A program made the translations under genes and the position numbers. This document shows positions 1 to 64,000 of a stretch of DNA of 64,000 nucleotides, one piece after another. This DNA comes from Fusobacterium varium (GTDB lineage Bacteria; Fusobacteriota; Fusobacteriia; Fusobacteriales; Fusobacteriaceae), in assembly GCA_900637705.1 (NCBI GenBank), contig LR134390.1, forward strand, positions 2,356,001 through 2,420,000, read 5' to 3'. Below the pieces are notes generated by a model that saw only the letters and a program-made list of their open reading frames with translations, ran no database searches and had not been told where the DNA came from. Numbering within the stretch: the stretch's first letter is position 1; every line of letters starts with the position of its first letter.

Positions 1-628
1 TAAATTCATATCCATTTCTAATGTGTTTTTCCATCAATTCAGACACTTTCTTCTCATCTCTTTTTTTCAAATACTTAAGAATATCCAAATGTTCCTGAAC
101 AATTTCCTGCCTTCTTATTGAATATCTTCCTGAAATATCTCTATCATAAAGAATAACCACCATAAGTTCATTGAGTAGTTTGCTCAATCTCTCATTCTTT
201 GCTATTCTCAATAATTCATTATGAAATTCTGTATTTAATTCTATAAGTATTTCTGGAGTTTTTGCTTCATTACATTTTTCTAATATTCCTTCCAATATTT
301 TTATATCTTCTTCAGTAATATTTCTAACAGCCAGCTTTCCTACCATACCTTCTAAAGCTTCCCTGCATTCATATATTTCTAATAAGTCTTTCTGTTCTAT
401 CCCCTTTACTATTACTCCTTTCCATGAAGCTACCTCTATAAGACCATCTGAAGCTAATTTTCTAAATGCCTCCCTCACAGGTGTAGGGCTTACATCAAAC
501 ATTTTAGCTATAGAAGTTTCAGTTATTTTAGTTCCTCTTTCTAATTCTCCGTCCATTATAAGTTCTTTTAATCTGTCATAAACTTTTTCACTTAAAGTTT
601 TTTTGTCATCTAATTTTATAAACTTCAT
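1..628 (-). CDS. GntR family transcriptional regulator, FCD (FadR-like) subfamily, C-terminus off the window
   Basis: My own reading of the minus strand gives an open frame from ATG at 628 (good SD, GGAGGGA just upstream) to base 1 without a stop, about 209 codons. The N-terminus holds a winged helix typical of GntR proteins (DRLKELIMDGELERG, then VSPTPVREAFRKLASDGLI). The rest is helical with FCD-type acidic and His residues (YECREALEGM, ELNTEFHNEL), which in this family form a metal- or carboxylate-binding pocket. It is therefore a likely repressor responding to a small organic acid. A 17-bp element just upstream (704-720) recurs before the GltS-type permease at 6983, which suggests autoregulation and control of that permease. 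The ligand is unknown. Confidence 0.85.
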   Translation of the reverse strand, partial: MKFIKLDDKKTLSEKVYDRLKELIMDGELERGTKITETSIAKMFDVSPTPVREAFRKLASDGLIEVASWKGVIVKGIEQKDLLEIYECREALEGMVGKLAVRNITEEDIKILEGILEKCNEAKTPEILIELNTEFHNELLRIAKNERLSKLLNELMVVILYDRDISGRYSIRRQEIVQEHLDILKYLKKRDEKKVSELMEKHIRNGYEF

Positions 629-700
629 TATTCCCTCCAATAAAAACTTTATTTTTCAAGAATATTTTACTATATAAAACTGATAAATACAATTTTAAAA

Positions 701-720
701 TAGAATATATTCTACAGAAT
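701..720. promoter_or_regulatory. Palindromic operator candidate upstream of the FCD regulator
   Basis: A perfect 14-bp palindrome, TAGAATATATTCTA, lies at 701-714. It runs into a second overlapping inverted repeat (ATTCT-AC-AGAAT). On the minus strand, 16 of 17 bases of 720-704 match 7078-7094 upstream of the GltS-type permease gene. A probable sigma-70 promoter (TTGTAT, 17-bp spacer, TAAAAT) lies between this site and the regulator start. Confidence 0.5.
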
Positions 721-734
721 AATTTGTATTCAAT

Positions 735-770
735 AAAAAAAGATACTCTATCATCAGAATATCTTTTTTA
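735..770 (-). terminator. Intrinsic terminator after the nad-niaR operon
   Basis: A hairpin with arms AAAAAGATA/TATCTTTTT and a roughly 14-nt loop is followed on the minus strand by a T run. It sits 30 bases past the niaR stop and before the next minus-strand gene. Confidence 0.7.
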
Positions 771-799
771 ATCCTATTATTTTAAATACATTTTTACTT

Positions 800-1306
800 T
801 TACCTATTTAAATACCCTTTTTCTTTCAATTCTTTTTCTATCAGCTCTAATACCTCTTCACTGTCTGAATGAACTGTATGAAAATGTTTTCCCGATGTTA
901 GATTCTTTAAAGGAACTGATTCTCCACTCTTGATTCCTTTGATAAGCTCTTGAACTTTTCTTCTAGAATTTATTTCCAATTCAACTTTTAAATTTCCATA
1001 GACCTCATGGTTGACAAAAACATCATCTACTATTCCTCCCAAATCAACAATAGTATTGAGTTCATCTTCTATTTGATCATCAGAATGACATACGGAAAAT
1101 ACCCTGCTGAAAAGTTTTGGAGCTTTGTAGAGATATCCTCTTGTTGTGGAAAAAATATCATAATTCTCTGCTCGAAGAAGAGCTATATCCTGAACTATTA
1201 CCTGACGGCTTACATTGTATTTTTTAGCAAGTTCTGTCCCTGATATAGGCTCCTTTACAGATTTAATTAATTTTAATATTTCATAACGTCTTTCTTTTCC
1301 AGTCAC
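800..1306 (-). CDS. niaR: NiaR-type NAD biosynthesis repressor (HTH_11 + 3H domain)
   Basis: This 168-residue protein has an N-terminal winged helix (about residues 5-60, ISGTELAKKYNVSRQVIVQD). A C-terminal 3H domain follows, with the conserved histidines visible around H74, H100 and H141/143/146. Family members (YrxA/NiaR) bind nicotinate and repress de novo NAD synthesis and niacin uptake genes. Here it is the last gene of nadA-nadB-nadC-niaR, 25 bp after nadC, so it probably regulates its own operon through the inverted repeat at the nadA promoter. The length is normal for the family. The assignment is firm on domain content and context; the exact effector is inferred from the family. Confidence 0.93.
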   Translation of the reverse strand: MTGKERRYEILKLIKSVKEPISGTELAKKYNVSRQVIVQDIALLRAENYDIFSTTRGYLYKAPKLFSRVFSVCHSDDQIEDELNTIVDLGGIVDDVFVNHEVYGNLKVELEINSRRKVQELIKGIKSGESVPLKNLTSGKHFHTVHSDSEEVLELIEKELKEKGYLNR

Positions 1307-1331
1307 AACATTTCCTCTTTTCGCTAATTTT

Positions 1332-2183
1332 TTATAGGATACATAGATTCTTTAAGGACACATCAAGTATTGGTGCTGAATGAGTGAGTGCTCCACTAGA
1401 AATATAGTCAACTCCTGTTTCTATAACAGTTTTAATATTTTCTTTAGTAATATTTCCAGAACATTCTGTTTCAGCTTTTCCAGCAGCCATAAGCACAGCT
1501 TTCTTCATCATTTCAGGGGTCATATTATCAAGCATTATTATATCTGCTCCTGCATCTAATGCTTCCTGCATCATATCCAGATTTTCTACTTCTACTTCTA
1601 TTTTTCTTACAAAAGAAGTGTATTCTTTTGCCATTTTTACAGCTTTAGTTATTCCACCAGCTGCATTTATATGATTATCTTTTAAAAGTACCCCATCTGA
1701 AAGATTATAACGATGATTATATCCACCACCTATTTTTACTGCATATTTTTCAAAGATACGCATATTAGGAGTAGTTTTTCTTGTATCCAAAAGTTTTACT
1801 GAACTTCCTTCCAACAATTTTACCACATTACTTGTATAAGTTGCAATACCACTCATACGTTGTAAAAAATTAAGTGCTGTTCTTTCCCCAGAAAGAAGTG
1901 CTCTCACATCACCTTCTATTTCTGCAATAATATTCCCATTTTTTACATTATCTCCATCTTTAAAATACATTTTAACAGAAATATTTTCATCTAGGAGTTC
2001 AAAAGTACGTTTAAACACATGAAGTCCAGCAATAATTCCATCTTGCTTACATATAAGCTGTACTTTTCCATTTTTCTTTTCCCTCACAACAGAATTAGTA
2101 GTGATATCTTCACTTGATATGTCCTCTCTAAGTGCCATTAAAATTAATTCATCTGCATTTAATTTTGTTGTTATGATATTCAT
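1332..2183 (-). CDS. nadC: Quinolinate phosphoribosyltransferase (nicotinate-nucleotide pyrophosphorylase, carboxylating)
   Basis: NadC converts quinolinate and PRPP to nicotinate mononucleotide, CO2 and PPi, the third step of de novo NAD synthesis. The 283-residue length is standard. Visible family signatures include FLQRMSGIAT, the substrate-binding stretch LLDTRKTTPNMR and the barrel motifs KDNH, EVEVENLDM, DIIMLDNM and ISSGALTHS near the C-terminus. Its start overlaps the nadB stop by 4 bp (ATGA), the usual sign of translational coupling. It is a cytoplasmic enzyme. Confidence 0.97.
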   Translation of the reverse strand: MNIITTKLNADELILMALREDISSEDITTNSVVREKKNGKVQLICKQDGIIAGLHVFKRTFELLDENISVKMYFKDGDNVKNGNIIAEIEGDVRALLSGERTALNFLQRMSGIATYTSNVVKLLEGSSVKLLDTRKTTPNMRIFEKYAVKIGGGYNHRYNLSDGVLLKDNHINAAGGITKAVKMAKEYTSFVRKIEVEVENLDMMQEALDAGADIIMLDNMTPEMMKKAVLMAAGKAETECSGNITKENIKTVIETGVDYISSGALTHSAPILDVSLKNLCIL

Positions 2184-3481
2184 GAGATTTTCTCCTTTTG
2201 ATATTTATCTTTTTCTATTTCTTCAAAAATTATACTTTTATACTCTTTAAACAGATTATCTACATCTTTATATTTTTCTATACAAAACTCTAATTTCTTA
2301 AATGCTGTTTTATCCTGATGGAAGCATATATCTTCTGCTGCTCTTTTTCCAAAAACAAGAGTTTCAAGAAGTGAATTGCTTGCCAGACGATTTGCCCCAT
2401 GAACCCCATTGCAGCTTGTTTCTCCCACTGCATAAAGATTTTCCATAGAGGTCTTGCTATTCAGATTTACTTCAATTCCTCCCATAAAATAATGTTGTGC
2501 CGGAACTACAGGAATACATTCTCTTGTTACATCAAATCCTTCTTCCAGACATTTTTTTACAATATTAGGAAATCTTTTTCTAATATCTATACCTTTTTTC
2601 ATAATAGGCCTCATATCCAGCCATACATATTTAGTTCCATCTTTTTTCATTTGTTCTGATATTTTTTCAGTAAGCTTATCTCTTGGTATAAGTTCATCAG
2701 TAAACCGATTAAAATCTTTATCATATAACAAAGCTCCTTCTCCCCTTACAGATTCTGAAATCAAAAATTTTCTCTCGTGTTTTTCAGAATACAGCGTTGT
2801 TGGGTGAATTTGTATATAGCTTATATCTTTCAATTTTATATTATTTTTTACTGCTATTCCTAAAGAATCTCCAGTTAAATGAGGAAAGTTTGTAGAATTT
2901 TTATATATTCCTCCCAATCCTCCTGTTGCAAGTACCGTATTTTTTGAATAAACAGGGAATATTTTTCCCTGTTTATCCCTCAAAACAACTCCCCCGCATA
3001 TATTATTTTTAGAAATAATATCAATCATCATAGTTTCTGTCAGAAGTGTAATATTCTTCCTTTTTTTTACTTTTTTTAATAATTTTTCCGTTATCTCTTT
3101 TCCTGTTATATCTTCATGATAAAGTATACGAGGCTTGGAATGAGCTCCCTCACGAGTATACAAAAATTCGCCATCTTTGTTTGCAAAATCAACTCCTAAA
3201 TCTACCAATTCTTTTATTATATTTCCAGAAGAATTTATCATTAATTTTACAGCTTCTCTATTATTTTTATAATGCCCTGCTTTCAATGTATCTTCCAGAA
3301 AGCTTTCAAAATCCTCTTTATCTTTTAGAACACATATCCCCCCCTGTGCCAGAAAAGAATCGCTGTCTTCTAGTTCTGATTTTGTAACCATTAAAATCTT
3401 TTTACTCTCAGGAAAGTGAAGGGCTGTAAAGCACCCACCTGCACCTGTTCCAACAATAATAACATCATAATCATCTTTCAT
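2180..3481 (-). CDS. nadB: L-aspartate oxidase
   Basis: NadB is an FAD enzyme that oxidises L-aspartate to iminoaspartate, the substrate of NadA. The N-terminal dinucleotide fold (VIIVGTGAGGCFTALHF) and the AQGGI, TREGAHSKPRILYHEDITG and GETSCNGVHGANRLASNSL motifs of the aspartate oxidase/fumarate reductase family are all present. At 433 residues it is about 100 shorter than the E. coli enzyme. It lacks most of the C-terminal helical domain, as seen in other short anaerobe versions, with no sign of a break in the DNA. It lies between nadA (11-bp gap) and nadC (4-bp overlap). In an anaerobe, fumarate is the likely electron acceptor (inference). Confidence 0.96.
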   Translation of the reverse strand: MKDDYDVIIVGTGAGGCFTALHFPESKKILMVTKSELEDSDSFLAQGGICVLKDKEDFESFLEDTLKAGHYKNNREAVKLMINSSGNIIKELVDLGVDFANKDGEFLYTREGAHSKPRILYHEDITGKEITEKLLKKVKKRKNITLLTETMMIDIISKNNICGGVVLRDKQGKIFPVYSKNTVLATGGLGGIYKNSTNFPHLTGDSLGIAVKNNIKLKDISYIQIHPTTLYSEKHERKFLISESVRGEGALLYDKDFNRFTDELIPRDKLTEKISEQMKKDGTKYVWLDMRPIMKKGIDIRKRFPNIVKKCLEEGFDVTRECIPVVPAQHYFMGGIEVNLNSKTSMENLYAVGETSCNGVHGANRLASNSLLETLVFGKRAAEDICFHQDKTAFKKLEFCIEKYKDVDNLFKEYKSIIFEEIEKDKYQKEKIS

Positions 3482-3492
3482 TTTCTGCCTCT

Positions 3493-4400
3493 CTATTTTC
3501 CTAATTCAAGCATATTTTTTAAAGTTTTATTTGCATTTTCTATGAATTCTAAATCAAGATGCACTTGAGGTTCATTAGCTTCCAATACTCTTATTATTTT
3601 TTCTAAACTTATTTTTTTCATATTTGAACATACCATTTCTTTCGCTGGAGAATAGAACTTTTTATCTGGATTATTTTTTTTCAGTTCATACATTATTCCT
3701 ATCTCTGTGCATATTATAAATTCCTCTTTTTTACTTTCAGCTGCATATTTCAATATTCCTGAAGTGCTACCCACATAATCCCCCATATCAGAAATCTCTT
3801 TTCTACATTCTGGGTGAACTAAAATTTCTGCGTTTGGATATTTCTCTTTCATTTCTTCCACATCTTTTTTGTTACCTCAGCATGAACATAACAGCAGCCA
3901 TTATTAAAAATAAAATTCTTTTCTGGAACTTTTGAGGCTACATATCTTCCTAAATGCTCATCTGGAATAAAATATATATTCTTATTAGAAAGTTTTTTTA
4001 CTATTTTCAAAGCATTAGCTGATGTTACACATACATCTGAGGCTGCCTTTAACTCAGCCGTAGAATTTACATAACATACAACAGCTACATCTTCATACTT
4101 TTTTCTGACTTCTTTTATTTTTTCTATATCTGCCATATGTGCCATTGGACAGTCAGCCTTTTCATCAGGTATAAGTATAGTCTTTTCAGGATTTAAAATT
4201 TTTACACTTTCTCCCATAAAAAATACTCCACACATCACTATTACTTTTTCTTTTAATTTCTGAGCTATTTCACTTAAAAAATATGAATCTCCTACATAGT
4301 CTGCTATTTCCTGTACTTCTTCATTTGTATAGTAATGAGCTAAAATAACAGCTCCTTTTTCTTTCTTTAACTCAAGTATTTTTTTTATTTTACCCTCCAT
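3493..4400 (-). CDS. nadA: Quinolinate synthase, reading frame broken by one base at an A6 run
   Basis: NadA condenses iminoaspartate with dihydroxyacetone phosphate to quinolinate, using a [4Fe-4S] cluster held by three cysteines. Residues 1 to about 178 lie in one frame (HYYTNEEVQEIADYVGDS; cysteines in VVCYVNS and NNGCCYVH). The rest (VHPECRKEI through MVCSNMKKISLEKI, third cluster Cys) lies in another frame. They meet at 3865-3870, six T on the plus strand. One more base gives KKDVEEMKEK and an intact 302-residue enzyme, the normal length. As written, the first part stops after KKMWKK and lacks the third Cys. The site is an exact A_AAA_AAG heptamer in the phase that allows a -1 ribosomal slip. 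The start ATG follows a GGAGGAG SD. Confidence 0.9.
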
Positions 4401-4416
4401 CTCTCCTCCTGCGTTT

Positions 4417-4435
4417 ACACTTAATTTACAAGTGT
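4417..4435. promoter_or_regulatory. Probable NiaR operator
   Basis: A perfect inverted repeat, ACACTT-7 bp-AAGTGT, lies between the nadA promoter and its SD. It falls just downstream of the expected transcription start, an ideal place for a repressor. NiaR is encoded in the same operon. The assignment to NiaR rests on position and context. Confidence 0.6.
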
Positions 4436-4449
4436 CTTGTCATTGAAAA

Positions 4450-4478
4450 AGTATAACACAAGTTATCCCATCTTTCAA
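4450..4478 (-). promoter_or_regulatory. Sigma-70 type promoter of nadABC-niaR
   Basis: On the minus strand, TTGAAA (4478-4473), a 17-bp spacer and TATACT (4455-4450) form a near-consensus promoter 50 bp upstream of the nadA start. Confidence 0.75.
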
Positions 4479-4479
4479 G

Positions 4480-4680
4480 AAGTTTTAAAAAAAGAATGTT
4501 CAAAAAAAAAATTAAGACAGCCAGCTTCTTAGTGAAGTAATTCTATTACATCTTTTTTTCTAAATACTGTGAAGTTTTGTCAGCCAAGTTAGAACTCTTA
4601 TTCTTTCTCCTCAATATCCCAGCAAATAAGTTCTCATTTGAAAGTTTTCTCAAGTATAAAAGTAGGAAGTCTTGTCAAAA
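4480..4680. other. Intergenic stretch without a gene, unexplained
   Basis: No open frame of gene-like character was found on either strand. On the minus strand there are two loosely similar segments, TGACAAGACTTC and TGACAAAACTTC, and two related words, CTTGGCTGACA and GCTGGCTGTC. These hint at a decayed repeat or small element. Nothing more can be supported. Confidence 0.3.
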
Positions 4681-4748
4681 AAAATAGACTCAAAAGATAG
4701 ATTGATTTTTAGTTAAAAAATATCATTTCTACTTTTGAGTCTATTTTT
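4681..4748 (-). terminator. Intrinsic terminator with long stem
   Basis: AAAATAGACTCAAAAG pairs with CTTTTGAGTCTATTTT across a loop of about 35 nt. A T run follows on the minus strand. It ends the transcription unit of the gene at 4776-5750. Confidence 0.8.
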
Positions 4749-4775
4749 GTTTGAGGTTCATATATAGGATATCGC

Positions 4776-5750
4776 TTAAATCATCAGTTCTCCATCTTTT
4801 AATATTACTACACCATCAGCAGTAAGAGTTGGTTTTGTCATTATAAGATCATAGTGACAAGCTGCTTTAATTACTCCCCCTAGAGTTATACTTGTTCCAA
4901 CTCCTATATGAAGTGAACCAAATACTCCTTCATCTTCAAGCATACTCCCTGTAAACTTACATGATGGGTTTAATCCCACTCCAACTTCTGCTATATTATA
5001 TACTTGTGGATCTTTTTTATCTATCCAGTCAGCTGCAAGTTTTTTAGCTTCCTCTCCTCCTGAAATACTTTCAGGGATAATATATCCATCTTTTACTTCT
5101 GCTTTCACTGGAGTTTTTAATAATCCTATTCCAATGTATGGTATACTTGCATCTGCAACTATTACTCCATTTGCACTTCCTTCCACTGGTGATACATTGG
5201 CTTCTACAGTTGGTATAGGTCCAAATTTTCCAGGTTCTACCAATCCTGTCATAGCATTTCCTCTTCTTCCCTTTCCTGAAAGTTTTAAATTTGTTCCCAT
5301 AGGAGTTGTTATAGTTATAACTTCTGCCCCTGCCATTGCAGCTGCTACTTTTTTACAATTTTCTGCTGCTTCATAGAAATTTGCATTTACTCCTCCAGTT
5401 ATCATCTGATCTTCATTAAACTGCGTAAGCATTACTCCTCTTGAACCAGCAGCACATGCATCTTTTACTGCATGAGTATGAGTTATTGATGTAAATACTG
5501 CACCTATAAATGCATCAGATTCCTTCATTGCAGCTGCTATTGTTTTTGGTGGCTCTTGTCCATCTCTTTCTCTTGACATCATTATATGTATAGTTGGTTC
5601 TGCCCCTGCTGCTATTACTGCAGCTGCCAAAGCTTCTGCTATCCTCATTTGCTTAGGCTCTGTAACTATAACTACATTCTCTCCTGCCTTTACACCTAAA
5701 TTTATTTCAACTATTGATCTTGCTCCTTTAGCCATTAATATTTTTTTCAT
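4776..5750 (-). CDS. M29/NicX-like metal-dependent hydrolase (annotated variously as aminopeptidase or dihydroxypyridine dioxygenase-like)
   Basis: This 324-residue soluble protein shows the overall pattern of the thermophilic-aminopeptidase (M29)/NicX superfamily. The N-terminal Rossmann-like half has VKAGENVVIVTEPKQMRIAEAL and the C-terminal half is metal-binding (ISGGEEAKKLAADW, NIAEVGVGLNP, EDEGVFGSLHIGVG). Conserved acidic and His residues near E-x-x-V-G, H-I-G-V-G and H-Y-D could bind metal. It follows the GltS-type permease gene by 39 bp in the same direction, so the two probably form an uptake-plus-hydrolysis unit for a peptide-like or carboxylated compound. The NicX name is only a superfamily likeness. 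Given the neighbouring nad genes, a link to pyridine compounds is tempting but unsupported. Confidence 0.7.
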   Translation of the reverse strand: MKKILMAKGARSIVEINLGVKAGENVVIVTEPKQMRIAEALAAAVIAAGAEPTIHIMMSRERDGQEPPKTIAAAMKESDAFIGAVFTSITHTHAVKDACAAGSRGVMLTQFNEDQMITGGVNANFYEAAENCKKVAAAMAGAEVITITTPMGTNLKLSGKGRRGNAMTGLVEPGKFGPIPTVEANVSPVEGSANGVIVADASIPYIGIGLLKTPVKAEVKDGYIIPESISGGEEAKKLAADWIDKKDPQVYNIAEVGVGLNPSCKFTGSMLEDEGVFGSLHIGVGTSITLGGVIKAACHYDLIMTKPTLTADGVVILKDGELMI

Positions 5751-5789
5751 ATTTACCTCCTAGTATTTTATATACTTTCATGCTATTTC

Positions 5790-6983
5790 TTATTTATATA
5801 TATTTATAAAGGCTACTATTATTGCTGAATTAAAAAAGTTTATAAATAAACTTCCTACTAATGGAAGAATAAAAAATGCTGTTGGAGCAGGTCCATATTT
5901 TTCTTCTATTGACTGCATATTCGCCATAGCTGTTGGCACAGCTCCAAGTCCAAATCCACAGTGCCCTACTGCCATCATTGCAGCTTCATAATTTTTACCC
6001 ATAACTTTATAAGTCAAGAATACTGCACATAATCCCATTAATATAGTTTGAGCTATTAACAATATTATCATTGGAACAGCAAGATCTGTCAGCTGCCATA
6101 ATTTCAAGCTCATCATTGAGAAGGCTAAAAATAGTATCAATGAAATATCACCTATTATTCTTATTTCATTCTCTTTTATTTTTAACCAAGTTGAGTAGTC
6201 TGCAATGTTTCTTATTATTGCTGCTGCAATCATTGCTCCAACTGAAGCTGGAAATGTTAGCCCTGTTTTCTTCAAAAGCATTGATATTATACTTCCAAGA
6301 GCCATAGATACTAAAAGCTGGTAAACAGCTGAATATATTCTCTTTTCATCAAGTTTTTCATTTCCTTTTTCAATATCTTCTATTCCTTCTACTTTTTCTG
6401 CTGCTTTTCCAGTTAAAAGTTTATATTTCTCAATAAGGAATTTTCCTATTGGTCCACCTGTCAAACTTCCTGCTACTAATCCAAATGTAGCTGCTGCTAA
6501 AGTTATAGTTAGTGCATTTTGAAGTCCTGCCTCTTCCAATACTGGAGCAAATGCTGCTGAAGTTCCATGTCCTCCTGTCATTGGTATAGAAGCTGTTGCT
6601 AATCCTACTAAAGGATTTAATCCTAAAAGTTTTGCAAGGTATACTCCTAATAAATTCTGAAGAATAACCACTATTATAGAAACTATAAGGAATTTTATAA
6701 CCTTTGGTCCACCTTTTTTCAATAACTTATAACTTGCAGTAAAACCTATACTTGAATAAAATGCAAGCATAAATACATCACTGAGAGCAAAATTAAATTT
6801 AAAGGTAAATAATCCAGTACTGTACCCAATTGACACTAAAATAGTAAAAAGAAGTCCTCCAATAACTGGTATTGGTATGCAAAATTTTCTAAGTATTTCT
6901 GCTCTTTTCTTAACATAATCTCCAACTAATAAAACGATAACAGCCAACGCAGTTGTAAGAAATAAATTTAAGTCAATTACCAT
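5790..6983 (-). CDS. gltS: Sodium:glutamate symporter family (GltS/ESS) permease
   Basis: A hydrophobic protein of 397 residues with about ten membrane segments and two inverted halves. The family signature GGHGTSAAFAP follows the fifth segment, and a related element, GHCGFGLGAVPTAMANM, occurs in the second half. ESS carriers import glutamate with sodium across the inner membrane. The soluble linker (about residues 195-215, EGIEDIEKGNEKLDEK) separates the halves as usual. It is transcribed with the downstream hydrolase (4776-5750). A 17-bp site shared with the FCD regulator at 1-628 lies about 95 bp upstream. The true substrate may be a glutamate analogue. Confidence 0.88.
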   Translation of the reverse strand: MVIDLNLFLTTALAVIVLLVGDYVKKRAEILRKFCIPIPVIGGLLFTILVSIGYSTGLFTFKFNFALSDVFMLAFYSSIGFTASYKLLKKGGPKVIKFLIVSIIVVILQNLLGVYLAKLLGLNPLVGLATASIPMTGGHGTSAAFAPVLEEAGLQNALTITLAAATFGLVAGSLTGGPIGKFLIEKYKLLTGKAAEKVEGIEDIEKGNEKLDEKRIYSAVYQLLVSMALGSIISMLLKKTGLTFPASVGAMIAAAIIRNIADYSTWLKIKENEIRIIGDISLILFLAFSMMSLKLWQLTDLAVPMIILLIAQTILMGLCAVFLTYKVMGKNYEAAMMAVGHCGFGLGAVPTAMANMQSIEEKYGPAPTAFFILPLVGSLFINFFNSAIIVAFINIYK

Positions 6984-7077
6984 AATTTTCCTCCTTTATT
7001 CTCAGTTATTTTATCTATAGAACTGCTTTTGGCTTTTTTATAATGTCATAGTCATTTCCAATAAAAAAACATTATAC

Positions 7078-7094
7078 ATTCTATAGAATATATT
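7078..7094 (-). promoter_or_regulatory. Operator candidate for the FCD regulator, upstream of the GltS-type permease
   Basis: This site contains the perfect palindrome ATTCTATAGAAT and matches the minus strand of 704-720 at 16 of 17 positions. A minus-strand TATAAT (about 7076-7071) lies directly next to it, so the site would overlap the spacer/-35 region of the permease promoter, a typical repressor position. Confidence 0.55.
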
Positions 7095-7150
7095 ATATTT
7101 TAAATTTACACTTTTTTATTCAAAAAGTCAATAGAAAATCTTATTTCCTT

Positions 7151-7197
7151 ACATAAAAATAAACGACCTCAAAAGCTTAATCGCTTTTGAAGCCGTT
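7151..7197 (-). terminator. Intrinsic terminator
   Basis: AACGGCTTCAAAAGC and GCTTTTGAGGTCGTT pair (two G-U) around a 6-nt loop, followed by TTATTTTT on the minus strand. It ends the serine hydrolase unit. The 170 bp between this hairpin and the hydrolase stop contain only a doubtful 38-codon frame with no SD. Confidence 0.8.
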
Positions 7198-7370
7198 TTG
7201 ATAAAAATATTTTTTGTTAAATCTATTTCTTTGATTTTTTTAAATAACTCCCCTCTTGCCTATTATTATTTCTTTATTAATTCCAATATACTTTAACTTC
7301 TCATATTTTATAATGAAAACAGTCTTTCCATTTTCTATGATTAGAGGCTGCATCATTAGCTGTTTGTTTA

Positions 7371-8096
7371 TTATTTAGAATAATTATCAAAAATTAATTT
7401 TCCAATTAAGCTGTTTATTTTAATACCATCTTCATTTTCTTCTAAATCCTTTGTAAGAACTACTATATCTACCCACCCGTTATCAAAAAATAATCTTCCT
7501 GCATCATGTTCTGTATACATAAGTTCCCCTGTTTTATGAGCAAAATCTACCTCTCTTGGATAATAAAGAGGTATCTTATTATTATATGCTTGATTTCTCA
7601 ACATGTCCAAATCATCAGAATTTCCACATAATATTTCCAATACTTTCAAGACATCTTCAGGAGTAGTAAAATTATCTTTTCCAGCTTTTCTAGCTTCTGT
7701 GTCCATCATTTTTCTCCCTAAAACCGTTCCTCTAAATCCATTTGCCTTGATGCTTTCATTTATTTTATCCATTCCAATATAGTCTATAAGAATATTTGTT
7801 GCTGTATTATCACTAAGACATATCATAAGGTAGGCTACATCTTTTATAGTAAGAGGAAGTCCATCTTCCATCACTTTTAGGATTCCACACCCTCCAACTT
7901 TATCTTCTTTTTTTAATTCTATCTTTTTGTTGTACTCATCTTTATTCAGTGCCATAAGAATAAAAAGTTTTATTATACTTGCTGATGGAAATATCACTTC
8001 TTCATTTATCATAATTTTCTTTCCAAAAGAATCTCTTACTATTACTCCAGTGACACCACTATTTTCATTTATTATTTCCCTTATTCTTTTCTCCAT
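7371..8096 (-). CDS. Class A beta-lactamase-like serine hydrolase
   Basis: This 241-residue protein has the three penicillin-recognising motifs in order: SxxK (S40-I-I-K43), SDN (95-97) and KTG (188-190). There is also an acidic omega-loop region near MMDTEARKAG. No signal peptide or lipobox is visible, unlike periplasmic beta-lactamases, so it is probably cytoplasmic. This subgroup (beta-lactamase2 fold) includes amidases and peptidases that do not confer drug resistance. It lies 24 bp after a permease gene (8121-9425) in the same direction. A role in cleaving an amide or peptide brought in by that carrier is the simplest inference. Resistance should not be assumed. Confidence 0.82.
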   Translation of the reverse strand: MEKRIREIINENSGVTGVIVRDSFGKKIMINEEVIFPSASIIKLFILMALNKDEYNKKIELKKEDKVGGCGILKVMEDGLPLTIKDVAYLMICLSDNTATNILIDYIGMDKINESIKANGFRGTVLGRKMMDTEARKAGKDNFTTPEDVLKVLEILCGNSDDLDMLRNQAYNNKIPLYYPREVDFAHKTGELMYTEHDAGRLFFDNGWVDIVVLTKDLEENEDGIKINSLIGKLIFDNYSK

Positions 8097-8120
8097 TATT
8101 AAATTCCCCCATATTTCATT

Positions 8121-9425
8121 TTAAATTGAATAAATAACTGCTCTTACTATTACATATATTATCATTACTATAGTTATTGATATTCCATTTCTTATCATAC
8201 TTTTTAAATCTTTTGAACGTGCCAGTCCCATTTGTCCTATCATATCTCCAGTTGGATAAGCAAAAGATGTTATTTGTGAACCTATTAAAAGCACAGTTCC
8301 CCATATGGTCATAGGTAGATTTATATCAGCAACTATATTTTTAAATAAGTCATTTAGTACAACTGATTGTGCTACTGCTGCTCCTGATACTCCAAATATT
8401 CCTACAAGTGTACTTATTATTATAAATCCTATATCTCCACTTACTTCTATTAATGGCTTTAACATATCTCCAAGTGTAGTAAATGCTCCTGTCATTGTTA
8501 CAAATTTTAAGAATGGATCATACAATACAAACATGAAGAACAGCCAGAACATTCTTGTTGCCCCTTTTGTCAAGCTTCCAATAATATCCATCATACTTCT
8601 TCCTGCTGTTAATCCTGTTGTAAAAGCTACTGCAAGCATAACTACAATTGCATATGCTGCTCCTGCTTTTGCATATATACCATATGCCAGCATTCCTATC
8701 ATTACTATGGCAAATACCATTGTTGCCTTATCTATTTCAGGTGTAGACCTAAATTCTTCATCTCTATCCATGTCTTCTGCTGAATATACTTCAATTCCTT
8801 CATACTGTTTCTGCACTTTTTTTCCAGTGTAATAAGTAGTTATAAGTACAAGAATAGTTACTGGTATACCTACATTAGCCAGATATGCCCCATATGTAAG
8901 TCCTGTTATTCCCATCAATGTAATCACTGGAGGAACAAATGGACCTAAAAATAATCCACATGCACCAGCACCATGAAGAATAACTGCCAATGCATTAGGT
9001 GTCAATCCAAAACTTGCAACTATTGGTATCAAAATTGGAGCTATCATAGCATTTGCTCCTGCTAATGTTCCTAAAAGAGAAACTAGCAAAGTTGAAGTCC
9101 CCATTGTAACTATTATAGCTTGATTCTGGCTTTTTATTCCTACTTTTTTTATTAGTATTTCTACTAGATTTCTAGCAACCTTTGTTTCTGTAAGAACTTC
9201 CCCCAATCCTGCTCCCATCATTATGATGAATCCAATAAGACCTAAAAATGATTTCAATCCATTTGCTATTTCATTGGATAAACTTACTGGAGTCTGTCCA
9301 GTTAAAACTGCTCCTACTAAAACGCAAATGATAACTGTAGAAAGTAGATTTTTCCCCTTAAATGCAAGATACAAATAGATAACTAGAGGTAAAAAACCTA
9401 TTAATGCTGGTAACCCAAATATCAT
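8121..9425 (-). CDS. Ion transporter superfamily permease (NhaC/GntP-like)
   Basis: A 434-residue integral membrane protein with about eleven to twelve hydrophobic segments. The two repeat-like halves have re-entrant glycine-rich stretches (MMGAGLGEVLTETKVARNL, HGAGACGLFLGPFVPPV, GVSGAAVAQSVVLNDLF, FAYPTGDMIGQMGLA). These are typical of the IT superfamily carriers for carboxylates or Na+/H+ exchange. A charged cytoplasmic loop lies in the middle (about residues 205-235). The SD AAGGAGGGG precedes the ATG. It is the first gene of a two-gene unit with the serine hydrolase. The substrate is unknown; an organic anion or peptide-like compound is suggested by the partner. Confidence 0.75.
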   Translation of the reverse strand: MIFGLPALIGFLPLVIYLYLAFKGKNLLSTVIICVLVGAVLTGQTPVSLSNEIANGLKSFLGLIGFIIMMGAGLGEVLTETKVARNLVEILIKKVGIKSQNQAIIVTMGTSTLLVSLLGTLAGANAMIAPILIPIVASFGLTPNALAVILHGAGACGLFLGPFVPPVITLMGITGLTYGAYLANVGIPVTILVLITTYYTGKKVQKQYEGIEVYSAEDMDRDEEFRSTPEIDKATMVFAIVMIGMLAYGIYAKAGAAYAIVVMLAVAFTTGLTAGRSMMDIIGSLTKGATRMFWLFFMFVLYDPFLKFVTMTGAFTTLGDMLKPLIEVSGDIGFIIISTLVGIFGVSGAAVAQSVVLNDLFKNIVADINLPMTIWGTVLLIGSQITSFAYPTGDMIGQMGLARSKDLKSMIRNGISITIVMIIYVIVRAVIYSI

Positions 9426-9452
9426 AAAACCCCTCCTTTTTATTTTTATAAA

Positions 9453-9509
9453 AATAAAAAAGACCTAAAATTCACGCATTCAAAAAGAAATGGTAGAATT
9501 TTAGACCTT
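9453..9509 (-). terminator. Terminator hairpin directly upstream of the permease SD
   Basis: AAGGTCTAAAATTC and GAATTTTAGGTCTT form a 14-bp stem with two G-U pairs, followed by TTTTTTATTTTT on the minus strand. It ends the DUF3870 gene. As it lies only about 30 bp before the permease start, it could also act as a leader attenuator. Confidence 0.75.
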
Positions 9510-9542
9510 ACTTACTTAAATGTTTAACTGTAACCAAGTGTT

Positions 9543-9851
9543 TTAATTCTTAGACTTTATATATTTTTTTATTGCATCTTTATATGCCACTATTATTGAT
9601 TTTTGAGAACTTCCTAAATAAGTTCTTTCAACTTCTGCTATTATTTTATCTTGATCTTTTATAAAATTTTTTCCTACAAATATCTCTCTCACAAAAGAAT
9701 TGGTTATTTTTAAGATAGACGATACTTCTATTTCCAAAATTATGTCATCTTTCTCTGAAACTATAAATGCTAAAAAGAATTTGTTGTAATTTTTAGTTAT
9801 AGGATTATCTAAATTAGTTTTCGCATTTCCTACAATATATTTTTTATCCAT
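9543..9851 (-). CDS. DUF3870-type small protein
   Basis: A soluble protein of about 102 residues with the pattern I associate with DUF3870: GNAKTNLDNPITKNYNKFF near the N-terminus, then FVREIFVGKNF, and RTYLGSSQKSIIVAYKDAIKKY near the C-terminus. Function is unknown; family members tend to lie beside amidohydrolases and permeases. I choose the ATG at 9851, which follows GGGGT by 8 bases, over an in-frame TTG five codons earlier. It is monocistronic, with its own terminator. Confidence 0.7.
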   Translation of the reverse strand: MDKKYIVGNAKTNLDNPITKNYNKFFLAFIVSEKDDIILEIEVSSILKITNSFVREIFVGKNFIKDQDKIIAEVERTYLGSSQKSIIVAYKDAIKKYIKSKN

Positions 9852-10050
9852 CTCATTGTACCCCAATAGCTATATTTTTAAATTTAAAAAACATTTTGTA
9901 ATTTATTCTAACATACTAAATTTCAAAAATCAAACTTTTATCTTTATTCTATCATATATATTTTAAATATATTTATTATAATTTTAGGATAAATTATGTA
10001 TATGTAATTTGAAATTTAAAAATTTTATCAGTTTTATAGATGAATTAAAA

Positions 10051-10082
10051 AAAGCTACAGACAAATTAAATTATCTATAGCC
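10051..10082 (-). terminator. Intrinsic terminator of the restriction block
   Basis: GGCTATAGA and TCTGTAGCT pair across an AT loop and are followed by TTTTTTT on the minus strand, 13 bp after the DUF262 gene. The sequence resembles the terminator at 20196-20233, including the shared word CTATAGCCTT on the plus strand. Confidence 0.75.
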
Positions 10083-10094
10083 TTTCAAAATTTT

Positions 10095-11936
10095 TTATAA
10101 ATTATTTGTATTCCATATTTTTTCAGCTAACTTGCAATATAGTTCAGTTCTTTCTTTTACTTCTTTTTTATTGAAGTCTTCTACTGAATGAAAATTTAAA
10201 TTATTATTTTTTATGAAATTTGTGAAATTAGGGTTTGAAATATATGTTTCTTCACATAACGATTGAAGCAGCAAATTTTCACCTTTATATCTTATTTTTT
10301 TCTCTCTAAAATGTTTATCTCCTAAACTTTGATTAGTTCCATTTTGCAACAATACTAAATTTCCTATTGAACTTCTTGTCACTTGAAAATCTTCTTCTGA
10401 ATCAAAGGAGTCTGAATAATCCTTAAAATTACTAGCTATTATATGTTCAATTTCATAATCTTTTCCCTTTGCTTTATTCAAGTATGAATCAATTTTTGAA
10501 GAATGTCCACTTGCTTCCTCAACATAAGAAGTTATTCTAGCCAAGAAATAATGTATTCTTCTTCTATTTTGCTTATTTAAATGATATTCCATTAGTCCTT
10601 CAAATTTATCTGATAAATTGTCTAAAAGATCTGTCAAACATTCTCTTAAAGTATTTAAATCTTTTGAATTTTCACGAATTTTTTTGACATAATTAAAAAT
10701 TCTATATACTACTCCTGAATATCCTAAAAGTTTATAGTTCACAATACTTCTTACTATAAAAATATCTATAAAAGTAGAAACCATCTTTATTTTTTTATCT
10801 ATAATCTCATTAGAATCTGATAACTCAATAGCTGATAAAATAAGCATAGATTGAAGTGTAAAATCCTGATTTGCATTACAATAAACTTCTTTAAAATCTA
10901 AATCCAATTTTGTTTCCAATTCTTTTATTCTTAAATATACTTCACTATATTTTTTTAAGTTCATCTCTATAAAGTTTTCAAAATCTTCTTTGCATCTTAG
11001 TCCCACTTTATTTCTATTTTCTTTAATCCATTTATGATAGGCATTTCCAACTCTTTCAAAATCTTCAGAAGTATACCCTCCATTTGCTTTTTTTGCTCTA
11101 GAACTATTTGCATATTTTGCTCTTATCCAGTTTTTAAAAAATATGCTATCTTCTTCTTTCCCTATACTTTTTAGTTTTATAATAATATCTTTCCAAATCT
11201 CATTTAGCCTACTTCTGTTATTTTCAGAAACATTAGCAATAAGATATCCTTTTAGCATTTCTGTACTATCAAGGCTAAGTCCTCTATCATTCATAGTTTC
11301 AAATATAGTATAAGCCTCATCATCAGATGAAGTAGTTATACTGACTAAAAATACATTATCTTTTAACCAATAAGAAAAATGCAATATATTCTCTGGTGAC
11401 AATCCAATATCCTGAAAAAATTCTTCTATATCTCTATATCTTTCTAAAAGATTGAAACTAGAAGTATTTTCAGAAGCATTTGTAAATTCTTTATACTGAT
11501 TATTAAATAAAGCTTCCATACATTTTTCTCTATCTGGAACTTGAATATTAAAAGTTTTTTTACCATAACTCAAAGAATAAATCAATTGTCCAAAATCATC
11601 TATTTCTTCCAGCAATCCCCATTCTTTCAAATGGATATATAGATATATTATAATCAATGATAAAGATGTAAGTCTTTGCTGCCCATCAACTAAATAAGAA
11701 TTATTATCTTTCTCACTGATTAAAATAGAACCTAGAAAATATGAATTATATGTTTTTACTATTTCAACTTCATCACCAATTGTAAAACTATCATTAAATT
11801 TACTCCATAAATCATTTAATAAATCATCTATGTTTCTTTTTCCCCATCTATATTCTCTTTGATAATCATCTACAAAATATTTCTTTTTATTTAAAATATC
11901 ACTAATACTATATTCTTTAGCTAAAATTTTGTTCAT
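10095..11936 (-). CDS. DUF262 + DUF1524 (GmrSD-type) putative DNA nuclease
   Basis: This 613-residue protein fuses an N-terminal DUF262 domain (ParB-like fold; YFVDDYQREYRW, then DGQQRLTSL at about 84-92) to a C-terminal DUF1524 His-Me/HNH nuclease domain (DYEIEHIIASNF, then SSIGNLVLLQNGTNQSLGD). The architecture is that of GmrSD-type type IV restriction enzymes and related anti-phage effectors. Those use an NTP-driven DUF262 part and an HNH nuclease to attack modified DNA. It is the last gene of the hsd operon region, 39 bp downstream of hsdS and on the same strand. It may therefore add a second restriction activity against DNA that escapes the type I enzyme (inference). The SD TAGGGGA precedes the ATG. 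No break is visible. Confidence 0.88.
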   Translation of the reverse strand: MNKILAKEYSISDILNKKKYFVDDYQREYRWGKRNIDDLLNDLWSKFNDSFTIGDEVEIVKTYNSYFLGSILISEKDNNSYLVDGQQRLTSLSLIIIYLYIHLKEWGLLEEIDDFGQLIYSLSYGKKTFNIQVPDREKCMEALFNNQYKEFTNASENTSSFNLLERYRDIEEFFQDIGLSPENILHFSYWLKDNVFLVSITTSSDDEAYTIFETMNDRGLSLDSTEMLKGYLIANVSENNRSRLNEIWKDIIIKLKSIGKEEDSIFFKNWIRAKYANSSRAKKANGGYTSEDFERVGNAYHKWIKENRNKVGLRCKEDFENFIEMNLKKYSEVYLRIKELETKLDLDFKEVYCNANQDFTLQSMLILSAIELSDSNEIIDKKIKMVSTFIDIFIVRSIVNYKLLGYSGVVYRIFNYVKKIRENSKDLNTLRECLTDLLDNLSDKFEGLMEYHLNKQNRRRIHYFLARITSYVEEASGHSSKIDSYLNKAKGKDYEIEHIIASNFKDYSDSFDSEEDFQVTRSSIGNLVLLQNGTNQSLGDKHFREKKIRYKGENLLLQSLCEETYISNPNFTNFIKNNNLNFHSVEDFNKKEVKERTELYCKLAEKIWNTNNL

Positions 11937-11975
11937 ATATTTTTCCCCTATTATCTTTATATTTTTTATTTTAAA

Positions 11976-13498
11976 TTATAATATTTTTTTTAAAAGTTCT
12001 ATTGCAGGTTCATCATCTTTATTTTGAGTTCCTAATTTTCCTCTAAAAGCTTTATCTAAAATAGATTTTTCAAGTAACTCTATTGCTTCTTCCAATTCTA
12101 CAAGCTCTTTTATTTTACTTTCTTTTTCTAATATTTCATCTAATATTCTTACAATTTCCTTTTGTTCTTCTAATGGAGGAAGAGGAAACATATATTCTTT
12201 TAAAAATTCTGTAGGAACTCTTCTAAAACCTACACTTCCTGTCATATTATATTTTGCTTCTTGTCGAAAACTTTCTTGCCTCAAAAAATTATGTAAAAAT
12301 TTATTATTTAAAATGTAATTTGTTCTTAAAACATGAAATTCTGTAGTTCCATATCCTATTTCATTTTTTAAATTTTAGCTATAACACATTTCCCATTTTC
12401 CATACAAGGTGTTATTTTAGCGAAAAGAATATCATTCTCTAAAAATTGTGTATATCCTTTTTTTAATTTAGAATAACTTTCATATTCAATATTTGATATT
12501 TCTCCTGTTATATCTGAAATAGATCTCATTGGTAAAAATGATATTTTTTCATTCTCATCAATATTTAACATTTTTTTCTTAGGATTTATTTCAATAATAT
12601 ATTCTAATTTTACCCATTTCCATTTACTTGGTATCTCATATGGTTCTTCTTCTTTAGAAATTATCATATTTTGTATATCTTCAATTTTAGGTTTACTTGG
12701 CTTTTTCTTTCCATTTTTTTCAGCTTCAACACATTCTTGTTCCCAATTTTTTATTTTCTCATCATTAATACTTTTTAAAAGTTCTATTGCATCTTCAGTT
12801 TGATTATTTTTTCTCCATTCAACAGTTAATTCTCCCCTAAACGCTTTGTTTAAAATGGATTCTTTTCTGTTTTCAATATTTTCCTTTGCCTCTTGTATCA
12901 ACTCTTTTGCTCTATTTATTTTTTCAAACATAGAATCTAATTTTTCTACTATTCTTTTTTGTTCTTCCAATGGAGGTAAAGGAAATCTTAAATTTTCTGT
13001 ATTTGTTTTATTCAATATTGCTATTGTAGTAGCTACAGCTGAATTTAACATTTGCGATTGAAAAAAATTAGAATTAGCAACATAATAATTATATAATGAA
13101 AAAATTATTTCTTTTTTAGGTACTAAACTATTTATTTGTTGATTAGTAGATACTTCAACTTCTGAATATGCTACTTTTCCAATACTTCCTATGCAACAAA
13201 TAAGTGTTGAATATTTAGGTAAAATTCTAACATTATCTCTAGCTCTTTCATCAATATATTCTTCTGAACTTTTTAAATTTCTTTTTTGATATAAATCACT
13301 TGGCTTAACAAAAAAAATATTTTTATTTTCCCAATATTTTTCATTTGCTTTAGATGGTGTACTCCCTGTAATTACATTATTTACCTTTCCAAGTTTTACC
13401 CACTCCCAATTCTCAGGTATCTCATATGGCTGTTCCTCTTTTGGAATAAGAGCCTCTTTGAGTTTTTCTTCAAAAGTTAATCCTTTTGTTTTAGCCAT
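11976..13498 (-). CDS. hsdS: Type I restriction enzyme specificity subunit, frame broken at an A4 run
   Basis: HsdS recognises the DNA target for both methylation and cleavage. Two target-recognition domains are visible. The first starts at YEIPENWEWVKLGKV and ends with FPLPPLEEQKRIVEKLDSMFEKI. The second starts at YEIPSKWKWVKLEYI and ends with FPLPPLEEQKEIVRILDEI. Each is followed by a coiled-coil spacer and NKAFRGEL-type repeats. The frame breaks at 12373-12376. One extra base changes AKI-stop to AKNLKNEIGYGTTEFHV and yields a 507-residue protein of normal two-TRD layout. Its start overlaps the end of hsdM by 8 bp. Confidence 0.88.
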
Positions 13499-14930
13499 TG
13501 TTTGCCACCTCGCAAAGATTTAACTCTTTTATTACACTTTTAAGCAAATCTATTGCTTCTTCCAATTTGTCTATAGATTCTTGAGCACTTTCAACAGGAT
13601 CAGGCAAATCATCAGAATCAATCATTGAGTCATCTCTTATTAGACCTAAATCCAATGAATAATCTTTTTTTATAACCTCTTCAAGAGTTATTAAATTCCA
13701 TCTCTCTAATTTTTCTTTCTCTTCTACTGAATCAAATGTTTCTTCAAATTCTTCAAAATGACTGCTTGTAAGAGGAGTATTCTTTCCAAAATTTGGCATG
13801 TTAGTTCTTAAATCATAGTACCAGGTTTCTTTTGTATTATTTACATCAGTTCTCCCTCTTTCAAAAAATAATACATTTGTTTTTACACCTTGAGCATAAA
13901 ATATTCCAGTTGGTAATCTTAATACAGTATGAAGATTACACTTATTTAATAAATCCATTCTTATATCTTTACCTACTCCGCCTTCAAACAATACATTATC
14001 AGGAATAATTACAGCTGCTCTAGCTTTTCCTGTTGTTTTCAGAGATCTATAGATGATCTGTAAAAAGTTTAATTGTTTATTTGAAGTTTCATGAACCAAA
14101 TCATCTCTTGTTACCCTTTCTCCACCTTTTTTAGTTCCAAATGGTGGATTTGAAAGGATAAGATCAAAATTTCTAAGCTGTTTCCCTGTTTCTGACAAAG
14201 AATCTCCTTGAATAAAATTTCCATTTATTCCATGAAGCAATGCATTCATTATTCCTAATCTATGTGTATCTGGCACAAGTTCACAAGCAGAAAAAGCTTC
14301 TGTTGCTTGAAATTCTCTTTCTTCATCTGTTACTGGTCTTTCTTTAGTACCAAAATAGTCATCATATTTTCTTCTCAAATATTTATCTGCTTCTATTATA
14401 AACCCAAATGTTCCTGCTGCTGGGTCACATATTCTTTCCCCCAACTCTGGTTTTATGATTCTCACAATTGAATCAATAAGAACTCTAGGAGTAAAATATT
14501 GTCCTGCTCCTGATTTTTTTTCAGAAGCATTTTTTTCTAAAAGTCCTTCATATAAATCCCCTAAATCTTCTTTATCAACAGAATACCAATCAATTTTATT
14601 AATTTCATTAAAAATCTTTTTTAAATTTGCTGGTTCCTCAATTTTAGTTTGAGCATTTCTATATATAATTCCAAGTTTACCATCAATTTGCCCCAAATCT
14701 AACAAACATTTTTGATAATTATTTTTTAATTCTATTCCTTCTAACTTTGCTAATTCCTTCCACCTATATTTCAAAGGAATTCCTATTTTTTCTTCATTTT
14801 CTAATTCTGAAGACATTTTTAAAAACAGTATATATGTTAATTCAGTCACATATTCATGATATGTAATCCCATCATCTCTCAAAACATTACATAAATTCCA
14901 TAACTTTTGCACTACTTCATTACTTGTCAT
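13491..14930 (-). CDS. hsdM: Type I restriction-modification DNA methyltransferase subunit (N6-adenine)
   Basis: HsdM transfers a methyl group from SAM to adenine in the sequence chosen by HsdS. The 479-residue protein has an N-terminal HsdM_N helical region (about 1-125). The methylase core follows, with SAM-binding motif I DPAAGT (169-174) and catalytic motif IV NPPF (261-264), the gamma-class order. The motifs SGAGQYFTPR and LRLPTGIFYAQGVKTNVLFF are also typical. The SD GGGAGA precedes the ATG. It lies 13 bp after hsdR and overlaps hsdS, so all three are co-transcribed. The gene is intact as written. Confidence 0.96.
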   Translation of the reverse strand: MTSNEVVQKLWNLCNVLRDDGITYHEYVTELTYILFLKMSSELENEEKIGIPLKYRWKELAKLEGIELKNNYQKCLLDLGQIDGKLGIIYRNAQTKIEEPANLKKIFNEINKIDWYSVDKEDLGDLYEGLLEKNASEKKSGAGQYFTPRVLIDSIVRIIKPELGERICDPAAGTFGFIIEADKYLRRKYDDYFGTKERPVTDEEREFQATEAFSACELVPDTHRLGIMNALLHGINGNFIQGDSLSETGKQLRNFDLILSNPPFGTKKGGERVTRDDLVHETSNKQLNFLQIIYRSLKTTGKARAAVIIPDNVLFEGGVGKDIRMDLLNKCNLHTVLRLPTGIFYAQGVKTNVLFFERGRTDVNNTKETWYYDLRTNMPNFGKNTPLTSSHFEEFEETFDSVEEKEKLERWNLITLEEVIKKDYSLDLGLIRDDSMIDSDDLPDPVESAQESIDKLEEAIDLLKSVIKELNLCEVANNG

Positions 14931-14943
14931 TTTTATCTCCCTA

Positions 14944-17900
14944 CTAGTTTAATATTATTTCCTTACTAATTACATTTAAAATTTCATCTAACATACCTTC
15001 TAAATTTTTATCAACTTTTGAATATCCCCCATATGTTTCTTTTAATATTCCACCTTCAAAGTCTTCCTTAGTTAGATATCCATCACTTCTTAAGAGACTC
15101 TCTATTCTTTCAAGAATAGTCTTTTGTTTTGGAGACCAATTTTTTAGTCTCTTTATTTTAATCATAACATCATTTATTTTTTCTTCTCTGTCTATAATAG
15201 GAGATCCATAAATTGCATTTTTAATAAAAGTCAGCATATCTGCTAAAATATCTTCATTTTTTACTTGCTTATATGCAGCATTTAAATTTGCTTTACTATA
15301 TCCTTCAAGATCAAGAATTTTTGTAATCTCTTCTAAATCTGTTTTTTTGAAATCCTGAGGTGATTTTTTAAAATTTTAATTGCTTCTATCTTATCTGAAG
15401 AATTTAAAATATATTTTCTAAAACCTTCCAAATAGTCTTCTGGTCTCTCCGCTTTTCCAAAATCTTGTTTAATATATTTTATTTCGTCTGTATGTTCATA
15501 AATTACTTTTTCTTTTTCTGCTATTTTTAACCCATCTAAGTGTAAGAGGAATTTTTTTTCTTTCATCAATGTTTCATATATTTTTTCTTTAGGAGTATTC
15601 TTCAGATAATCTATATACTCATCAATATCAGATATTTCTTCTCCTCTCATATAGCCAGAAAAAGTTTTTAAGTGATCTGAACCAGCTTTTTTTATTCTAT
15701 TTTTTTTCCTTTGAATTCTTCCTATTACCTCATCTAAAAGATATCCTATATTTTTATCATTTCCATCAATTTTATCCAAATCCCCAAGGAGTTTTTTCAA
15801 GTTTATTTTAGGATCTGCCACAACTGGTTTCATATCTGTATAATCTTTTAAATCTGAGTAAATATCAACTGCATCATAAATTTTAAAATATTCCTTATTT
15901 ATTTCTTCACATAATCTTGTAGCTCTTCCTATCATTTGCTCATATAGAATTCTACTTCTTACTTTTCTTAAAAATACAAGATTACAAATTTTAGGAACAT
16001 CTATTCCTGTAGTTAAAAGATCCACTGTAACTGCTATCGTTGGATAATTCTCATTTTTAAATTTTTTATAAGTTTATCAACATCTTTTACTGATCCTGTA
16101 ATCTTTTCTATCATATCATTATTCATAGAATACATCTCAAGTTTATCAAATTCTTCTCTCAATATTCTAACCAACATATCAGCATGTTCATCAGTAGCTG
16201 CAAATACAAGAGTCTTTTCAGGTCCTTCTGGATTTATATAATTTACCAATGCTGAACAAACAGCTCTATTAAATCCTTCAGTTATGACTTTAGTATTAAA
16301 CTTATCCACATCAAAATCAAGTTCATCTTTTAAATCTTTTATTACTTTTATCTCTTGTGTTTCTGAATCAAAAACTTTTATTTCACTTCCTTTTTCAAAG
16401 TGAATTCCATCACTGGATAATCTGGTAATAATTCTATATGGTGGTTCAAAATCAACAAGATTTCCATCTAAAACAGCTTGTCTATATGAATATTGATATA
16501 CAGGTTCTCCAAATATCTCATAAGTATGAACTGCTGGTGTTGCTGTCAAAGCTATTTTATCTGCTTCAAAATAATCTATGACACTACGATATTTACTTTG
16601 ATATTCTTTTTCATCATTAAAAAATGCTTCTTCCTCAGTTGGAATTCTGTCTAAAATGTATCCCCTGTGAGCTTCATCTATTACAATACAGTCATATTGT
16701 CCAACTGTAATTGCATCATCATTTGAATACAATACTCTTTTTATAAGCCCTTGAACAGTGGCTACATGTATTTTTGTAGTATCTTCCGGTTTTTTATCTT
16801 TTAATCCTTTAATATCATAGATTTCAGAAATTTTTAATTGCTGATCTACTTTAACATTATCAAAGGTATCTTTTGCCTGCTCTCCCAAACTTGCTCTATC
16901 TACTACAAATAATATTCTATTATATTTTTTACTTTTTAATAACCTGTATAAAATAGCTAGAGCTGTTCTTGTCTTTCCGGTTCCAGTAGCCATAGTTAAA
17001 AGAACTTTATTTTGTCCTTTTATAAGTGCTTCTTCCACAGCTTTTACTGCTTCTATTTGATAATTTCTAAGACCTAATCCACTTTTAGATTTCAGATATT
17101 CCATAGGTTCATCCTGTAAAAGTTTATTAGCTAGCATTTCATCTTTAGCTAATAATTCTTTTAGATCTCTTGGAGAATAAAATCCTTTTAAAGCCTTAGG
17201 AGCATTTTTTTGTCTTCTTCCATCTAAAAACCATATTCCTGACTTATCTATCAATTCTTTATTATATGCTCTTCCATTACTTGAGAACATAAAGGGAGCT
17301 TTATATTCACCCAAAAAAGGAGCTTCATCACAAAGCTTAATTCCATCTGGTATTATCACTCCTTTAGAATACATTCTGCTCTCTCTTTTTAAAGCATTTC
17401 CTACATCAACTTTTTTTCTTTTAGCTTCTAGAGTTCCATAGAGAGTATTTCCATAAAAAAGAGCATAATCAACATATCCATTTTTTCCATCCTCTTTTAT
17501 ACATGGCCATTCCGCTATTGCCATAAATCTACTCTTTTCAGGCATGGTTTTGTTAGATTTATAATTAAGTTTAATTGTATCTGCTTCCCACCCTGCGTCT
17601 CTTAACTGCTGATCTATTAAAGCTCTTGTTTCTTCTTCAGTTAATTCAACACTTTTTTTATTTTTTATCAACTTAATTCTTTCTTCTGATGTTCTAAAAG
17701 AAAGTTGCTCCGGCACTAACTCATCAAACTTTTTCTTTTCTTCTTGTACTTTTGATAAAAGTTTTTCATAAGCTTCCTTATAATCAACTCGCTCTGGTTT
17801 TTTATATTGAACTGATTCTGAATTAAAAGAATAATCACTTCCATAAATTTCATTAAACCAACCACAAAGTTTTACTACTAATGACAAAAGAGTCTCAGCT

Positions 17901-18208
17901 TCGCTTTCATTTCCAGACATATTATGTACAGCTGTATTTCCTTTTTTTCTAATAAGTTGTAGTATATTTTCTATATCTTCTGGAATTAAATCATATGTTT
18001 TTAAAATTTTTATTCTATCAAGTTGACTTCCACTTTCTGGTTCGTTTAATTTTTCAACCTTTAACATTGACTTTGCTATATATTCTCCAAGCTGCCTTAT
18101 TTTTATAATTGCAGTATTAGGATCCTTATGAAGAGTATACTCTGCCATCTCTCCAATTTTAGCTAAAATATTCCAGTCTTTTTTTAAAAATTGAAAATTT
18201 GTATACAT
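14944..18208 (-). CDS. hsdR: Type I restriction enzyme motor/nuclease subunit (EcoEI type), frame broken at two A6 runs
   Basis: HsdR is the ATP-driven DNA translocase and endonuclease of the complex. Domains in order are: an N-terminal DUF4145-like helical region (about 1-130); a PD-(D/E)xK HsdR_N nuclease (GYVDYALF then GTLEAKRK, about 250-270); an SF2 helicase with Walker A MATGTGKTRTA and DEAH box VIDEAHRGY; helicase motif VI GRATRLC; and an EcoEI-type C-terminus. The frame breaks at 16062-16067 and 15364-15369. One added base in each run restores KKFKNENYPTIAVTVDL and KKSPQDFKKTDLEE, giving 1088 residues. The start at 18208 follows GGAGGGG and is preferred over an ATG five codons upstream. 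As written it would be inactive as a translocase. Confidence 0.9.
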
Positions 18209-18370
18209 TCTTTTCCCCTCCATATTTTAAAATTCATATTTATTTTAAATATATGCTCTATTTTAATTTTTATTGTATATTTTTCTCCATTACTTTTAAT
18301 TGTATCATTTTTTAAAAGGGATTAATAGTTCTTCTTTAATCTAATTTTAACTATTATTTCTCTAATTACA

Positions 18371-18395
18371 AAAAATACTACAGATTTCTCTGTAG
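18371..18395 (-). terminator. Intrinsic terminator
   Basis: CTACAGA and TCTGTAG pair around the loop, with a T run on the minus strand side. It ends the gene at 18424-20067. Confidence 0.7.
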
Positions 18396-18423
18396 CATTC
18401 ATAATAATATTTTTTATAATATT

Positions 18424-20067
18424 CTATTTATAATCCACTAATAAATTTTTCTTATAAAAAGCTATTCCTATTTTAACTATGTCCTTTACTCCTCTTTCTT
18501 CTAATATAGCAGTATATTTTTTCTTCTCTATCTGCTCTAAAGCCTCTTTTACATGATATTCTAATTTTTCTTCTGATTCTATTTTAGATAATTTAAACTC
18601 AAATATATAACCAGTATGATTTTTATACCTAGGCTCTAATATTATATCTGCTCTTCCATCTCCTGTTTCTGTATTAGAAAGAACTATATATTCTTTTTCC
18701 AATATTACCATCATTCCTAATACAAATCCATGATAAAAAGCTTCTTTATTATCATAAGAACTCATTGCTACCTGTAATATTCTCCTCAAATTAGATTCAA
18801 AAGAATTTTCTCCTACAATTCTTTTTTTCTTTAAATTAGTGATCATATCTTCAAAGTACCTTGTATTCTTATTAGAAATTTTTTCTAAAAATACTTTTCT
18901 AAAAAATGAATATATTTCTCTATTAGGTATTTTCATAGAAATTTTTTCAGAAGTTATTATTTTATCAAGAGAAAGATATCCTGTGTACAGAAGCAAAGAC
19001 CATAAACTATTTTGTACAGTTAAATCATCAAACAGTAAATTTTCATCTATATATTGTTCTACACTTTCTCCTGAAAATAATTTTTTCAAATCTTCAAAAA
19101 TTTCATTGTCAGCTTCTTTTAAAACTTCATTTATTAAAAAATTATCTGAGCTATTCACCCAATATGATTTCAATAATCTACTTTCTATATAGTACAAAAT
19201 TGACCATGGGTTATATATTTCTGTATTTCCAAACTTATATCCATTATACCAGTCTTTTACAGCTTCTAATTTATACTCGATTTGATAATATTTTAAAGCT
19301 GACTCGACTTCATCTTCCGTAAGTCCAAAATATTGTGAATAGTCATCATCCAATATACTGTAAACCATTAGATTATTTAATCCAGAAAATATTCCTTCTT
19401 TTGCTACTCTTAGTATCCCTGTCATCACTCCAATATAGAGGTATTTATTTCCTTTTAAAGTCGAACTGTACAATCCTCTAAAAAATTCCATAGCTTCTTT
19501 ATAGTAATCATTTTCATATGCGGAAACAATAGCAGTATCATATTCATCAATCAGAACAACTACTTTTTTTCCATATTGATCATATAATAACTGTGACAAA
19601 AATTTTAAGGAATTAATTACTTCAACCTCATTTGCTTCTTTCTTTAAATATTTGATAAACACTTCTTTATCTATTGAATTCAAGCCTTCTAAAATATCTA
19701 TATTTTCTCTGTATACTTCACTTATCAATATCTTAACCTGTTCAAACAGTTTTTCATATGTATTAAATTTAACTTCTTTAAAAGAAATAAATATGACTGG
19801 ATATTGCCCTTGTTCAGCCATTATTGAAGTTTTTTCTATATTTAAATTTTTAAATAGTTCTCTATTTTTTTCATTTCCCTTTATATCATAAAAATATTTC
19901 ACCATAGACATATTTAAGGTTTTTCCAAATCTTCTTGGCCTTGTAAATAATAATGTTTTCCCTATATTTTTAGATATCTCTTTGATAAACAGACTTTTAT
20001 CTGCATAAAAATACTCATTATCTATTATATTTTTAAAATCATCTATTCCTATTGGCAGCTCTTTCAC
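18424..20067 (-). CDS. AAA-ATPase-like + PDDEXK_9 domain protein
   Basis: This protein of about 547 residues belongs to a family that occurs in many copies in fusobacterial and Bacteroidetes genomes. The N-terminal AAA-ATPase-like domain begins LPIGIDDFKNIIDNEYFYADK and carries the TRPRRFGKT P-loop-like motif and VVLIDEYDTAI. The C-terminal PDDEXK_9 nuclease-like domain shows GRADIILEP followed by YIFEFKLSK, that is, D and E-x-K metal ligands. I choose a GTG start at 20067 (good SD GAGAGGTGG, family-typical beginning) over an ATG seven codons upstream. The role is unproven; defence, toxin or mobile-element functions have been proposed. It sits just upstream of hsdR on the same strand, with a terminator between. 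Confidence 0.85.
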   Translation of the reverse strand: MKELPIGIDDFKNIIDNEYFYADKSLFIKEISKNIGKTLLFTRPRRFGKTLNMSMVKYFYDIKGNEKNRELFKNLNIEKTSIMAEQGQYPVIFISFKEVKFNTYEKLFEQVKILISEVYRENIDILEGLNSIDKEVFIKYLKKEANEVEVINSLKFLSQLLYDQYGKKVVVLIDEYDTAIVSAYENDYYKEAMEFFRGLYSSTLKGNKYLYIGVMTGILRVAKEGIFSGLNNLMVYSILDDDYSQYFGLTEDEVESALKYYQIEYKLEAVKDWYNGYKFGNTEIYNPWSILYYIESRLLKSYWVNSSDNFLINEVLKEADNEIFEDLKKLFSGESVEQYIDENLLFDDLTVQNSLWSLLLYTGYLSLDKIITSEKISMKIPNREIYSFFRKVFLEKISNKNTRYFEDMITNLKKKRIVGENSFESNLRRILQVAMSSYDNKEAFYHGFVLGMMVILEKEYIVLSNTETGDGRADIILEPRYKNHTGYIFEFKLSKIESEEKLEYHVKEALEQIEKKKYTAILEERGVKDIVKIGIAFYKKNLLVDYK

Positions 20068-20195
20068 AAATATCCACCTCTCTTTCATCTCATTCTCTTA
20101 TATTATATCATATCTCTTTCTGCTTTTATATTTAATCTCTAATTATATTCCTAATTTCTTTTCAAAATACTTTTCTTTAATACTTAATTAATGTA

Positions 20196-20233
20196 AAAAG
20201 ACCATAGACAATTTTAATTGCCTATAGCCTTCC
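20196..20233 (-). terminator. Intrinsic terminator after the sulfatase operon
   Basis: GGCTATAGGCAATT and AATTGTCTATGGTC pair fully (with G-U) around a 2-base centre, followed by TTTTT on the minus strand. Confidence 0.8.
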
Positions 20234-20247
20234 AAAATTTTTATTTT

Positions 20248-21612
20248 TTAATTATATGAAATATAGTCATCTTTATTCTTGCTTGAAGCAGTTTCACACT
20301 CTACTTTATTTACTTTATATCCTTTTTTTATCTCAAGTGCTCCCTTTAAGATAGGATCATCAGTTTGAATCTGTTTTTCAAGCAATACTTTTCTTAGATT
20401 TTCCAGAACCTCTTTGTATCCAGAATCATTTACAAGATTGTTTCTTTCTGTTGGATCATAATATAGATCAAAGAGCCCTTCACTATATTTAACTTTTTCT
20501 TTTAATCCATTATTCATAAGAAAATCTTTTGGCACAGACTCATCTATATTTGAAAGATTAATTTTATTCCAAGATTCATCATAATATTTTATATACTTGT
20601 AACGTTTTGTTCTCACACATCTTACAGGTTCATAAGATGTATGGAAATTTATTTCAGCAAATATATATTCATCAAGCAAAGCTTTATTATCAACAAAAGC
20701 TCTAGCAAAAGACTTCCCTTCTAAATAATCAGGTTTATTCAAGTTAAGAAGTTCACATAATGTAGGAAATACATCTATTTGTGAAACTAAACTATCTACA
20801 ACTTTTCCATTAGAATCAGCATTAGGAACTTTCATTATCAATGAAACTCCTATTCCAGTATCTGTAAGATTGCATTTATTAAATGGAAGTGCCACTCCAT
20901 GATCTGTTGTAAAAATTATAATAGAATTTTCATAAAGATTATTTCTTTTTAAAGCATCCATTATCATTTTTATATTTTCATCTGCATAGTGAGCAGTTGT
21001 CATATATTGAGCATGGTCATGTCTGTTTTCCTCATTATTAGTAATTGGATAAGGAGGAACTACATATCTTTCATCTATAATTTCAGCCACTTCTATAGGA
21101 TAAGGTCTATGAGTGCTGTGCATTCCAAAAGACAACAGAAATGGTTTTTCATCATTATAGTTATCAAGCCATTTTACTACTTCAGCAGCATTATTTCTAT
21201 CCCATAAATGTAACTCTTCTTTTTTAAATGGTTTAGAATCAGTTGTAATTATTTCCTTATATCCTAAATTATGCAATCCATTTTTTTCTAAATCCAGATA
21301 CCACCCATATTCATGTTGTATTCCACACAAACAAGTATTATATCCATTATTTTTTAAAAAATTAGCTAAATGTTTTTCAGGATTATAAAGAGAAAATCCT
21401 CTTTGAGCTAATCCAAGCATTCCATTTTGATGTGGAAAAGTTCCTGTTAAAAGAGCAGCTCTGCTTGGAGAACAAGTTGGTCCTGCACAAAAAGCATTTG
21501 TAAAAACCACAGAATCTTCTGCCAGTTTCTTTAGATTTTCAGTTGGAATATCATACCCATAAGGACTCAACATTCTTCCACTGTCATGTGTATTTATATA
21601 TATAACATTCAT
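20248..21612 (-). CDS. Cys-type sulfatase
   Basis: A 454-residue sulfatase of the alkaline-phosphatase superfamily. The signature GPTCSPSRAALLTG places the formylglycine precursor at Cys47. Metal ligands are visible in YINTHDSG near the start (an unusual H-D instead of the common D-D) and in FTTDHG. It removes sulfate esters. No signal peptide is present, so it probably acts in the cytoplasm on an imported sulfated sugar. A formylglycine-generating radical SAM enzyme would be needed and is not in this window. It is the last gene of a PTS-nanE-DUF3604-sulfatase unit, 19 bp after its neighbour. The substrate is inferred only loosely from nanE. Confidence 0.88.
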   Translation of the reverse strand: MNVIYINTHDSGRMLSPYGYDIPTENLKKLAEDSVVFTNAFCAGPTCSPSRAALLTGTFPHQNGMLGLAQRGFSLYNPEKHLANFLKNNGYNTCLCGIQHEYGWYLDLEKNGLHNLGYKEIITTDSKPFKKEELHLWDRNNAAEVVKWLDNYNDEKPFLLSFGMHSTHRPYPIEVAEIIDERYVVPPYPITNNEENRHDHAQYMTTAHYADENIKMIMDALKRNNLYENSIIIFTTDHGVALPFNKCNLTDTGIGVSLIMKVPNADSNGKVVDSLVSQIDVFPTLCELLNLNKPDYLEGKSFARAFVDNKALLDEYIFAEINFHTSYEPVRCVRTKRYKYIKYYDESWNKINLSNIDESVPKDFLMNNGLKEKVKYSEGLFDLYYDPTERNNLVNDSGYKEVLENLRKVLLEKQIQTDDPILKGALEIKKGYKVNKVECETASSKNKDDYISYN

Positions 21613-21631
21613 CTGTTGCTGATAGCCTCCT

Positions 21632-23163
21632 TTATTTTACAAATATAGGGGAACTCCATGCAGCTCCACCATCTTTCTGCCATACTCTCACTCTAACATT
21701 TGAAATGTTAGTAGTATCTATAGTTTTTTCTATTCTTCTTGTGTAGCCTGAAACAGGAACAGCTTTAGAAAGCTTTATTTTATAAGCATTATGCCACCAA
21801 GGATCAGTTCTGTAATACTCTGTAAAATTAAAGTTTTCTTTTAAAAGGTCTTCTGCTTCTTCCAATAATGGTATCAATCTAGAAGATTCAAATAATTCTT
21901 TTACCTCAAACTTATACTCTTTTCCATCAACTGTAAGAGTGATAAAACTATCAATAGGAGCTGATATTTCAAATATAAACCCTTCTGTTGTTACAGCACT
22001 AGGTCCCATCCATTTTCCTGTAGCTGTTGTTTTATATGAAGTTAAATCAAATTTACAACTGTTGTCTGTAACATCATATAGACGCTGTCCAAAATTACTC
22101 CAGCATTTTTCAATAGATAAAATTTTCCCTTCTGTTGAAAGAGAACCACTCCAGTTTCTTGATTTTATATCAGGAAATATCCTTCTGTCTGGTCCCCAGC
22201 CAAAGTCTGCTTTAAATTTAAATTGAACATTTTTATCAAGAGCTTTCTTTTCCCATGTTGAAGTATGAGGAATCATTTCAGTTGTTATATTATCTTCTAT
22301 AATCTCTATTCTATCTATTGCATTTGAAGCTTCTACATTTAGTACAAGTTTAGAGTCTTTTTTTGGAGTTACACTCCCCCCCATGATAGTATCATCTATT
22401 GAAAAATCCAGTTTTATTCTATCTTTGCTTACTCCATAGACTCTTTTATTTATAAAGGCATCCCAAATACTTTCTTTTGTATTATCCTCAGCCAATACAG
22501 CAATGTATCCAAATCCATAAACTCCAGGAACAGAATGATTATCTCCAGAAGCTATCACTCCAAATTGATGTCCTTTCTCCCAACCTTTTCTACAGCTGTT
22601 ACTCCTGTTCTAGGTCCCATATGAATATGTCTGTCCATTGTAAACTGACTTTCGTCATTTTCACTAGAACCATGTGATGAATAAATTTCTGCAAATGGTG
22701 AAAACTTATCATTGTGTGTTTCCCAGTTTTTTCCCCTATGACCAAGTTCATATGCCAGATGATGAGGAATAGCTATACAATCAACCTCTCTAAAGTTTTT
22801 TTCAAGCTCTGAATATCTAAGAGGAAAATATGGATTTTGATTATTCTTTAAAAAGAAAACATTATGATCTCCATCTTTTCCTGCTCCCTGCCATTCATAT
22901 CCCATGAACATAGGGAAGCCCTCTTTATTAACTTTTTCAGTAAATTCTCTTATATATTCCCAATCAGCCTGTACTTTGTCCATAGAGTAAATATCCTCTA
23001 CTCCCAGTCCACACTCATCTTTTCTCATATAATATGGATAATATGCAAAAGGCCAGAAATCAAAAATATCTTTCACCTGCTCAAACCATAAGGGTAATTT
23101 ATTTATACTCTCATGATGTAGATTACTGTGCATATCACTCCATAGTATTTTATATTTGTTCAT
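21632..23163 (-). CDS. DUF3604/PHP-like metallohydrolase, frame broken at an A4 run
   Basis: The two open frames 23163-22555 and 22558-21632 are halves of one 510-residue protein. At 22586-22589 one added base changes EKVGRKD-stop to EKGWEKGHQFGVIASGDNHS, which joins them cleanly. The N-terminal half resembles PHP/DUF3604 proteins, with metal-binding His clusters WSDMHSNLHHE, AIPHHLAYE and SGDNHS. The C-terminal half is beta-rich with no known catalytic motif. DUF3604 proteins are often found with sulfatases and glycan-use genes, as here (sulfatase 19 bp downstream, nanE 18 bp upstream). The reaction is unknown; a phosphoester or sugar-derivative hydrolase is plausible. No signal peptide is seen. 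Confidence 0.72.
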
Positions 23164-23181
23164 AATTTTTCACCAACCTCT

Positions 23182-23865
23182 CTAATATTTTAATGGAATT
23201 TTCCTTTTGTATTTATTCATAATACTTGTGAATCTCAATGTTGATAGATGAGGTCTTGTGATTGCGCTTCCAATTACAACAGCATGAGCTCCAAGATAAA
23301 GACTTTGAATTGCTTCTTCAGGAGAAGTAATTTTCCCTTCCATGATTACAAATCCTAGTCCTTCACAGGCTTCTACAATTCTTGCCAGTTCTTCAAAATC
23401 TGGTGAATCTGTAGATTTTGGATTATCATTGAATCTATATAGTGTAGGAGCAACCATATGTGCTCCTATTTTTAAAGCTTCTCTTGCCTCTTCAGCATTT
23501 CTGATATCAGCAAGTATTAATAAATCAGGATATTTTTCTTTTATTTCTGGAATAAGCTCATAAGCTTTTCTTCCATAACTATTTACTCTATTTGTAGCAT
23601 CAACTGCCACAATATCAGCCCCAGCATTTACTATTTCATCTACCTCTTTCATACTTGGGGTGATAAAGACATCTTCTGTTTCCATATTTATCTTCCACAA
23701 ACCAATAATGGGCTTGTTTGTAATTTTTCTTACTTTTATTATATTTTCAGGTGTATCTATTCTATATCCACAGGCATCTCCCCATTCACCACATGCTACC
23801 AGTTTTTCAATTATTTCTGGAAGATAAAGCGGATCAGTCTTTTTTACCTGACAAGATAAAATCAA
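23182..23865 (-). CDS. nanE: N-acetylmannosamine-6-phosphate 2-epimerase
   Basis: NanE interconverts ManNAc-6-P and GlcNAc-6-P. The TIM barrel is well conserved: LILSCQ at the start, PIIGLWK, DIVAVDATNR, ILADIRNAEEA, MVAPTLYRF and AVVIGSAITRP. The start is uncertain. A TTG at 23865 keeps the whole frame. An ATG at 23870 has the better SD spacing (AGAGGA, 8 bases) but would need one extra T in the following T3. Placement behind a PTS EIICB gene and before the DUF3604-like and sulfatase genes suggests use of an amino sugar, possibly sulfated. No nanA or nagA/nagB lies in the window. Confidence 0.9.
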   Translation of the reverse strand: MILSCQVKKTDPLYLPEIIEKLVACGEWGDACGYRIDTPENIIKVRKITNKPIIGLWKINMETEDVFITPSMKEVDEIVNAGADIVAVDATNRVNSYGRKAYELIPEIKEKYPDLLILADIRNAEEAREALKIGAHMVAPTLYRFNDNPKSTDSPDFEELARIVEACEGLGFVIMEGKITSPEEAIQSLYLGAHAVVIGSAITRPHLSTLRFTSIMNKYKRKIPLKY

Positions 23866-23942
23866 ACCATTTTTTATGTCCTCTATTATTTTTTATTTTT
23901 ATTATTCATAAGAATCACTATCCTTATATTATATATTATACT

Positions 23943-25517
23943 CTATAATGTGGCAACATATTCGTCAATTTCTGTTCTAATAAGATTTACTGTTGGTCCA
24001 TAAATGATTTGAAGATTTTTTCCTCTAGTAACAACATTATGTGCCCCTGTTTGTTTTAACATATCAATATTTACTTTATCAAGTTTTTTAACTGATACTC
24101 TTAATCTTGTAGCACAATTATCAAGATCAGCAATATTTTCCATTCCTCCTAAAGCTTCAATTATAGTTTTAGCTTCTCCAGAAGTATATTTTCCTTTTAA
24201 GCTCTTCTCTTGTTCCTCATCATCTTCTCTTCCTGGTGTTTTAGCATTCAATTTTTCTATAAGAAATTTGAATAGGAAATAATTTACTATAAATATAGGA
24301 ATTCCTAAGATAAGTATCCAAATGTAATTAGTTTTAGAATTTCCTTGGAATACTCCAAATAGTAAAAATTCAACCAATCCAGCTGAGAAAGTAGACCCTA
24401 TTGTAATTTTAGCTATTGCTGCAATAACAAAAGATATTGCAAAGGAAACTGCTTCTGCTACAAAAAGCAGAGGTGAAGCAAATAATAAAGCAAATGATAT
24501 TGGTTCAGTAACTCCAGTTAAGAAACTTGTAAGTCCTATTGAAAATAAGAAACCGAATGTTGCTTTTCTTTTTGGTCCTTTTGGAATAGCTGTATACATA
24601 GCTAAACATATAGCTGGCATTGTAAATATCATATGGAAATATCTTCCACTGTTATATAAAGCTATATTTGAAAAATATCTAACTGTATTGTGATCAGCTA
24701 ATTGTGCAAGAAATATATTCTGCCACCCTTCAATAACTTTTCCTCCAACCTCTAAAGTTCCTCCAGCAGCTGTAGTCCAGAATGGAAGATAGAATACATG
24801 GTGAAGACCTAAAACATAGAATCCTCTAAGAACAAGCCCATATATAAAAGCTCCAAATATTCCCAATCCCTGAGTAAGAACTCCAAAATAAGCAATCATA
24901 GCTGCTATTGCCGGCCAAACAAAAACCATGATTAAAGATATAATCATAAATACAATTGTATTAACTATTGGAACAAACCTTGATCCTCCAAAGAAAGCCA
25001 GCACATCAGGGAGTTTAGTTTTATAATATTTATTATGAACTACCCCAGTTACAATACCAGCTAAAACTCCTCCAAAAACATTCATATTAAGAGTTTTTAT
25101 TCCAAACTGTACAGCTTGTCCATAAAGACGTATATCTGCACCAGCAGGAGCTCCTTTTCCAAAAATACTTATAAATGCTCCTGTTCCTGTCAAAAGAACA
25201 AAATAACCAACAACTGCTGAAAGACCAGCAGATCCTTTTTCATTTTTTGCTAATCCAGCAGCTATACCTACAGCAAAAATTAATGGCAATGCAGCAAAAA
25301 CCCCATTTCCTACAGCATTCATTAATTTAAGCAACCCTTGCAATGCAGCATTATCTAAGACAGAATAAGCCTTTATAGCTGCTCCTGATGATAATGCAGC
25401 AGAAATCCCAAGTAAAAGTCCTGCTACTGGTAAAATAGAAATAGGCATCATGATAGCTTTACCTAACTGTTGTCCTAAGCTAAAAAGATTGTCTTTTAAA
25501 CTAACTTTCCCTTCCAT
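23943..25517 (-). CDS. PTS EIICB transporter, glucose/N-acetylglucosamine superfamily
   Basis: This 524-residue protein has an N-terminal EIIC domain with about ten membrane segments (IMMPISILPVAGLLLG, GLHHVFYLPFWT, GVTEPISFALLF). A linker rich in charged residues follows, then a C-terminal EIIB domain with the phosphorylated cysteine in DNCATRLRVSV. No EIIA domain is fused, so a separate EIIA is needed. It imports and phosphorylates a sugar. With nanE next in the operon, ManNAc or a related amino sugar is the likely substrate. The ATG at 25517 follows GGAGG; an ATG five codons upstream has no SD. It is divergent from the GntR/UTRA regulator at 25691. Confidence 0.9.
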   Translation of the reverse strand: MEGKVSLKDNLFSLGQQLGKAIMMPISILPVAGLLLGISAALSSGAAIKAYSVLDNAALQGLLKLMNAVGNGVFAALPLIFAVGIAAGLAKNEKGSAGLSAVVGYFVLLTGTGAFISIFGKGAPAGADIRLYGQAVQFGIKTLNMNVFGGVLAGIVTGVVHNKYYKTKLPDVLAFFGGSRFVPIVNTIVFMIISLIMVFVWPAIAAMIAYFGVLTQGLGIFGAFIYGLVLRGFYVLGLHHVFYLPFWTTAAGGTLEVGGKVIEGWQNIFLAQLADHNTVRYFSNIALYNSGRYFHMIFTMPAICLAMYTAIPKGPKRKATFGFLFSIGLTSFLTGVTEPISFALLFASPLLFVAEAVSFAISFVIAAIAKITIGSTFSAGLVEFLLFGVFQGNSKTNYIWILILGIPIFIVNYFLFKFLIEKLNAKTPGREDDEEQEKSLKGKYTSGEAKTIIEALGGMENIADLDNCATRLRVSVKKLDKVNIDMLKQTGAHNVVTRGKNLQIIYGPTVNLIRTEIDEYVATL

Positions 25518-25603
25518 AATCAACCTCCACATTTAATTTATGTACTTTATTTCATTGATGTACTCCAACTAAGTTGATTATAATTCAAAAAAAAACACTT
25601 GTC

Positions 25604-25625
25604 AATACAAATTATTTGTTGTATT
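25604..25625. promoter_or_regulatory. Inverted repeat in the divergent PTS/GntR intergenic region
   Basis: AATACAA-8 bp-TTGTATT is a perfect 7-bp inverted repeat. A further TTGTATT half-site lies at 25642. The position between the divergent PTS operon and its regulator makes it the best operator candidate for the GntR/UTRA protein. Confidence 0.5.
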
Positions 25626-25690
25626 ATACATTATATAAAACTTGTATTATTTTTTTAAAAGTTGTAAATATAAAATAAGGAGAGGATATT

Positions 25691-26410
25691 ATGGAAGATA
25701 AAAAAGTTTCAAAGTATCAATTGATAGAAAGTTATATAGTCGAAGGAATACAAAGTAATCATTATAAAGTTAATGATATTCTTCCAACAGAAGCAGAACT
25801 GGCTGAAAAGTTCAACTGTTCCAGAGTTACTGTTCGTCAGGCATTAAGTAATCTGGCATATAAAGGTATTATCTATAGAATACAAGGGAAAGGATCTTTT
25901 GTATCAAAGGAAAATACTTTAAAACGTTCTCCACTCTTAAAAAGTTTTACAGAAGATATTCTTGATATGGGGAAAAAGCCATGGTCAATAGTAGAAACTT
26001 TTTACATAACAAAAGTTGGAGAGCATATTGGAAGGATAATGGGACTAAAGCCTAATGAAAAAATCTATTATATTGAAAGAATAAGATTTGCTGATAATGA
26101 TCCTATTCTTTTTGAAAAAACATATATGGAAATATCTAAACACCCTGAAATATCAGTAAAAATATTAGAAGGCTCTAAATATGAATATGCTAAAAAACAT
26201 GGAATGGAAATATCTATTTCTTATCAAAATATAACTCCTGTATTTCCTCCTGAAAATATAGCTGAAAAATTAAAAATTTCTTCTAAAACACCTATTTTAA
26301 AATTGTCAAATGTTACATATTTATCAAATGGAGAACTTTTTGATTACAACGAATTATATATGAATACTGAATTGTATCAACTGAATATAGTAAAAAAAGT
26401 TGAAAAATAA
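25691..26410 (+). CDS. GntR family regulator, HutC/UTRA subfamily
   Basis: This 239-residue regulator has an N-terminal winged helix (DILPTEAELAEKFNCSRVTVRQALSNLAYKG, about residues 25-60, with IYRIQGKGSFV as the wing). A UTRA effector domain (about 90-235) follows, which in this subfamily binds a sugar phosphate. It is divergent from the PTS-nanE-sulfatase operon and probably represses it until ManNAc-6-P, GlcNAc-6-P or a similar compound builds up (inference). AAGGAGAGG precedes the ATG. Confidence 0.92.
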   Translation: MEDKKVSKYQLIESYIVEGIQSNHYKVNDILPTEAELAEKFNCSRVTVRQALSNLAYKGIIYRIQGKGSFVSKENTLKRSPLLKSFTEDILDMGKKPWSIVETFYITKVGEHIGRIMGLKPNEKIYYIERIRFADNDPILFEKTYMEISKHPEISVKILEGSKYEYAKKHGMEISISYQNITPVFPPENIAEKLKISSKTPILKLSNVTYLSNGELFDYNELYMNTELYQLNIVKKVEK

Positions 26411-26437
26411 TTTTTTAATATCATAAAATATACTGTT

Positions 26438-26492
26438 GAGGAACTCATATATTTTTAAATTTATTTTTCAGTAATATGGGTTCTTCTTTTTC
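26438..26492 (+). terminator. Intrinsic terminator after the GntR/UTRA gene
   Basis: GAGGAACTCATAT pairs with ATATGGGTTCTTC (G-U allowed) and is followed by TTTT on the plus strand. The remaining stretch to 26705 is very AT-rich with no gene visible. Confidence 0.6.
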
Positions 26493-26705
26493 CAAAATTT
26501 TATCTTAAAAAAAATCTCAACATTTCTCAATATTAGAAAAACTTATTTATATCAAAAATATAAATAAATTTTACTCAATAAAATAAATAAAATTACAAAA
26601 ATAAAAAAAGATAATTAAAATTGAATTAACCTTGAAAGAATCAAAATTAAATAAGTTCAATGGTATCTGTAAATTATCTTTTTATATTTAAATATATATA
26701 TAGAA

Positions 26706-27509
26706 TTATATTTTTTTAAATATTGGTTCCATTTTTTTAAAAGAACAAATATATTTTTTCCCAGCATTTCTCAAAAAATCATAAACAATATCAAAGTCTT
26801 TAGCTACATCTTCTTTTTTATGAGCATCAGAACCTACTGTTATAATCTCTCCACCAAGTTCAAAATATCTATTTAATACTTTTATATGGGGATAAAATCT
26901 ATCTTCCCTATATCTATAACCTGAAGTATTTATCTCTATTCCTTTTCCTTTGGAAATAATCTTTTTTAATATTTCATCAATAATATCTCTTTGAATTTCA
27001 TAATTTAATCCTTTGGAGGCATCTCCACCATATCTTGTGATGAAATCAAGATGTCCATAAACATTGTACTCCTCATATACTTCAACATTTTTTAATACAT
27101 TTTCAAAATACATGGTCTGTATCTCATCTTTCGTCTTTCCTTTATGTATCTCTCCAAAGGATATATCTTTTCCATTAATTGCATGGCTAGATGCAATTAC
27201 AAAATCAAAAGGATACTTTTTTATTTTCTCCTCTAAATATTTCTTTGTATGAGGTTGTATTCCAACTTCCACCCCTAATTTTATTTCTATATCTTTTCTA
27301 TATTTTTCTTTCATAATTCCTATCTTCTGAGTATAACTTTCTAAATCTAATATCCACTTTCCAGTTATGCCCTCCATATCATATTCCAAATGATCTGTTA
27401 TTGCTATCTCTTCAATCCCCATACTTATAGCCTTTAATATTAATTCATCTATATTTTGAATTGAATCTCCTGAAAATTCACTATGTAAATGATAGTCACT
27501 TAAAATCAT
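26706..27509 (-). CDS. PHP-domain phosphatase, histidinol-phosphatase (HisK/HisJ) family
   Basis: A 267-residue metal-dependent phosphoesterase of the PHP family. The metal-binding motifs are DYHLHSEFSGDS at the start, ITDHLE, GVEVGIQP, IASSHAINGKDI, YGHLDFITRYG and GSDAHKKEDV. The family includes histidinol-phosphatase, but no his gene is nearby. It is the last gene of an ABC importer operon, 12 bp after the ATPase gene. Dephosphorylation of the imported compound or its breakdown product is therefore at least as likely as a role in histidine synthesis. The SD AAGAGG precedes the ATG. Confidence 0.85.
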   Translation of the reverse strand: MILSDYHLHSEFSGDSIQNIDELILKAISMGIEEIAITDHLEYDMEGITGKWILDLESYTQKIGIMKEKYRKDIEIKLGVEVGIQPHTKKYLEEKIKKYPFDFVIASSHAINGKDISFGEIHKGKTKDEIQTMYFENVLKNVEVYEEYNVYGHLDFITRYGGDASKGLNYEIQRDIIDEILKKIISKGKGIEINTSGYRYREDRFYPHIKVLNRYFELGGEIITVGSDAHKKEDVAKDFDIVYDFLRNAGKKYICSFKKMEPIFKKI

Positions 27510-27521
27510 ATTTACCTCTTT

Positions 27522-28537
27522 TTATTTTAAATTTTTCAATTCTTTTTTTAAAAACATAAGCTCAACTTCTGAGCCTACAGTATATATTTTATTCTCTCCA
27601 CGATTAAGAAGATCTACAATTATATCTATTCCATTAATTTCAGTAAGATATCTTATTACATTTCCAAGTATATTTATATTTTTTATGAAAGCCTTTTTAC
27701 AGATAAAATTAGACATTTCATAATTTCTGCCTCTCTCTTTTATATAGATTGCTTCTGGTCTAATAGCAAGATTATCATATTTCTCCTCTGGAAATAAAAT
27801 TTCTATCTGTTTTCTGTCAAAAATATTATAATTTCCTATAAACTTAGCTAAAAAAATACTGCTTGGAGATGTATATACCTCTTCTGGAGTTCCCATTTGA
27901 ACTATATTTCCTTTATCCATAACAAATATTCTATCAGATATAGTAAGAGCTTCTTCCTGATCATGTGTAACAAATATAGTCGTTATATTCAAATGTTTCT
28001 GTATTTTCTTTAATTCATCTCTTAATGTTTTTCTTACTTTTGCATCAAGAGCAGAAAGTGGCTCATCCAGCAAAAGTATTTTAGGTTCCATTATAACTGA
28101 TCTGGCTATAGCTGTCCTCTGCTTCTGTCCTCCACTTAACTGGCTTGGAAAGTTATGTTCTTTTCCCTCCAGCTGTACAAGGGAAACAATATTTTTTACT
28201 TTTTTATCTATCTCTTCTTTATTCATTCCCTTTACTGAAAGCCCAAAAGCTATATTATCATAGACATCAAGATTTGGAAAAAGAGCATAATTTTGAAATA
28301 CCATTCCTATTCCTCTGTCTTTAGGAGACTTACCTGTTATTTCTTCCCCATGAACATATATATTCCCCTCATCTATACTATTGAGCCCTGCCATACATCT
28401 TAAAAGAGTAGATTTACCACAGCCACTTGGTCCTAGTAAAGTTACAAACTCTCCCTTTTTACTTCAAAATTTATATTTTTAAATATATTTTCTTTCCCAT
28501 AACTTTTTTTCAAATTTTTAACTGATATAAATTCCAT
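27522..28537 (-). CDS. ABC importer ATP-binding protein (PotA/FbpC/PhnT-like), frame broken at an A5 run
   Basis: The ATPase drives uptake by the two permeases encoded upstream. With one added base at 28456-28460 the frame reads [20 protein letters not shown], restoring the Walker A motif and a 338-residue protein. Without it, translation stops after about 30 codons. The rest is intact: Q-loop MVFQNYALFPNL, signature LSGGQKQRTAIAR, Walker B LLLDEPLSALD, H-loop VTHDQEEA. A C-terminal regulatory (TOBE-like) region follows. The ATG at 28537 directly follows the permease stop codon and is served by the SD AAAGGAG inside that gene. Confidence 0.88.
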
Positions 28538-29322
28538 CTATTTATCTCCTTTTTCTTTGTTCAAACCAAATGCCAGAAATGTTATTATAAATATCATTAG
28601 AAAATACACTGTTACAACAGCACTGGAAAAATGTCCGCTTGTTCCTGTTCTAATACTATTTATATACATCTGCATGGTTTGGTATTTTCCTCCTACCAAC
28701 ATATTTACCAGCAGAAATTCTCCAAATAATATGGAAAAAGTCAATAATACAGATACCATTATTCCTTTTTTATATTTGGTATAATTAATTTCACAAAAGC
28801 TTTTGTAGTAGAAACCCCTAAAATATTTGCACTTTCTATAATTTCCCTCATAGGAAGTCCATTCATATTATTCTTTATTCCTCTATACATAAATGGAAAT
28901 GCTAGAACAAAATATACTCCAAGAAGAATATATAATGTCCCTGTAAGTTTCAATATCCCTCCTGAATATATTTTCATAAGTCCTACTACTGATACTGCTC
29001 CTGGAACTGAAAAACATATAAGAACCAAAAATTCCATCAATTTTTCTAATTTTGGAAAATAATAACTTGTTATAAATATTGAAGGAACCATTATTATTAC
29101 TATAAAACCAAGAGAAAAAAAGCAAATGAATACAGTTCTCAATAGAGCTTTTACTAAAAATGGCGATTTCATAATTTCAAAATACCATCTTATTGTCAGT
29201 CCATCTGGAAAAATACTTCCACTCCATTTTGTACTCAAAGAATATAAAAATGTTCCTACTACTGGTGTAAATAATAAAAATAATATTATAACTGCTATAA
29301 TTCCATGTTTTTTATTATTCAT
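28538..29322 (-). CDS. ABC importer permease, second subunit, frame broken at an A6 run
   Basis: A binding-protein-dependent transport permease with six membrane segments. The cytoplasmic coupling loop is MREIIESANILGVSTTKAF. One added base at 28766-28771 turns IPNIKKE-stop into IPNIKKGIMVSVLLTFSILFGEFLL, giving 261 residues and the last two helices. The break is an exact A_AAA_AAG heptamer in -1 phase. It overlaps the first permease gene by 8 bp and abuts the ATPase start. Confidence 0.86.
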
Positions 29323-30163
29323 ATTTTTTACCTCTTTTTACAAATATTTCGTTTATAGCAGTAGCTGTGATTAAAAATACTGCTAGAACTACTGCTAAAG
29401 CACTTGCTAAACCCGGTTCATATGAAGTTTCTCCTGCTATATAACTTGTTATTCTAATAGTCATTACATTATAATTTCCACTTGTAAGTGCTAAGGTACA
29501 AGCATATGCTCCCATAGCATTGGCAAAAAGTATCAGCATAGTTCCTGTAATTTCCAGAATAAGCATTGGAATTCCTATTCGCCTCCAGAAAATCATTTTG
29601 CCAGCTCCAAGTATATATGCCATTTCCTCCCATTCTTTCTGTAACTTTCCAAAACTTGGATAAAGCAGTAAAATACCTAAAGGTATTTGAAAATATGTAT
29701 ACATCAATATTAATCCTGATTTTGAAAAAAGATTAAAGTTTCCTAATAATCCCAACTGTCTTAGAATAATTGTAAGTACTCCATTTAGTCCGAAAAGAAT
29801 TACAAATGAAAAGGCAAGAGGTATTCCATTGAAATTAGATATCATATTTATCAATAATATTATTATTTTTTTAGAACTATTTTTTAATCTATTAAGAGAG
29901 TAGGCCCCTTGGAAAGCTATGATTATTCCAAAAACAGTTGAATATAATGAAAGCTCAACAGAATTTTTAATTGCCTGTGTTAAAAATTTACTTCTGAAAA
30001 CTACAGCATAATTATTTAAAGTAAATTCTCCACCAACTGTGTAGAAACTTCCAGCTATTACATTCAAAAAAGGAAGAAGTTGAAACATCAACATTATAAA
30101 GAAAAATGGAAGCAGTAATAATAAAGCACCTCTTTTTTCCTTATTTTTCAGTAGTTTCTTCAT
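29315..30163 (-). CDS. ABC importer permease, first subunit
   Basis: A 282-residue inner-membrane permease of the spermidine/iron/phosphonate type with six membrane segments. The EAA-like coupling loop is EWEEMAYILGAGKMIFWRRIGIPML. Its start overlaps the end of the upstream phosphodiesterase-like gene by 23 bp, so translation is probably coupled. It pairs with the permease at 28538-29322. Confidence 0.9.
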   Translation of the reverse strand: MKKLLKNKEKRGALLLLLPFFFIMLMFQLLPFLNVIAGSFYTVGGEFTLNNYAVVFRSKFLTQAIKNSVELSLYSTVFGIIIAFQGAYSLNRLKNSSKKIIILLINMISNFNGIPLAFSFVILFGLNGVLTIILRQLGLLGNFNLFSKSGLILMYTYFQIPLGILLLYPSFGKLQKEWEEMAYILGAGKMIFWRRIGIPMLILEITGTMLILFANAMGAYACTLALTSGNYNVMTIRITSYIAGETSYEPGLASALAVVLAVFLITATAINEIFVKRGKKYE

Positions 30164-30971
30164 ATTCTATATCCACCATCCTCTGAGATTTTTTAATATT
30201 CATCATTTCACAACACAGTGGAGCAATTATTTTTTGAGATATTTTTCCCTGCATATCTTTCTTCAATTTTCTTTTTCTAATTTTATCTCCTATCAACCAC
30301 ATAGGTACAAGAGTTTCATCTGGGGATATTCCTCCGTGATTTCCTAGTTTGCTCATTCCATGATCTGAAGTAATAATAATTTGATATCCTTCTTTTATCC
30401 AGTTTGGCACCAATGCTGAAAGTATGTCAGATATTTTTCTGGCACTATCTATATATTCACTGGAGGTTCCTCCAAATTTATGCCCTATGTCATCTACGTT
30501 CATAGAATGGATAAGAAGAATATCTGGATTGTATTTCTTTCTTAAGATTTCTCCTTGAACGAAAAGATGGGTATCTGGAAAGTTATCTTCCCAATAAAAT
30601 CTTCCATAATTAATATTTGCCATTTCATTTTCTGTTTCACTATCTCTTATTCTATCAAATCCCCCAGTATTGTATAGTTCATTTACCCAGTAATATGCTG
30701 CTGCTGCTGTTTTTTTCCCATTTTTTACTGCCAATGAAAAGACACTCTCTTCTTTTGATAATCTTTTAATTTCATTATTTACTATTCCGCTATTAACAGG
30801 AGAAACCCCTGTAAGTATTTCTTCATACAAGGGTCTTGATAAACTGGGATATCCACTTTGAACTTTATAACTGTCTGTTAAATTTTCACTTTTCAAAGCT
30901 TCTAAAAATCCCATATATTTTTTTGTTCCATAACTAAGTCCATCTATTATAACTAATATTACCTTTTCCAT
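30141..30971 (-). CDS. Alkaline-phosphatase-superfamily phosphodiesterase (nucleotide pyrophosphatase-like)
   Basis: A 276-residue hydrolase. Superfamily metal sites are seen in VILVIIDGLSYG at the start, HSMNVDDIGHKFGG and ITSDHGMSKLGNHGG. The nucleophile is probably the Ser in SGYPSLSRPLY. There is no signal peptide, so it is cytoplasmic. It lies between the binding-protein gene and the permease genes of an ABC importer, so it probably acts on the imported substrate. Relatives cleave phosphodiesters, nucleotide sugars or phosphonoacetate. This makes an organophosphate or phosphonate the best guess for the transported compound (inference). Confidence 0.82.
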   Translation of the reverse strand: MEKVILVIIDGLSYGTKKYMGFLEALKSENLTDSYKVQSGYPSLSRPLYEEILTGVSPVNSGIVNNEIKRLSKEESVFSLAVKNGKKTAAAAYYWVNELYNTGGFDRIRDSETENEMANINYGRFYWEDNFPDTHLFVQGEILRKKYNPDILLIHSMNVDDIGHKFGGTSSEYIDSARKISDILSALVPNWIKEGYQIIITSDHGMSKLGNHGGISPDETLVPMWLIGDKIRKRKLKKDMQGKISQKIIAPLCCEMMNIKKSQRMVDIEYEETTEK

Positions 30972-31001
30972 TATTTTCTCCTGATTATTTTATCTTAGAT
31001 A

Positions 31002-32087
31002 CTAGTTTAAATTTACTAATACTTTTTCCTGCCACATTCCAGCTAAATCTTTAGAAGTATTATTCCAAGCTTCATGATCTGTCACTGGTCTAGCATTTTT
31101 ATACTGCTCATCTGGAATTAATTTTTTAGCTACATCATCTGGAAGCTTTACATTTCTTATAGGTTTTGCATATCCTCTTGCTAAATTTATCTGTCCTGCA
31201 TCACTTAAAATATATTCTCTAGCTGCCATCGCTGCAAATGGATGTTTAGCCCATTTATTGATTATAGTTGCATATCCACTTATCAATGTCCCATCTTGAG
31301 GAATCAATATTTCAAATCTATTTTTATCTATTGCATCTCTATAATTTAATCCATTAAAATCCCATACTATTCCAACTTGTACTTCTCCCTTTTCAAGATT
31401 TTGGATACCTGGATCAAGCAGCCCTAACCTTCCCTGTTTAGCAATATCAGCAAATAATTCTAAAGCTGGCTCAAGATTTTTTTCATTTCCTCCTAAAGCC
31501 AAAGCTGCTGCTAAAATTCCACTATTTGCCTGAGCAGCTATTCCTACTTCTCCTGCATTTACTATATATTTTCCATTTCTAAGATCTTTCCATGTTCTAG
31601 GAATATCTTTTTCTGCAACCTGTTGTTTATCTACAATAAAAGCTATTGTTCCTGTATATCCAAGTATCCATTTTCCTTCTTTATCCTTTGCCCATTCTGG
31701 TATTTCATTCCAGTAACTTGTTTTATATGGTAAAGTTACATCTTTAGCTATTGCTACTGGGGTGAACCCTACTCCTATATCTCCTATATCTGCTGAAGCA
31801 TTTTCTTTTTCCATTTCAAATTTTGCTATTTCTTGAGCACTGCTCATATCTGTATCTGCATGGTCTATTCCATATTTATTTTTCAAATCGTCCCATGTTC
31901 CCTTCCAGTTTGCCCAACTGTCAGGCATTCCTACAGAATCCACCCTTCCTTCTTTTTTCGCTTCTTCAAATATCTGTTCTGCTGTCATTGAATTTATTTT
32001 CTCTGCAGTTAAAGTTTCTTTTTTTTCTTTACTTCCACACCCTATCAATAGAGCTGCCATTATTATTCCTAATGCTATTTTCTTCAT
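31002..32087 (-). CDS. ABC importer substrate-binding lipoprotein
   Basis: A 361-residue extracytoplasmic binding protein with a lipobox LLIGC (Cys17), so it is lipid-anchored. The fold resembles the spermidine/putrescine, iron and 2-aminoethylphosphonate binding proteins (SBP_bac_6/8 type), e.g. WILGYTGTIAFIVDK and LEKGEVQVGIVWDFNGL. It is the first gene of a six-gene operon: binding protein, phosphodiesterase, two permeases, ATPase and PHP phosphatase. The two hydrolases in the operon favour a phosphorus-containing organic substrate. Confidence 0.88.
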   Translation of the reverse strand: MKKIALGIIMAALLIGCGSKEKKETLTAEKINSMTAEQIFEEAKKEGRVDSVGMPDSWANWKGTWDDLKNKYGIDHADTDMSSAQEIAKFEMEKENASADIGDIGVGFTPVAIAKDVTLPYKTSYWNEIPEWAKDKEGKWILGYTGTIAFIVDKQQVAEKDIPRTWKDLRNGKYIVNAGEVGIAAQANSGILAAALALGGNEKNLEPALELFADIAKQGRLGLLDPGIQNLEKGEVQVGIVWDFNGLNYRDAIDKNRFEILIPQDGTLISGYATIINKWAKHPFAAMAAREYILSDAGQINLARGYAKPIRNVKLPDDVAKKLIPDEQYKNARPVTDHEAWNNTSKDLAGMWQEKVLVNLN

Positions 32088-32602
32088 CTTTTCTCCTTTT
32101 TATTCTATATATTATTTTTCTACAAATTAATTGTAATAAAAAGATGTAAAAGCAATATCAAATTTCAGTAAAAATTCTGTTAATACTCAGTTATAATTTT
32201 TATACAATTTAATACCTCATATTTAATTAATTTAAAATTAAATATATCAAGACTTTAAAATAAAAGTTTCTATTCAAAAAATAATTGTAATATTTCGCTT
32301 CTAAAAATTCTCTCAAAACACTCTTTAACTATTAATAATTTAACTTCGTATCCATACTCAAAATTATATCTCGTTTATCAAATATTATTATATTCAAAAT
32401 ATTTGTTAACAAAATAAAATAAAAATATTATTATAAAATAACTTAATTTCATTTTATAAATCCATATATAATTTTAGTTTGACCTACTAAATTTATAACA
32501 GATGTGTCTAAGAGGAAATTCAGCCTTACTTTATTCAAAGTAATAATTTACATCACAATTACAAAATTATCTATATTTCTATGGAAAGATGAGGAGAAAC
32601 AA
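32088..32602. other. Long AT-rich divergent intergenic region; possible operator
   Basis: No gene is visible over about 515 bp between the binding-protein gene (minus) and the TonB receptor (plus). A perfect 12-bp palindrome, TTTGTTAACAAA, lies at 32402-32413 and could be a regulator site for the receptor. I see no convincing Fur box and no clear promoter for either gene. Confidence 0.35.
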
Positions 32603-34669
32603 ATGAATTTAAAAAAATTAGCTTTACATTCTTTATTAATTTCAACTACAATTTTTGCTAATTCGAATACTGAAAATACAGATGAAATAAATCTGGGTAA
32701 TACAGTTATTTATTCCAGCACTGGTTTTGAAACTACAGTACGAGATGTAGCAAGTAATCCTACTATTATAGTAAGTGAAACAATAGAAGAAAAACATTAT
32801 TCTTCTATTGAAGATGTTTTGAAAGATGTTCCAGCCGTCAATGTTCAGTACCAAATGGGAATGCCAGTAATAGATATGAGAGGACAGGGAACAAAAGCAA
32901 TGACTAATGTCCAGCTTCTTGTTGATGGCATTCGTGCAAATGCTTCAGATACTTCCCATGTAGGTACTCCTGTTAATACAGTATCTATTGATCAAATAGA
33001 GAGAATAGAGGTAATTCCTGGAGGAGGAGCAGTTCTTTATGGAAGTGGAACTTCTGGTGGAGTAATTAATGTCATAACTAAAAAACAGACTGGACCAAGA
33101 GCTTCTGCAGGATATAGTTATGGAAACTATAGAGGAAATACTTATGAAGTTTCTGCTGGACATACAATTGGAAAACTTGATATAGATTTAGGCTATACAA
33201 GAAAAGAAATAAAAGGATATAGAAAGTATAATGAAGAGGATTCAGATTATTTCAGTGGTAAATTGAGATATGATATATCAGATGACCATTCCCTTACTTT
33301 TAGATATTCAAAATACAACAGTGATTCTGAAATTCCTAATTCTTTGACTAAAGCTCAACTGGGAGAAGATAGAAGGCAACATGGTAAAAAATCTGGAGAT
33401 ATTAATAAATGGGATAGAGATAAAGATGAATTTTCACTGGAATATGCTGGAAAATTAAATGATAATATAGAATTAAATTTAACAGGATATTTCCAAGATA
33501 CTGATATGCACTATAAAATGTTTACTGCTGCAACTAATATGAATATGAAAGCTGCTTTTGATGATGAAAAAAAAGGAGCAACAGCAAAATTAAAATATAA
33601 ATATGGAGATGGCAGCAGTGTTATCTTTGGAATTGAATACCTAGATAATGAACTTCATAGAAAACAAAATATGTATATGGAAAGAATGGGTACTACAATC
33701 CCTATGGCTAACATTGATTTAAAAGCTACTAAAGAATCTATTAGTGGTTTTGTATTAAACACATACAAATATCAAGATTTTGAATTCATTCAAGGATTCA
33801 GATATGAAAAAGCTGATTATGATATGAAGAGAAAAAGTTTTGGAAACAAGTTAAAGCTCGATGGTAATACAAAAGATGCAGACAATTTCGCAGTTGAGTT
33901 AGCAGTAAATTACCTGTATTCTGATACAGGAAATGTATATTTAAAATATGAGAGAGGATTTACTTCCCCTGCTCCTGCTTTAATCACAAATAGATATGCT
34001 ACTACTCATCCAGATCCTACAAAAGCTGGTGTATACTACTTTAATGACCTTGATTCTGAAACTTACAATACTTTTGAATTAGGATTTAGGGATACTTTTG
34101 GAATTTCAGAATTAAACGGGGCTGTTTTCTATACTCTGACAAATGATGAAATAAGAAGTTCAGGACATGCTTCTAATACTCAACATTTAATAGAAAATAT
34201 AAATCTGGATAAGACAGAAAGATATGGATTTGAACTTTCAGCTAAACAGGATATAGGAAAATTTACTTTTAATGAAAGTTACAATTATGTACATGCAAAA
34301 GTAAAAAAAGCTAATGACAATGGAGAGAAGCTTGATGGAAAAAGAATTGCTTATGTCCCTAATCATAAATTATCTTTAGGTGTATTATATTCTTTCAATG
34401 AAAGATTCAATATTGGTGGAGATGTTGTCTATAAAAGTGCAGTTTATCTTACAAACAATAATGAGGGTGGAAAGAAAAATGCACATGCTGTAGCAAATAT
34501 CAGAGCTAACTTTAAGGCTACAGAAAGTCTTAATCTATATGCTGGAGTAAATAATGTATTTGATAAAAAATACTATGATTATGTTTCATATAGTTCTTCT
34601 ACTAATGAATTTTTATATGACCCTGCATATGAGAGAAACTATTATGTAGGATTTAAATTCCAGTTTTAA
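32603..34669 (+). CDS. TonB-dependent outer-membrane receptor
   Basis: A 688-residue receptor. It starts with a signal peptide (LKKLALHSLLISTTIFANS). The plug domain spans about residues 45-155 (SSIEDVLKDVPAVNVQYQ, VQLLVDGIRAN, IERIEVIPGGGAVLYGSG, GGVINVITKK), and a 22-strand barrel ends in aromatic YYVGFKFQF. The plug's early TVIYSSTGFETTVRD may hold the TonB box. Such receptors import siderophores, haem or cobalamin using TonB energy; the substrate cannot be read from the sequence. The ATG at 32603 follows GAGGAGAAA; the frame is open 99 bp further upstream, but that part has no SD and no signal-peptide start. It indicates a diderm organism. Confidence 0.92.
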   Translation: MNLKKLALHSLLISTTIFANSNTENTDEINLGNTVIYSSTGFETTVRDVASNPTIIVSETIEEKHYSSIEDVLKDVPAVNVQYQMGMPVIDMRGQGTKAMTNVQLLVDGIRANASDTSHVGTPVNTVSIDQIERIEVIPGGGAVLYGSGTSGGVINVITKKQTGPRASAGYSYGNYRGNTYEVSAGHTIGKLDIDLGYTRKEIKGYRKYNEEDSDYFSGKLRYDISDDHSLTFRYSKYNSDSEIPNSLTKAQLGEDRRQHGKKSGDINKWDRDKDEFSLEYAGKLNDNIELNLTGYFQDTDMHYKMFTAATNMNMKAAFDDEKKGATAKLKYKYGDGSSVIFGIEYLDNELHRKQNMYMERMGTTIPMANIDLKATKESISGFVLNTYKYQDFEFIQGFRYEKADYDMKRKSFGNKLKLDGNTKDADNFAVELAVNYLYSDTGNVYLKYERGFTSPAPALITNRYATTHPDPTKAGVYYFNDLDSETYNTFELGFRDTFGISELNGAVFYTLTNDEIRSSGHASNTQHLIENINLDKTERYGFELSAKQDIGKFTFNESYNYVHAKVKKANDNGEKLDGKRIAYVPNHKLSLGVLYSFNERFNIGGDVVYKSAVYLTNNNEGGKKNAHAVANIRANFKATESLNLYAGVNNVFDKKYYDYVSYSSSTNEFLYDPAYERNYYVGFKFQF

Positions 34670-34730
34670 TAAAATTTTGCCCCTTTAACTATAAAATTCT
34701 TTGTTCATTAGTTAATTTAGCCATAAAAAA

Positions 34731-34771
34731 ACTGCACCCTCATCTTAATTGTCTAAGATTTTGGGTGCAGT
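34731..34771 (-). terminator. Hairpin with T run on the minus strand only
   Basis: ACTGCACCC and GGGTGCAGT pair perfectly. The T run follows on the minus strand, although both flanking genes are on the plus strand. It may still terminate the receptor transcript weakly, or end an unseen antisense transcript. Confidence 0.5.
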
Positions 34772-35029
34772 ACATTCAACTTTCTATCCTTCTTATACAT
34801 TTTTCTCTTTTTTATTATTTATATTTTCTTAACTGCTAAGAAAAATCTCCTATTAGTCAAGTATATAAAATACTAATTACCATCTTTAACATTAACTCAT
34901 AAATTTAATATTCTTTTATTGTCATTTGTTTATTTTTAAATAAAAGAGTATAATAGATTAAGATTATTTTTATACTATAAATATATCACTTTTATTTTTT
35001 TAAGAAAATATTTAGAAAAGGAGTGAAAA

Positions 35030-35836
35030 ATGAAAGAATTGTATTCCATAGGTGAAGTAGCTGAAATAATGGGAGTTTCTGTACAAACATTAAGACATTA
35101 TAATAATATTAATTTACTTGCTCCAAAGTATATTAATCCTTCTACAGGATATCGTTATTACTCTGTTGATCAGTTTCATCTTATTGATAGAATAAAATAT
35201 CTTCAAAAATTCAATCTGAGTCTTGAAGAAATAAGAGAAATTTTAGCTGAAAATAATATCAATACTCTTGTTAAATACTTGGATAAATGTAAAATTTCTT
35301 TGGAAGAAGAAATCAGTAAATTAAAAGATACCATTGATGGTATCCAATGGTATAAAGACTATTTTACTTATGTAGGTGAAGGAAGTATAGATGACCATTC
35401 TTATAGTCTTCATCTTGAAAAAAGATATATGGTTGCTGCAAAAGTTATAAAAAATGAACCAAAAGAAGATTTTCACATCAGACTTAATGAGATAAGAAAT
35501 AGTAATGAATGCAAACATCTCAAATATATGAGGCAATTTTCATATATTCTTGATTATGATGCCTTAATAAATGGTGAATTAAAACCACATTATCTTGGAA
35601 TGTTTATTAAAGAAGCTCCAAATATTAAATCAGAAAATATTATTGAAATTCCAGAAGGAAATTATTTATGTTTTAAAGCAAGAATTTTAAGCGACGGATG
35701 GAATCCATATTTTACAAAACTATTTTTTCAAGGAAAAAAGAAACCATCAATAGTTCTTGCAAATGAATATGAAAACAGTCTTTATGAATATTCTAGATCC
35801 GTTTATGAAGTTCAAATTTTAATTCCACAGGAATAA
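35030..35836 (+). CDS. MerR family regulator with effector-binding domain (BmrR-like)
   Basis: This 268-residue protein has an N-terminal MerR winged helix (YSIGEVAEIMGVSVQTLRHYNNINLLAP, about 5-70), a dimer coiled coil (about 75-115) and a C-terminal GyrI-like ligand domain. BmrR-type regulators respond to hydrophobic cations or similar toxic compounds and switch on efflux genes. No efflux pump is adjacent on the same strand; the EamA carrier at 36055 is convergent. AAGGAG precedes the ATG. Confidence 0.9.
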   Translation: MKELYSIGEVAEIMGVSVQTLRHYNNINLLAPKYINPSTGYRYYSVDQFHLIDRIKYLQKFNLSLEEIREILAENNINTLVKYLDKCKISLEEEISKLKDTIDGIQWYKDYFTYVGEGSIDDHSYSLHLEKRYMVAAKVIKNEPKEDFHIRLNEIRNSNECKHLKYMRQFSYILDYDALINGELKPHYLGMFIKEAPNIKSENIIEIPEGNYLCFKARILSDGWNPYFTKLFFQGKKKPSIVLANEYENSLYEYSRSVYEVQILIPQE

Positions 35837-35958
35837 TAATTTATTTGTTTTGGATATGTACTTAATCAATAGTTTATAAAATAAAGTAATAAAAAGTTTT
35901 ATAGATTTTACAAATATAAAAATTTAAAATAAAAATATATGAATCAAATTTTATACAA

Positions 35959-36010
35959 TAAAAAAGCAGAAGTGTGATTTTTAAATAAAACTATATTTCT
36001 GCCTTTTTAG
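35959..36010. terminator. Bidirectional terminator between convergent genes
   Basis: AAAAAGCAGAA pairs with TTTCTGCCTTTTT, with A and T runs on both sides. It serves the MerR gene (plus) and the EamA gene (minus). Confidence 0.7.
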
Positions 36011-36054
36011 TTAATTTTTTATTTTTTCTGCTCCCTAATTTTTTACAATTTTAT

Positions 36055-36939
36055 TTATTTTTTCTCAAAACTCTCACTTAAATTTATCATACACACAGCT
36101 GCAATTACTAAAAATATTCCAAATAACTTTAATATCCCTGCTCCTTCTGAAAAAATAATTATTCCTATTATTGCTGCTACAACAGGTTCTATATTAGCAA
36201 GAATAGAAGCCTTGCTTGCTTCTATTTTTGAAAGACCTTTTGTATATAATATATATGGAACTGCTGCTGAAAAAGCAGCAAATGCTGTGATAAAAATCCA
36301 AGAGCTTGTATTATTTATTTTTTCAATTATTATAAAAGGAGAACCTAAAATACTAAATAAAAAACCAGACATTAAAAATGTATAAAACACTACTGTAACT
36401 GAAGAGTACTTTCTAAGAGCATACTTTCCAAAAATACTGTAAAGACCATACCCTATACCTGAAAGTATTCCATAAACAAATCCTCTGACAGATATTATAT
36501 TTCCTCCTTCAAATATTCCTGTAACCATCATACATCCTACAAATGTTATTACAAGAGCTGCAAGTTTTACTTTAGTAATTTTTTCATTAAATAATATTGC
36601 TGAAAGTACCATTATAATAGATGGAGCTGTATATAGAAGGATAGCTGCAACCCCCATTGAAGTTTCTTTTATTGCTGCAATATAACTCCAATTATACAAA
36701 GAAAAACTTATTATTCCTGTTCCTATAAAATATTTTAAATCTTTTATACTTTCTAATTTAAAAATACTTCTATCTTTTATAAAAAAGAAAATTCCAAGAA
36801 TAATTACTGAAAATACAGAACGTATAAAACATATATCTATAGGTGTAAATCCTATATTTCCAGCTGTTTTTGAAAAAAGTCCTATTCCTCCCCATAACAC
36901 TGCGGCGAGAATAATTAATAAATATGATATTTTTTTCAT
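36055..36939 (-). CDS. EamA/DMT family transporter
   Basis: A 294-residue inner-membrane carrier with ten membrane segments in two EamA repeats (LLIILAAVLWGGIGLFSKTA at the start of repeat one; GILSGIGYGLYSIFGKYAL at repeat two). DMT proteins export or import metabolites such as amino acids. The ATG at 36939 is chosen because GAGGGGAAAA stands just before it. It follows the B3/B4-domain gene by 23 bp, so the two are probably co-transcribed. Confidence 0.9.
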   Translation of the reverse strand: MKKISYLLIILAAVLWGGIGLFSKTAGNIGFTPIDICFIRSVFSVIILGIFFFIKDRSIFKLESIKDLKYFIGTGIISFSLYNWSYIAAIKETSMGVAAILLYTAPSIIMVLSAILFNEKITKVKLAALVITFVGCMMVTGIFEGGNIISVRGFVYGILSGIGYGLYSIFGKYALRKYSSVTVVFYTFLMSGFLFSILGSPFIIIEKINNTSSWIFITAFAAFSAAVPYILYTKGLSKIEASKASILANIEPVVAAIIGIIIFSEGAGILKLFGIFLVIAAVCMINLSESFEKK

Positions 36940-36962
36940 TTTTCCCCTCACTAGAATATATT

Positions 36963-37624
36963 TTATTCAACTATAAATTTCACTATATTTTTTGCTTCTG
37001 TATATTCTTCCAAATATTTAAAAGATTTTTCTAAAACTTCTTCTAAGTTTTCATTTTTTGAAAAGCAATATATTAATGTTAATATTTTTGCTGACTCTAA
37101 TGTAACCATAGCTTTTATTGAATCACTTGTAGGACTTCCAAAAGCTCCTTCATTATCAGCAAGAATAGGAAGATTTTCTATATTTATATCATCTTTCCCT
37201 ATTCCTTTATATTTCTCTTCACTTTTTCCTTTTCTAAGTAAAATATCTCCTTTTATATTTTTCAAATCATAAGAACCTACAGAAAATCCTGTTTCTAATG
37301 ATATTAAATTATTGGTATCTACAACTGTATTTATCTGATACAGTCCTTTTCCCTGCTTAATTCTTCTATAAAGGGCTTCTGAGGATACTCTGTAACGATT
37401 AGGATCTTTTCCTAAAGATTTATATGCTTTTTTTGATAAAAAATATTTTCTATATTATTTATTCCTTTGTCTTCCATAAGGGAAATTAGTGCTGGAAATA
37501 TTTCTTTATCAAATTTTTTCCACAACTCTTCATTTTTTTCTTCAACCTTAACATCATAGATAAGGCATCCAAGTCTTATACTCTCCACTTCATTTTTAAG
37601 CATATTATCAATTTTTATCTTCAT
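36963..37624 (-). CDS. B3/B4 tRNA-binding domain protein, frame broken at an A7 run
   Basis: A 220-residue protein related to the B3/B4 (editing) domain of phenylalanyl-tRNA synthetase beta. Free-standing members of this family are thought to act on mischarged tRNA or amino acids. Residues 1 to about 65 and the remainder are in different frames. One added base at 37428-37434 gives FYQKKAYKSLGKDPNRYR and continues through SSEALYRRIKQGKGLYQIN, a family-typical core, to DNEGAFGSPTSDS. No catalytic assignment is possible. It lies behind the PLP lyase (with a terminator between) and before the EamA carrier. Confidence 0.82.
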
Positions 37625-37647
37625 ATTCCCTCCATAATTATTATTAA

Positions 37648-37675
37648 TAAAAGGATGTATTTACACACCCTTTCT
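37648..37675 (-). terminator. Intrinsic terminator after the PLP lyase
   Basis: AAAGGGTGT and ACATCCTTT pair around a 6-nt loop, followed by TATT on the minus strand. It separates the lyase at 37701 from the B3/B4 gene. Confidence 0.55.
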
Positions 37676-37700
37676 GCTTTTTTATGACTTCTTTATTAAG

Positions 37701-38891
37701 CTATTCTCCAAATACTTCAAGAGCTTGATTAAAGTCTGCAATTAAATCATCTACATCTTCTATACCTACAGAAAGTCTGAATAAACCTGGTGTAATTCCC
37801 ATTGCTCTTCTTGCTTCATCTGGCATATGACTGTGAGAACTTGTTACTGGATGAACAAGGGTAGTACGTATTCCCCCTAAAGTCATTGCATAATGTGCAA
37901 AATTTAGTTTCAGCATAAATTTATCTATTTTTTCTGGATCTTCTGGAACAATAAAACTTATCATTCCACTCATTGTCTCATTTGAACCAAATAATTCGAG
38001 AGCCAGTTTATGATGTTTAAAACTTTCAAGACTTGGATGATTTACTTTAGATACATATTTATTCTCTTCTAATGCTTTTGCTAATTTAGATGCACTTGCC
38101 ATTTGTTTTTTTAGACGAAGATCCATTGTTGCGAAACTTTTCATCATTGCATGTGCTGCATGAGGATCACCAGGTGTTCCACAAAGCATTCTTACTGGAT
38201 GAATTGCATCTATAATTTCTTCTGTTGAAGTAATTGAACCAGCAATAGCATCACTATGCCCATTCATAAATTTTGTCATACTATTAATAACTATATCTGC
38301 ACCAAATTTAATAGGTTTTATTGCTATTGGAGATGAAAATGTATTATCAATCATCAATAATGCTCCATTTTTATGAGCTATTTCTGCTAAAGCTGGAATA
38401 TCTGCTATATTTAATGTAGGATTAGCAAAAACTTCTGAATATATTAATTTTGTTTCAGGTCTTACAGCTTTCTTACAATTCTCTATATCATCAAAATTAA
38501 CTAAATCAGCATTAACTCCAAATTTAGGCATCAATTTTGTAAAGACATCAAATGTTTCTCCATATATATTTCTATTACATATTACATGATCTCCTGGTTT
38601 CAATATTGTCATTAAAGTAGTAGTAATTGCTCCCATTCCTGATGAAAATATCAATGATTTTTCTCCAGCTTCAAGAAATGTTACCATATCAGCAAGGGCA
38701 TCTCTATTAGGATTACATGTTCTTATATATGTATATCTTTTTTCATATGCTTCTTTTACTTCTGTCAAACTATTCATTGTAAATGCTGTTGTTGTAAACA
38801 GTGGAAATGCCTCTGGTTTATTAAAATCCATTCCTTTTACTTTTCTTCCTCTGTAAAGTAATTCTGTAGCTTCTGAACATTTTCTTTCCAT
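37701..38891 (-). CDS. Cys/Met metabolism PLP-dependent enzyme, methionine gamma-lyase-like
   Basis: A 396-residue enzyme of the trans-sulfuration family. Visible features are YTYIRTCNPNRDALAD, the cofactor contacts FSSGMGAI and YSEVFANPTLN, and DNTFSSP. The PLP lysine is in NSMTKFMNGHSDAI. The C-terminus TLVHPVTSSHSHMP is followed by LFRLSVGIEDVDDL. A methionine gamma-lyase would release methanethiol, ammonia and 2-oxobutyrate, a known fusobacterial trait; cystathionine lyase or synthase activity cannot be excluded. The ATG at 38891 follows AAGGAGGA. It is divergent from a paralogue at 39132. Confidence 0.88.
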   Translation of the reverse strand: MERKCSEATELLYRGRKVKGMDFNKPEAFPLFTTTAFTMNSLTEVKEAYEKRYTYIRTCNPNRDALADMVTFLEAGEKSLIFSSGMGAITTTLMTILKPGDHVICNRNIYGETFDVFTKLMPKFGVNADLVNFDDIENCKKAVRPETKLIYSEVFANPTLNIADIPALAEIAHKNGALLMIDNTFSSPIAIKPIKFGADIVINSMTKFMNGHSDAIAGSITSTEEIIDAIHPVRMLCGTPGDPHAAHAMMKSFATMDLRLKKQMASASKLAKALEENKYVSKVNHPSLESFKHHKLALELFGSNETMSGMISFIVPEDPEKIDKFMLKLNFAHYAMTLGGIRTTLVHPVTSSHSHMPDEARRAMGITPGLFRLSVGIEDVDDLIADFNQALEVFGE

Positions 38892-38963
38892 AATTATAAT
38901 CCTCCTTAAAAGTTGTTTCAAATTTTATTTCTTTCTTATATTGTCAGTGTATTATATGTTGTA

Positions 38964-39024
38964 ACAATAGAGTCAACAAATAAAATAAAATAATTTTTTT
39001 TAAATTTTTTATTGACTCTATTGT
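38964..39024. promoter_or_regulatory. Mirror-image divergent promoters with 13-bp inverted repeats
   Basis: ACAATAGAGTCAA (38964-38976) and TTGACTCTATTGT (39012-39024) are exact inverted copies 35 bp apart. Each contains a TTGACT -35 element pointing outwards. On the plus side a 17-bp spacer leads to TTTATA; on the minus side TAATAC/TATAAT lies nearby. The repeat probably also binds a common regulator of the two lyase genes. Confidence 0.65.
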
Positions 39025-39131
39025 AAATATAGGTTTTATACTTTTATTATAGATATTTTAAGAAAATTTTGTTTTTATCAAAGACATTTTTATTTTTTTA
39101 AAACAAAATATAATTTTTAGGAGGATTACAT

Positions 39132-40334
39132 ATGTTTAAAGAATTTGATGAGTCTTTATCTTTTGAAACTAATATTTTGGAAGCTGGTGCATATTTTAGA
39201 TTACCTACTTCAAATCCTGAAGCCCTTCCTATACATCTATCTACTGCACATAATGTTGAAGATCTAGATGATCTGCAAAAAAGATATGATGAAAAAGGAT
39301 TTTGTTACAACAGAAATAGAAACCCAAATAGAACAGCTCTTATTGAATTGATGAATTATGTTGAAGGAGGAGAAGATTCTATTGGATGCTCTTCAGGAAT
39401 GGCTGCTATTTCTTCCACTGTGATAGCTCATACTAAAGCAGGAGATCATATCTTGTCTGATAAAACTCTTTATGGTGAAACTTTAGAAATATTTACAAAG
39501 ATATTAAAAAAATATGGAGTAGAAACTACATTTGTAGATTTCACAGACTTAGAAGAAGTAAAAGCTAATATAAAACCAACAACTGTTATGCTCTATACTG
39601 AAACTGTTTCAAATCCATTGATTGGAGTACCAAATCTAAAAATGCTAGCTGATATTGCTCATTCAAATAACGCCTTATTAGTTGTAGACAATACTTTTAT
39701 GACAGGAGCTTTGGTAAAACCTTTAAAATTTGGAGCAGATCTTGTTGTAAATTCTCTTACTAAATTTGCTAATGGACATAGTGACGCCGTATGTGGAGCT
39801 GTTACTGGTAAATCTGAACTTATTAAAAAAATATATGAATTGCAAGTTCTCCTTGGGACTCAAGCAGACCCTTTCTCAAGTTGGCTTATAATGCGTGGAA
39901 TGAGAACTCTTGAATTAAGAATAAAAAAACAATGTGAAAATGCTTCTGCTCTGGCAGCAGCACTTGAAAAATCACCTTATATTCTAAAAGTAAATCACCC
40001 AAGTCTTGAAAGTAATCCTCAACATCTTTTAGCTCATGAACAATTTGGTGATTGTTATGGTGGAATGTTGAGTATTGAACTTCCTGAAGACTTAGAAAAA
40101 ATGAATAAATTTATGAGAACTTTGAAGCTGGCTCATTATGCTATGACACTTGGTGGATATAGATCATCACTTGCTTATCCTGTTATGAGTTCACATAGTG
40201 ACATGACTAGAGAAGAAAGACTTGCTATTGGAATTACTGATGGTCTCCTAAGAATATCAGTAGGAATAGAAAATACACAAGATTTAATTAATGATTTTAC
40301 AAATGCTCTTGAGGCAGCTTATGGAAATAAATAA
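39132..40334 (+). CDS. Cys/Met metabolism PLP-dependent enzyme, second paralogue
   Basis: A 400-residue paralogue of the divergent lyase, with CYNRNRNPNRTALIE, CSSGMAAIS, YTETVSNPLIG and VVDNTFMTG. The PLP lysine is in NSLTKFANGHSDAV. Both carry the same C-terminal AHYAMTLGG motif. The specificity (methionine gamma-lyase, cystathionine gamma-lyase or a homoserine-type enzyme) cannot be told from sequence. AGGAGG precedes the ATG. An AGCS amino-acid carrier follows 138 bp downstream on the same strand, suggesting import and breakdown of an amino acid as one unit. Confidence 0.87.
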   Translation: MFKEFDESLSFETNILEAGAYFRLPTSNPEALPIHLSTAHNVEDLDDLQKRYDEKGFCYNRNRNPNRTALIELMNYVEGGEDSIGCSSGMAAISSTVIAHTKAGDHILSDKTLYGETLEIFTKILKKYGVETTFVDFTDLEEVKANIKPTTVMLYTETVSNPLIGVPNLKMLADIAHSNNALLVVDNTFMTGALVKPLKFGADLVVNSLTKFANGHSDAVCGAVTGKSELIKKIYELQVLLGTQADPFSSWLIMRGMRTLELRIKKQCENASALAAALEKSPYILKVNHPSLESNPQHLLAHEQFGDCYGGMLSIELPEDLEKMNKFMRTLKLAHYAMTLGGYRSSLAYPVMSSHSDMTREERLAIGITDGLLRISVGIENTQDLINDFTNALEAAYGNK

Positions 40335-40471
40335 TTGAAATTTTTATACGCGTATATGATTGTTTTACTAGCTCTGCAGGCTATATAAAATTAACTGGAT
40401 ATCCACTCAAACTTTGAAATAAAAAAATACTTTATCGTTTTTGGTTAAAGTTTATGAGGAGGAAAGTAGGT

Positions 40472-42007
40472 ATGTTTGCAAGTATTTTAAACGGAATAAA
40501 TGATTTTTTATGGGGAAAACCATTTACTTATTTTGTACTATTTATAGGGCTTTATTTTACTATTAGATCTGGATTTTTTTCAATCTTTCATTTCAAGCAT
40601 ATATTAAAAAATACTTTTGGAAGTATGTTTGGTGAAGAAGCTAACAAGAAGAAAAAAGGTTCTGTTACTCCTTTTGAAGCTGTTTGTGTTGCAATTGGTG
40701 GTTGTGTAGGATGCGGTAATATTGGCGGAGTTGCCAGTGCTGTTGCTGTTGGAGGACCTGGTGCTATTTTTTGGATGTGGGTGTGGGCATTCTTTGGAAT
40801 GACTGTAAAATGTGTTGAAACTACTCTAGGTTGTCATTATCGTTCAAAAGATGAGACTGGAAGATTCTTTGGTGGATCTACTTACTTTATGGAAAAAGGA
40901 ATTTCTAAACAACTTGGATTTACTAAATTTGGTATAGGTTTGGCAATTGCATTTGGAATTGGATTTCTTTCTCAATTCTTAGGTGGATCTCAAGCTTATA
41001 CCATAGCAGAAGTTTTGAATCAATCATTTGGATTTAATATGATAGAAGTAACTATTATTTATTCTCTTATTCTTTTCTATGTTATTTGGAAAGGAACTCC
41101 AAGGGTTGCTGCATTTGCTGCAAAAGCAGTTCCATTTATGTGTACTATATTCATTTTAGGTGGTCTTGCTCTAGTTATAGCAAACTATCAAAATGTTCCT
41201 CATGCTTTTGCTATGATTTTTCATGATGCTTTTACTGGTACAGCAGCTGTTGGGGGATTTGTTGGTTCAACTGTTTCTCAAGTGATTTCAACTGGAGTTG
41301 CTCGTTCAATCAATTCAAATGAAGCTGGACAAGGATCTTCACCTTTAATTCATGGTTCTGCAAACACTATTCACCCTTTCCGTCAAGGTATATGGGGATC
41401 ATTTGAAGTATTTATAGATACTCTTGTTGTTTGTTCTATAACTGCTCTTGCTGTTCTTTGCTCAGGTGTATGGGACGATGGTTATACTGGCGCTACTCTT
41501 ACAATTAAAGCTTATGAAAGTGTATTTGGACACTTTGGTTCTGTGTACATTGGACTTATGTGTGCTTTATTTGGTCTCACTACAACAGCTGGTTGGTATA
41601 CATATTATATTGCTGTTATGAGACATGGAACTAGATATAATCCTGTATTAGGAGATAGATTAGAATTATTATTCAAATTTATATTTCCTTTGCCAAATAT
41701 TATAATTGTGTCTTCTATAGTTTTAACTGGAAATGGACCTGATTTATTCTGGACAATAGTTAATATCAGTCTTGTTGCTCCAGTGTTTACCAATCTTCTA
41801 GGATTATTTATGCTTAGAGAAAAGTTCTTTGCACTTCTTAAAGATTATAAAGCCCGTTATATGGGTATTGGTAAAGTAGATCCAAATTTCTATGTTTTTT
41901 ATGAAGATGACCCTGTCATAGCAAGAGAAGAAGAAATTATCAGAAAGAAAATTAAAGCAGTAAGAGATGCTGCATATCAGTCTAAAGATATAGTCTTAGA
42001 AGATTAA
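40472..42007 (+). CDS. AGCS family amino acid (alanine/glycine):sodium symporter
   Basis: A 511-residue inner-membrane carrier with about eleven helices. Family features are GLYFTIRSGFFSI near the start, VCVAIGGCVGCGNIGGVASAVAVGG and SINSNEAGQGSSPLIHGSA. AGCS carriers take up alanine, glycine or related amino acids with sodium. I start at ATG 40472, for which AGGAGG (in the first codons of a longer frame at 40454) is the SD. Its position after the PLP lyase hints at a thiol amino acid or similar substrate (inference). Confidence 0.92.
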   Translation: MFASILNGINDFLWGKPFTYFVLFIGLYFTIRSGFFSIFHFKHILKNTFGSMFGEEANKKKKGSVTPFEAVCVAIGGCVGCGNIGGVASAVAVGGPGAIFWMWVWAFFGMTVKCVETTLGCHYRSKDETGRFFGGSTYFMEKGISKQLGFTKFGIGLAIAFGIGFLSQFLGGSQAYTIAEVLNQSFGFNMIEVTIIYSLILFYVIWKGTPRVAAFAAKAVPFMCTIFILGGLALVIANYQNVPHAFAMIFHDAFTGTAAVGGFVGSTVSQVISTGVARSINSNEAGQGSSPLIHGSANTIHPFRQGIWGSFEVFIDTLVVCSITALAVLCSGVWDDGYTGATLTIKAYESVFGHFGSVYIGLMCALFGLTTTAGWYTYYIAVMRHGTRYNPVLGDRLELLFKFIFPLPNIIIVSSIVLTGNGPDLFWTIVNISLVAPVFTNLLGLFMLREKFFALLKDYKARYMGIGKVDPNFYVFYEDDPVIAREEEIIRKKIKAVRDAAYQSKDIVLED

Positions 42008-42029
42008 ATAAAATAATTTCATAGTGCAG

Positions 42030-42070
42030 AAAAAGAGGTGTTAAAAATAATTTTAATGCCTCTTTTTATA
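42030..42070 (+). terminator. Intrinsic terminator after the AGCS carrier
   Basis: AAAAAGAGGTGTTAAAA pairs with TTTTAATGCCTCTTTTT, ending in a T run on the plus strand. Confidence 0.8.
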
Positions 42071-42164
42071 CTAAAATTTAAATAGTAGAGCAAGTATTAA
42101 TGAAATAAAATTTAGTTAAGATTTAGTTTTGTATAGATATAAATTTTTTGAAGGGAATAAAGAT

Positions 42165-42340
42165 ATGGAAAAATTACAGAAATATGAAAGAGGTGTTATT
42201 TTTTCTGGGGGGTGAACCTAGGGTTACTGTAAAAGATATGGGATATGATTAGACCTGTCATAGGAAGCTGTGAGGGAGCAATGGCTACCACTATTATAAG
42301 TTCCTTTATTTTATTGATGACATTATATTTAAATTAAATA
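42165..42340 (+). pseudogene. Decayed gene remnant
   Basis: A GAAGGGAATAAAGAT leader and ATG open MEKLQKYERGVIFSGG and then stop. Shifting frame by one gives GEPRVTVKDMGYD, and a further shift gives RPVIGSCEGAMATT before another stop. The SGGEPRVTV word is reminiscent of the MOFRL domain of glycerate kinases, but the match is too short to name. Unlike the other broken genes here, one base does not repair it, so it is probably a true relic. The rest of the 550-bp gap holds only two terminators. Confidence 0.3.
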
Positions 42341-42370
42341 TTTTTACTTTAGAAAATGTTAAAAATATAA

Positions 42371-42420
42371 AAAAAGAGCTATTCAAATCAATGATTAAAA
42401 ACCATCAATTTAGAATAGCG
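42371..42420 (-). terminator. Intrinsic terminator of the helicase/PC4 operon
   Basis: GCTATTC and GAATAGC enclose a second paired segment (AAATTGATG/CATTGATTT). A long T run follows on the minus strand. It lies about 140 bp beyond the PC4-like gene. Confidence 0.75.
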
Positions 42421-42559
42421 TCATTTTTAGATAAATAATACTTTTAATTACAAATTCTAATAATTAGAAAATTATCTTTTTTAAACTATTAATTTTTTAT
42501 TTTTGATTTTCTTAGAATTATCTTTTTCTTTTATTTTTTGTAGTATAATTATTTAAATT

Positions 42560-42799
42560 TTATCTATCTAAAATTTCTATTTCTCTATCAATTAATTCTT
42601 TTAATTTTCTTAGTTCTTCTTCAGTTAATGTTATCCCTTTTCCCATTTTTTTATGTTCTGAATCCCAAGTTCTAATATCATATTTAGGTTCTTCAGCATT
42701 CCAACTTACACGAGTAAGTTCTTTTTTCCATCCTTTACTTCCTTCTGAAATAACACCTAATTCATTTAGTACTTCAAATTTTAATTCTTTCTTTTCCAT
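42560..42799 (-). CDS. PC4/YdbC-like single-stranded DNA-binding protein
   Basis: A protein of about 79 residues matching the YdbC/PC4 (p15 coactivator-like) family: [39 protein letters not shown] and MGKGITLTEEELRKLKELI. Family members form dimers that bind ssDNA through a curved beta sheet. The ATG at 42799 follows GGAGGAAG; an upstream ATG has no SD. Its first 19 bases overlap the repaired end of the helicase-nuclease gene, so the two are translationally coupled and probably work together on single-stranded DNA (inference). Confidence 0.82.
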   Translation of the reverse strand: MEKKELKFEVLNELGVISEGSKGWKKELTRVSWNAEEPKYDIRTWDSEHKKMGKGITLTEEELRKLKELIDREIEILDR

Positions 42800-45700
42800 T
42801 TTTCTTCCTCCATGATAGCTTTTACTCTCCAAGTGGCTCTATTATTTGTAGCTATTGTTCCTCTCTTCTCTAGTGAATACTTATAATCTTTTTCTTTTAA
42901 AAATCTCTCTATTACTTCTTCTTTTTCAGGTTTATATATTATCCATATTATCCCAGATAGTTCTCTATTATCAATATACTCTAATTTTTCTTCTTTTAAA
43001 AGAGAAAAAATATCTTTTTCATTTTTATTTTTTTCATTAAAAATATTTTTTGTTGTGATTCCATTTCATTTTTAATTTTAGAATTTTCTATTTTTAGAAC
43101 TAATTCTGGAATTTTAATTTCTTTATCCTCTATATTATTTACTTCTTTAGTGATTTCTATTTCCTCTATATTTCCTTGTTCTTTCCAAAGTTCCATTATT
43201 TCAAAAGATCTACTTTTTATTTTATTTAACAGTTCTTCTTCTCTTATTTCATAATTTTCACTTTTAGTTTTTTCAGGATATATTCCCTTTTTTTCTAATT
43301 TTTCCAATACTTCTTTCATTGTATCCTCTGGGTTTCTAAAATATCTACTTCCTCTTATTCTAATAAAATCCCATCCACAACGTTCTAGTATGTCTTGACG
43401 TTCTATATCCTGTTTTACTTGTTCTTCTGTACTATGCCATCTCTCCCCATCACACTCTATAGCTACTCTTTTATTCTCAAAAAAGCTACCATATCTATTC
43501 GATAGGCTCCTACTTCCCATTGTTGTATTATATTATAACCTCTAGCATAAAGATATTTTGCTACTTCTTCTTCAAATACTGAATCTGAATTTTTCTTTAC
43601 ACTTTCTTCTATCATGAATGCTTTAGGATCTTCACTATATTCTAGTAAACCTCTTCTAATATCTCCTTTTTTTAAATCATTTGCCATATCTAAAGAATGT
43701 ACTATCCAAAGTTGGTCTTTAGCACGACTAACAGCTACATTATATCTCTTTTTATTGCTATCTTCAATTCCTTCACCTTTCATTGCCAATGGTCCAACAC
43801 CATCATTGCTATCTACCATACTCAAAAATACAACATCTCTTTCATCACCTTGAAAATGACTTGGGTTTCCACATAAAATACTATGTTTTTCTATATCTAT
43901 TGCTGCTATTTTTTCAACAATTAATTTTTGAATAAGTTCTACTTGCTCATCACCTAAAAGAGATATAACTCCAAAAGAAGCATTTTCATATTCCTCTAGT
44001 TCCAAACAAGCTTTTATTAAACTCACTATTGTTTCAGCTTCTATTTCATTTATCTTCTTTTTCTTGTCATTTCTTTGTCCATTGACCCTATAGTTAATCA
44101 CTGCTGGTTTTAATTTAGATGCACTTGATTCCCTCAAAGGTTTAATTTTAAAATCATAAGAGGTCTTATTACTATAACCAATTATTTCAGGAACACATCT
44201 AAAATGTTCTCTCAACATCAAAGGAACAAATGTTGTTGTTGCTATTGAATAAATTGAAGATCTTAATCCATATAAATCATCATTCGGAATTTTATCTTTG
44301 ATATATTTTTCCCTAAGTGTATTTGTTTTATCAATTTTTTCTCCTACATCTGATGGACTTACCTGTTTATCATCTCCAACAATAATTACCTTTTTTCCCA
44401 TATATAATAATATTAAGGAATTGATACCTGATTGGCTTGCCTCATCTATTATAACTATATCAAATTTATTTTCAGCAGGATTTAGAGTTTCTATTACTTT
44501 TCCCATTGGCATTATCCATATAGGTACAGCTTTTTGACAAGCAGCTATTTTCTCTTTAGCCTGCTTTCTATACAATGGAGCATTTTTTCCAGTTCCTTTT
44601 CCAATTTTTTGAATAGTTTGTCCCCATCCTCTAAGTGCCTGGTTAACTGAAAGATTTTCTTTTTTCTCCACAAAACATAAAACATGATACCATGCTTTTT
44701 TCTCTACTAATTCTAATGTTAATCTTCTTAAAGTTTCAACTTTTTTTATAACCTTTTTTTGAAGTTCTTCATAAGGTTCCTTAGCCAACCTCTCTATTTC
44801 TTGAGATAATTGTTTCCATTTCCAAACTTCATATATATCTTGTATCTCTCCAGTGACTTCTCCTTCTCTCAAAGATTTTGCCCATTCTTTAGCTACCTTT
44901 TCTATTTTTTGTAATATTTCTTCTTTTTTATTATAGCTCTTTTCTTTTTGTAACATTTCCTCTAAAGTTTTAAAACATATAAAATACTTGTCAATATCTT
45001 CCTCTTTTATTACGCTTTCAAACTCTTTATCAAAAAAAGATTTTTCCTTAGTTATTTTTTCTATTTTTCTTAAATATTCATCAAATATTTTCTGGATTTC
45101 TAATACTTCTAAAGCTTTTTCTCCAATTTCTATTTTTTCTTCTATTATAGGAATAGAATTCAATATCTTTCTTAATTCTTCCATTGGAATATCAATATTT
45201 TTAACTTCAAAAATACTTTCTTTCTTTATTCCACATTTTTCTATTTTATTTAAAAAACTACTTTTTTCTTGATTATTCCAGTTTAAAAAATATCTTATCT
45301 CTCCCAAATATTCATATGAATACTCTATAAAATTTTCTTCTGAAATATAGCTATTTATACCACCTTTATCCTCTATAAGTAATTTCCAACTTTTCATTAA
45401 GTCTTCTTTTTGTAATAACAGCTCTAAATACTCTAATACTAATTCACATTCTTCTATTGTCTCAATTATTTTTTTATCTAGAATTATTTTATTCCCTATA
45501 TTTTCTTTGGCTTTTTTAAGTGCTGTTTTAAAAATGAATCCTGGATTTTCTATTCCTTTTTTTAATTCTATGACAAGATTCTTTCCAGCTTTTACATCAA
45601 TTCCATCAAGTTTTATCTCTCTTTTAAAAAGTTTTAATTTTATTTCATCAGAATATTTATATAATTTCTCTATTTCTTCAATAAAATTTTCCCATTTTTT

Positions 45701-47653
45701 TCTGTCACTGTTATTTTTTATTCCTGCTATAGTTGCATCTATTTTCCATTCTCTAATATCTTTAAGTTCTCTAGAAATAATCTCTTTTCTATTTTCACAT
45801 TCTCTAAATTTTTTTAAATCTATAATTTCTTGATTTTCAATATAGAGAACTTCATTTTTTAATGTATAACTTTGTCCATTTAATATCTTTTTTAACTTCT
45901 CTATACTTGCATTTTTCTTTTCAATTAAACTTTTAAATTCTTCTGGTTTAATAAAATTAGAAATATCATTTAATCCTAAACTTATTTCTTCCTCTTCATT
46001 TTTTTCTAATATCTTTTTATATTCTTTTTGTAAAAATTCTAATTCCTCATTAGTAATTGGGCAAGGAACCATTTTAGAAGTTTCTCCTGGAATTCTATTT
46101 AATTTATTCTCATTTTCTCTTAAATATATTCCAGCATCTTTTACAGAAATTCCTTCCCCATTATAAATAATTGATTGAGATTCTTTATATTTTATAGATA
46201 ACATTTCTTCTTTTATTTTTTTAAATTCTTCATATATCATTACTCTATCTTTTTTCAAAATTTCTATATCTTTTTTTAAATCTTCAGAATTAAAGGAACT
46301 CATTTTTTCTGAAATACTTTCTATTGAACGTTTCATATCACTATTATCATCATCTAAAATTGAAATACAAAGCCCTTGAATATTTTTAGGAATTTTTTCT
46401 TTTAATACTTTTAAAGCTTTTTTGGTATGACTTGTAACTAAAACATTTTTTCCTTGGGCTAAAAAATGCCCAAGTAAATTAGCTATAGTATGAGTTTTTC
46501 CTGTTCCAGGCGGTCCTTGCACAACAACTGCATTATTTCTTTCTATTTTTTCTGCTATTTCTATTTGCTCTCCATTAGATTCTTTTGTAAATAAAATTTC
46601 TTCAGCTTGAATATTTCCTTCCATTCTTTCTTTTTCAGAAACACTTACTATTCCAACTAATTCTGATAATTGTTCTGGAATTTCTCCAAAATTTTCTATT
46701 TTTTCAATTATATTTTCTATTGCTCTTACTATTCCATCTTCTTTTTTTCTAATAAAGATTAATGGTCTATCTTCGATAATTATAGCTTCCTGATCAGGCA
46801 TCTCCATATCTTCAGAAAACTGTCCTTTAGCACTTAATTTATGTATAAATTTTCTAAAAAAATTTTTTATATTGTTTTTATCTATTGGGTGTAAGTCCTT
46901 TTCTTGAACTTCTTCCTCTAATTCTAAAGTCCCCTCTAAGTTTATATCTTCTAACCCATTTAGGAAAGTAGTATAAAATTCTTGAGGAAAATTTCCATCT
47001 ATATCTGTATCTAATACAGTTATTACATTACTTTCAGCATCAAATTTTATTTTTACCTTTTTTAGTAAAATTGGATAGTACACATTTTTATTTAAAATTT
47101 TTACTATTCCATTACCAACTAACATCTCAAATGTCTCTATAGATTTATTCAATTCTAAATATTGAATATAAAAATTATCAAATATATTTCGTATTCTATC
47201 TATAAGAGCTTGTTTTTCTCCCCATAATTTTCTTTTCTCTAATTCTCTATATATTTTTTCCTTAACTTCTTCAGAAATTATTTCTATTTCACTAACTTTT
47301 TCCTTCTCTCCCTGTTCGTTTATAATAATTGTTTCTATTACTCTTTTTTCTTTTATCTCTATTTTAGATTTATAATCTTTCCAGTCTCCAGTTATCCATT
47401 CCAATAATTCTCTTTCTATTGCTAAAGGTTTTATAAAATTAGGTTTTTTTATTCGTAATATTATATTGTCCTCTTGAATAGCCTCTTGATTTTCCAAATC
47501 TCTATATTTCAAAATAATATTTTCATGTTTAGGTAAATTATCTAAATAGTAACTCCATTTTTCTTCATTAATATTAATTTTCACTACTTTTGAGCTTTTA
47601 GCAACTTCTGAAATATAACGATACAGTGCTATTACTCTTTCCTTCTCTCCCAC
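42781..47653 (-). CDS. Very large SF1 helicase with C-terminal Vsr/MTES_1575-like nuclease, frame broken at two runs
   Basis: With one base added at 43479-43484 and one at 43046-43051, this is a single protein of 1624 residues. Order: an N-terminal region of unknown fold (1-340); helicase domain 1A with Walker A GPPGTGKT (380-387); a long coiled-coil insertion (about 440-1000); Walker B/motif [13 protein letters not shown]; motif [21 protein letters not shown]; motif [16 protein letters not shown] nuclease-like domain follows ([26 protein letters not shown], then [19 protein letters not shown]), a Vsr-type fold with D and E/D ligands. The extra C-terminal segment ends at 42781. Such Upf1-like helicase-nuclease fusions are common in anti-phage defence islands. 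The start is GTG at 47653 after GGGGGGAAG. Confidence 0.82.
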
Positions 47654-47968
47654 TTACTTCCCCCCATAATGCATATATATTATTCTAAATTTCTTATTTC
47701 ATTATAACATCTACATTATTTGTTGTAAATAAATATTCATTAAATCAATTATATTTCAAATCTAAAAATCATGATATTAATTGAGAATAAAAATATCACA
47801 GATTTCTCTATACTATTGACAATAAGTTAGTGTTCTTTTTAATTTTTATCAAATTATCTTTTCTTAGTTAAAAAATAGCTATTTTAAAAAACTTTATTTT
47901 AGATTTTGTTCAAGTACTATGGTATAAATTTCAATTTTTTGTTTATTAATTACCTTATTTATAAAAAA
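47654..47968. other. AT-rich intergenic region without a gene
   Basis: Very AT-rich sequence between the GTG start of the helicase-nuclease gene and the hairpin at the left edge of the IS91-like relic. It contains a word (ACAGATTTCTCTATACT) that resembles the terminator stem at 18371-18395 but is imperfectly paired. No open frame of note was seen. Confidence 0.4.
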
Positions 47969-48043
47969 AGCTGAGTAACATTTTAAAAAAATGTTTTACT
48001 CAGCTCTCTTTTTTGTATAATTTAGTTACCACGCTAATTATAC
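47969..48043. repeat. Two hairpins just upstream of the transposase relic (possible element end)
   Basis: AGCTGAGTAACATTTT pairs with AATGTTTTACTCAGCT (two-base bulge) and is followed by CTCTTTTTT. Directly after, GTATAATT (48015-48022) and AATTATAC (48036-48043) form a second inverted repeat that abuts the SD AAAGGAG. Elements of the HUH transposase class carry such structured ends, but the boundary was not demonstrated. Confidence 0.45.
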
Positions 48044-48056
48044 AAAGGAGATATAC

Positions 48057-49177
48057 ATGCAAATCAAACATATAATCTCTAAAATCAATATAACAAATTT
48101 ATTAGGTAAAATCAAGAAATATTTTAAAAATGACCATTTTGAGAACATTAAACAGACTTTCCAAAAATTCTTAGCCTGTTCTATTGACAATTCTTTTCTC
48201 TCTCTTCAATGTCCTAATTATCATTCTACGCATAAAATTAAAGTTACTTGTAAATCTAGATTTTGTCCTTCTTACAGAAAACGTTATTCTGCTCTTTGAA
48301 CTGAAAATACTGTTGCTTCTCTTATTGATGTTAAGCACAGAAGTGTTCTTTTTACTATTCCTGAGGAACTTAGAATATTTTTCTTCTATGACAGAAACCT
48401 TTTAACTAAGCTTGCTTACGCTGTTAATGATGTTTTTAAATATCAATTTCATAACATTAAAGCGAAAAATCAAAGAGTTCATAAAATTTCAAAATATTCC
48501 CTTAAATACTTTACTAACTCTGATATCATTCATTATGGCTTGATTACCATTATTCATATTTTTGGACATAATCTTAAATGGAATCCTCATATTCATGCTA
48601 TTGTTACTTTAGGTGCTTTCAATAAAAAATACAAATTTCTTCACAAAAAATATTTTCATGTCGATTCTATTGCTGGGCAATGGAAAAAATGGTTATTGAT
48701 ATTGTTAAATCTGGGAATTATGACAACCCTAAAATTAAAGATAAAGCTTATACTGTTGCTAACCAACTTTATCGTAAAAATATAAGATTATTTTTCAATG
48801 TCGCAAAAAACGATTTAAATAATAATCGCTATGCTATTAAATATTTTGATAGATATCTTTCTAGAGCTCCCATCGCTGAATATAAAATTATTGATTTCCA
48901 TGATAATAAAGTTACTTTCTATTATGAAAGTCTTGCTGATAATAAACAAAGAATTGGACTTACTTTAGATGTAGAAACATTTCTTTCTAAATTAATTATT
49001 CACATTCCTCCTAAACATTTCAAAATGATTAGGTGCTTTGGAATCTATTCTAGAAACATTAAATCAGAGCCTAAAAATATCATAAAATCTATGAGAAAAT
49101 ACGTGTCTAAATATTCTAAATCAACTTTTTATCAACTTGAAATATGGAAAGCTTTTAATATAAATCCTTTTTTTTGA
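48057..49177 (+). pseudogene. IS91-family (HUH, Y2-type) transposase, decayed
   Basis: After adding one base at 48684-48689 the frame spans 373 residues with one in-frame TGA (48297-48299). The N-terminal zinc ribbon reads CPNYHSTHK and CKSRFCPSYRKRYSAL-stop. The family expects Cys at both Y positions, Gly at the R and Trp at the stop. All four differences are single G-to-A changes. The HUH motif is visible in WNPHIHAIVTLG, and the tyrosine/arginine region in YFDRYLSRAPIAEYKI. The C-terminus is intact in appearance (YQLEIWKAFNINPFF). IS91 elements move by rolling circle. The lost Cys residues and the stop make it inactive. Confidence 0.8.
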
Positions 49178-49258
49178 TTAATATATCTAATATGAATGCG
49201 AAATAATTAATATTTTTTATTTTTTCAACAAATTTACCAAATTATAATTTCCTAAGAA

Positions 49259-49292
49259 ATAAAAAACCCCACAAACATAAAGTTTGTGAGGT
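49259..49292 (-). terminator. Intrinsic terminator after rpsI
   Basis: CCTCACAAAC and GTTTGTGGGG pair around TTTAT, followed by TTTTTT on the minus strand. Confidence 0.88.
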
Positions 49293-49309
49293 CTGTAAAA
49301 TCCAACCAA

Positions 49310-49714
49310 TTATCTTTTTGAGAATTGAGGACTTCTTCTTGCTTTTTTCTTTCCGTATTTCTTTCTTTCTACCATTCTTGAATCTCTAGTTAAGAATCCA
49401 GCTTCTCTTAAAGCTGCTTTTAAAGTTTCATCAGAAAGTAGTAAAGCTCTTGCTACACCATGTCTAATAGCTCCAGCTTGTCCAGAGTTTCCTCCTCCAA
49501 CTACATTAACTTTTACTTCAAATTTATCTAAAGTTTCAGTTAATACTAATGGTTGTTCTACTATTCTAGAAAGAATTTGTCTTCCTCCAAAGTATTCAGC
49601 CATTGATTTTCCATTTATTTCAATTCCTTTTCCACCAGGAATTAGTCTTACTCTTGCTACAGAAGTTTTTCTTCTACCAGTTCCTCTATATTGAATCATT
49701 TCAGCCACTGTCAT
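49310..49714 (-). CDS. rpsI: 30S ribosomal protein S9
   Basis: A 134-residue ribosomal protein of normal length. The family motifs are [16 protein letters not shown] near the start, [19 protein letters not shown] and the basic tail [17 protein letters not shown], whose last Arg reaches the P-site tRNA. It lies 10 bp after rplM, the conserved L13-S9 pair. AGGGGGT precedes the ATG. Confidence 0.98.
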
Positions 49715-49724
49715 TTACCCCCTA

Positions 49725-50159
49725 TTAAAATTCTACCTTTACTGGTTTTTGTGCTGTATGTGCATGTTCTGCACCTGCAAACACTCTTAATCTTGTTAGT
49801 TGTTCTCTTCCTAATTTATTTTTTGGAAGCATTCTTTTAACAGCTAGCATTAATAGTTCTTCTGGTTTTTTATCTAAGATTTCTCCTAGCTTTCTTTCTC
49901 TTAATCCACCTGGGAATCCAGAATGATTGTAATATGTTTTATCAGTTAACTTATTTCCAGTAACCATTATTTTAGCTACATTAGTAACTACTACAAAATC
50001 TCCTCCATCAATATGTGGAGTGAAAGTTAATTTGTCTTTACCCATTAATTTTTTAGCAACTTCAACTGCTAATCTACCTAATATTTGTCCTTCTGCGTCG
50101 TAATGATGCCATTCTCTAACAACATCTTCTTTTCTTTGCATAAAAGTATACTTTTTCAC
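49725..50159 (-). CDS. rplM: 50S ribosomal protein L13
   Basis: A 144-residue protein. The L13 core motifs are WHHYDAEGQILGRLAVEVAKKLMGKDK, GDFVVVTNVAKIMVTGNKL, YYNHSGFPGGLRE and AVKRMLPKNKLG. The GTG at 50159 is preferred, as GGAGG lies about 10 bases upstream; an ATG six codons later is possible. It starts the rplM-rpsI operon under a consensus promoter, with a structured leader. Confidence 0.97.
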   Translation of the reverse strand: MKKYTFMQRKEDVVREWHHYDAEGQILGRLAVEVAKKLMGKDKLTFTPHIDGGDFVVVTNVAKIMVTGNKLTDKTYYNHSGFPGGLRERKLGEILDKKPEELLMLAVKRMLPKNKLGREQLTRLRVFAGAEHAHTAQKPVKVEF

Positions 50160-50241
50160 TTTGATTTTTCCTCCTCAAATGTTATATCTTCATAATATAA
50201 CGCAACGGTCCTTTTGTGGGAAAGGTTTAATATACCTAACT
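50160..50241 (-). promoter_or_regulatory. Structured leader of rplM (possible L13 autoregulatory leader)
   Basis: The predicted 5' leader of about 75 nt contains a hairpin GTTATAT/ATATAAC close to the SD and an upstream CCTTT/AAAGG hairpin. L13 leaders that bind the protein are known in Firmicutes. Likeness here is by position and structure only. Confidence 0.35.
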
Positions 50242-50270
50242 ATTATATTCATTTTCCCTTATTATGTCAA
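50242..50270 (-). promoter_or_regulatory. Consensus sigma-70 promoter of rplM-rpsI
   Basis: On the minus strand, TTGACA (50270-50265), 17 bp and TATAAT (50247-50242): perfect hexamers with ideal spacing. Confidence 0.88.
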
Positions 50271-50279
50271 GCTTTTTCT

Positions 50280-50993
50280 TTATTTTCCCTCAGTTTTTTC
50301 AACATTTTCTTCTTCTTTTTTTTCTGTATCAGCTTCAGGCTGTTTAGGAATAGGATTTCCAAACATCCATTCAATTTGTCTTCTTATTCCTGTAAGATCA
50401 AATATTTTATCTCCAACAGTTATTCTGTCATTTTCTGGTATAGCAATATGTCCCTCTTCTAATGGAGCATTTTTATCAAGACTTATTTGAATTCTTACAG
50501 GCTCTGCATCTTCAACTGGTTTAAATTCAGTTTTAACAGTTTTTATTACTCCTTCAGCTGCTAGTATATGAGCTATTTCTTCATCAGAAAATCTTCTTTG
50601 AGGTGGATAATCAGCTATAAATAAATCTGCTGTTTGAATAAACTTTACTTTATCCTCTGCTACTTTTTCAAATATATCTATTGTATATTTTCCTCTTTCA
50701 GTTACAAGAAATTTTTCTAAATCAAGTATTTTTTTCCCTACTCCAAATGGATCTAAATATACTCCAAACTCACCTTTTGTAATTAATGTATCATCAGGTG
50801 CATTTAGTCTAACTTCAAACATTGTTGGTCTTTCTAAATCAGAAAAAGTTAGAACTATTGATAAGTTTGCCATTGGAAATGGAAACATTGGTTGAATTAA
50901 ATTATCAAAAGCTCCAAATATATCAACCATTCCTGATACTTGTGGATTTACCTGTGCTTTATATGCTGTTACAATACTCTTTAATTTTGCCAT
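50280..50993 (-). CDS. Hypothetical protein with acidic C-terminal tail
   Basis: A 237-residue soluble protein that I cannot name. The N-terminal part (about 1-130) is a mixed alpha/beta domain (VSGMVDIFGAFDNLIQPMF, LERPTMFEVRLNAPDD, FGVYLDPFGVGKK), reminiscent of small beta-sandwich proteins such as those grouped as DUF6941. A middle region (PPQRRFSDEEIAHILAAEG) and a Lys/Glu-rich tail (TEKKEEENVEKTEGK) follow. No signal peptide, membrane segment or catalytic motif was seen. AAGGGGTAAGAG precedes the ATG. It lies upstream of the rplM promoter on the same strand. Confidence 0.7.
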   Translation of the reverse strand: MAKLKSIVTAYKAQVNPQVSGMVDIFGAFDNLIQPMFPFPMANLSIVLTFSDLERPTMFEVRLNAPDDTLITKGEFGVYLDPFGVGKKILDLEKFLVTERGKYTIDIFEKVAEDKVKFIQTADLFIADYPPQRRFSDEEIAHILAAEGVIKTVKTEFKPVEDAEPVRIQISLDKNAPLEEGHIAIPENDRITVGDKIFDLTGIRRQIEWMFGNPIPKQPEADTEKKEEENVEKTEGK

Positions 50994-51100
50994 TACTCTT
51001 ACCCCTTTTTTTGCTTTTTATTTTACACTTAGCTTTAATATACCATATTTTTATTTATTTTGTAAATAGTTACAACTATATTTTAAAATATTCCTGAAAT

Positions 51101-51131
51101 AAAAAAGAGAATCCTTTTAGTGATTCTCTCT
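51101..51131 (-). terminator. Intrinsic terminator
   Basis: AGAGAATC and GATTCTCT pair perfectly around an 8-nt loop, with TTTTTT on the minus strand. It ends the unit 51463-51148. Confidence 0.8.
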
Positions 51132-51147
51132 TCCATTCTTAGCTATT

Positions 51148-51423
51148 TTATAAAATAATTTCGATTTTTATTATCTGAAATTTTCCATCTAAATCTTCAG
51201 ATAATATTACTTTAGCAATATGTTCCATCTCATCATTTCCTTCTTGTGTTAGTTTACAAATAACAGCATGATTCGTTCCTCTTACAATTTGATATCCACA
51301 ATATAATACAGGTATATATTTAGCTCCTACCATACCATTAAAAGCTTCCTTAAATCCTGCTGCTATTTTCTGAGGCAACTCGCATGCTTCTATATCTGCT
51401 ATTTTCCAACCACCAACCATCAT
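51148..51423 (-). CDS. Small cystatin-like protein (QxVxG motif)
   Basis: A 91-residue protein with VGGWKIADIE at its start and YCGYQIVRGTNHAVICKL in the middle. The G near the N-terminus, the QIVRG element and the following beta strand match the cystatin pattern (Gly, QxVxG), a fold that in eukaryotes inhibits papain-like proteases. There is no signal peptide, so a secreted inhibitor role is doubtful, and the likeness may only be structural. AGGAGG precedes the ATG. It follows the small acidic gene at 51463 by 39 bp in what looks like a two-gene unit. Confidence 0.6.
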   Translation of the reverse strand: MMVGGWKIADIEACELPQKIAAGFKEAFNGMVGAKYIPVLYCGYQIVRGTNHAVICKLTQEGNDEMEHIAKVILSEDLDGKFQIIKIEIIL

Positions 51424-51462
51424 ATAATCCTCCTATAAAAATTTATTTGCTTTTATACTGAA

Positions 51463-51666
51463 CTACTTAGCTTTGCTAGTGTCTATACTTACTACATATC
51501 CATCTTCTTCAAACTCTACATCATCTAAATCTAATCCATACTCTTCTAAATATCCCTGCTCGATAGTCTGATCTAATCCACCATCCCAAAAATATGCCAT
51601 AAAACGTTCTGCTAATTCATCTGCACGTTCTCCTCTAAATTTAAAAGTAAATGTTCTTTCTTTCAT
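51463..51666 (-). CDS. Small acidic hypothetical protein
   Basis: A 67-residue acidic protein (FKFRGERADELAERFMAYFWDGGLDQTIEQ, then DLDDVEFEEDGYVVSI) that I do not recognise. It is predicted cytoplasmic and has no Cys or His. The ATG at 51666 directly follows AGGAGGTACTC; an ATG eleven codons upstream lacks an SD. It is followed by the cystatin-like gene. Confidence 0.6.
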   Translation of the reverse strand: MKERTFTFKFRGERADELAERFMAYFWDGGLDQTIEQGYLEEYGLDLDDVEFEEDGYVVSIDTSKAK

Positions 51667-51859
51667 TTGAGTACCTCCTGAATTTTTATATTTACACAAC
51701 TATTAATAATACACTATATACTACAAATTTAGAAAAAATCAATACTTTATTTTAACTTTCTCAAAAAGAAAAGAATTGAAATCTTTATTTACTAGTTTTT
51801 ATTCTAAAATTTATTTTTTATCAATTTATCAACTATTAATTTTGCTTCTATATTCAGTT

Positions 51860-51930
51860 AAAAAAAATGAGAGTATGCCTCAGCAAAACTACCTTTTTAT
51901 AAACAATTTTGCTTTTTGGCTACTCTCATA
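51860..51930 (-). terminator. Long terminator hairpin after the flavoprotein gene
   Basis: ATGAGAGTA and TACTCTCAT form the base of a long stem (inner GCC/GGC and AGCAAAA/TTTTGCT pairs), followed by TTTTTTTT on the minus strand. Confidence 0.8.
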
Positions 51931-51937
51931 CTATTTT

Positions 51938-53680
51938 TTATTTTTCTTTAGCTGCATTTTCTCCAGCTATTCTACCAAATACAGTTATATCTGCTAAAGC
52001 ATTTCCTCCAAGTCTATTAGTTCCATGGATTCCTCCAGTAACTTCTCCAGCTGCATACAATCCTGGAATTGGATTTCCTTTAGTATTTATAACTTGAGCT
52101 TTTTCATTTATTTCTACTCCACCCATAGTATGATGTACAGTAGGAATACGTGGTCCAGCATAATAAGGTGCTTTATCAAACTTTATTCCAAAAAGTTTTC
52201 TTCCAAATGGATCTTTTTTAGTATCCACACTTTGGTTGTAGTCTGCAATAGTCTTTTTAAGATTATCAGCAGGAACTCCTATTTTTTCAGCAAGTTCATC
52301 TAAAGTATCTGCTTTTACAGCTCTACCAGCTTTTATTAAATCACCTATAGGTTCATTAAAGTTATTTTTAGTTTCCAATGTAGGATAAACTTTTGAATCT
52401 ACTATTACCCACATAAAGGCATCTTTCTGTTTGAAAAGAGCATTTGTCATAACATCTCTTCTTTCATCTTCTGCTACAAAACGTTTTCCATCTTTATTTA
52501 CAAATATTCTATCTTCAACAGTAGTTTCTATATTTCCACTCAAGCTTCCTGTTACAGGATCTCCCATAGGAAGAAGCTGTATATCTTCCATTCCTATTAA
52601 TCTAGCTCCTATTTTTTCAGCCATTTTTATTCCTGTTCCATCTCCACCTGGGTGATTAGTTGTAAGAATATTTTCTGTTAAATTAGAATTAAATTTCTGT
52701 CTATATTCTACATCTCCTGCAAATCCACCAGTAGCAAGAACAACTGCTTTTTTAGCATTGAACACAATTTTATTTTTTGCATCTTCAGCTTTTACCCCAG
52801 TTACTTTTCCATTTTTTACAATAAAATCTTTTGCTTCTGTTTCATAAAAAATCATTATTCCATTTTTTTCAGCAAAATCTTTATGTGCAAGAATCATTCC
52901 AGTTCCTACAGGTGTAGTAGGTTTATGACTTCTTGGATAAAGAGCTCCCAACACTGTAAATACTTCATCTTTGAAAGTCATTCCTAAACTTTCCAACCAT
53001 TCCAATGCTGGATAAGCATTTTCAACAAGTATTCTTACAAGTTTTGGATTTCCTTTTTTATCTCCACCCTCATATGTTTGCTGATAATGAAGTTCTATTG
53101 AGTCTTCTATTCCTTGTGGTATTTGTCTTTTAGGATCAACAGCATTATATGCTCCACCTGCTAATACAGTATTTCCTCCCAATCTAGGCATTTTCTCTAT
53201 TAGAATAACACTTGCTCCATTTTGTTTAGCTGATGTAGCAGCAGCAAGTCCTGCTCCTCCTCCACCAATAACTACAACATCTGCAATATATTCTTTATTT
53301 CCCTTTTTTATTTCAGGAGCTGGAACTCTCTTTCTGAGTTCTTTTACATCTCCACCAGCTTCTTTTACTGCATTAGTTATTGCAGTAAGAACTCCTCTGC
53401 TGCTTACTGTTGCTCCTGCTACAGTATCTACACCAAGGCTCTGTTTTTTTAGTACCATTTCTGGTATTCTTTCAATTGCTACACTTGATATAAATGGTGT
53501 TTCTTTGTTAGGAAGAACTTTTATATCCTCTATCCTATCTTTTGATACAGTTACTTCTACCTCTATTTTCCCTCCATAACCAGCAGCTTCACCTTTATAG
53601 CTTCCTGGTTCATAAGAAAATGAAAAGGCAGAAAGAAACATCATTAAAACAACTAATAAAATATTTCTTATCTTTCCCAT
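51938..53680 (-). CDS. Exported fumarate reductase-like flavoprotein (FMN-binding domain + FAD_binding_2)
   Basis: A 580-residue protein. It starts with a signal peptide (MGKIRNILLVVLMMFLSAFSFS). An FMN-binding domain follows (about 25-110), whose DTVAGATVSS motif is the ApbE flavinylation site (covalent FMN on Thr). An FAD-dependent reductase domain is next (VVVIGGGGAGLAAATSA, LGGNTVLAGGAYNA, HHTMGGVEINEKAQV, GTNRLGGNALAD). Relatives reduce fumarate, urocanate or other enoates outside the inner membrane, using electrons passed through flavins. No haem motifs (CxxCH) are present. AGGAGG precedes the ATG at 53680. The specific acceptor is unknown. Confidence 0.9.
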   Translation of the reverse strand: MGKIRNILLVVLMMFLSAFSFSYEPGSYKGEAAGYGGKIEVEVTVSKDRIEDIKVLPNKETPFISSVAIERIPEMVLKKQSLGVDTVAGATVSSRGVLTAITNAVKEAGGDVKELRKRVPAPEIKKGNKEYIADVVVIGGGGAGLAAATSAKQNGASVILIEKMPRLGGNTVLAGGAYNAVDPKRQIPQGIEDSIELHYQQTYEGGDKKGNPKLVRILVENAYPALEWLESLGMTFKDEVFTVLGALYPRSHKPTTPVGTGMILAHKDFAEKNGIMIFYETEAKDFIVKNGKVTGVKAEDAKNKIVFNAKKAVVLATGGFAGDVEYRQKFNSNLTENILTTNHPGGDGTGIKMAEKIGARLIGMEDIQLLPMGDPVTGSLSGNIETTVEDRIFVNKDGKRFVAEDERRDVMTNALFKQKDAFMWVIVDSKVYPTLETKNNFNEPIGDLIKAGRAVKADTLDELAEKIGVPADNLKKTIADYNQSVDTKKDPFGRKLFGIKFDKAPYYAGPRIPTVHHTMGGVEINEKAQVINTKGNPIPGLYAAGEVTGGIHGTNRLGGNALADITVFGRIAGENAAKEK

Positions 53681-53767
53681 ATTCCCTCCTAATATTTTAA
53701 TATACTCTTCTAATATTATATTAGGTTTAAAATATTTGGTCAAGGATTATTATTGTTCACATTTTCA

Positions 53768-55491
53768 TCATTTAGAAATATAAAACTCAAATGTTGTTCC
53801 TTTTCCTTCCTCTGAAATAACAGATATTTTTCCACCATATTTTTCTACAAGACTTTTTACAATTGCAAGACCTAATCCTGTTCCTCCAAGGTTACTTGTT
53901 CTCGCTCTGTCCACTCTATAAAACCTTTCAAAAATTTTATACTGTTCATCTGCTGGTATCCCTATTCCATTATCTGAAACTGAAAAGTTATACCTATCTA
54001 ATCCTTCTGTTATTTTTACTTTTATTTTAGGATTCTCAGATTTATTGTATATAATTCCATTTTCAATAAGATTTTTCAATATCATTGTTATTTTATCAAA
54101 ATCGACTCTGATATAGCTATTTTCATCTGTTACATCTATCTGATATTCAATAGAAGCATTTTTATTTTTAAGAAGTATTTCCATAGTTGTCTGAATATTA
54201 TTCTTTATTTTTTCAATACTTACTTGTGTTACATTTAATATATTTGAATTCTCTATTTTTGATATATTCAAAAAATCCAAAACTATATTTTCTAATTTTT
54301 CTACATTTCCTTTGATTACATTCAAAAATTTTTCTCTCATTGGATCTGGTGCATCTTCAAGAGCTATGAGATATCCTTTTATATTTGTAAGAGGTGTTTT
54401 TAACTCATGACTTACATTACTGATAAAATTTTTCTGTACCTCCACAGCTTTCCTTGTACTTGTAATATCTTTTATAGTAATAAGAACTTGATTGCTAAAT
54501 TCAAGCTGTTTTAAGGTTACTATAAAAAATCTTTTCAAGCCTTGAACATATATTTCCTCTTTTACATTTGTTTTTTCATTGACACCTTTTTTTATTATAT
54601 CTATTATTTCAATATATTTGATGCACTCTAAATATTTCTCTCTAGTTGAATCTACAAGATAACTCAAAACATTATTTTTTACAACAAACTTTCCTTCACT
54701 GTTTAGTAATCCTATAAAAATATCAACAGAAGAAATTACTAAAGACAGTGTTTTTCTTTCTCTTTCCAATCGCTCAATATTTTTTAGATTTCTTCCCTGC
54801 CACTCTTTTAAAATATCCCAAAATTCGAAGAACCATTTTTCTTCTTTGAGATAGTTTATTTTTTCCTTTTCTCCAACTTCAAGAAATCTTTTCATTTTTT
54901 TATTTTATTATAGAAATCTCTTTTTATATAATTCTTATAGAAAAAATGAATAGCAAAATTTAATACTAAAAAAAACATTATCTGAACAAATAAAAATTCT
55001 CTTATCTGTCTAATTTCCTTTGAATAGTCGCTAGATGTTCTTATTATATATTTTTCACCAAAATCATTAGTAAAACTTGTTGTATAATAAGCAAGCTGAT
55101 ATCCCAAAGTTTTGCTTTTTCTAATAGCAAATCCCTCTTCTCCATTAATAGCTTCCTGTACTTCTGCTCTTTTCAGATGATTGTCCATATATTCTTCTCT
55201 ATCTATATTTTTAGAATCAAAAACAACATTTCCATTATAATCTATTAATGTAAATCTAAGATCACTTTCTGAAAACACTTCTTTATATTTATCGTGTCTA
55301 TAATCTTCTGCCAGCCTCTTAATTAAAATATTATCCTGTTTTAAATTCTGTTTTACTCTTTGTTGATAAAGATTTGAAAGAATAGTTGAATTGAGGCTGA
55401 TAAATATCCCTTCTATAATCAATATCATTATCAACGTGATTATCTCTTTTCTTCTAATTTGTATCCCACTCCTTTCACAGTTTTTATACAT
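53768..55491 (-). CDS. phoR: Phosphate-regulon sensor histidine kinase (PhoR-like), frame broken at an A7 run
   Basis: With one base added at 54895-54901 the frames 55491-54892 and 54895-53768 become one kinase of about 574 residues, joining KIKK to MKRFLEVGEK. Order: a first membrane helix (ITLIMILIIEGIFISL), an extracytoplasmic domain (about 40-160), a second helix, a PAS-like region, HisKA with the phospho-accepting His in FISNVSHELKTPLTNI, and HATPase with NLIENGIIYN, DNGIGIP and GGTGLGLAIV. As written, the kinase half would be cut off from its membrane part. The start is unclear: the frame overlaps phoB by about 50 bp and ATG 55491 lacks an SD. Confidence 0.87.
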
Positions 55492-56120
55492 TCAGACAAT
55501 TCAGGTATTTTATCTCTTAATTTTGATATATACACATCAACAGTTCTATCCCCTGTGTAATAATTGCTGTTCCAGACTTTGTCCAATATTCTTTCTCTTG
55601 TAATAACTAAATCTTTATTTTTAACAAGAAGAAGCAAAAGATCATACTCTTTTTTTGAAAGCTCCACCTCTTCTCCATTAGCTATCACTATATGTCTGCT
55701 TTCATCAATTTCTATATCCTTAAATCTATATCTTTCATTTTTAATTTCTCTATCTGTTGTTTTAAGAAATTTTTTTATTCTCAAAACAAGTTCTCTGGGA
55801 TCAAAAGGTTTTTTCATATAATCATCTGCACCTATCTCAAGTCCATCTAATACATCTTCTATTTCTGTTTTTGCAGTAAGCATTATTATCACTGGCTCTC
55901 CATATTCAGAAGATATATCCCTCACAATTTTTGTGAAATTTTTTCCATCTAAATTAGGTAGCATCAAATCAAGAACAACCAACTCATTTTTATTTTCCTT
56001 AAGTAGTTTCAATCCTTCCAATCCATCAGAGGCTCTATCTACTTCATATCCTTCTTTTATTAGAAAATATGTTATTAATTCCTGTATCTCTTTATCATCT
56101 TCTACAACCAGAATTCTCAT
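55440..56120 (-). CDS. phoB: Phosphate-regulon response regulator (PhoB-like, OmpR family)
   Basis: A 226-residue regulator with a receiver domain (phospho-acceptor D51 in VVLDLMLPNLDG, K in YMKKPFDP) and a C-terminal winged helix (SKKEYDLLLLLVKNKDLVITRERIL, VDVYISKLRDKI). When phosphorylated by PhoR it binds the 11-bp Pho units at 57170-57235 and activates pst genes (family knowledge plus the site in this window). It lies 111 bp after pstS on the same strand, past a terminator, and overlaps phoR. Confidence 0.93.
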   Translation of the reverse strand: MRILVVEDDKEIQELITYFLIKEGYEVDRASDGLEGLKLLKENKNELVVLDLMLPNLDGKNFTKIVRDISSEYGEPVIIMLTAKTEIEDVLDGLEIGADDYMKKPFDPRELVLRIKKFLKTTDREIKNERYRFKDIEIDESRHIVIANGEEVELSKKEYDLLLLLVKNKDLVITRERILDKVWNSNYYTGDRTVDVYISKLRDKIPELSECIKTVKGVGYKLEEKR

Positions 56121-56165
56121 CTGAGTCCCCCTGTTTTATTTTTTATTTTTATTTTAATTATATCA

Positions 56166-56205
56166 TAAAAAAGCCCACTTAAAAATCTCCTTTAAGTGAG
56201 CTTTG
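56166..56205 (-). terminator. Intrinsic terminator after pstS
   Basis: AAGCTCACTTAAA and TTTAAGTGGGCTT pair around GGAGAT, followed by TTTT on the minus strand. It separates pstS from phoBR. Confidence 0.85.
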
Positions 56206-56231
56206 ATAATAATCCCATTTTTCAGTCAATG

Positions 56232-57083
56232 CTATTTTACAGGTACAAATCCTTCATTTTTGATTATTTCTTGTCCCTTTGGAGATACTGCATAATCAAC
56301 TAGCTCCTTAACAACTCCTTCTCTAGCACTGTCTGCATACCAGAAAACTTCTCTAGCTATTGGATATGTTTTATTTAATACATTTTCTGGAGTAGCTGCT
56401 ACTCCATCTACTGTTACAGCTTCTACTGATGAATCCATATATCCCATACCTATGTAACCTATTGCATATTTATTAGCTTTTATTTCCTGTTTTATCGCTT
56501 CATTAGAAGGCATATATAGAGTTTTAGCCCCATACTCTTGAGTTCCTTTAGAGTTTCCTTCTCTGATTATATGCTCCTTAAAGAATTCATGTGTCCCTGA
56601 TGAAGAATCTCTTGATAAAACAACTATTTCTGCATCATCTCCACCTAATTCCTTCCAGTTAGTAATTTCTCCTCTAAATACTTTTCCTAGAGTTTTATCA
56701 TCAATATCTTTTATTGGATTTGTCTTATTAGCTATTATTGTAATTCCATCAAATCCAACTACAATTTCTTCTACATTTATTCCTTTAGCTTTAGCCTGTT
56801 CAATCTCTTTGTCCTTAATATTTCTTGATGCCATTGCTATATCAGTAGTTTTATTTATTAATGCTGATATTCCTACTCCCGATCCTCCACCAGTTACTGC
56901 TATTCTTGCACCTTTGTTCTCGCTCATAAATTTTTCAGCTATGGCTTGAGATGCATTCAATATAGTATCAGAACCTTTTACTTGAACAACACCTGATTTT
57001 GCCTCAGCTCTTTGCCCTAATCCTATCCCTCCCATAACTATCAATGCTGCTATTAACCCTTTTTTTAAAAAATTTTTTCTCAT
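56232..57083 (-). CDS. pstS: Phosphate ABC transporter substrate-binding protein
   Basis: A 283-residue protein with a signal peptide ending GQRAEA and no lipobox. Phosphate-binding signatures are VKGSDTILN, GGGSGVGISALINKTTDIAMASR and LSRDSSSGTHEFF. It captures phosphate in the periplasm for PstCAB. It is divergent from pstC, sharing the Pho-box region. AAGGAGGT precedes the ATG. The separate orientation of pstS allows much higher expression than the membrane parts. Confidence 0.96.
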   Translation of the reverse strand: MRKNFLKKGLIAALIVMGGIGLGQRAEAKSGVVQVKGSDTILNASQAIAEKFMSENKGARIAVTGGGSGVGISALINKTTDIAMASRNIKDKEIEQAKAKGINVEEIVVGFDGITIIANKTNPIKDIDDKTLGKVFRGEITNWKELGGDDAEIVVLSRDSSSGTHEFFKEHIIREGNSKGTQEYGAKTLYMPSNEAIKQEIKANKYAIGYIGMGYMDSSVEAVTVDGVAATPENVLNKTYPIAREVFWYADSAREGVVKELVDYAVSPKGQEIIKNEGFVPVK

Positions 57084-57169
57084 AGTTTTACCTCCTTGGT
57101 ATATCTTAAATTAATTTTTTTCATCTTTACAATCCAACTATATATCTCTTTTGTTAATCGATTATTAAA

Positions 57170-57235
57170 TTACTGTAAAATTACTGTAAAATTTTTTTTA
57201 CATCATTTTTACATTGGTTTAATATTCATTTTACA
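57170..57235. promoter_or_regulatory. Array of six 11-bp Pho-box units
   Basis: Consecutive 11-bp units are seen: TTACTGTAAAA twice, TTTTTTTTACA, TCATTTTTACA, TTGGTTTAATA and TTCATTTTACA. The first two read as TTTTACAGTAA on the minus strand (towards pstS); the others have TTTACA on the plus strand (towards pstC). PhoB dimers bind direct repeats of this kind with an 11-bp step. The array lies in the 232-bp gap between pstS and pstC. Confidence 0.8.
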
Positions 57236-57315
57236 TAATGGCTTTAAGATTATTATAAATAGATAATATTAAATACATAAATGTTTATAAATTCTTTATT
57301 CATATAGGAGGTATC

Positions 57316-58191
57316 ATGTTTTCTGTAAGAAAGGTTAAAGATTCAAGTATGAAATATACCTTATTTGGAATAGGAATATCAAATATAATAATCATATTCC
57401 TTATTTTTCTTTTTATATTTTTAAATGGAGTAAAATTTTTTAAACATTATTCCTTATTAGAATTTCTCTTTGGAACAAGATGGATATCACTTTCAGAATT
57501 TTATGGATTACTGCCATTATTAGCAGGGTCTTTCTGGGTGACAATTGTTGCTTTGTTTATTTCTATTCCAGTAGGTATTTCTACAGCAGTTTATATATCA
57601 GAATATGCTTCTCCTAAAGCAAGAAGTATATTAAAAATTACTATTGAAACAATGTCTGCTATACCATCAGTAGTTCTTGGATTCATAGGATTATATGTTC
57701 TGTCTGGTCCTATAAAAAATCTGTTTAATTTAAATAGTGGATTAACAGCTCTAACTGGAGGAATAATGCTTGCTTTTATGGCAATTCCTACAATAGTAAG
57801 CATTGCAGATGATTCGTTAAATGCTCTTGATAAATCATACAAAGAAGCCTCACTTGCTCTTGGAGCCAATAAAATTGAAACCATATTTAATATTCTTCTT
57901 CCAGCTGCTTTTCCAGGTATATTTGCTGGAATAATGCTGGGATTTGGAAGAATAATAGGAGAAACCCTAACAGTTTTAATGATTACTGGAAATTCTCCAA
58001 TACTTGCACTTTCTCCTCTTTCTCCAGTAAGAACTCTTACAGCTACCATTGCAGCTGAAATGGGAGAAGTAGTTCAAGGAAGTACTCACTATTATGCTTT
58101 ATTTGCAATAGGTATTATCCTGTTTCTAATAAGTTTTATAACTAACAGTATCGCAGATAACTTTATACAAAAATCTAGAAAAATGAATTAA
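57316..58191 (+). CDS. pstC: Phosphate ABC transporter permease PstC
   Basis: A 291-residue inner-membrane permease with six helices. It has LPLLAGSFWVTIVALFISIP and the coupling loop YKEASLALGANKIETIF, and ends after the typical GETLTVLMITGNSP segment. It pairs with PstA to form the phosphate channel. AGGAGG precedes the ATG. It is the first gene of pstCAB-phoU. Confidence 0.96.
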   Translation: MFSVRKVKDSSMKYTLFGIGISNIIIIFLIFLFIFLNGVKFFKHYSLLEFLFGTRWISLSEFYGLLPLLAGSFWVTIVALFISIPVGISTAVYISEYASPKARSILKITIETMSAIPSVVLGFIGLYVLSGPIKNLFNLNSGLTALTGGIMLAFMAIPTIVSIADDSLNALDKSYKEASLALGANKIETIFNILLPAAFPGIFAGIMLGFGRIIGETLTVLMITGNSPILALSPLSPVRTLTATIAAEMGEVVQGSTHYYALFAIGIILFLISFITNSIADNFIQKSRKMN

Positions 58192-58208
58192 TAACAGAGG
58201 AGAAAATC

Positions 58209-59051
58209 ATGCTTATAATAAAAAAAAGAGGAGAAAAAATATTTGAAAATGTAATAAAAGCAGTTGGAATAATTTCCATACTTCCTGTATTCCTAATCAT
58301 TGGTTACATTATATACAAAGGTCTTCCTGCTATTTCATGGGAATTTCTTACTGAAATGCCTAAAAACGGAATGAGAGAAGGGGGAATATTTCCTGCCATT
58401 ATAGGGACAATCTATTTGACTATTGGTACTATTGTTGTTTCAGTTCCATTTGGTATATTTACTGGAATATATCTTGTAGAATATGCAAAAGATAATCTCC
58501 TTACGAGAATAATAAATCTTACCATCATCAACCTTGCAGGGATACCAAGTATAATATATGGACTTTTTGGAATGGCTCTTTTCGTAATATTTTTGGGATT
58601 TGATGTTTCAATAGTATCTGGTTCTCTTACTTTGGGAATAATGTGTCTTCCTGTAATTATTACTTCTACAAGAGAATCTTTGCTGGCTATACCAAATCAT
58701 TTAAGAGAGGCTTCTCTAGCTCTTGGAGCTACAAAATGGGAAACTATAACCAAAGTGGTTCTTCCAGCTGCACTTCCGGGAATTCTTACTGGAGTTATCC
58801 TCAGTATATCAAGAGCTGCTGGTGAAACGGCTCCAATAATGTTTACTGCAGTAGCATTCTATCTCCCGTTTCTTCCAGAAACACCTTGGGATCAGGTAAT
58901 GGCTCTCCCATATCATTTATATGTAATATCTACACAAGTTCCTAATATGCCCATAAGCTATATGAATGGTACTCTTTTCGTTCTTGTGGTAATAACTATC
59001 AGCTTCAATCTCATTGGAGCTGTAATCAGACAAAAATTTAATAATAAATAA
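58209..59051 (+). CDS. pstA: Phosphate ABC transporter permease PstA
   Basis: A 280-residue permease with six helices. It has GIFPAIIGTIYLTIGTIV, GIPSIIYGLFGMALF, the coupling loop LREASLALGATKWETI and AAGETAPIMFTAVAF. It begins 17 bp after pstC with an AGAGGAG SD. It is intact as written. Confidence 0.96.
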   Translation: MLIIKKRGEKIFENVIKAVGIISILPVFLIIGYIIYKGLPAISWEFLTEMPKNGMREGGIFPAIIGTIYLTIGTIVVSVPFGIFTGIYLVEYAKDNLLTRIINLTIINLAGIPSIIYGLFGMALFVIFLGFDVSIVSGSLTLGIMCLPVIITSTRESLLAIPNHLREASLALGATKWETITKVVLPAALPGILTGVILSISRAAGETAPIMFTAVAFYLPFLPETPWDQVMALPYHLYVISTQVPNMPISYMNGTLFVLVVITISFNLIGAVIRQKFNNK

Positions 59052-59101
59052 TTAGCAAATAATATTTATGCAATTCATAAACTTAGGAGGAAAAATATAA
59101 T

Positions 59102-59865
59102 ATGAGTAATGAGCATATCAGAATATTAGTGAAAAACTTCAATTTCTATTATGGTAGTTTCCAAGCTTTAAAAAATATAAATATGGAAGTTAAAAGAAAT
59201 AAAGTAACTGCTTTAATAGGTCCATCAGGGTGTGGTAAATCAACTTTTTTAAGATCAATAAATAGAATGAACGACCTTATTACAGGTGCAAAATATGAAG
59301 GGGAAATATTATTTGACGGAAAAAATATTTTTGGTAAAGATTATGATATTGTTGAACTTAGAAAAAATATTGGAATGGTATTCCAAAAACCAAATCCTTT
59401 TCCTAAAACAATATATGAAAATCTTGTGTATGCACCAAAACTTCATGGAGAAAAAGATAAAGATAAACTTGAAGAAATAGTTGAAAATTCTTTAAAGTCT
59501 GTTGCTCTATGGAACGAGGTAAAAGATAAGCTTCATCAGTCTTCTCTTGGTCTTTCAGGTGGACAGCAGCAGAGATTATGTATAGCCAGAGCTATATCAG
59601 TAAGTCCTGAAATACTATTGATGGACGAGCCTACATCAGCTCTTGATCCAATTTCTACAGCTAAAATAGAAGAACTTATAAGACAATTGGAAAAACAATA
59701 CAGTATAATTATTGTTACACACAATATGCAGCAAGCATCTAGAATATCAGAGTATACAGGATTTTTCTATCAAGGTGTATTAGAAGAATTTGACAGAACA
59801 GAAATAATATTCACAGCTCCAAATAATAAAAAACAGAAGACTATATTACAGGAAAATTTGGATAA
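59102..59865 (+). CDS. pstB: Phosphate ABC transporter ATPase PstB, C-terminal frame broken at an A6 run
   Basis: The ATPase of the phosphate importer. It has Walker [12 protein letters not shown]-loop [16 protein letters not shown], signature [13 protein letters not shown], Walker [15 protein letters not shown] and H-loop VTHNMQQA. With one added base at 59828-59833 it ends [14 protein letters not shown] at 59865 (254 residues), the family's usual C-terminus. As written it runs on to 59908 with an unrelated tail ([15 protein letters not shown] and more). The catalytic part is unaffected, so the gene would work in either form. Confidence 0.95.
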
Positions 59866-59928
59866 GATATTTTCTGACTCTAAATTTTTATTTTTCTATC
59901 ATACATAAATCTAAACAGGAGGAATAAA

Positions 59929-60621
59929 ATGAAAAATTTGCAAGAAAGTCTTGAAGGACTTAATCAGCATTACCTAGAACTTCTAAAAAATCTTAATAGA
60001 GTATTAGATGTAAATATAGAGATGTTATATAATCAAAAATTAGATTCTGCTCTATATGGGGAATGTGTAGTTGTAGAAGATGTTATAAATGCTTTTGAAG
60101 TAAAATTGAAAGAGGATTCTATCATTTCAATAGCTAGATTTCAACCTGCTGCTGGAAATTTAAGACTTTTAATTATGCTTATCAACAGCGCTCGTCTTTT
60201 AGAAAGAATGGGTGATCTTCTCAAAGCTAACTTTAAAATTATCAAAGATATTGAAAAAACTTCTCCACAAGTATCAAAGTATTTAAAAGAAATTCTTTAC
60301 CCAATGGTAGTAAAAATTAAAGTTATTTATGAAACTTACATTTCAGCCTTCATAAATAGTGATGAAAAAGCACTCTATCTGCTTCTTACAAAAGATGAAG
60401 AAATTGATGAAATAGCTGAAAAAAATATGAAAATTCTTATGGATTTGATGAAAGCTTCTCCTGACAATGTAGAAGGTGGAACTTATTTAGTCCTTTTAAA
60501 TAAAAAATATGAAAGATTCTCAGATCATGTGATGCATTTAGTTGTTGATCTTGTTTATATTCTAAAAGGAGAAAACCTCAGAAAACTTGAACTTCTTGAA
60601 GAAAAGAAAATAAAAAAATAA
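59929..60621 (+). CDS. phoU: PhoU phosphate signalling protein
   Basis: A 230-residue helical protein with two PhoU repeats. It has DINAFEVKLKED-like acidic motifs (DVINAFEVKLKED, ISIARFQPAAGNLRLLI, RLLERMGDLLKAN; DEEIDEIAEKNMKIL, YERFSDHVMHLVVDLVY). PhoU links Pst transport to PhoR and keeps the regulon off when phosphate is ample. It is the last gene of pstCAB-phoU, with AGGAGGA before the ATG. Confidence 0.94.
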   Translation: MKNLQESLEGLNQHYLELLKNLNRVLDVNIEMLYNQKLDSALYGECVVVEDVINAFEVKLKEDSIISIARFQPAAGNLRLLIMLINSARLLERMGDLLKANFKIIKDIEKTSPQVSKYLKEILYPMVVKIKVIYETYISAFINSDEKALYLLLTKDEEIDEIAEKNMKILMDLMKASPDNVEGGTYLVLLNKKYERFSDHVMHLVVDLVYILKGENLRKLELLEEKKIKK

Positions 60622-60628
60622 AAAATCA

Positions 60629-60657
60629 TTGACAATTATATTTTCATATGATATACC
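60629..60657 (+). promoter_or_regulatory. Strong promoter candidate
   Basis: TTGACA (60629-60634), a 17-bp spacer and TATACC (60652-60657) lie eight bases past the phoU stop. It would drive the short ORF at 60695. Confidence 0.65.
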
Positions 60658-60694
60658 TAAAACAACAAGAAATAAAAAAAGGGGGAAGTTCAGA

Positions 60695-60772
60695 ATGTTA
60701 TTTAACAAGCTAAGGATAAGGAACAGGAAAAACAATAAAAATATTGAATACCTTGTTTTCTTTGTCTGCTAA
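60695..60772 (+). CDS. 25-codon small ORF (leader peptide or small protein)
   Basis: ATG at 60695 is preceded by GGGGGAAG. The product is MLFNKLRIRNRKNNKNIEYL and then VFFVC: a basic first half and a short hydrophobic end. It lies between a strong promoter and a terminator (60882-60922) upstream of the M20 gene. It could be a leader peptide of an attenuator, a small membrane-active peptide, or an ORF inside a small RNA. I do not recognise it. Confidence 0.4.
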   Translation: MLFNKLRIRNRKNNKNIEYLVFFVC

Positions 60773-60881
60773 ATGACATTATGGCTTTTTGATGAATAAA
60801 TTTCAGATCATATCTTGATTTTTTTAAAGATTTGAGTTTATATTATTTTATATAACTCATGATCATACTTTTTTAATCAAT

Positions 60882-60922
60882 GTCAGTGTAGCATTCAGAT
60901 GTTATACTGACTTTTTATTTTA
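60882..60922 (+). terminator. Terminator upstream of the M20 gene (possible attenuator)
   Basis: GTCAGTGT and ATACTGAC pair (one G-U), followed by TTTTTATTTT on the plus strand. It lies 40 bp before the M20 start. Confidence 0.7.
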
Positions 60923-60962
60923 CAAAAAATTATATAAATATAAAATATCAATGGAGGGAAAA

Positions 60963-62141
60963 ATGGAAAATATGACAGCAAAACTTTCAAAACTTTTTTC
61001 AAAATATGCAGAGGAATTTAAAGAGTTAAATGAATATCTATACAATAATCCAGAGTTGGGGTTACAGGAGTTTAAAGCCTGTGCAGCTCATACTGAAATG
61101 CTTAAAAAACACGGATTTACAGTTGAAACAAACTTTGCAGGACTTCCTACATCTTTTATTGGAAAATACAGCACTGGTAAACCTGGACCAAAAGTAGCTA
61201 TTCTTGCAGAATATGATGCTCTGCCTGGAATTGGACATGGTTGTGGGCACAACATATTCGGAGTTACAAGTGTAGCTGCTGGTATTCTTACTAAAGAAAT
61301 AATGGGTGATGTTGCTGGAGAAATAATGGTAATTGGTACTCCTGCTGAGGAAACTAATGGTGCTAAAGTTCAAATGGCTGCTCTTGGTGTCTTTAATGAT
61401 ATTGATGTAGCTATGGCTGCTCATCCTACTGGTGAAGCTCATCATAGAAGTGGAACTTCTCAAGCTATGGAGGCTATTCAGTTTACTTTCAAAGGAAAAA
61501 CTGCTCATGCTGCTGGAGCTCCTCATGAAGGCATAAATGCTTTAGATGGAGTATTAATTTTATTCAATTCCATTAATGCTCTTAGACAGCAAACTTTAGA
61601 AACTGCTAGAATCCATGGAATTATTACAAATGGAGGAAAAGCAGCTAATATAATACCTGATTTGGCAGTAGCTAATTTTTATGTAAGAGCAAAAACATTA
61701 GATTATTTAAAAGGACTTGTAGAAAGAGTTAAAAATTGTGCTAAAGGTGCTGCTCTTGCCAGTGGAACTACTTTAGAAATGATGAACTATGAAACTAGTT
61801 TTGCTGATTTAGTTACCAATGAAAAACTTTCTGCTGCTTATGAAAAGAATCTAAAATCTTTAGGTGTTACTGATATCAGAAGCAAAGAATCTGGTGGTTC
61901 TACAGATATGGGAGATGTAAGTCATTGTTGTCCTGCTATACACCCATATTTTCCACTTACTACAGCACACCTTACTGGACATAGTGTAGAATTCGCAAGT
62001 GCTTCCATAGCCCCTGAAGCTTACAAAGGAATGGAAGAAGCTGCTATATCAATGGCACTTACAGCTATGGATATCTTTACTGATGCTGAATTATTAAAAG
62101 AAATAAAAGATGAATTCAATAGAAATGTTAAAAAAATATAA
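60963..62141 (+). CDS. M20 family amidohydrolase (AbgB-like metallopeptidase)
   Basis: A 392-residue zinc-dependent amidase. It has KVAILAEYDALPGIGHGCGHN (metal-binding Asp and His), GTPAEETNGAK (catalytic Glu pair) and AAHPTGEAHHRSGTSQAME, with a dimerisation domain in the middle (about 185-300). The final metal ligand region is CCPAIHPYFPL with TAHLTGHSVEF. Family members cleave N-acyl or p-aminobenzoyl amino acids and dipeptides. It is cytoplasmic. ATG 60963 follows GGAGGGAAAA (an upstream in-frame ATG contains the SD). It is followed by two amino-acid binding proteins, suggesting uptake and cleavage of a peptide or amide. Confidence 0.9.
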   Translation: MENMTAKLSKLFSKYAEEFKELNEYLYNNPELGLQEFKACAAHTEMLKKHGFTVETNFAGLPTSFIGKYSTGKPGPKVAILAEYDALPGIGHGCGHNIFGVTSVAAGILTKEIMGDVAGEIMVIGTPAEETNGAKVQMAALGVFNDIDVAMAAHPTGEAHHRSGTSQAMEAIQFTFKGKTAHAAGAPHEGINALDGVLILFNSINALRQQTLETARIHGIITNGGKAANIIPDLAVANFYVRAKTLDYLKGLVERVKNCAKGAALASGTTLEMMNYETSFADLVTNEKLSAAYEKNLKSLGVTDIRSKESGGSTDMGDVSHCCPAIHPYFPLTTAHLTGHSVEFASASIAPEAYKGMEEAAISMALTAMDIFTDAELLKEIKDEFNRNVKKI

Positions 62142-62180
62142 AGAATAAAATTTAGATGTAACAAACTTGGAGGAAAATTT

Positions 62181-62930
62181 ATGAAAAAACTTATATTATT
62201 ATTAATGATAATTTTATCAACACTTTCATTTGCTGCTAAAAAACTTTATGTTGGAACTAATGCAGAATTTAAACCTTATGAATATCTTGAAGGAGATAAA
62301 ATCACTGGATTTGATATTGATTTTATGAATGCTATTGGAAAAGAAATAGGATATGAAGTTCAATGGGTTAATATGGGATTTGATGGACTGCTTCCTGCTC
62401 TTCAAATGAATAAAGTAGATGCCGTTATTGCTGGTATGTCACAAACTCCTGAAAGACAAAAAGCTGTTGATTTTTCAATGCCATATATGTTTACAAAATC
62501 TGAGCACTATGTTATAGTCAATGAAAACAGCCCTATTGTCAAAAAAGAGGAGTTAAAAGATAAAAAAGTAGGAGTTCAGATTGGAACTATTCAGGAAGAA
62601 TTTACCATTGCATTAGGTGGAATACCTCAAATATATAATGCATGGACTGGTGCTTTAATGGATCTTCAACAAGATAAAATATCTGCTGTTATCATTGCTG
62701 ATGTATCTGGAAATGCATATCTTGCAAATATGAAAGGACTTAAAAAAGTTGATGTTGTAATAGATAATCAACCTGGTGCTTCTATAGCATTTAGAAAAGG
62801 TGAAACTGAACTTGTAAAATCTGTAAATGAAGCTATCTTAAAATTAAGAGATGATGGAACTTATCTTCAATTATTGGAAAAATATTTTCCAGAAAGAGCT
62901 GAAGATTTTAAAAAAGCATTCAAAAAATAG
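62181..62930 (+). CDS. Amino-acid ABC transporter substrate-binding protein, copy 1
   Basis: A 249-residue family-3 solute-binding protein. It has a signal peptide (MKKLILLLMIILSTLSFA) followed by KLYVGTNAEFKPYEY, MGFDGLLPALQMNKVDAVIAGMSQTPERQ, VGVQIGTIQEEF and PGASIAFRKGETELV. It binds a polar amino acid in the periplasm. No permease or ATPase gene is in the window. It lies 39 bp after the M20 gene and 11 bp before a paralogue. Confidence 0.92.
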   Translation: MKKLILLLMIILSTLSFAAKKLYVGTNAEFKPYEYLEGDKITGFDIDFMNAIGKEIGYEVQWVNMGFDGLLPALQMNKVDAVIAGMSQTPERQKAVDFSMPYMFTKSEHYVIVNENSPIVKKEELKDKKVGVQIGTIQEEFTIALGGIPQIYNAWTGALMDLQQDKISAVIIADVSGNAYLANMKGLKKVDVVIDNQPGASIAFRKGETELVKSVNEAILKLRDDGTYLQLLEKYFPERAEDFKKAFKK

Positions 62931-62941
62931 GAGGATAACAA

Positions 62942-63694
62942 ATGAAAAAACTTATGTTAATATTTACATTATTTTTATCAACACTTTCTTTTGCAGCTAA
63001 AAAACTTTATGTAGGTACTAATGCTGAATTTAAGCCTTATGAATATCTTGAAGATGGTAAAATGATTGGATTCGATATTGGAGTTATGGATGAACTTGGA
63101 AAAAAATTGGGATATGAAATAGAATGGGTAAATATGTCTTTTGATGGACTGCTTCCTGCTCTTCAAATGAAAAAAATTGATGCTGTTATTGCTGGTATGT
63201 CACAAACTCCTGAAAGACAAAAAGCTGTTTCTTTTTCTATACCATATATTTTCTTTACTTCTGAACATTATGTTATAGTTAATGAAAACAGTACTTTTAA
63301 AACAAAGGAAGATTTAAAAGGAAAAACTGCTGGAGTTCAAATGGGAAGTATGCAAGAACAGTTTGCTATAAATAATGGTAGTATTCCTAAATTGTATAAT
63401 ACTTTTACAAATGCCCTTATGGATCTTCAAAATGGAAAAGTAGATTGTGTAATTATTGCAGATAACTCTGGAAAAGAATATCTTAAAACTATGGATAAAA
63501 TTAAAAAAATAGATGCTATTATTGATCCTAAACCAGGTGCTTCTATAGCTTTTAGAAAATCTGATAAGGAACTTGCAGAAAAATTCAGCAACGCTATAGT
63601 AGAATTAAAGACTACTAAAGAGTATTCTGATCTTGTTGAAAAATATTTTCCTGAAAGATTTGAAGATTTTAAAGCGCAAAATTTGACAAAATAG
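62942..63694 (+). CDS. Amino-acid ABC transporter substrate-binding protein, copy 2
   Basis: A 250-residue close paralogue of the preceding gene. The signal peptide (MKKLMLIFTLFLSTLSFA) and the motifs KLYVGTNAEFKPYEY, FDGLLPALQMKKIDAVIAG and PGASIAFRKS are nearly the same. It differs around the ligand cleft (YIFFTSEHYVIVNENS, NNGSIPKLYNTFTNALMD), so it may bind a different amino acid. A tandem duplication is evident. It is followed by a strong terminator. Confidence 0.92.
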   Translation: MKKLMLIFTLFLSTLSFAAKKLYVGTNAEFKPYEYLEDGKMIGFDIGVMDELGKKLGYEIEWVNMSFDGLLPALQMKKIDAVIAGMSQTPERQKAVSFSIPYIFFTSEHYVIVNENSTFKTKEDLKGKTAGVQMGSMQEQFAINNGSIPKLYNTFTNALMDLQNGKVDCVIIADNSGKEYLKTMDKIKKIDAIIDPKPGASIAFRKSDKELAEKFSNAIVELKTTKEYSDLVEKYFPERFEDFKAQNLTK

Positions 63695-63743
63695 GTTATA
63701 ATATAATTATTGATACGCCTTATTCTAATTTTTGCTATCATAT

Positions 63744-63777
63744 AAAAAACCCCTCAGCCCTAACTGAGGGGTTTTTT
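63744..63777 (+). terminator. Strong intrinsic terminator
   Basis: AAAAAACCCCTCAG and CTGAGGGGTTTTTT pair perfectly around CCCTAA, with a T run on both strands. It ends the M20/binding-protein unit. Confidence 0.92.
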
Positions 63778-63918
63778 ATTTACTCTATATCTAATAAAGT
63801 TTTTTATTACTCACTATTTCCATTTCTATATACCTACTCATATATTTTCAACTATTGTTTCTTCTTATAATATTATCTTTTTTCTCATATGCTTTCTTCT
63901 AAATTATTTTCAAATAAT

Positions 63919-63960
63919 AAAAAGGGAGTGACTTATAAGCAGCATCTCTCTTAGTCACTC
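63919..63960 (-). terminator. Terminator for a minus-strand gene beyond the right edge
   Basis: GAGTGACT and AGTCACTC pair around a loop of about 19 nt, with CCTTTTTATTATTT following on the minus strand. No gene inside the window uses it, so a minus-strand gene probably ends near or past 64000. Confidence 0.55.
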
Positions 63961-64000
63961 TTACTTTATTAATAATCTCCTCTTAGAAAAAATGCTCTCA

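Follow-up and report, generated by a model that had tools for sequence, protein, structure and literature searches.

Among the slippery motifs of Escherichia coli, A_AAA_AAG is one of the most efficient when stimulatory elements are present (PMC4066793; for this and the other reports cited, we draw on extracts of the text). In dnaX, these elements are a Shine–Dalgarno-like sequence 10 nt upstream and a hairpin about 6 nt downstream of the heptamer (PMC11162774). The motif as such is found in 68 genes of E. coli; for spontaneous frameshifting, an estimate of 10^-4 to 10^-5 has been given (PMC9307594). E. coli has no lysine tRNA with the anticodon CUU and possesses a sole tRNA-Lys, as stated in a report that also describes corrective frameshifting of indels, known mostly from mitochondria (PMC5009743). 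Broken frames are also a familiar feature of long-read assemblies, where errors are mostly short indels at homopolymers and deletion errors there fragment many genes; in one such assembly, correction brought the proportion of annotated pseudogenes down from 23.3 to 5.6% (PMC12007338). Judged from titles and the openings of abstracts, none of the papers found on quinolinate synthase and frameshifting deals with a recoding event in nadA.

The window analysed here, a stretch of 64,000 nt from the Fusobacterium varium contig LR134390.1, carries the only nadA gene of the genome (minus strand, 3493–4400), which is broken in two by a change of frame. At the break the minus strand reads ACA AAA AAG ATG TGG AAG AAA TGA, with the TGA at 3849–3851 closing the 0 frame. 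The 5′ part (minus strand, 3849–4400) comprises 183 codons plus this TGA, matches positions 2–187 of PF02445 and holds two of the residues that we take to be the three cluster cysteines. The third, in an HPEC motif, sits in the 3′ part, which lies in the −1 frame (minus strand, 3493–3861; 122 codons counted from a mechanically chosen GTG; PF02445 positions 172–295), and in the assembled text the presumed set is thus divided between two frames instead of being contained in one polypeptide. A match of near full length to the 295 positions of PF02445 is obtained only as these two pieces, both above the cut-off, while the NCBIfam NadA models give partial matches to the 5′ part that remain under their cut-offs. 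A profile search with PF02445 revealed no second NadA match in the 3.30-Mb single-contig genome, and a search of a plasmid collection returned three partial matches and no copy at same-species identity. The neighbouring genes on the same strand are unbroken: nadB, encoding L-aspartate oxidase (2180–3481; NF004820, 566 bits with a cut-off of 472), nadC (1332–2183; TIGR00078, 355.6 bits with a cut-off of 198.4) and a regulator-like ORF of 168 aa (800–1306) which has no NCBIfam match and presumably resembles the niacin repressor NiaR.

As a preliminary description of this DNA had pointed out, the break sits on an exact A_AAA_AAG heptamer (minus strand, 3864–3870) in the phase required for a −1 slip into the frame of the 3′ part, and an in-frame heptamer of this kind is what the site has in common with dnaX. 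The likeness does not extend to the surrounding signals. The Shine–Dalgarno-like GAGG (minus strand, 3875–3878) is situated 4 nt upstream, closer than the 10 nt of dnaX, again as first described. The same description had seen no clear downstream hairpin, and folding led to the same result: the 89 nt that follow gave a z-score of −1.33, a value matched by 19 of 200 shuffled sequences, and have their main stem at a distance of about 42 nt, and a segment of 40 nt starting 5 nt past the heptamer gave 0.02, so that neither contains a convincing stimulatory hairpin, let alone one about 6 nt downstream as in dnaX. In contrast to E. coli, the genome also encodes a tRNA-Lys with the anticodon CUU beside the one with UUU (anticodons were read for 30 of 57 tRNA loci), and the former should hold AAG better than does the single tRNA-Lys that E. 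coli possesses (PMC5009743). The heptamer is moreover unremarkable against its chance background, since in-frame A_AAA_AAG is present in 9 of the 49 window ORFs of at least 150 aa and in 55 of 305 ORFs of this minimum length in 400 kb of G008, the closest relative found. At nadA it is not evidence of programmed frameshifting. We have rejected programmed −1 frameshifting as the main reading on the basis of folding, Shine–Dalgarno spacing, tRNA content and heptamer background, together with the homologues considered below.

NadA is present in 5 of the 12 genomes of the genus and in 28 of the 61 genomes of the family that were searched, our own included in each case; it is unbroken in the other 4 and 27, and missing from 7 and 33, respectively. 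The break region is spanned by one open frame in all 98 homologous NadA loci, 71 of which came from the homologue search and 27 from the family genomes, with some apparently the same genome drawn from two collections (e.g. L027/L099 and L084/L102). A functional NadA composed of two polypeptides was set aside because all of these loci are unsplit. None of the 98 has A_AAA_AAG at the position of the break, and a single one has it inside a wider span of 16 codons. The residue aligned to the second codon of the heptamer is acidic in 77 of them (glutamate in 45, aspartate in 32) and lysine in 4. In G008, which shares 85% DNA identity, there is one extra base at the break and neither such an A run nor GAGG; at the GAGG site it reads GCTGCT where our genome reads GCTGAG. 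The preliminary description had assumed that a pure A run was shortened. This can be refined: with mostly acidic residues at the second heptamer codon of the homologues, the A run itself may have been produced by the base loss rather than being an old slippery site. By simple counting against G008, dN/dS is 0.078 on the 5′ side of the break (176 codons) and 0.084 on its 3′ side (123 codons); the two values being alike, the 3′ part of nadA gives no sign of relaxed constraint.

The same kind of break recurs throughout the assembly. For comparison, we took the 400 kb of our genome that surround the window and an equal length of G008, and placed the ORFs of each on the other; ORFs of at least 100 aa were taken mechanically, and some are possibly spurious, notably one at offset 378161. 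Of the 324 ORFs of G008 placed on our genome, 32 contained frame changes, 35 in total (about 33 when the two that repeat an already counted site are set aside), compared with 3 in 323 ORFs in the reverse direction. In a further pair of 400-kb sets, 6 frame changes were found in 5 of 84 ORFs of G008 and 1 in 88 in the reverse direction, the small number of ORFs being due to a partial loss of synteny in that region. Realignment of 31 of the 32 broken ORFs (one, a paralogue matching the site of another, was excluded) yielded 54 non-triplet gaps. Single-base losses account for 39 of these and longer losses for 7, and the other 8 are gains. Four of the gains are of a single base, and each of these is located either at the start of an ORF or in one ORF that is doubtful. 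The 39 losses correspond to about 38, since the ORF of G008 at offset 89683 (plus strand) overlaps another broken ORF in antisense and the same loss is counted twice. An A or T run of at least 4 is touched by 31 of the 39 single-base losses and by none of the other 8. With a divergence of 8–22% from G008 in these ORFs, the exact position of a gap may be off. In the second region, realignment gave 5 single-base losses and one loss of 4 bases. This amounts to a break rate of about 0.1 per kb, or roughly one in every 10 kb of the coding sequence compared, and to a 9% chance of a break for a gene of the length of nadA. An in-frame X_XXY_YYZ is left by 14 of the 39 losses and an exact A_AAA_AAG by 3, nadA included. 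Given these figures and the frequency of A_AAA_AAG in the ORF background, breaks in this assembly should often carry a phased heptamer.

The broken genes were named through NCBIfam matches of their intact counterparts in the relative (26 of the 32 in the first region and all 5 in the second, 9 of these 31 remaining without a match). Among those that could be named are murD, ispD, a type III pantothenate kinase, mutS, citrate lyase ligase, a flavocytochrome c and a TrkH-like transporter. The murD gene is split by a single-base loss (contig C1, 3034635–3035986), and the one match above cut-off in the whole genome begins at position 85 of 441, the first ~83 codons lying in another frame. A single-base loss likewise divides ispD (contig C1, 3017090–3017787) into two pieces, and no match in the genome exceeds the cut-off. 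For type III pantothenate kinase, the form searched for, a single gene was found, and its end is out of frame. Most bacteria that possess MurD and IspD cannot live without them, which makes real losses in their genes hard to accept. The excess of single-base losses, some of them in genes normally required for life, can be read directly from the sequences, as can the split of nadA and its intact homologues. In mutS, too, the frame is interrupted where an A run has lost a single base (contig C1, 2277351–2279971); if this break is true, the strain would be a mutator. The phenomenon reaches beyond coding sequences, in that one of the two 23S rRNA copies (L213, 23S at 5354–8263) is one G short in a G5 run that is complete in the sister operon and in three 23S copies of G008; the two 16S copies contain no loss peculiar to our genome. 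Nine long genes that are normally essential were found unbroken: rpoB, two of the ileS type, valS-, leuS- and metG-like genes, dnaE, a polC-like gene and gyrA, those written as -like having matches that fall under the cut-off of the model used. Over their 27 kb, 2.9 breaks would be expected, with a probability of 0.056 of finding none (2.75 and 0.064 when repeats are removed). One match piece of the metG-like gene showed two internal stops, and the region when fetched proved to be an unbroken frame of 641 codons. The ileS cut-off is exceeded by two synthetase genes (contig C1, 322564–325071 and 2698174–2700660).

We consider it very probable that the nadA break is an assembly error and that a base has been missed in the text. 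The locus would then hold a normal gene for quinolinate synthase, and its frame would be interrupted nowhere but in the assembled text, one base of the A-rich stretch having been missed at sequencing or consensus calling, and the A_AAA_AAG in −1 phase, probably a by-product of the missed base, would be a possible remnant of its loss with no decoding signal. Such an error is favoured because like losses affect unrelated, partly normally essential genes and rRNA. Frameshifting had initially been rated as possible but weaker than sequence error, and the comparison with the relative strongly favours error. The pattern resembles that reported for long-read assemblies, with single-base losses at or beside homopolymers in many unrelated genes that give rise to apparent pseudogenes. 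It departs from the cases described in that report (PMC12007338) in that 8 of the 39 losses are off A or T runs of at least 4. The analysis covered the text of a single assembly; the searches turned up no second one of this species, though some of them may leave out records very close to our genome. It is from this text that we infer the losses to be absent from the DNA of the living cell. The nine unbroken long genes and the 16S copies are counterpoints to error, and the broken mutS fits a mutator.

On a rival reading the deletion is real: nadA would recently have become a pseudogene, perhaps in a mutator, leaving a cell that needs niacin from outside. A dispensable nadA would be nothing unusual among the relatives, many of which lack it, and both the mutS break and the integrity of the nine long, normally essential genes are compatible with genuine mutation. 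We nevertheless judge this improbable, as splits in essential genes such as murD and ispD, like that in the one type III pantothenate kinase found, and the fact that single-base gains are almost absent weigh for error over real mutation; loss of mismatch repair gives indels of both signs. The unbroken state of nadB and nadC and the equally low dN/dS after the break also argue against it, although a very recent event would leave both as they are. If instead the text is correct, ribosomes could slip by −1 on A_AAA_AAG and produce full-length NadA, in a programmed or a corrective manner. The exact heptamer in the correct phase and the high efficiency of this motif in E. coli given stimulators (PMC4066793) speak for such productive frameshifting, and corrective rescue, which would likewise restore a gene after the loss of one base, has its precedents, mostly in mitochondria (PMC5009743). 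The nadA case differs from these precedents in that it is known from sequence only and that a simpler cause accounts for the like losses elsewhere in the assembly. With the site missing in every homologue, GAGG too close, the dnaX-type hairpin lacking (PMC11162774), a CUU tRNA-Lys at hand and phased heptamers common at the breaks of this genome, we regard frameshifting as very unlikely. Fainter still is the prospect that the two combine, the losses being real in a mismatch-repair-deficient fusobacterium that tolerates hundreds of them, with −1 slippage on the leftover runs rescuing nadA and even essential genes.

The assembly error that we favour for nadA carries a caution of wider bearing. 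In an A/T-rich genome, one-base losses create phased slippery heptamers at breaks unaided, and for this reason a heptamer, even in the proper phase, says little in favour of recoding. The frame breaks of this assembly, that of nadA included, provide no basis for niacin auxotrophy or recoding before the reads are checked; should the losses turn out to be true, the strain would represent a striking case of frameshift rescue. A second break is present in the window itself, a single-base loss at about 22585–22588 within an ORF spanning 21635–23163 on the minus strand; its counterpart in the relative is an unbroken ORF of 510 aa with no NCBIfam match at 1e-10. The contamination listed for the genome is 4.69%, a value that split marker genes counted twice may partly explain.

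What the first reader, a model, noticed from the sequence alone, without database searches (positions are those of the whole stretch)
20248..25517. PTS-nanE-DUF3604-sulfatase operon: a possible sulfated amino-sugar pathway
An EIICB importer, ManNAc-6-P epimerase, a DUF3604/PHP-like protein and a cytoplasmic Cys-type sulfatase lie together, opposite a UTRA regulator. The absence of a signal peptide on the sulfatase suggests desulfation after uptake. Mucin or glycosaminoglycan fragments in the gut are a plausible source. The usual nan genes (nanA, nanK) are absent, so this is not a plain sialic-acid operon.
Basis: inference. Interest (0 to 1): 0.65.

Follow-up and report, generated by a model that had tools for sequence, protein, structure and literature searches.

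The report
Import-then-desulfate amino-sugar operon
A gut-type fusobacterium carries a conserved, undescribed gene set that most likely imports a sulfated amino sugar by the PTS and removes the sulfate inside the cell, but this genome lacks the enzyme that normally activates the sulfatase.

Summary
The operon is real: UTRA regulator facing EIICB-nanE-DUF3604-sulfatase, with 18-19 bp between the last three genes and a consensus promoter. Here DUF3604 and the nanE start are frameshifted; four congeners carry DUF3604 intact, with nanE. The same cassette, with varied transporters, recurs in Firmicutes, Synergistaceae and Fusobacteriota: 52 loci found, plus 7 in relatives. The DUF3604-like PHP-fold protein and a transporter are its core. 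The sulfatase sits in 34 of the 58 loci tabulated. NanE, a second sulfatase, TauE, anSME and NagB are optional. All 47 cassette sulfatases scored are Cys-type without a leader, so desulfation after uptake is well supported. All 22 other genomes tested that carry the cassette hold an anSME-type maturase; the window's genome alone has none (61 bits against about 400; FGE also absent), because a roughly 48 kb stretch is missing. The pathway is therefore probably crippled in this strain. The sulfatase fold is closest to human sulfamidase (SGSH, Z 41.7), but has Lys where SGSH has its N-sulfatase Arg282. NanE family, NagB in two Halolactibacillus operons and the SGSH-like fold point to a sulfated hexosamine. 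Its exact identity, the role of DUF3604, and a mucin or GAG source remain open.

The parts
25691..26410 (+). GntR/UTRA-family regulator, divergent from the operon
   Evidence: PF07702 99.6 bits, PF00392 62 bits; homologue in 29 of the 58 loci tabulated; 98% identical in G001
25597..25613 (-). candidate operator AATTTGTATTGACAAGT (TTGT-N4-ACAA palindrome) overlapping the -35 box
   Evidence: invariant in all five congeneric sequences aligned; assignment as operator is inference
25577..25605 (-). sigma-70-type promoter TTGACA-17-TATAAT, 12/12 match, about 60 nt upstream of the EIICB start
   Evidence: best of 38 promoter-like sites in the region, whose number is at the shuffle level; position relative to the gene
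23943..25517 (-). PTS EIICB, glucose/GlcNAc/maltose family, no EIIA domain (ORF extends to 25532)
   Evidence: PF02378 203 bits, PF00367 52 bits, TIGR02002 437 bits (below its equivalog cut-off 592); PDB EIICB-Glc 263 bits
23182..23909 (-). NanE-family 2-epimerase, divergent paralogue; 1-nt deletion near 23893 puts the natural ATG (23909) out of frame
   Evidence: PF04131 148 bits, PRK01130 over cut-off; alignments with solved NanE and paralogues; congener start MNDKNKKIIEDIKNG
21632..23163 (-). DUF3604-like PHP-fold metalloenzyme gene, broken by a 1-nt deletion near 22586
   Evidence: two ORFs; intact 510-513 aa in G001, G002, G007, G009; PHP fold predicted on an orthologue
20248..21612 (-). 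leaderless Cys-type formylglycine sulfatase, SGSH-like fold
   Evidence: PF00884 and SGSH_C over cut-off; CSPSR motif; predicted model pLDDT 93, SGSH Z 41.7

Best explanation
The operon is an import-then-desulfate catabolic cassette. The UTRA repressor releases the promoter when a sugar-phosphate-like inducer is present (inferred from the family). The EIICB takes up and phosphorylates, presumably at C6, a sulfated 2-amino(or acylamino)-hexose. Inside the cell a formylglycine sulfatase, matured by an anSME coded elsewhere (or in the operon in some relatives), removes the sulfate, which TauE-type exporters expel where present. The DUF3604-like PHP-fold metalloenzyme carries out the second, obligatory step, most likely hydrolysis of a further substituent. 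The NanE paralogue brings the C2 configuration to gluco, and the product (GlcNAc-6-P or GlcN-6-P) enters NagA/NagB metabolism. Shown: gene content, conservation, absence of leaders, folds, maturase co-occurrence, NagB and NagA context. Inferred: substrate, order of steps, DUF3604 reaction, C6 phosphorylation, sulfate export. In the window's own genome the route is probably not functional as it stands, for lack of a sulfatase maturase and, if the frameshifts are real, of DUF3604.
For: Conserved operon in four congeners and cassette in Firmicutes, Synergistaceae and Halolactibacillus. Minimal cassettes (Holdemania and L064: PTS IIC/IID, DUF3604, sulfatase, UTRA). 34/34 and 13/13 cassette sulfatases Cys-type and leaderless. 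anSME inside the locus in six and TauE in eight of the loci tabulated. anSME-type protein in 22/22 other cassette genomes tested (18 over the curated cut-off, three at 333-334 bits, one split in two); among relatives 7/7 against 13/53 without the locus, P 0.0002. NagB in the L104 operon (PF01182), with FGE and TauE and anSME; gene order read by sequence. Sulfatase fold nearest to sulfamidase SGSH, Z 41.7, 2.2 A over 406 residues, next unrelated row 38.0. NanE residues Arg, Lys, Asp and Glu aligned with solved NanE retained. nagA in the genome, 327 bits.
Against: No canonical anSME and no FGE in the window's genome. DUF3604 and nanE frameshifted here. Some relatives have DUF3604 with a transporter but no sulfatase, and some loci use a TctABC transporter that does not phosphorylate, so sulfate and phosphorylation are not universal to the cassette. 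No heparinase enrichment. No experiment or paper supports the substrate.
Confidence: 0.55

Rival explanations
1. N-sulfoglucosamine (GlcNS) route: the PTS imports GlcNS from heparan sulfate breakdown, the SGSH-like enzyme or DUF3604 cleaves the N-sulfate of GlcNS-6-P and yields GlcN-6-P directly, so no deacetylase is needed.
For: SGSH is the top structural match; SGSH and the Pedobacter heparinus N-sulfamidase are members of subfamily S1_8 (PMC5066984); the Halolactibacillus operons have nagB and no nagA was read among their genes; a B. thetaiotaomicron BT4655 mutant accumulates N2-sulfated glucosamine in the medium, so it can be shared (PMC9067506).
Against: The SGSH-specific Arg282 is Lys246 in 30/30 members, the O-sulfatase state; S1_8 also holds lambda-carrageenan O-sulfatases; NanE is not needed in this scheme; no heparinase enrichment.
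Confidence: 0.2
2. The substrate is not an amino sugar: the sulfatase and DUF3604 process another sulfated sugar or sugar acid (such as an algal or plant sulfated hexose), and NanE acts as a promiscuous epimerase or is a later addition.
For: NanE occurs in only 10 of the 58 loci tabulated and never beside the second sulfatase; TctABC transporters in other loci; close sulfatase relatives in the PDB desulfate galactose units of carrageenan and porphyran.
Against: NagB in the operon of Halolactibacillus; cassette NanE keeps the catalytic residues; SGSH recognises glucosamine.
Confidence: 0.2
3. About this strain only (compatible with the best explanation for the cassette as such): the operon here is a decaying remnant. 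The maturase was lost with a 48 kb segment and the frameshifts in DUF3604 and nanE are real pseudogene lesions.
For: No anSME or FGE; syntenic 48 kb segment of G002 absent; frameshifts; another sulfatase of the genome also split.
Against: Frameshifts also hit unrelated genes (hsdR twice, canonical nanE, SSS transporter), as in an indel-rich assembly; EIICB, sulfatase and regulator remain intact at 95-98% identity.
Confidence: 0.35
4. A known sialic-acid/ManNAc operon that happens to lie next to an unrelated sulfatase and DUF3604 gene.
For: NanE family membership.
Against: DUF3604-sulfatase pairing conserved without NanE in most loci; a complete nan locus lies elsewhere in the same genome (L061).
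Confidence: 0.02

Closest known systems
PTS-NagA-NagB / NanE amino-sugar pathways
   Same: Glucose/GlcNAc-family EIICB, NanE-family epimerase, UTRA-type regulator, entry at GlcN-6-P likely; nagA is present elsewhere in this genome
   Different: No nagA, nagB, nanA or nanK in the operon; a sulfatase and a DUF3604-like enzyme are added
Human SGSH (sulfamidase), SulfAtlas S1_8
   Same: Closest fold (Z 41.7), Cys/FGly motif CSPSR, Arg74, His125, His181 and Asp273 equivalents
   Different: Asp31 to His9, Lys123 to Ile98, Asn274 to His238, and above all Arg282 to Lys246 (the O-sulfatase residue); cytoplasmic; 24-27% identity
S1_8 lambda-carrageenan sulfatases (9bb9, 9bef, 9bba)
   Same: 9bb9 is the best sequence match by profile (199 bits) and has Lys at the Arg282 position
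   Different: Polysaccharide substrate; about 25% identity
PHP-fold proteins TM0559 (2anu), BVU_3505 (3e38), PsfC (7rty); Pfam DUF3604; CehA/McbA
   Same: PHP fold in residues 1-250 (Z 17.4, 17.2, 15.6), invariant His/Asp/Glu set
   Different: Second His of the HxH motif is Asn (H11-S-N13); added beta-sandwich part 250-512; Pfam DUF3604 matches only about 35 residues; CehA/McbA below cut-off
Streptococcal hyaluronan PTS route (PMC9067506)
   Same: Host-glycan fragment imported and phosphorylated by a PTS and finished in the cytoplasm
   Different: Disaccharide, unsaturated glycoside hydrolase, no cassette sulfatase or DUF3604

Membership tests
S1 formylglycine sulfatase | C-x-P-S-R modification motif | tested here: met
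   CSPSR in window protein and in 30/30 aligned members
S1 formylglycine sulfatase | sulfatase fold and PF00884 | tested here: met
   145 bits; model pLDDT 93, the 50 structural rows shown all belong to this superfamily
S1 formylglycine sulfatase | maturase (anSME or FGE) available in the cell | tested here: inconclusive
   not found in the window's own genome; anSME-type protein present in all 22 other cassette genomes tested
SGSH-type N-sulfatase (EC 3.10.1.1) | Arg at the SGSH Arg282 position instead of the O-sulfatase Lys | tested here: not met
   Lys246 in 30/30 (criterion from PMC4014121)
SGSH-type N-sulfatase (EC 3.10.1.1) | cleavage of N-sulfate | not testable with these tools
   needs enzyme assay
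NanE epimerase | NanE family profile over its curated cut-off | tested here: met
   PF04131 147.8 (cut-off 27), PRK01130 199 (cut-off 189)
NanE epimerase | catalytic Lys and Glu aligned with solved NanE | tested here: met
   K of IIGLWK and E of IMEGK align with solved NanE; catalytic role from memory of the CpNanE work
NanE epimerase | same substrate (ManNAc-6-P) as canonical NanE | not testable with these tools
   GY to RF change in the TLxGYT loop in all cassette NanE proteins aligned, so the substrate may differ; needs assay
DUF3604 (PF12228) | Pfam gathering score over the domain | tested here: inconclusive
   over the cut-off (24.5-32.5 against 20.4) but only about 35 of 591 positions matched
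PHP superfamily | PHP fold | tested here: met
   2anu Z 17.4 (3.4 A, 208 residues), 3e38 Z 17.2, on the model of an orthologue
PHP superfamily | HxH metal motif | tested here: not met
   H11-S-N13 invariant; other His/Asp/Glu residues invariant in 35/35. Hence described as PHP-fold, not as a catalytically typical PHP enzyme
Glucose-family EIICB | EIIC and EIIB domains | tested here: met
   no specificity-level NCBIfam cut-off reached
Sialic-acid (nan) operon | nanA and nanK with nanE | tested here: not met
   absent here; nanA and a ROK kinase with a second nanE at 3.27 Mb

The most novel reading that the evidence does not exclude
A new pathway in which N-sulfated (or N-sulfated and O-sulfated) hexosamine-6-phosphates are handled in the cytoplasm: the cassette NanE, with its added Arg, epimerises a still-sulfated hexosamine phosphate, the SGSH-like enzyme removes an O-sulfate, and the DUF3604-like PHP-fold enzyme is a new type of metal-dependent N-desulfatase or N-deacylase. 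This would be the first function for this DUF3604-like clade.
Probability: 0.15. Interest if true: 0.75.

Novelty: new variant of a known kind. Interest (0 to 1): 0.5.

Why it matters
Desulfation of host glycans is mostly studied as a periplasmic or secreted process in Bacteroides. A cassette shared by many gut Firmicutes and Fusobacteria that imports the sulfated sugar first would be a separate, cross-feeding-like route to the same nutrient and would give a function to a DUF3604-like clade. It is directly testable in cultured species (Holdemania, Hungatella, Clostridium paraputrificum, C. cadaveris, Halolactibacillus). The genome with a cassette but no maturase is a natural test of whether these sulfatases need anSME.

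Tried and rejected
Programmed frameshifting in DUF3604: rejected because congeners have an intact frame and other genes in the assembly are split the same way. anSME candidate at G000:2714190: rejected, it scores 61-79 bits on TIGR03942 (cut-off 349), scores higher on other radical-SAM families and, read by sequence, lies among magnesium/cobalt-chelatase-like genes. Heparinase II/III enrichment: not significant. PDB sequence search with DUF3604: no usable hit. Rfam: none. No rho-independent terminator was found by the scan at the operon end. Literature: DUF3604 occurs in one unrelated paper; no paper on PTS plus cytoplasmic sulfatase was found, but the library holds open-licence papers only. 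In the fold list for DUF3604, rows other than PHP proteins are common beta-sandwiches and were disregarded.

Full report
What is there. The window is G000:C1:2356001-2420000 of a 3.3 Mb single-contig genome. The family is Fusobacteriaceae, since a same-family genome (G014) shares its 7046-base contig with a record named Cetobacterium (L086). On the minus strand, 25517 to 20248, lie EIICB, NanE, a DUF3604-like gene and a sulfatase, with a UTRA regulator facing them at 25691-26410. The gaps between nanE, DUF3604 and sulfatase are 18-19 bp. A 12/12 TTGACA-17-TATAAT site lies about 60 nt before the EIICB ATG, and a TTGT-N4-ACAA palindrome that overlaps its -35 box is invariant in five congeneric sequences. 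Calling it the operator is inference.

Defects in this copy. DUF3604 is split by a 1-nt deletion near 22586 and nanE lacks a base near 23893; four congeners (G001, G002, G007, G009) have an intact DUF3604 of 510-513 aa and an in-frame nanE start. The same assembly splits hsdR twice, the canonical nanE and an SSS transporter, and its ORFs are on average shorter than in the congeners' sampled regions, although G002's median is similar. Indel errors in the assembly are therefore likelier than a programmed shift, but real lesions are not excluded.

The cassette elsewhere. A search of 60 relatives found DUF3604 in seven further genomes. A profile scan of 84,980 species found 52 loci, mostly Erysipelotrichaceae, Holdemania, Lachnospiraceae, Hungatella, Enterocloster, Clostridium and Gemmiger, with a Synergistaceae genome, two Halolactibacillus and others. 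Clustering neighbours over 58 loci (52 plus six fusobacterial ones) gave: sulfatase of the same clade in 34, UTRA in 29, mannose-type PTS IIC/IID in 21-22, glucose-type EIICB in 12, NanE in 10, a second sulfatase in 13, TauE in 8, anSME inside the locus in 6, Tct transporter parts in 9. The ORF caller loses some genes in GC-rich loci, so these are lower bounds. NanE and the second sulfatase never occur together: 0 of 31 loci with DUF3604 and sulfatase, where 8 have NanE and 11 the second sulfatase (P 0.016, not corrected for relatedness). Two relatives (G030, and G014 whose contig is also L086) have DUF3604 with an EIICB and no sulfatase within the stretch fetched. So DUF3604 plus a transporter is the core, and sulfatase and NanE look like adaptations.

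Sulfatase. All 34 members of this clade and all 13 of the second clade carry the Cys motif and none has a hydrophobic N-terminus (a crude hydropathy test, not a signal-peptide predictor). The predicted model (pLDDT 93) is closest to human sulfamidase, Z 41.7, 2.2 A over 406 residues; the next rows are Z 38 and below. By sequence profile the closest is the lambda-carrageenan sulfatase S1_8A. SulfAtlas places SGSH and a heparan N-sulfamidase in S1_8 (PMC5066984). The SGSH structure paper names Arg282 as the residue that separates SGSH from O-sulfatases with Lys (PMC4014121). The aligned residue here is Lys246 in 30/30 members. Three further SGSH positions differ: Asp31 to His9 and Lys123 to Ile98 (mapped by the structural range start and the sequence alignments), and Asn274 to His238. 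I therefore do not call it a sulfamidase; an O-sulfatase on a glucosamine-like sugar fits better.

Maturase. TIGR03942 finds no anSME in this genome: best 61 bits against a cut-off of 349, and that protein scores higher on other radical-SAM families. FGE is absent. All 22 other cassette genomes tested hold an anSME-type protein: 18 over the cut-off, three at 333-334 bits and one split into 213 and 107 bits. Among the 61 relatives, 7/7 other cassette genomes have one against 13/53 without the cassette, P 0.0002. In G002 the anSME lies in a segment (about C1:1261646-1310035) that is missing from G000; an autotransporter gene lies at that place instead.

DUF3604-like protein. The orthologue model (pLDDT 92.5) has a PHP fold in residues 1-250 (TM0559 Z 17.4, BVU_3505 Z 17.2, PsfC Z 15.6) followed by beta-sandwich parts. 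Invariant D9, H11, N13, H15, E89, H99, H133, H134, E158, H163, H178, H180, D207 and H209 suggest a metal centre with Asn in place of the second His of HxH. [quoted passage not shown] Pfam DUF3604 matches only about 35 residues.

NanE. It passes the NanE cut-offs and keeps the Arg, Lys, Asp and Glu aligned with solved NanE, but all cassette NanE proteins aligned replace the Gly-Tyr of the TLxGYT loop by Arg-Phe. An extra positive charge near the sugar would suit a substrate with one more negative group, such as a sulfate; this is inference. The genome has an ordinary TRAP-ROK kinase-yhcH-nanA-nanE locus at 3.27 Mb and a nagA at 2.06 Mb.

Amino-sugar link. The Halolactibacillus operon (L104) holds DUF3604, EIIBC, NagB, sulfatase, EIIA, TauE, FGE and anSME, with a family-4 glycosidase just before. 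L105 has the same order by gene size and matches. This, NanE and the SGSH-like fold favour a sulfated hexosamine. A GAG origin is not shown: heparinase II/III-type genes occur in 11/23 cassette genomes against 6/22 others, P 0.22.

Verdict. Observation confirmed, with two frameshifts unnoticed. Interpretation partly supported. The system is an undescribed (within the papers searchable here) import-then-desulfate variant of PTS amino-sugar catabolism; substrate and DUF3604 reaction are open, and this particular strain is a doubtful place to study it.

Noticed in passing
window 26706-32087 (-): Neighbouring gene set: HisJ-like PHP phosphatase, ABC ATPase (best NCBIfam hit a putative 2-aminoethylphosphonate transporter, below cut-off; lacks its N-terminal part), two permease ORFs (one only 187 aa), type I phosphodiesterase/alkaline-phosphatase-like protein and a solute-binding protein; looks like uptake and cleavage of a phospho-compound.
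   Followed up: partly
window 13491-18223 (-): Type I restriction-modification hsdR is split into three frames (two frameshifts against the intact 1095-aa G001 protein) while hsdM is intact.
   Followed up: partly
window 18424-20088 (-): AAA-ATPase_like/PDDEXK_9 gene lies between the sulfatase and hsdR here but not in G001 or G007, so it is an insertion or was lost there.
   Followed up: no
L034 (G000:C1:1590000-1604000): Second Cys-type (CTPTR) leaderless sulfatase next to a sodium:solute symporter and a split ROK regulator: another probable import-then-desulfate pair.
   Followed up: partly
L036 (G000:C1:2876000-2886000): Third Cys-type sulfatase (frameshifted) with a sodium:solute symporter, two UTRA/GntR regulators, an AgaS-family isomerase and a tagatose-bisphosphate aldolase: looks like a sulfated galactosamine route.
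   Followed up: partly
G000:C1 about 3165900-3170580 against G002:C1:1261646-1310035: A 48 kb segment of G002 including the anSME is missing in G000; an autotransporter gene (1049 aa) lies at that place.
   Followed up: partly
G000:C1:2199216-2199608: Heparinase II/III C-terminal match in a broken frame, absent from the close congeners G001, G002 and G007 but present in G009.
   Followed up: no
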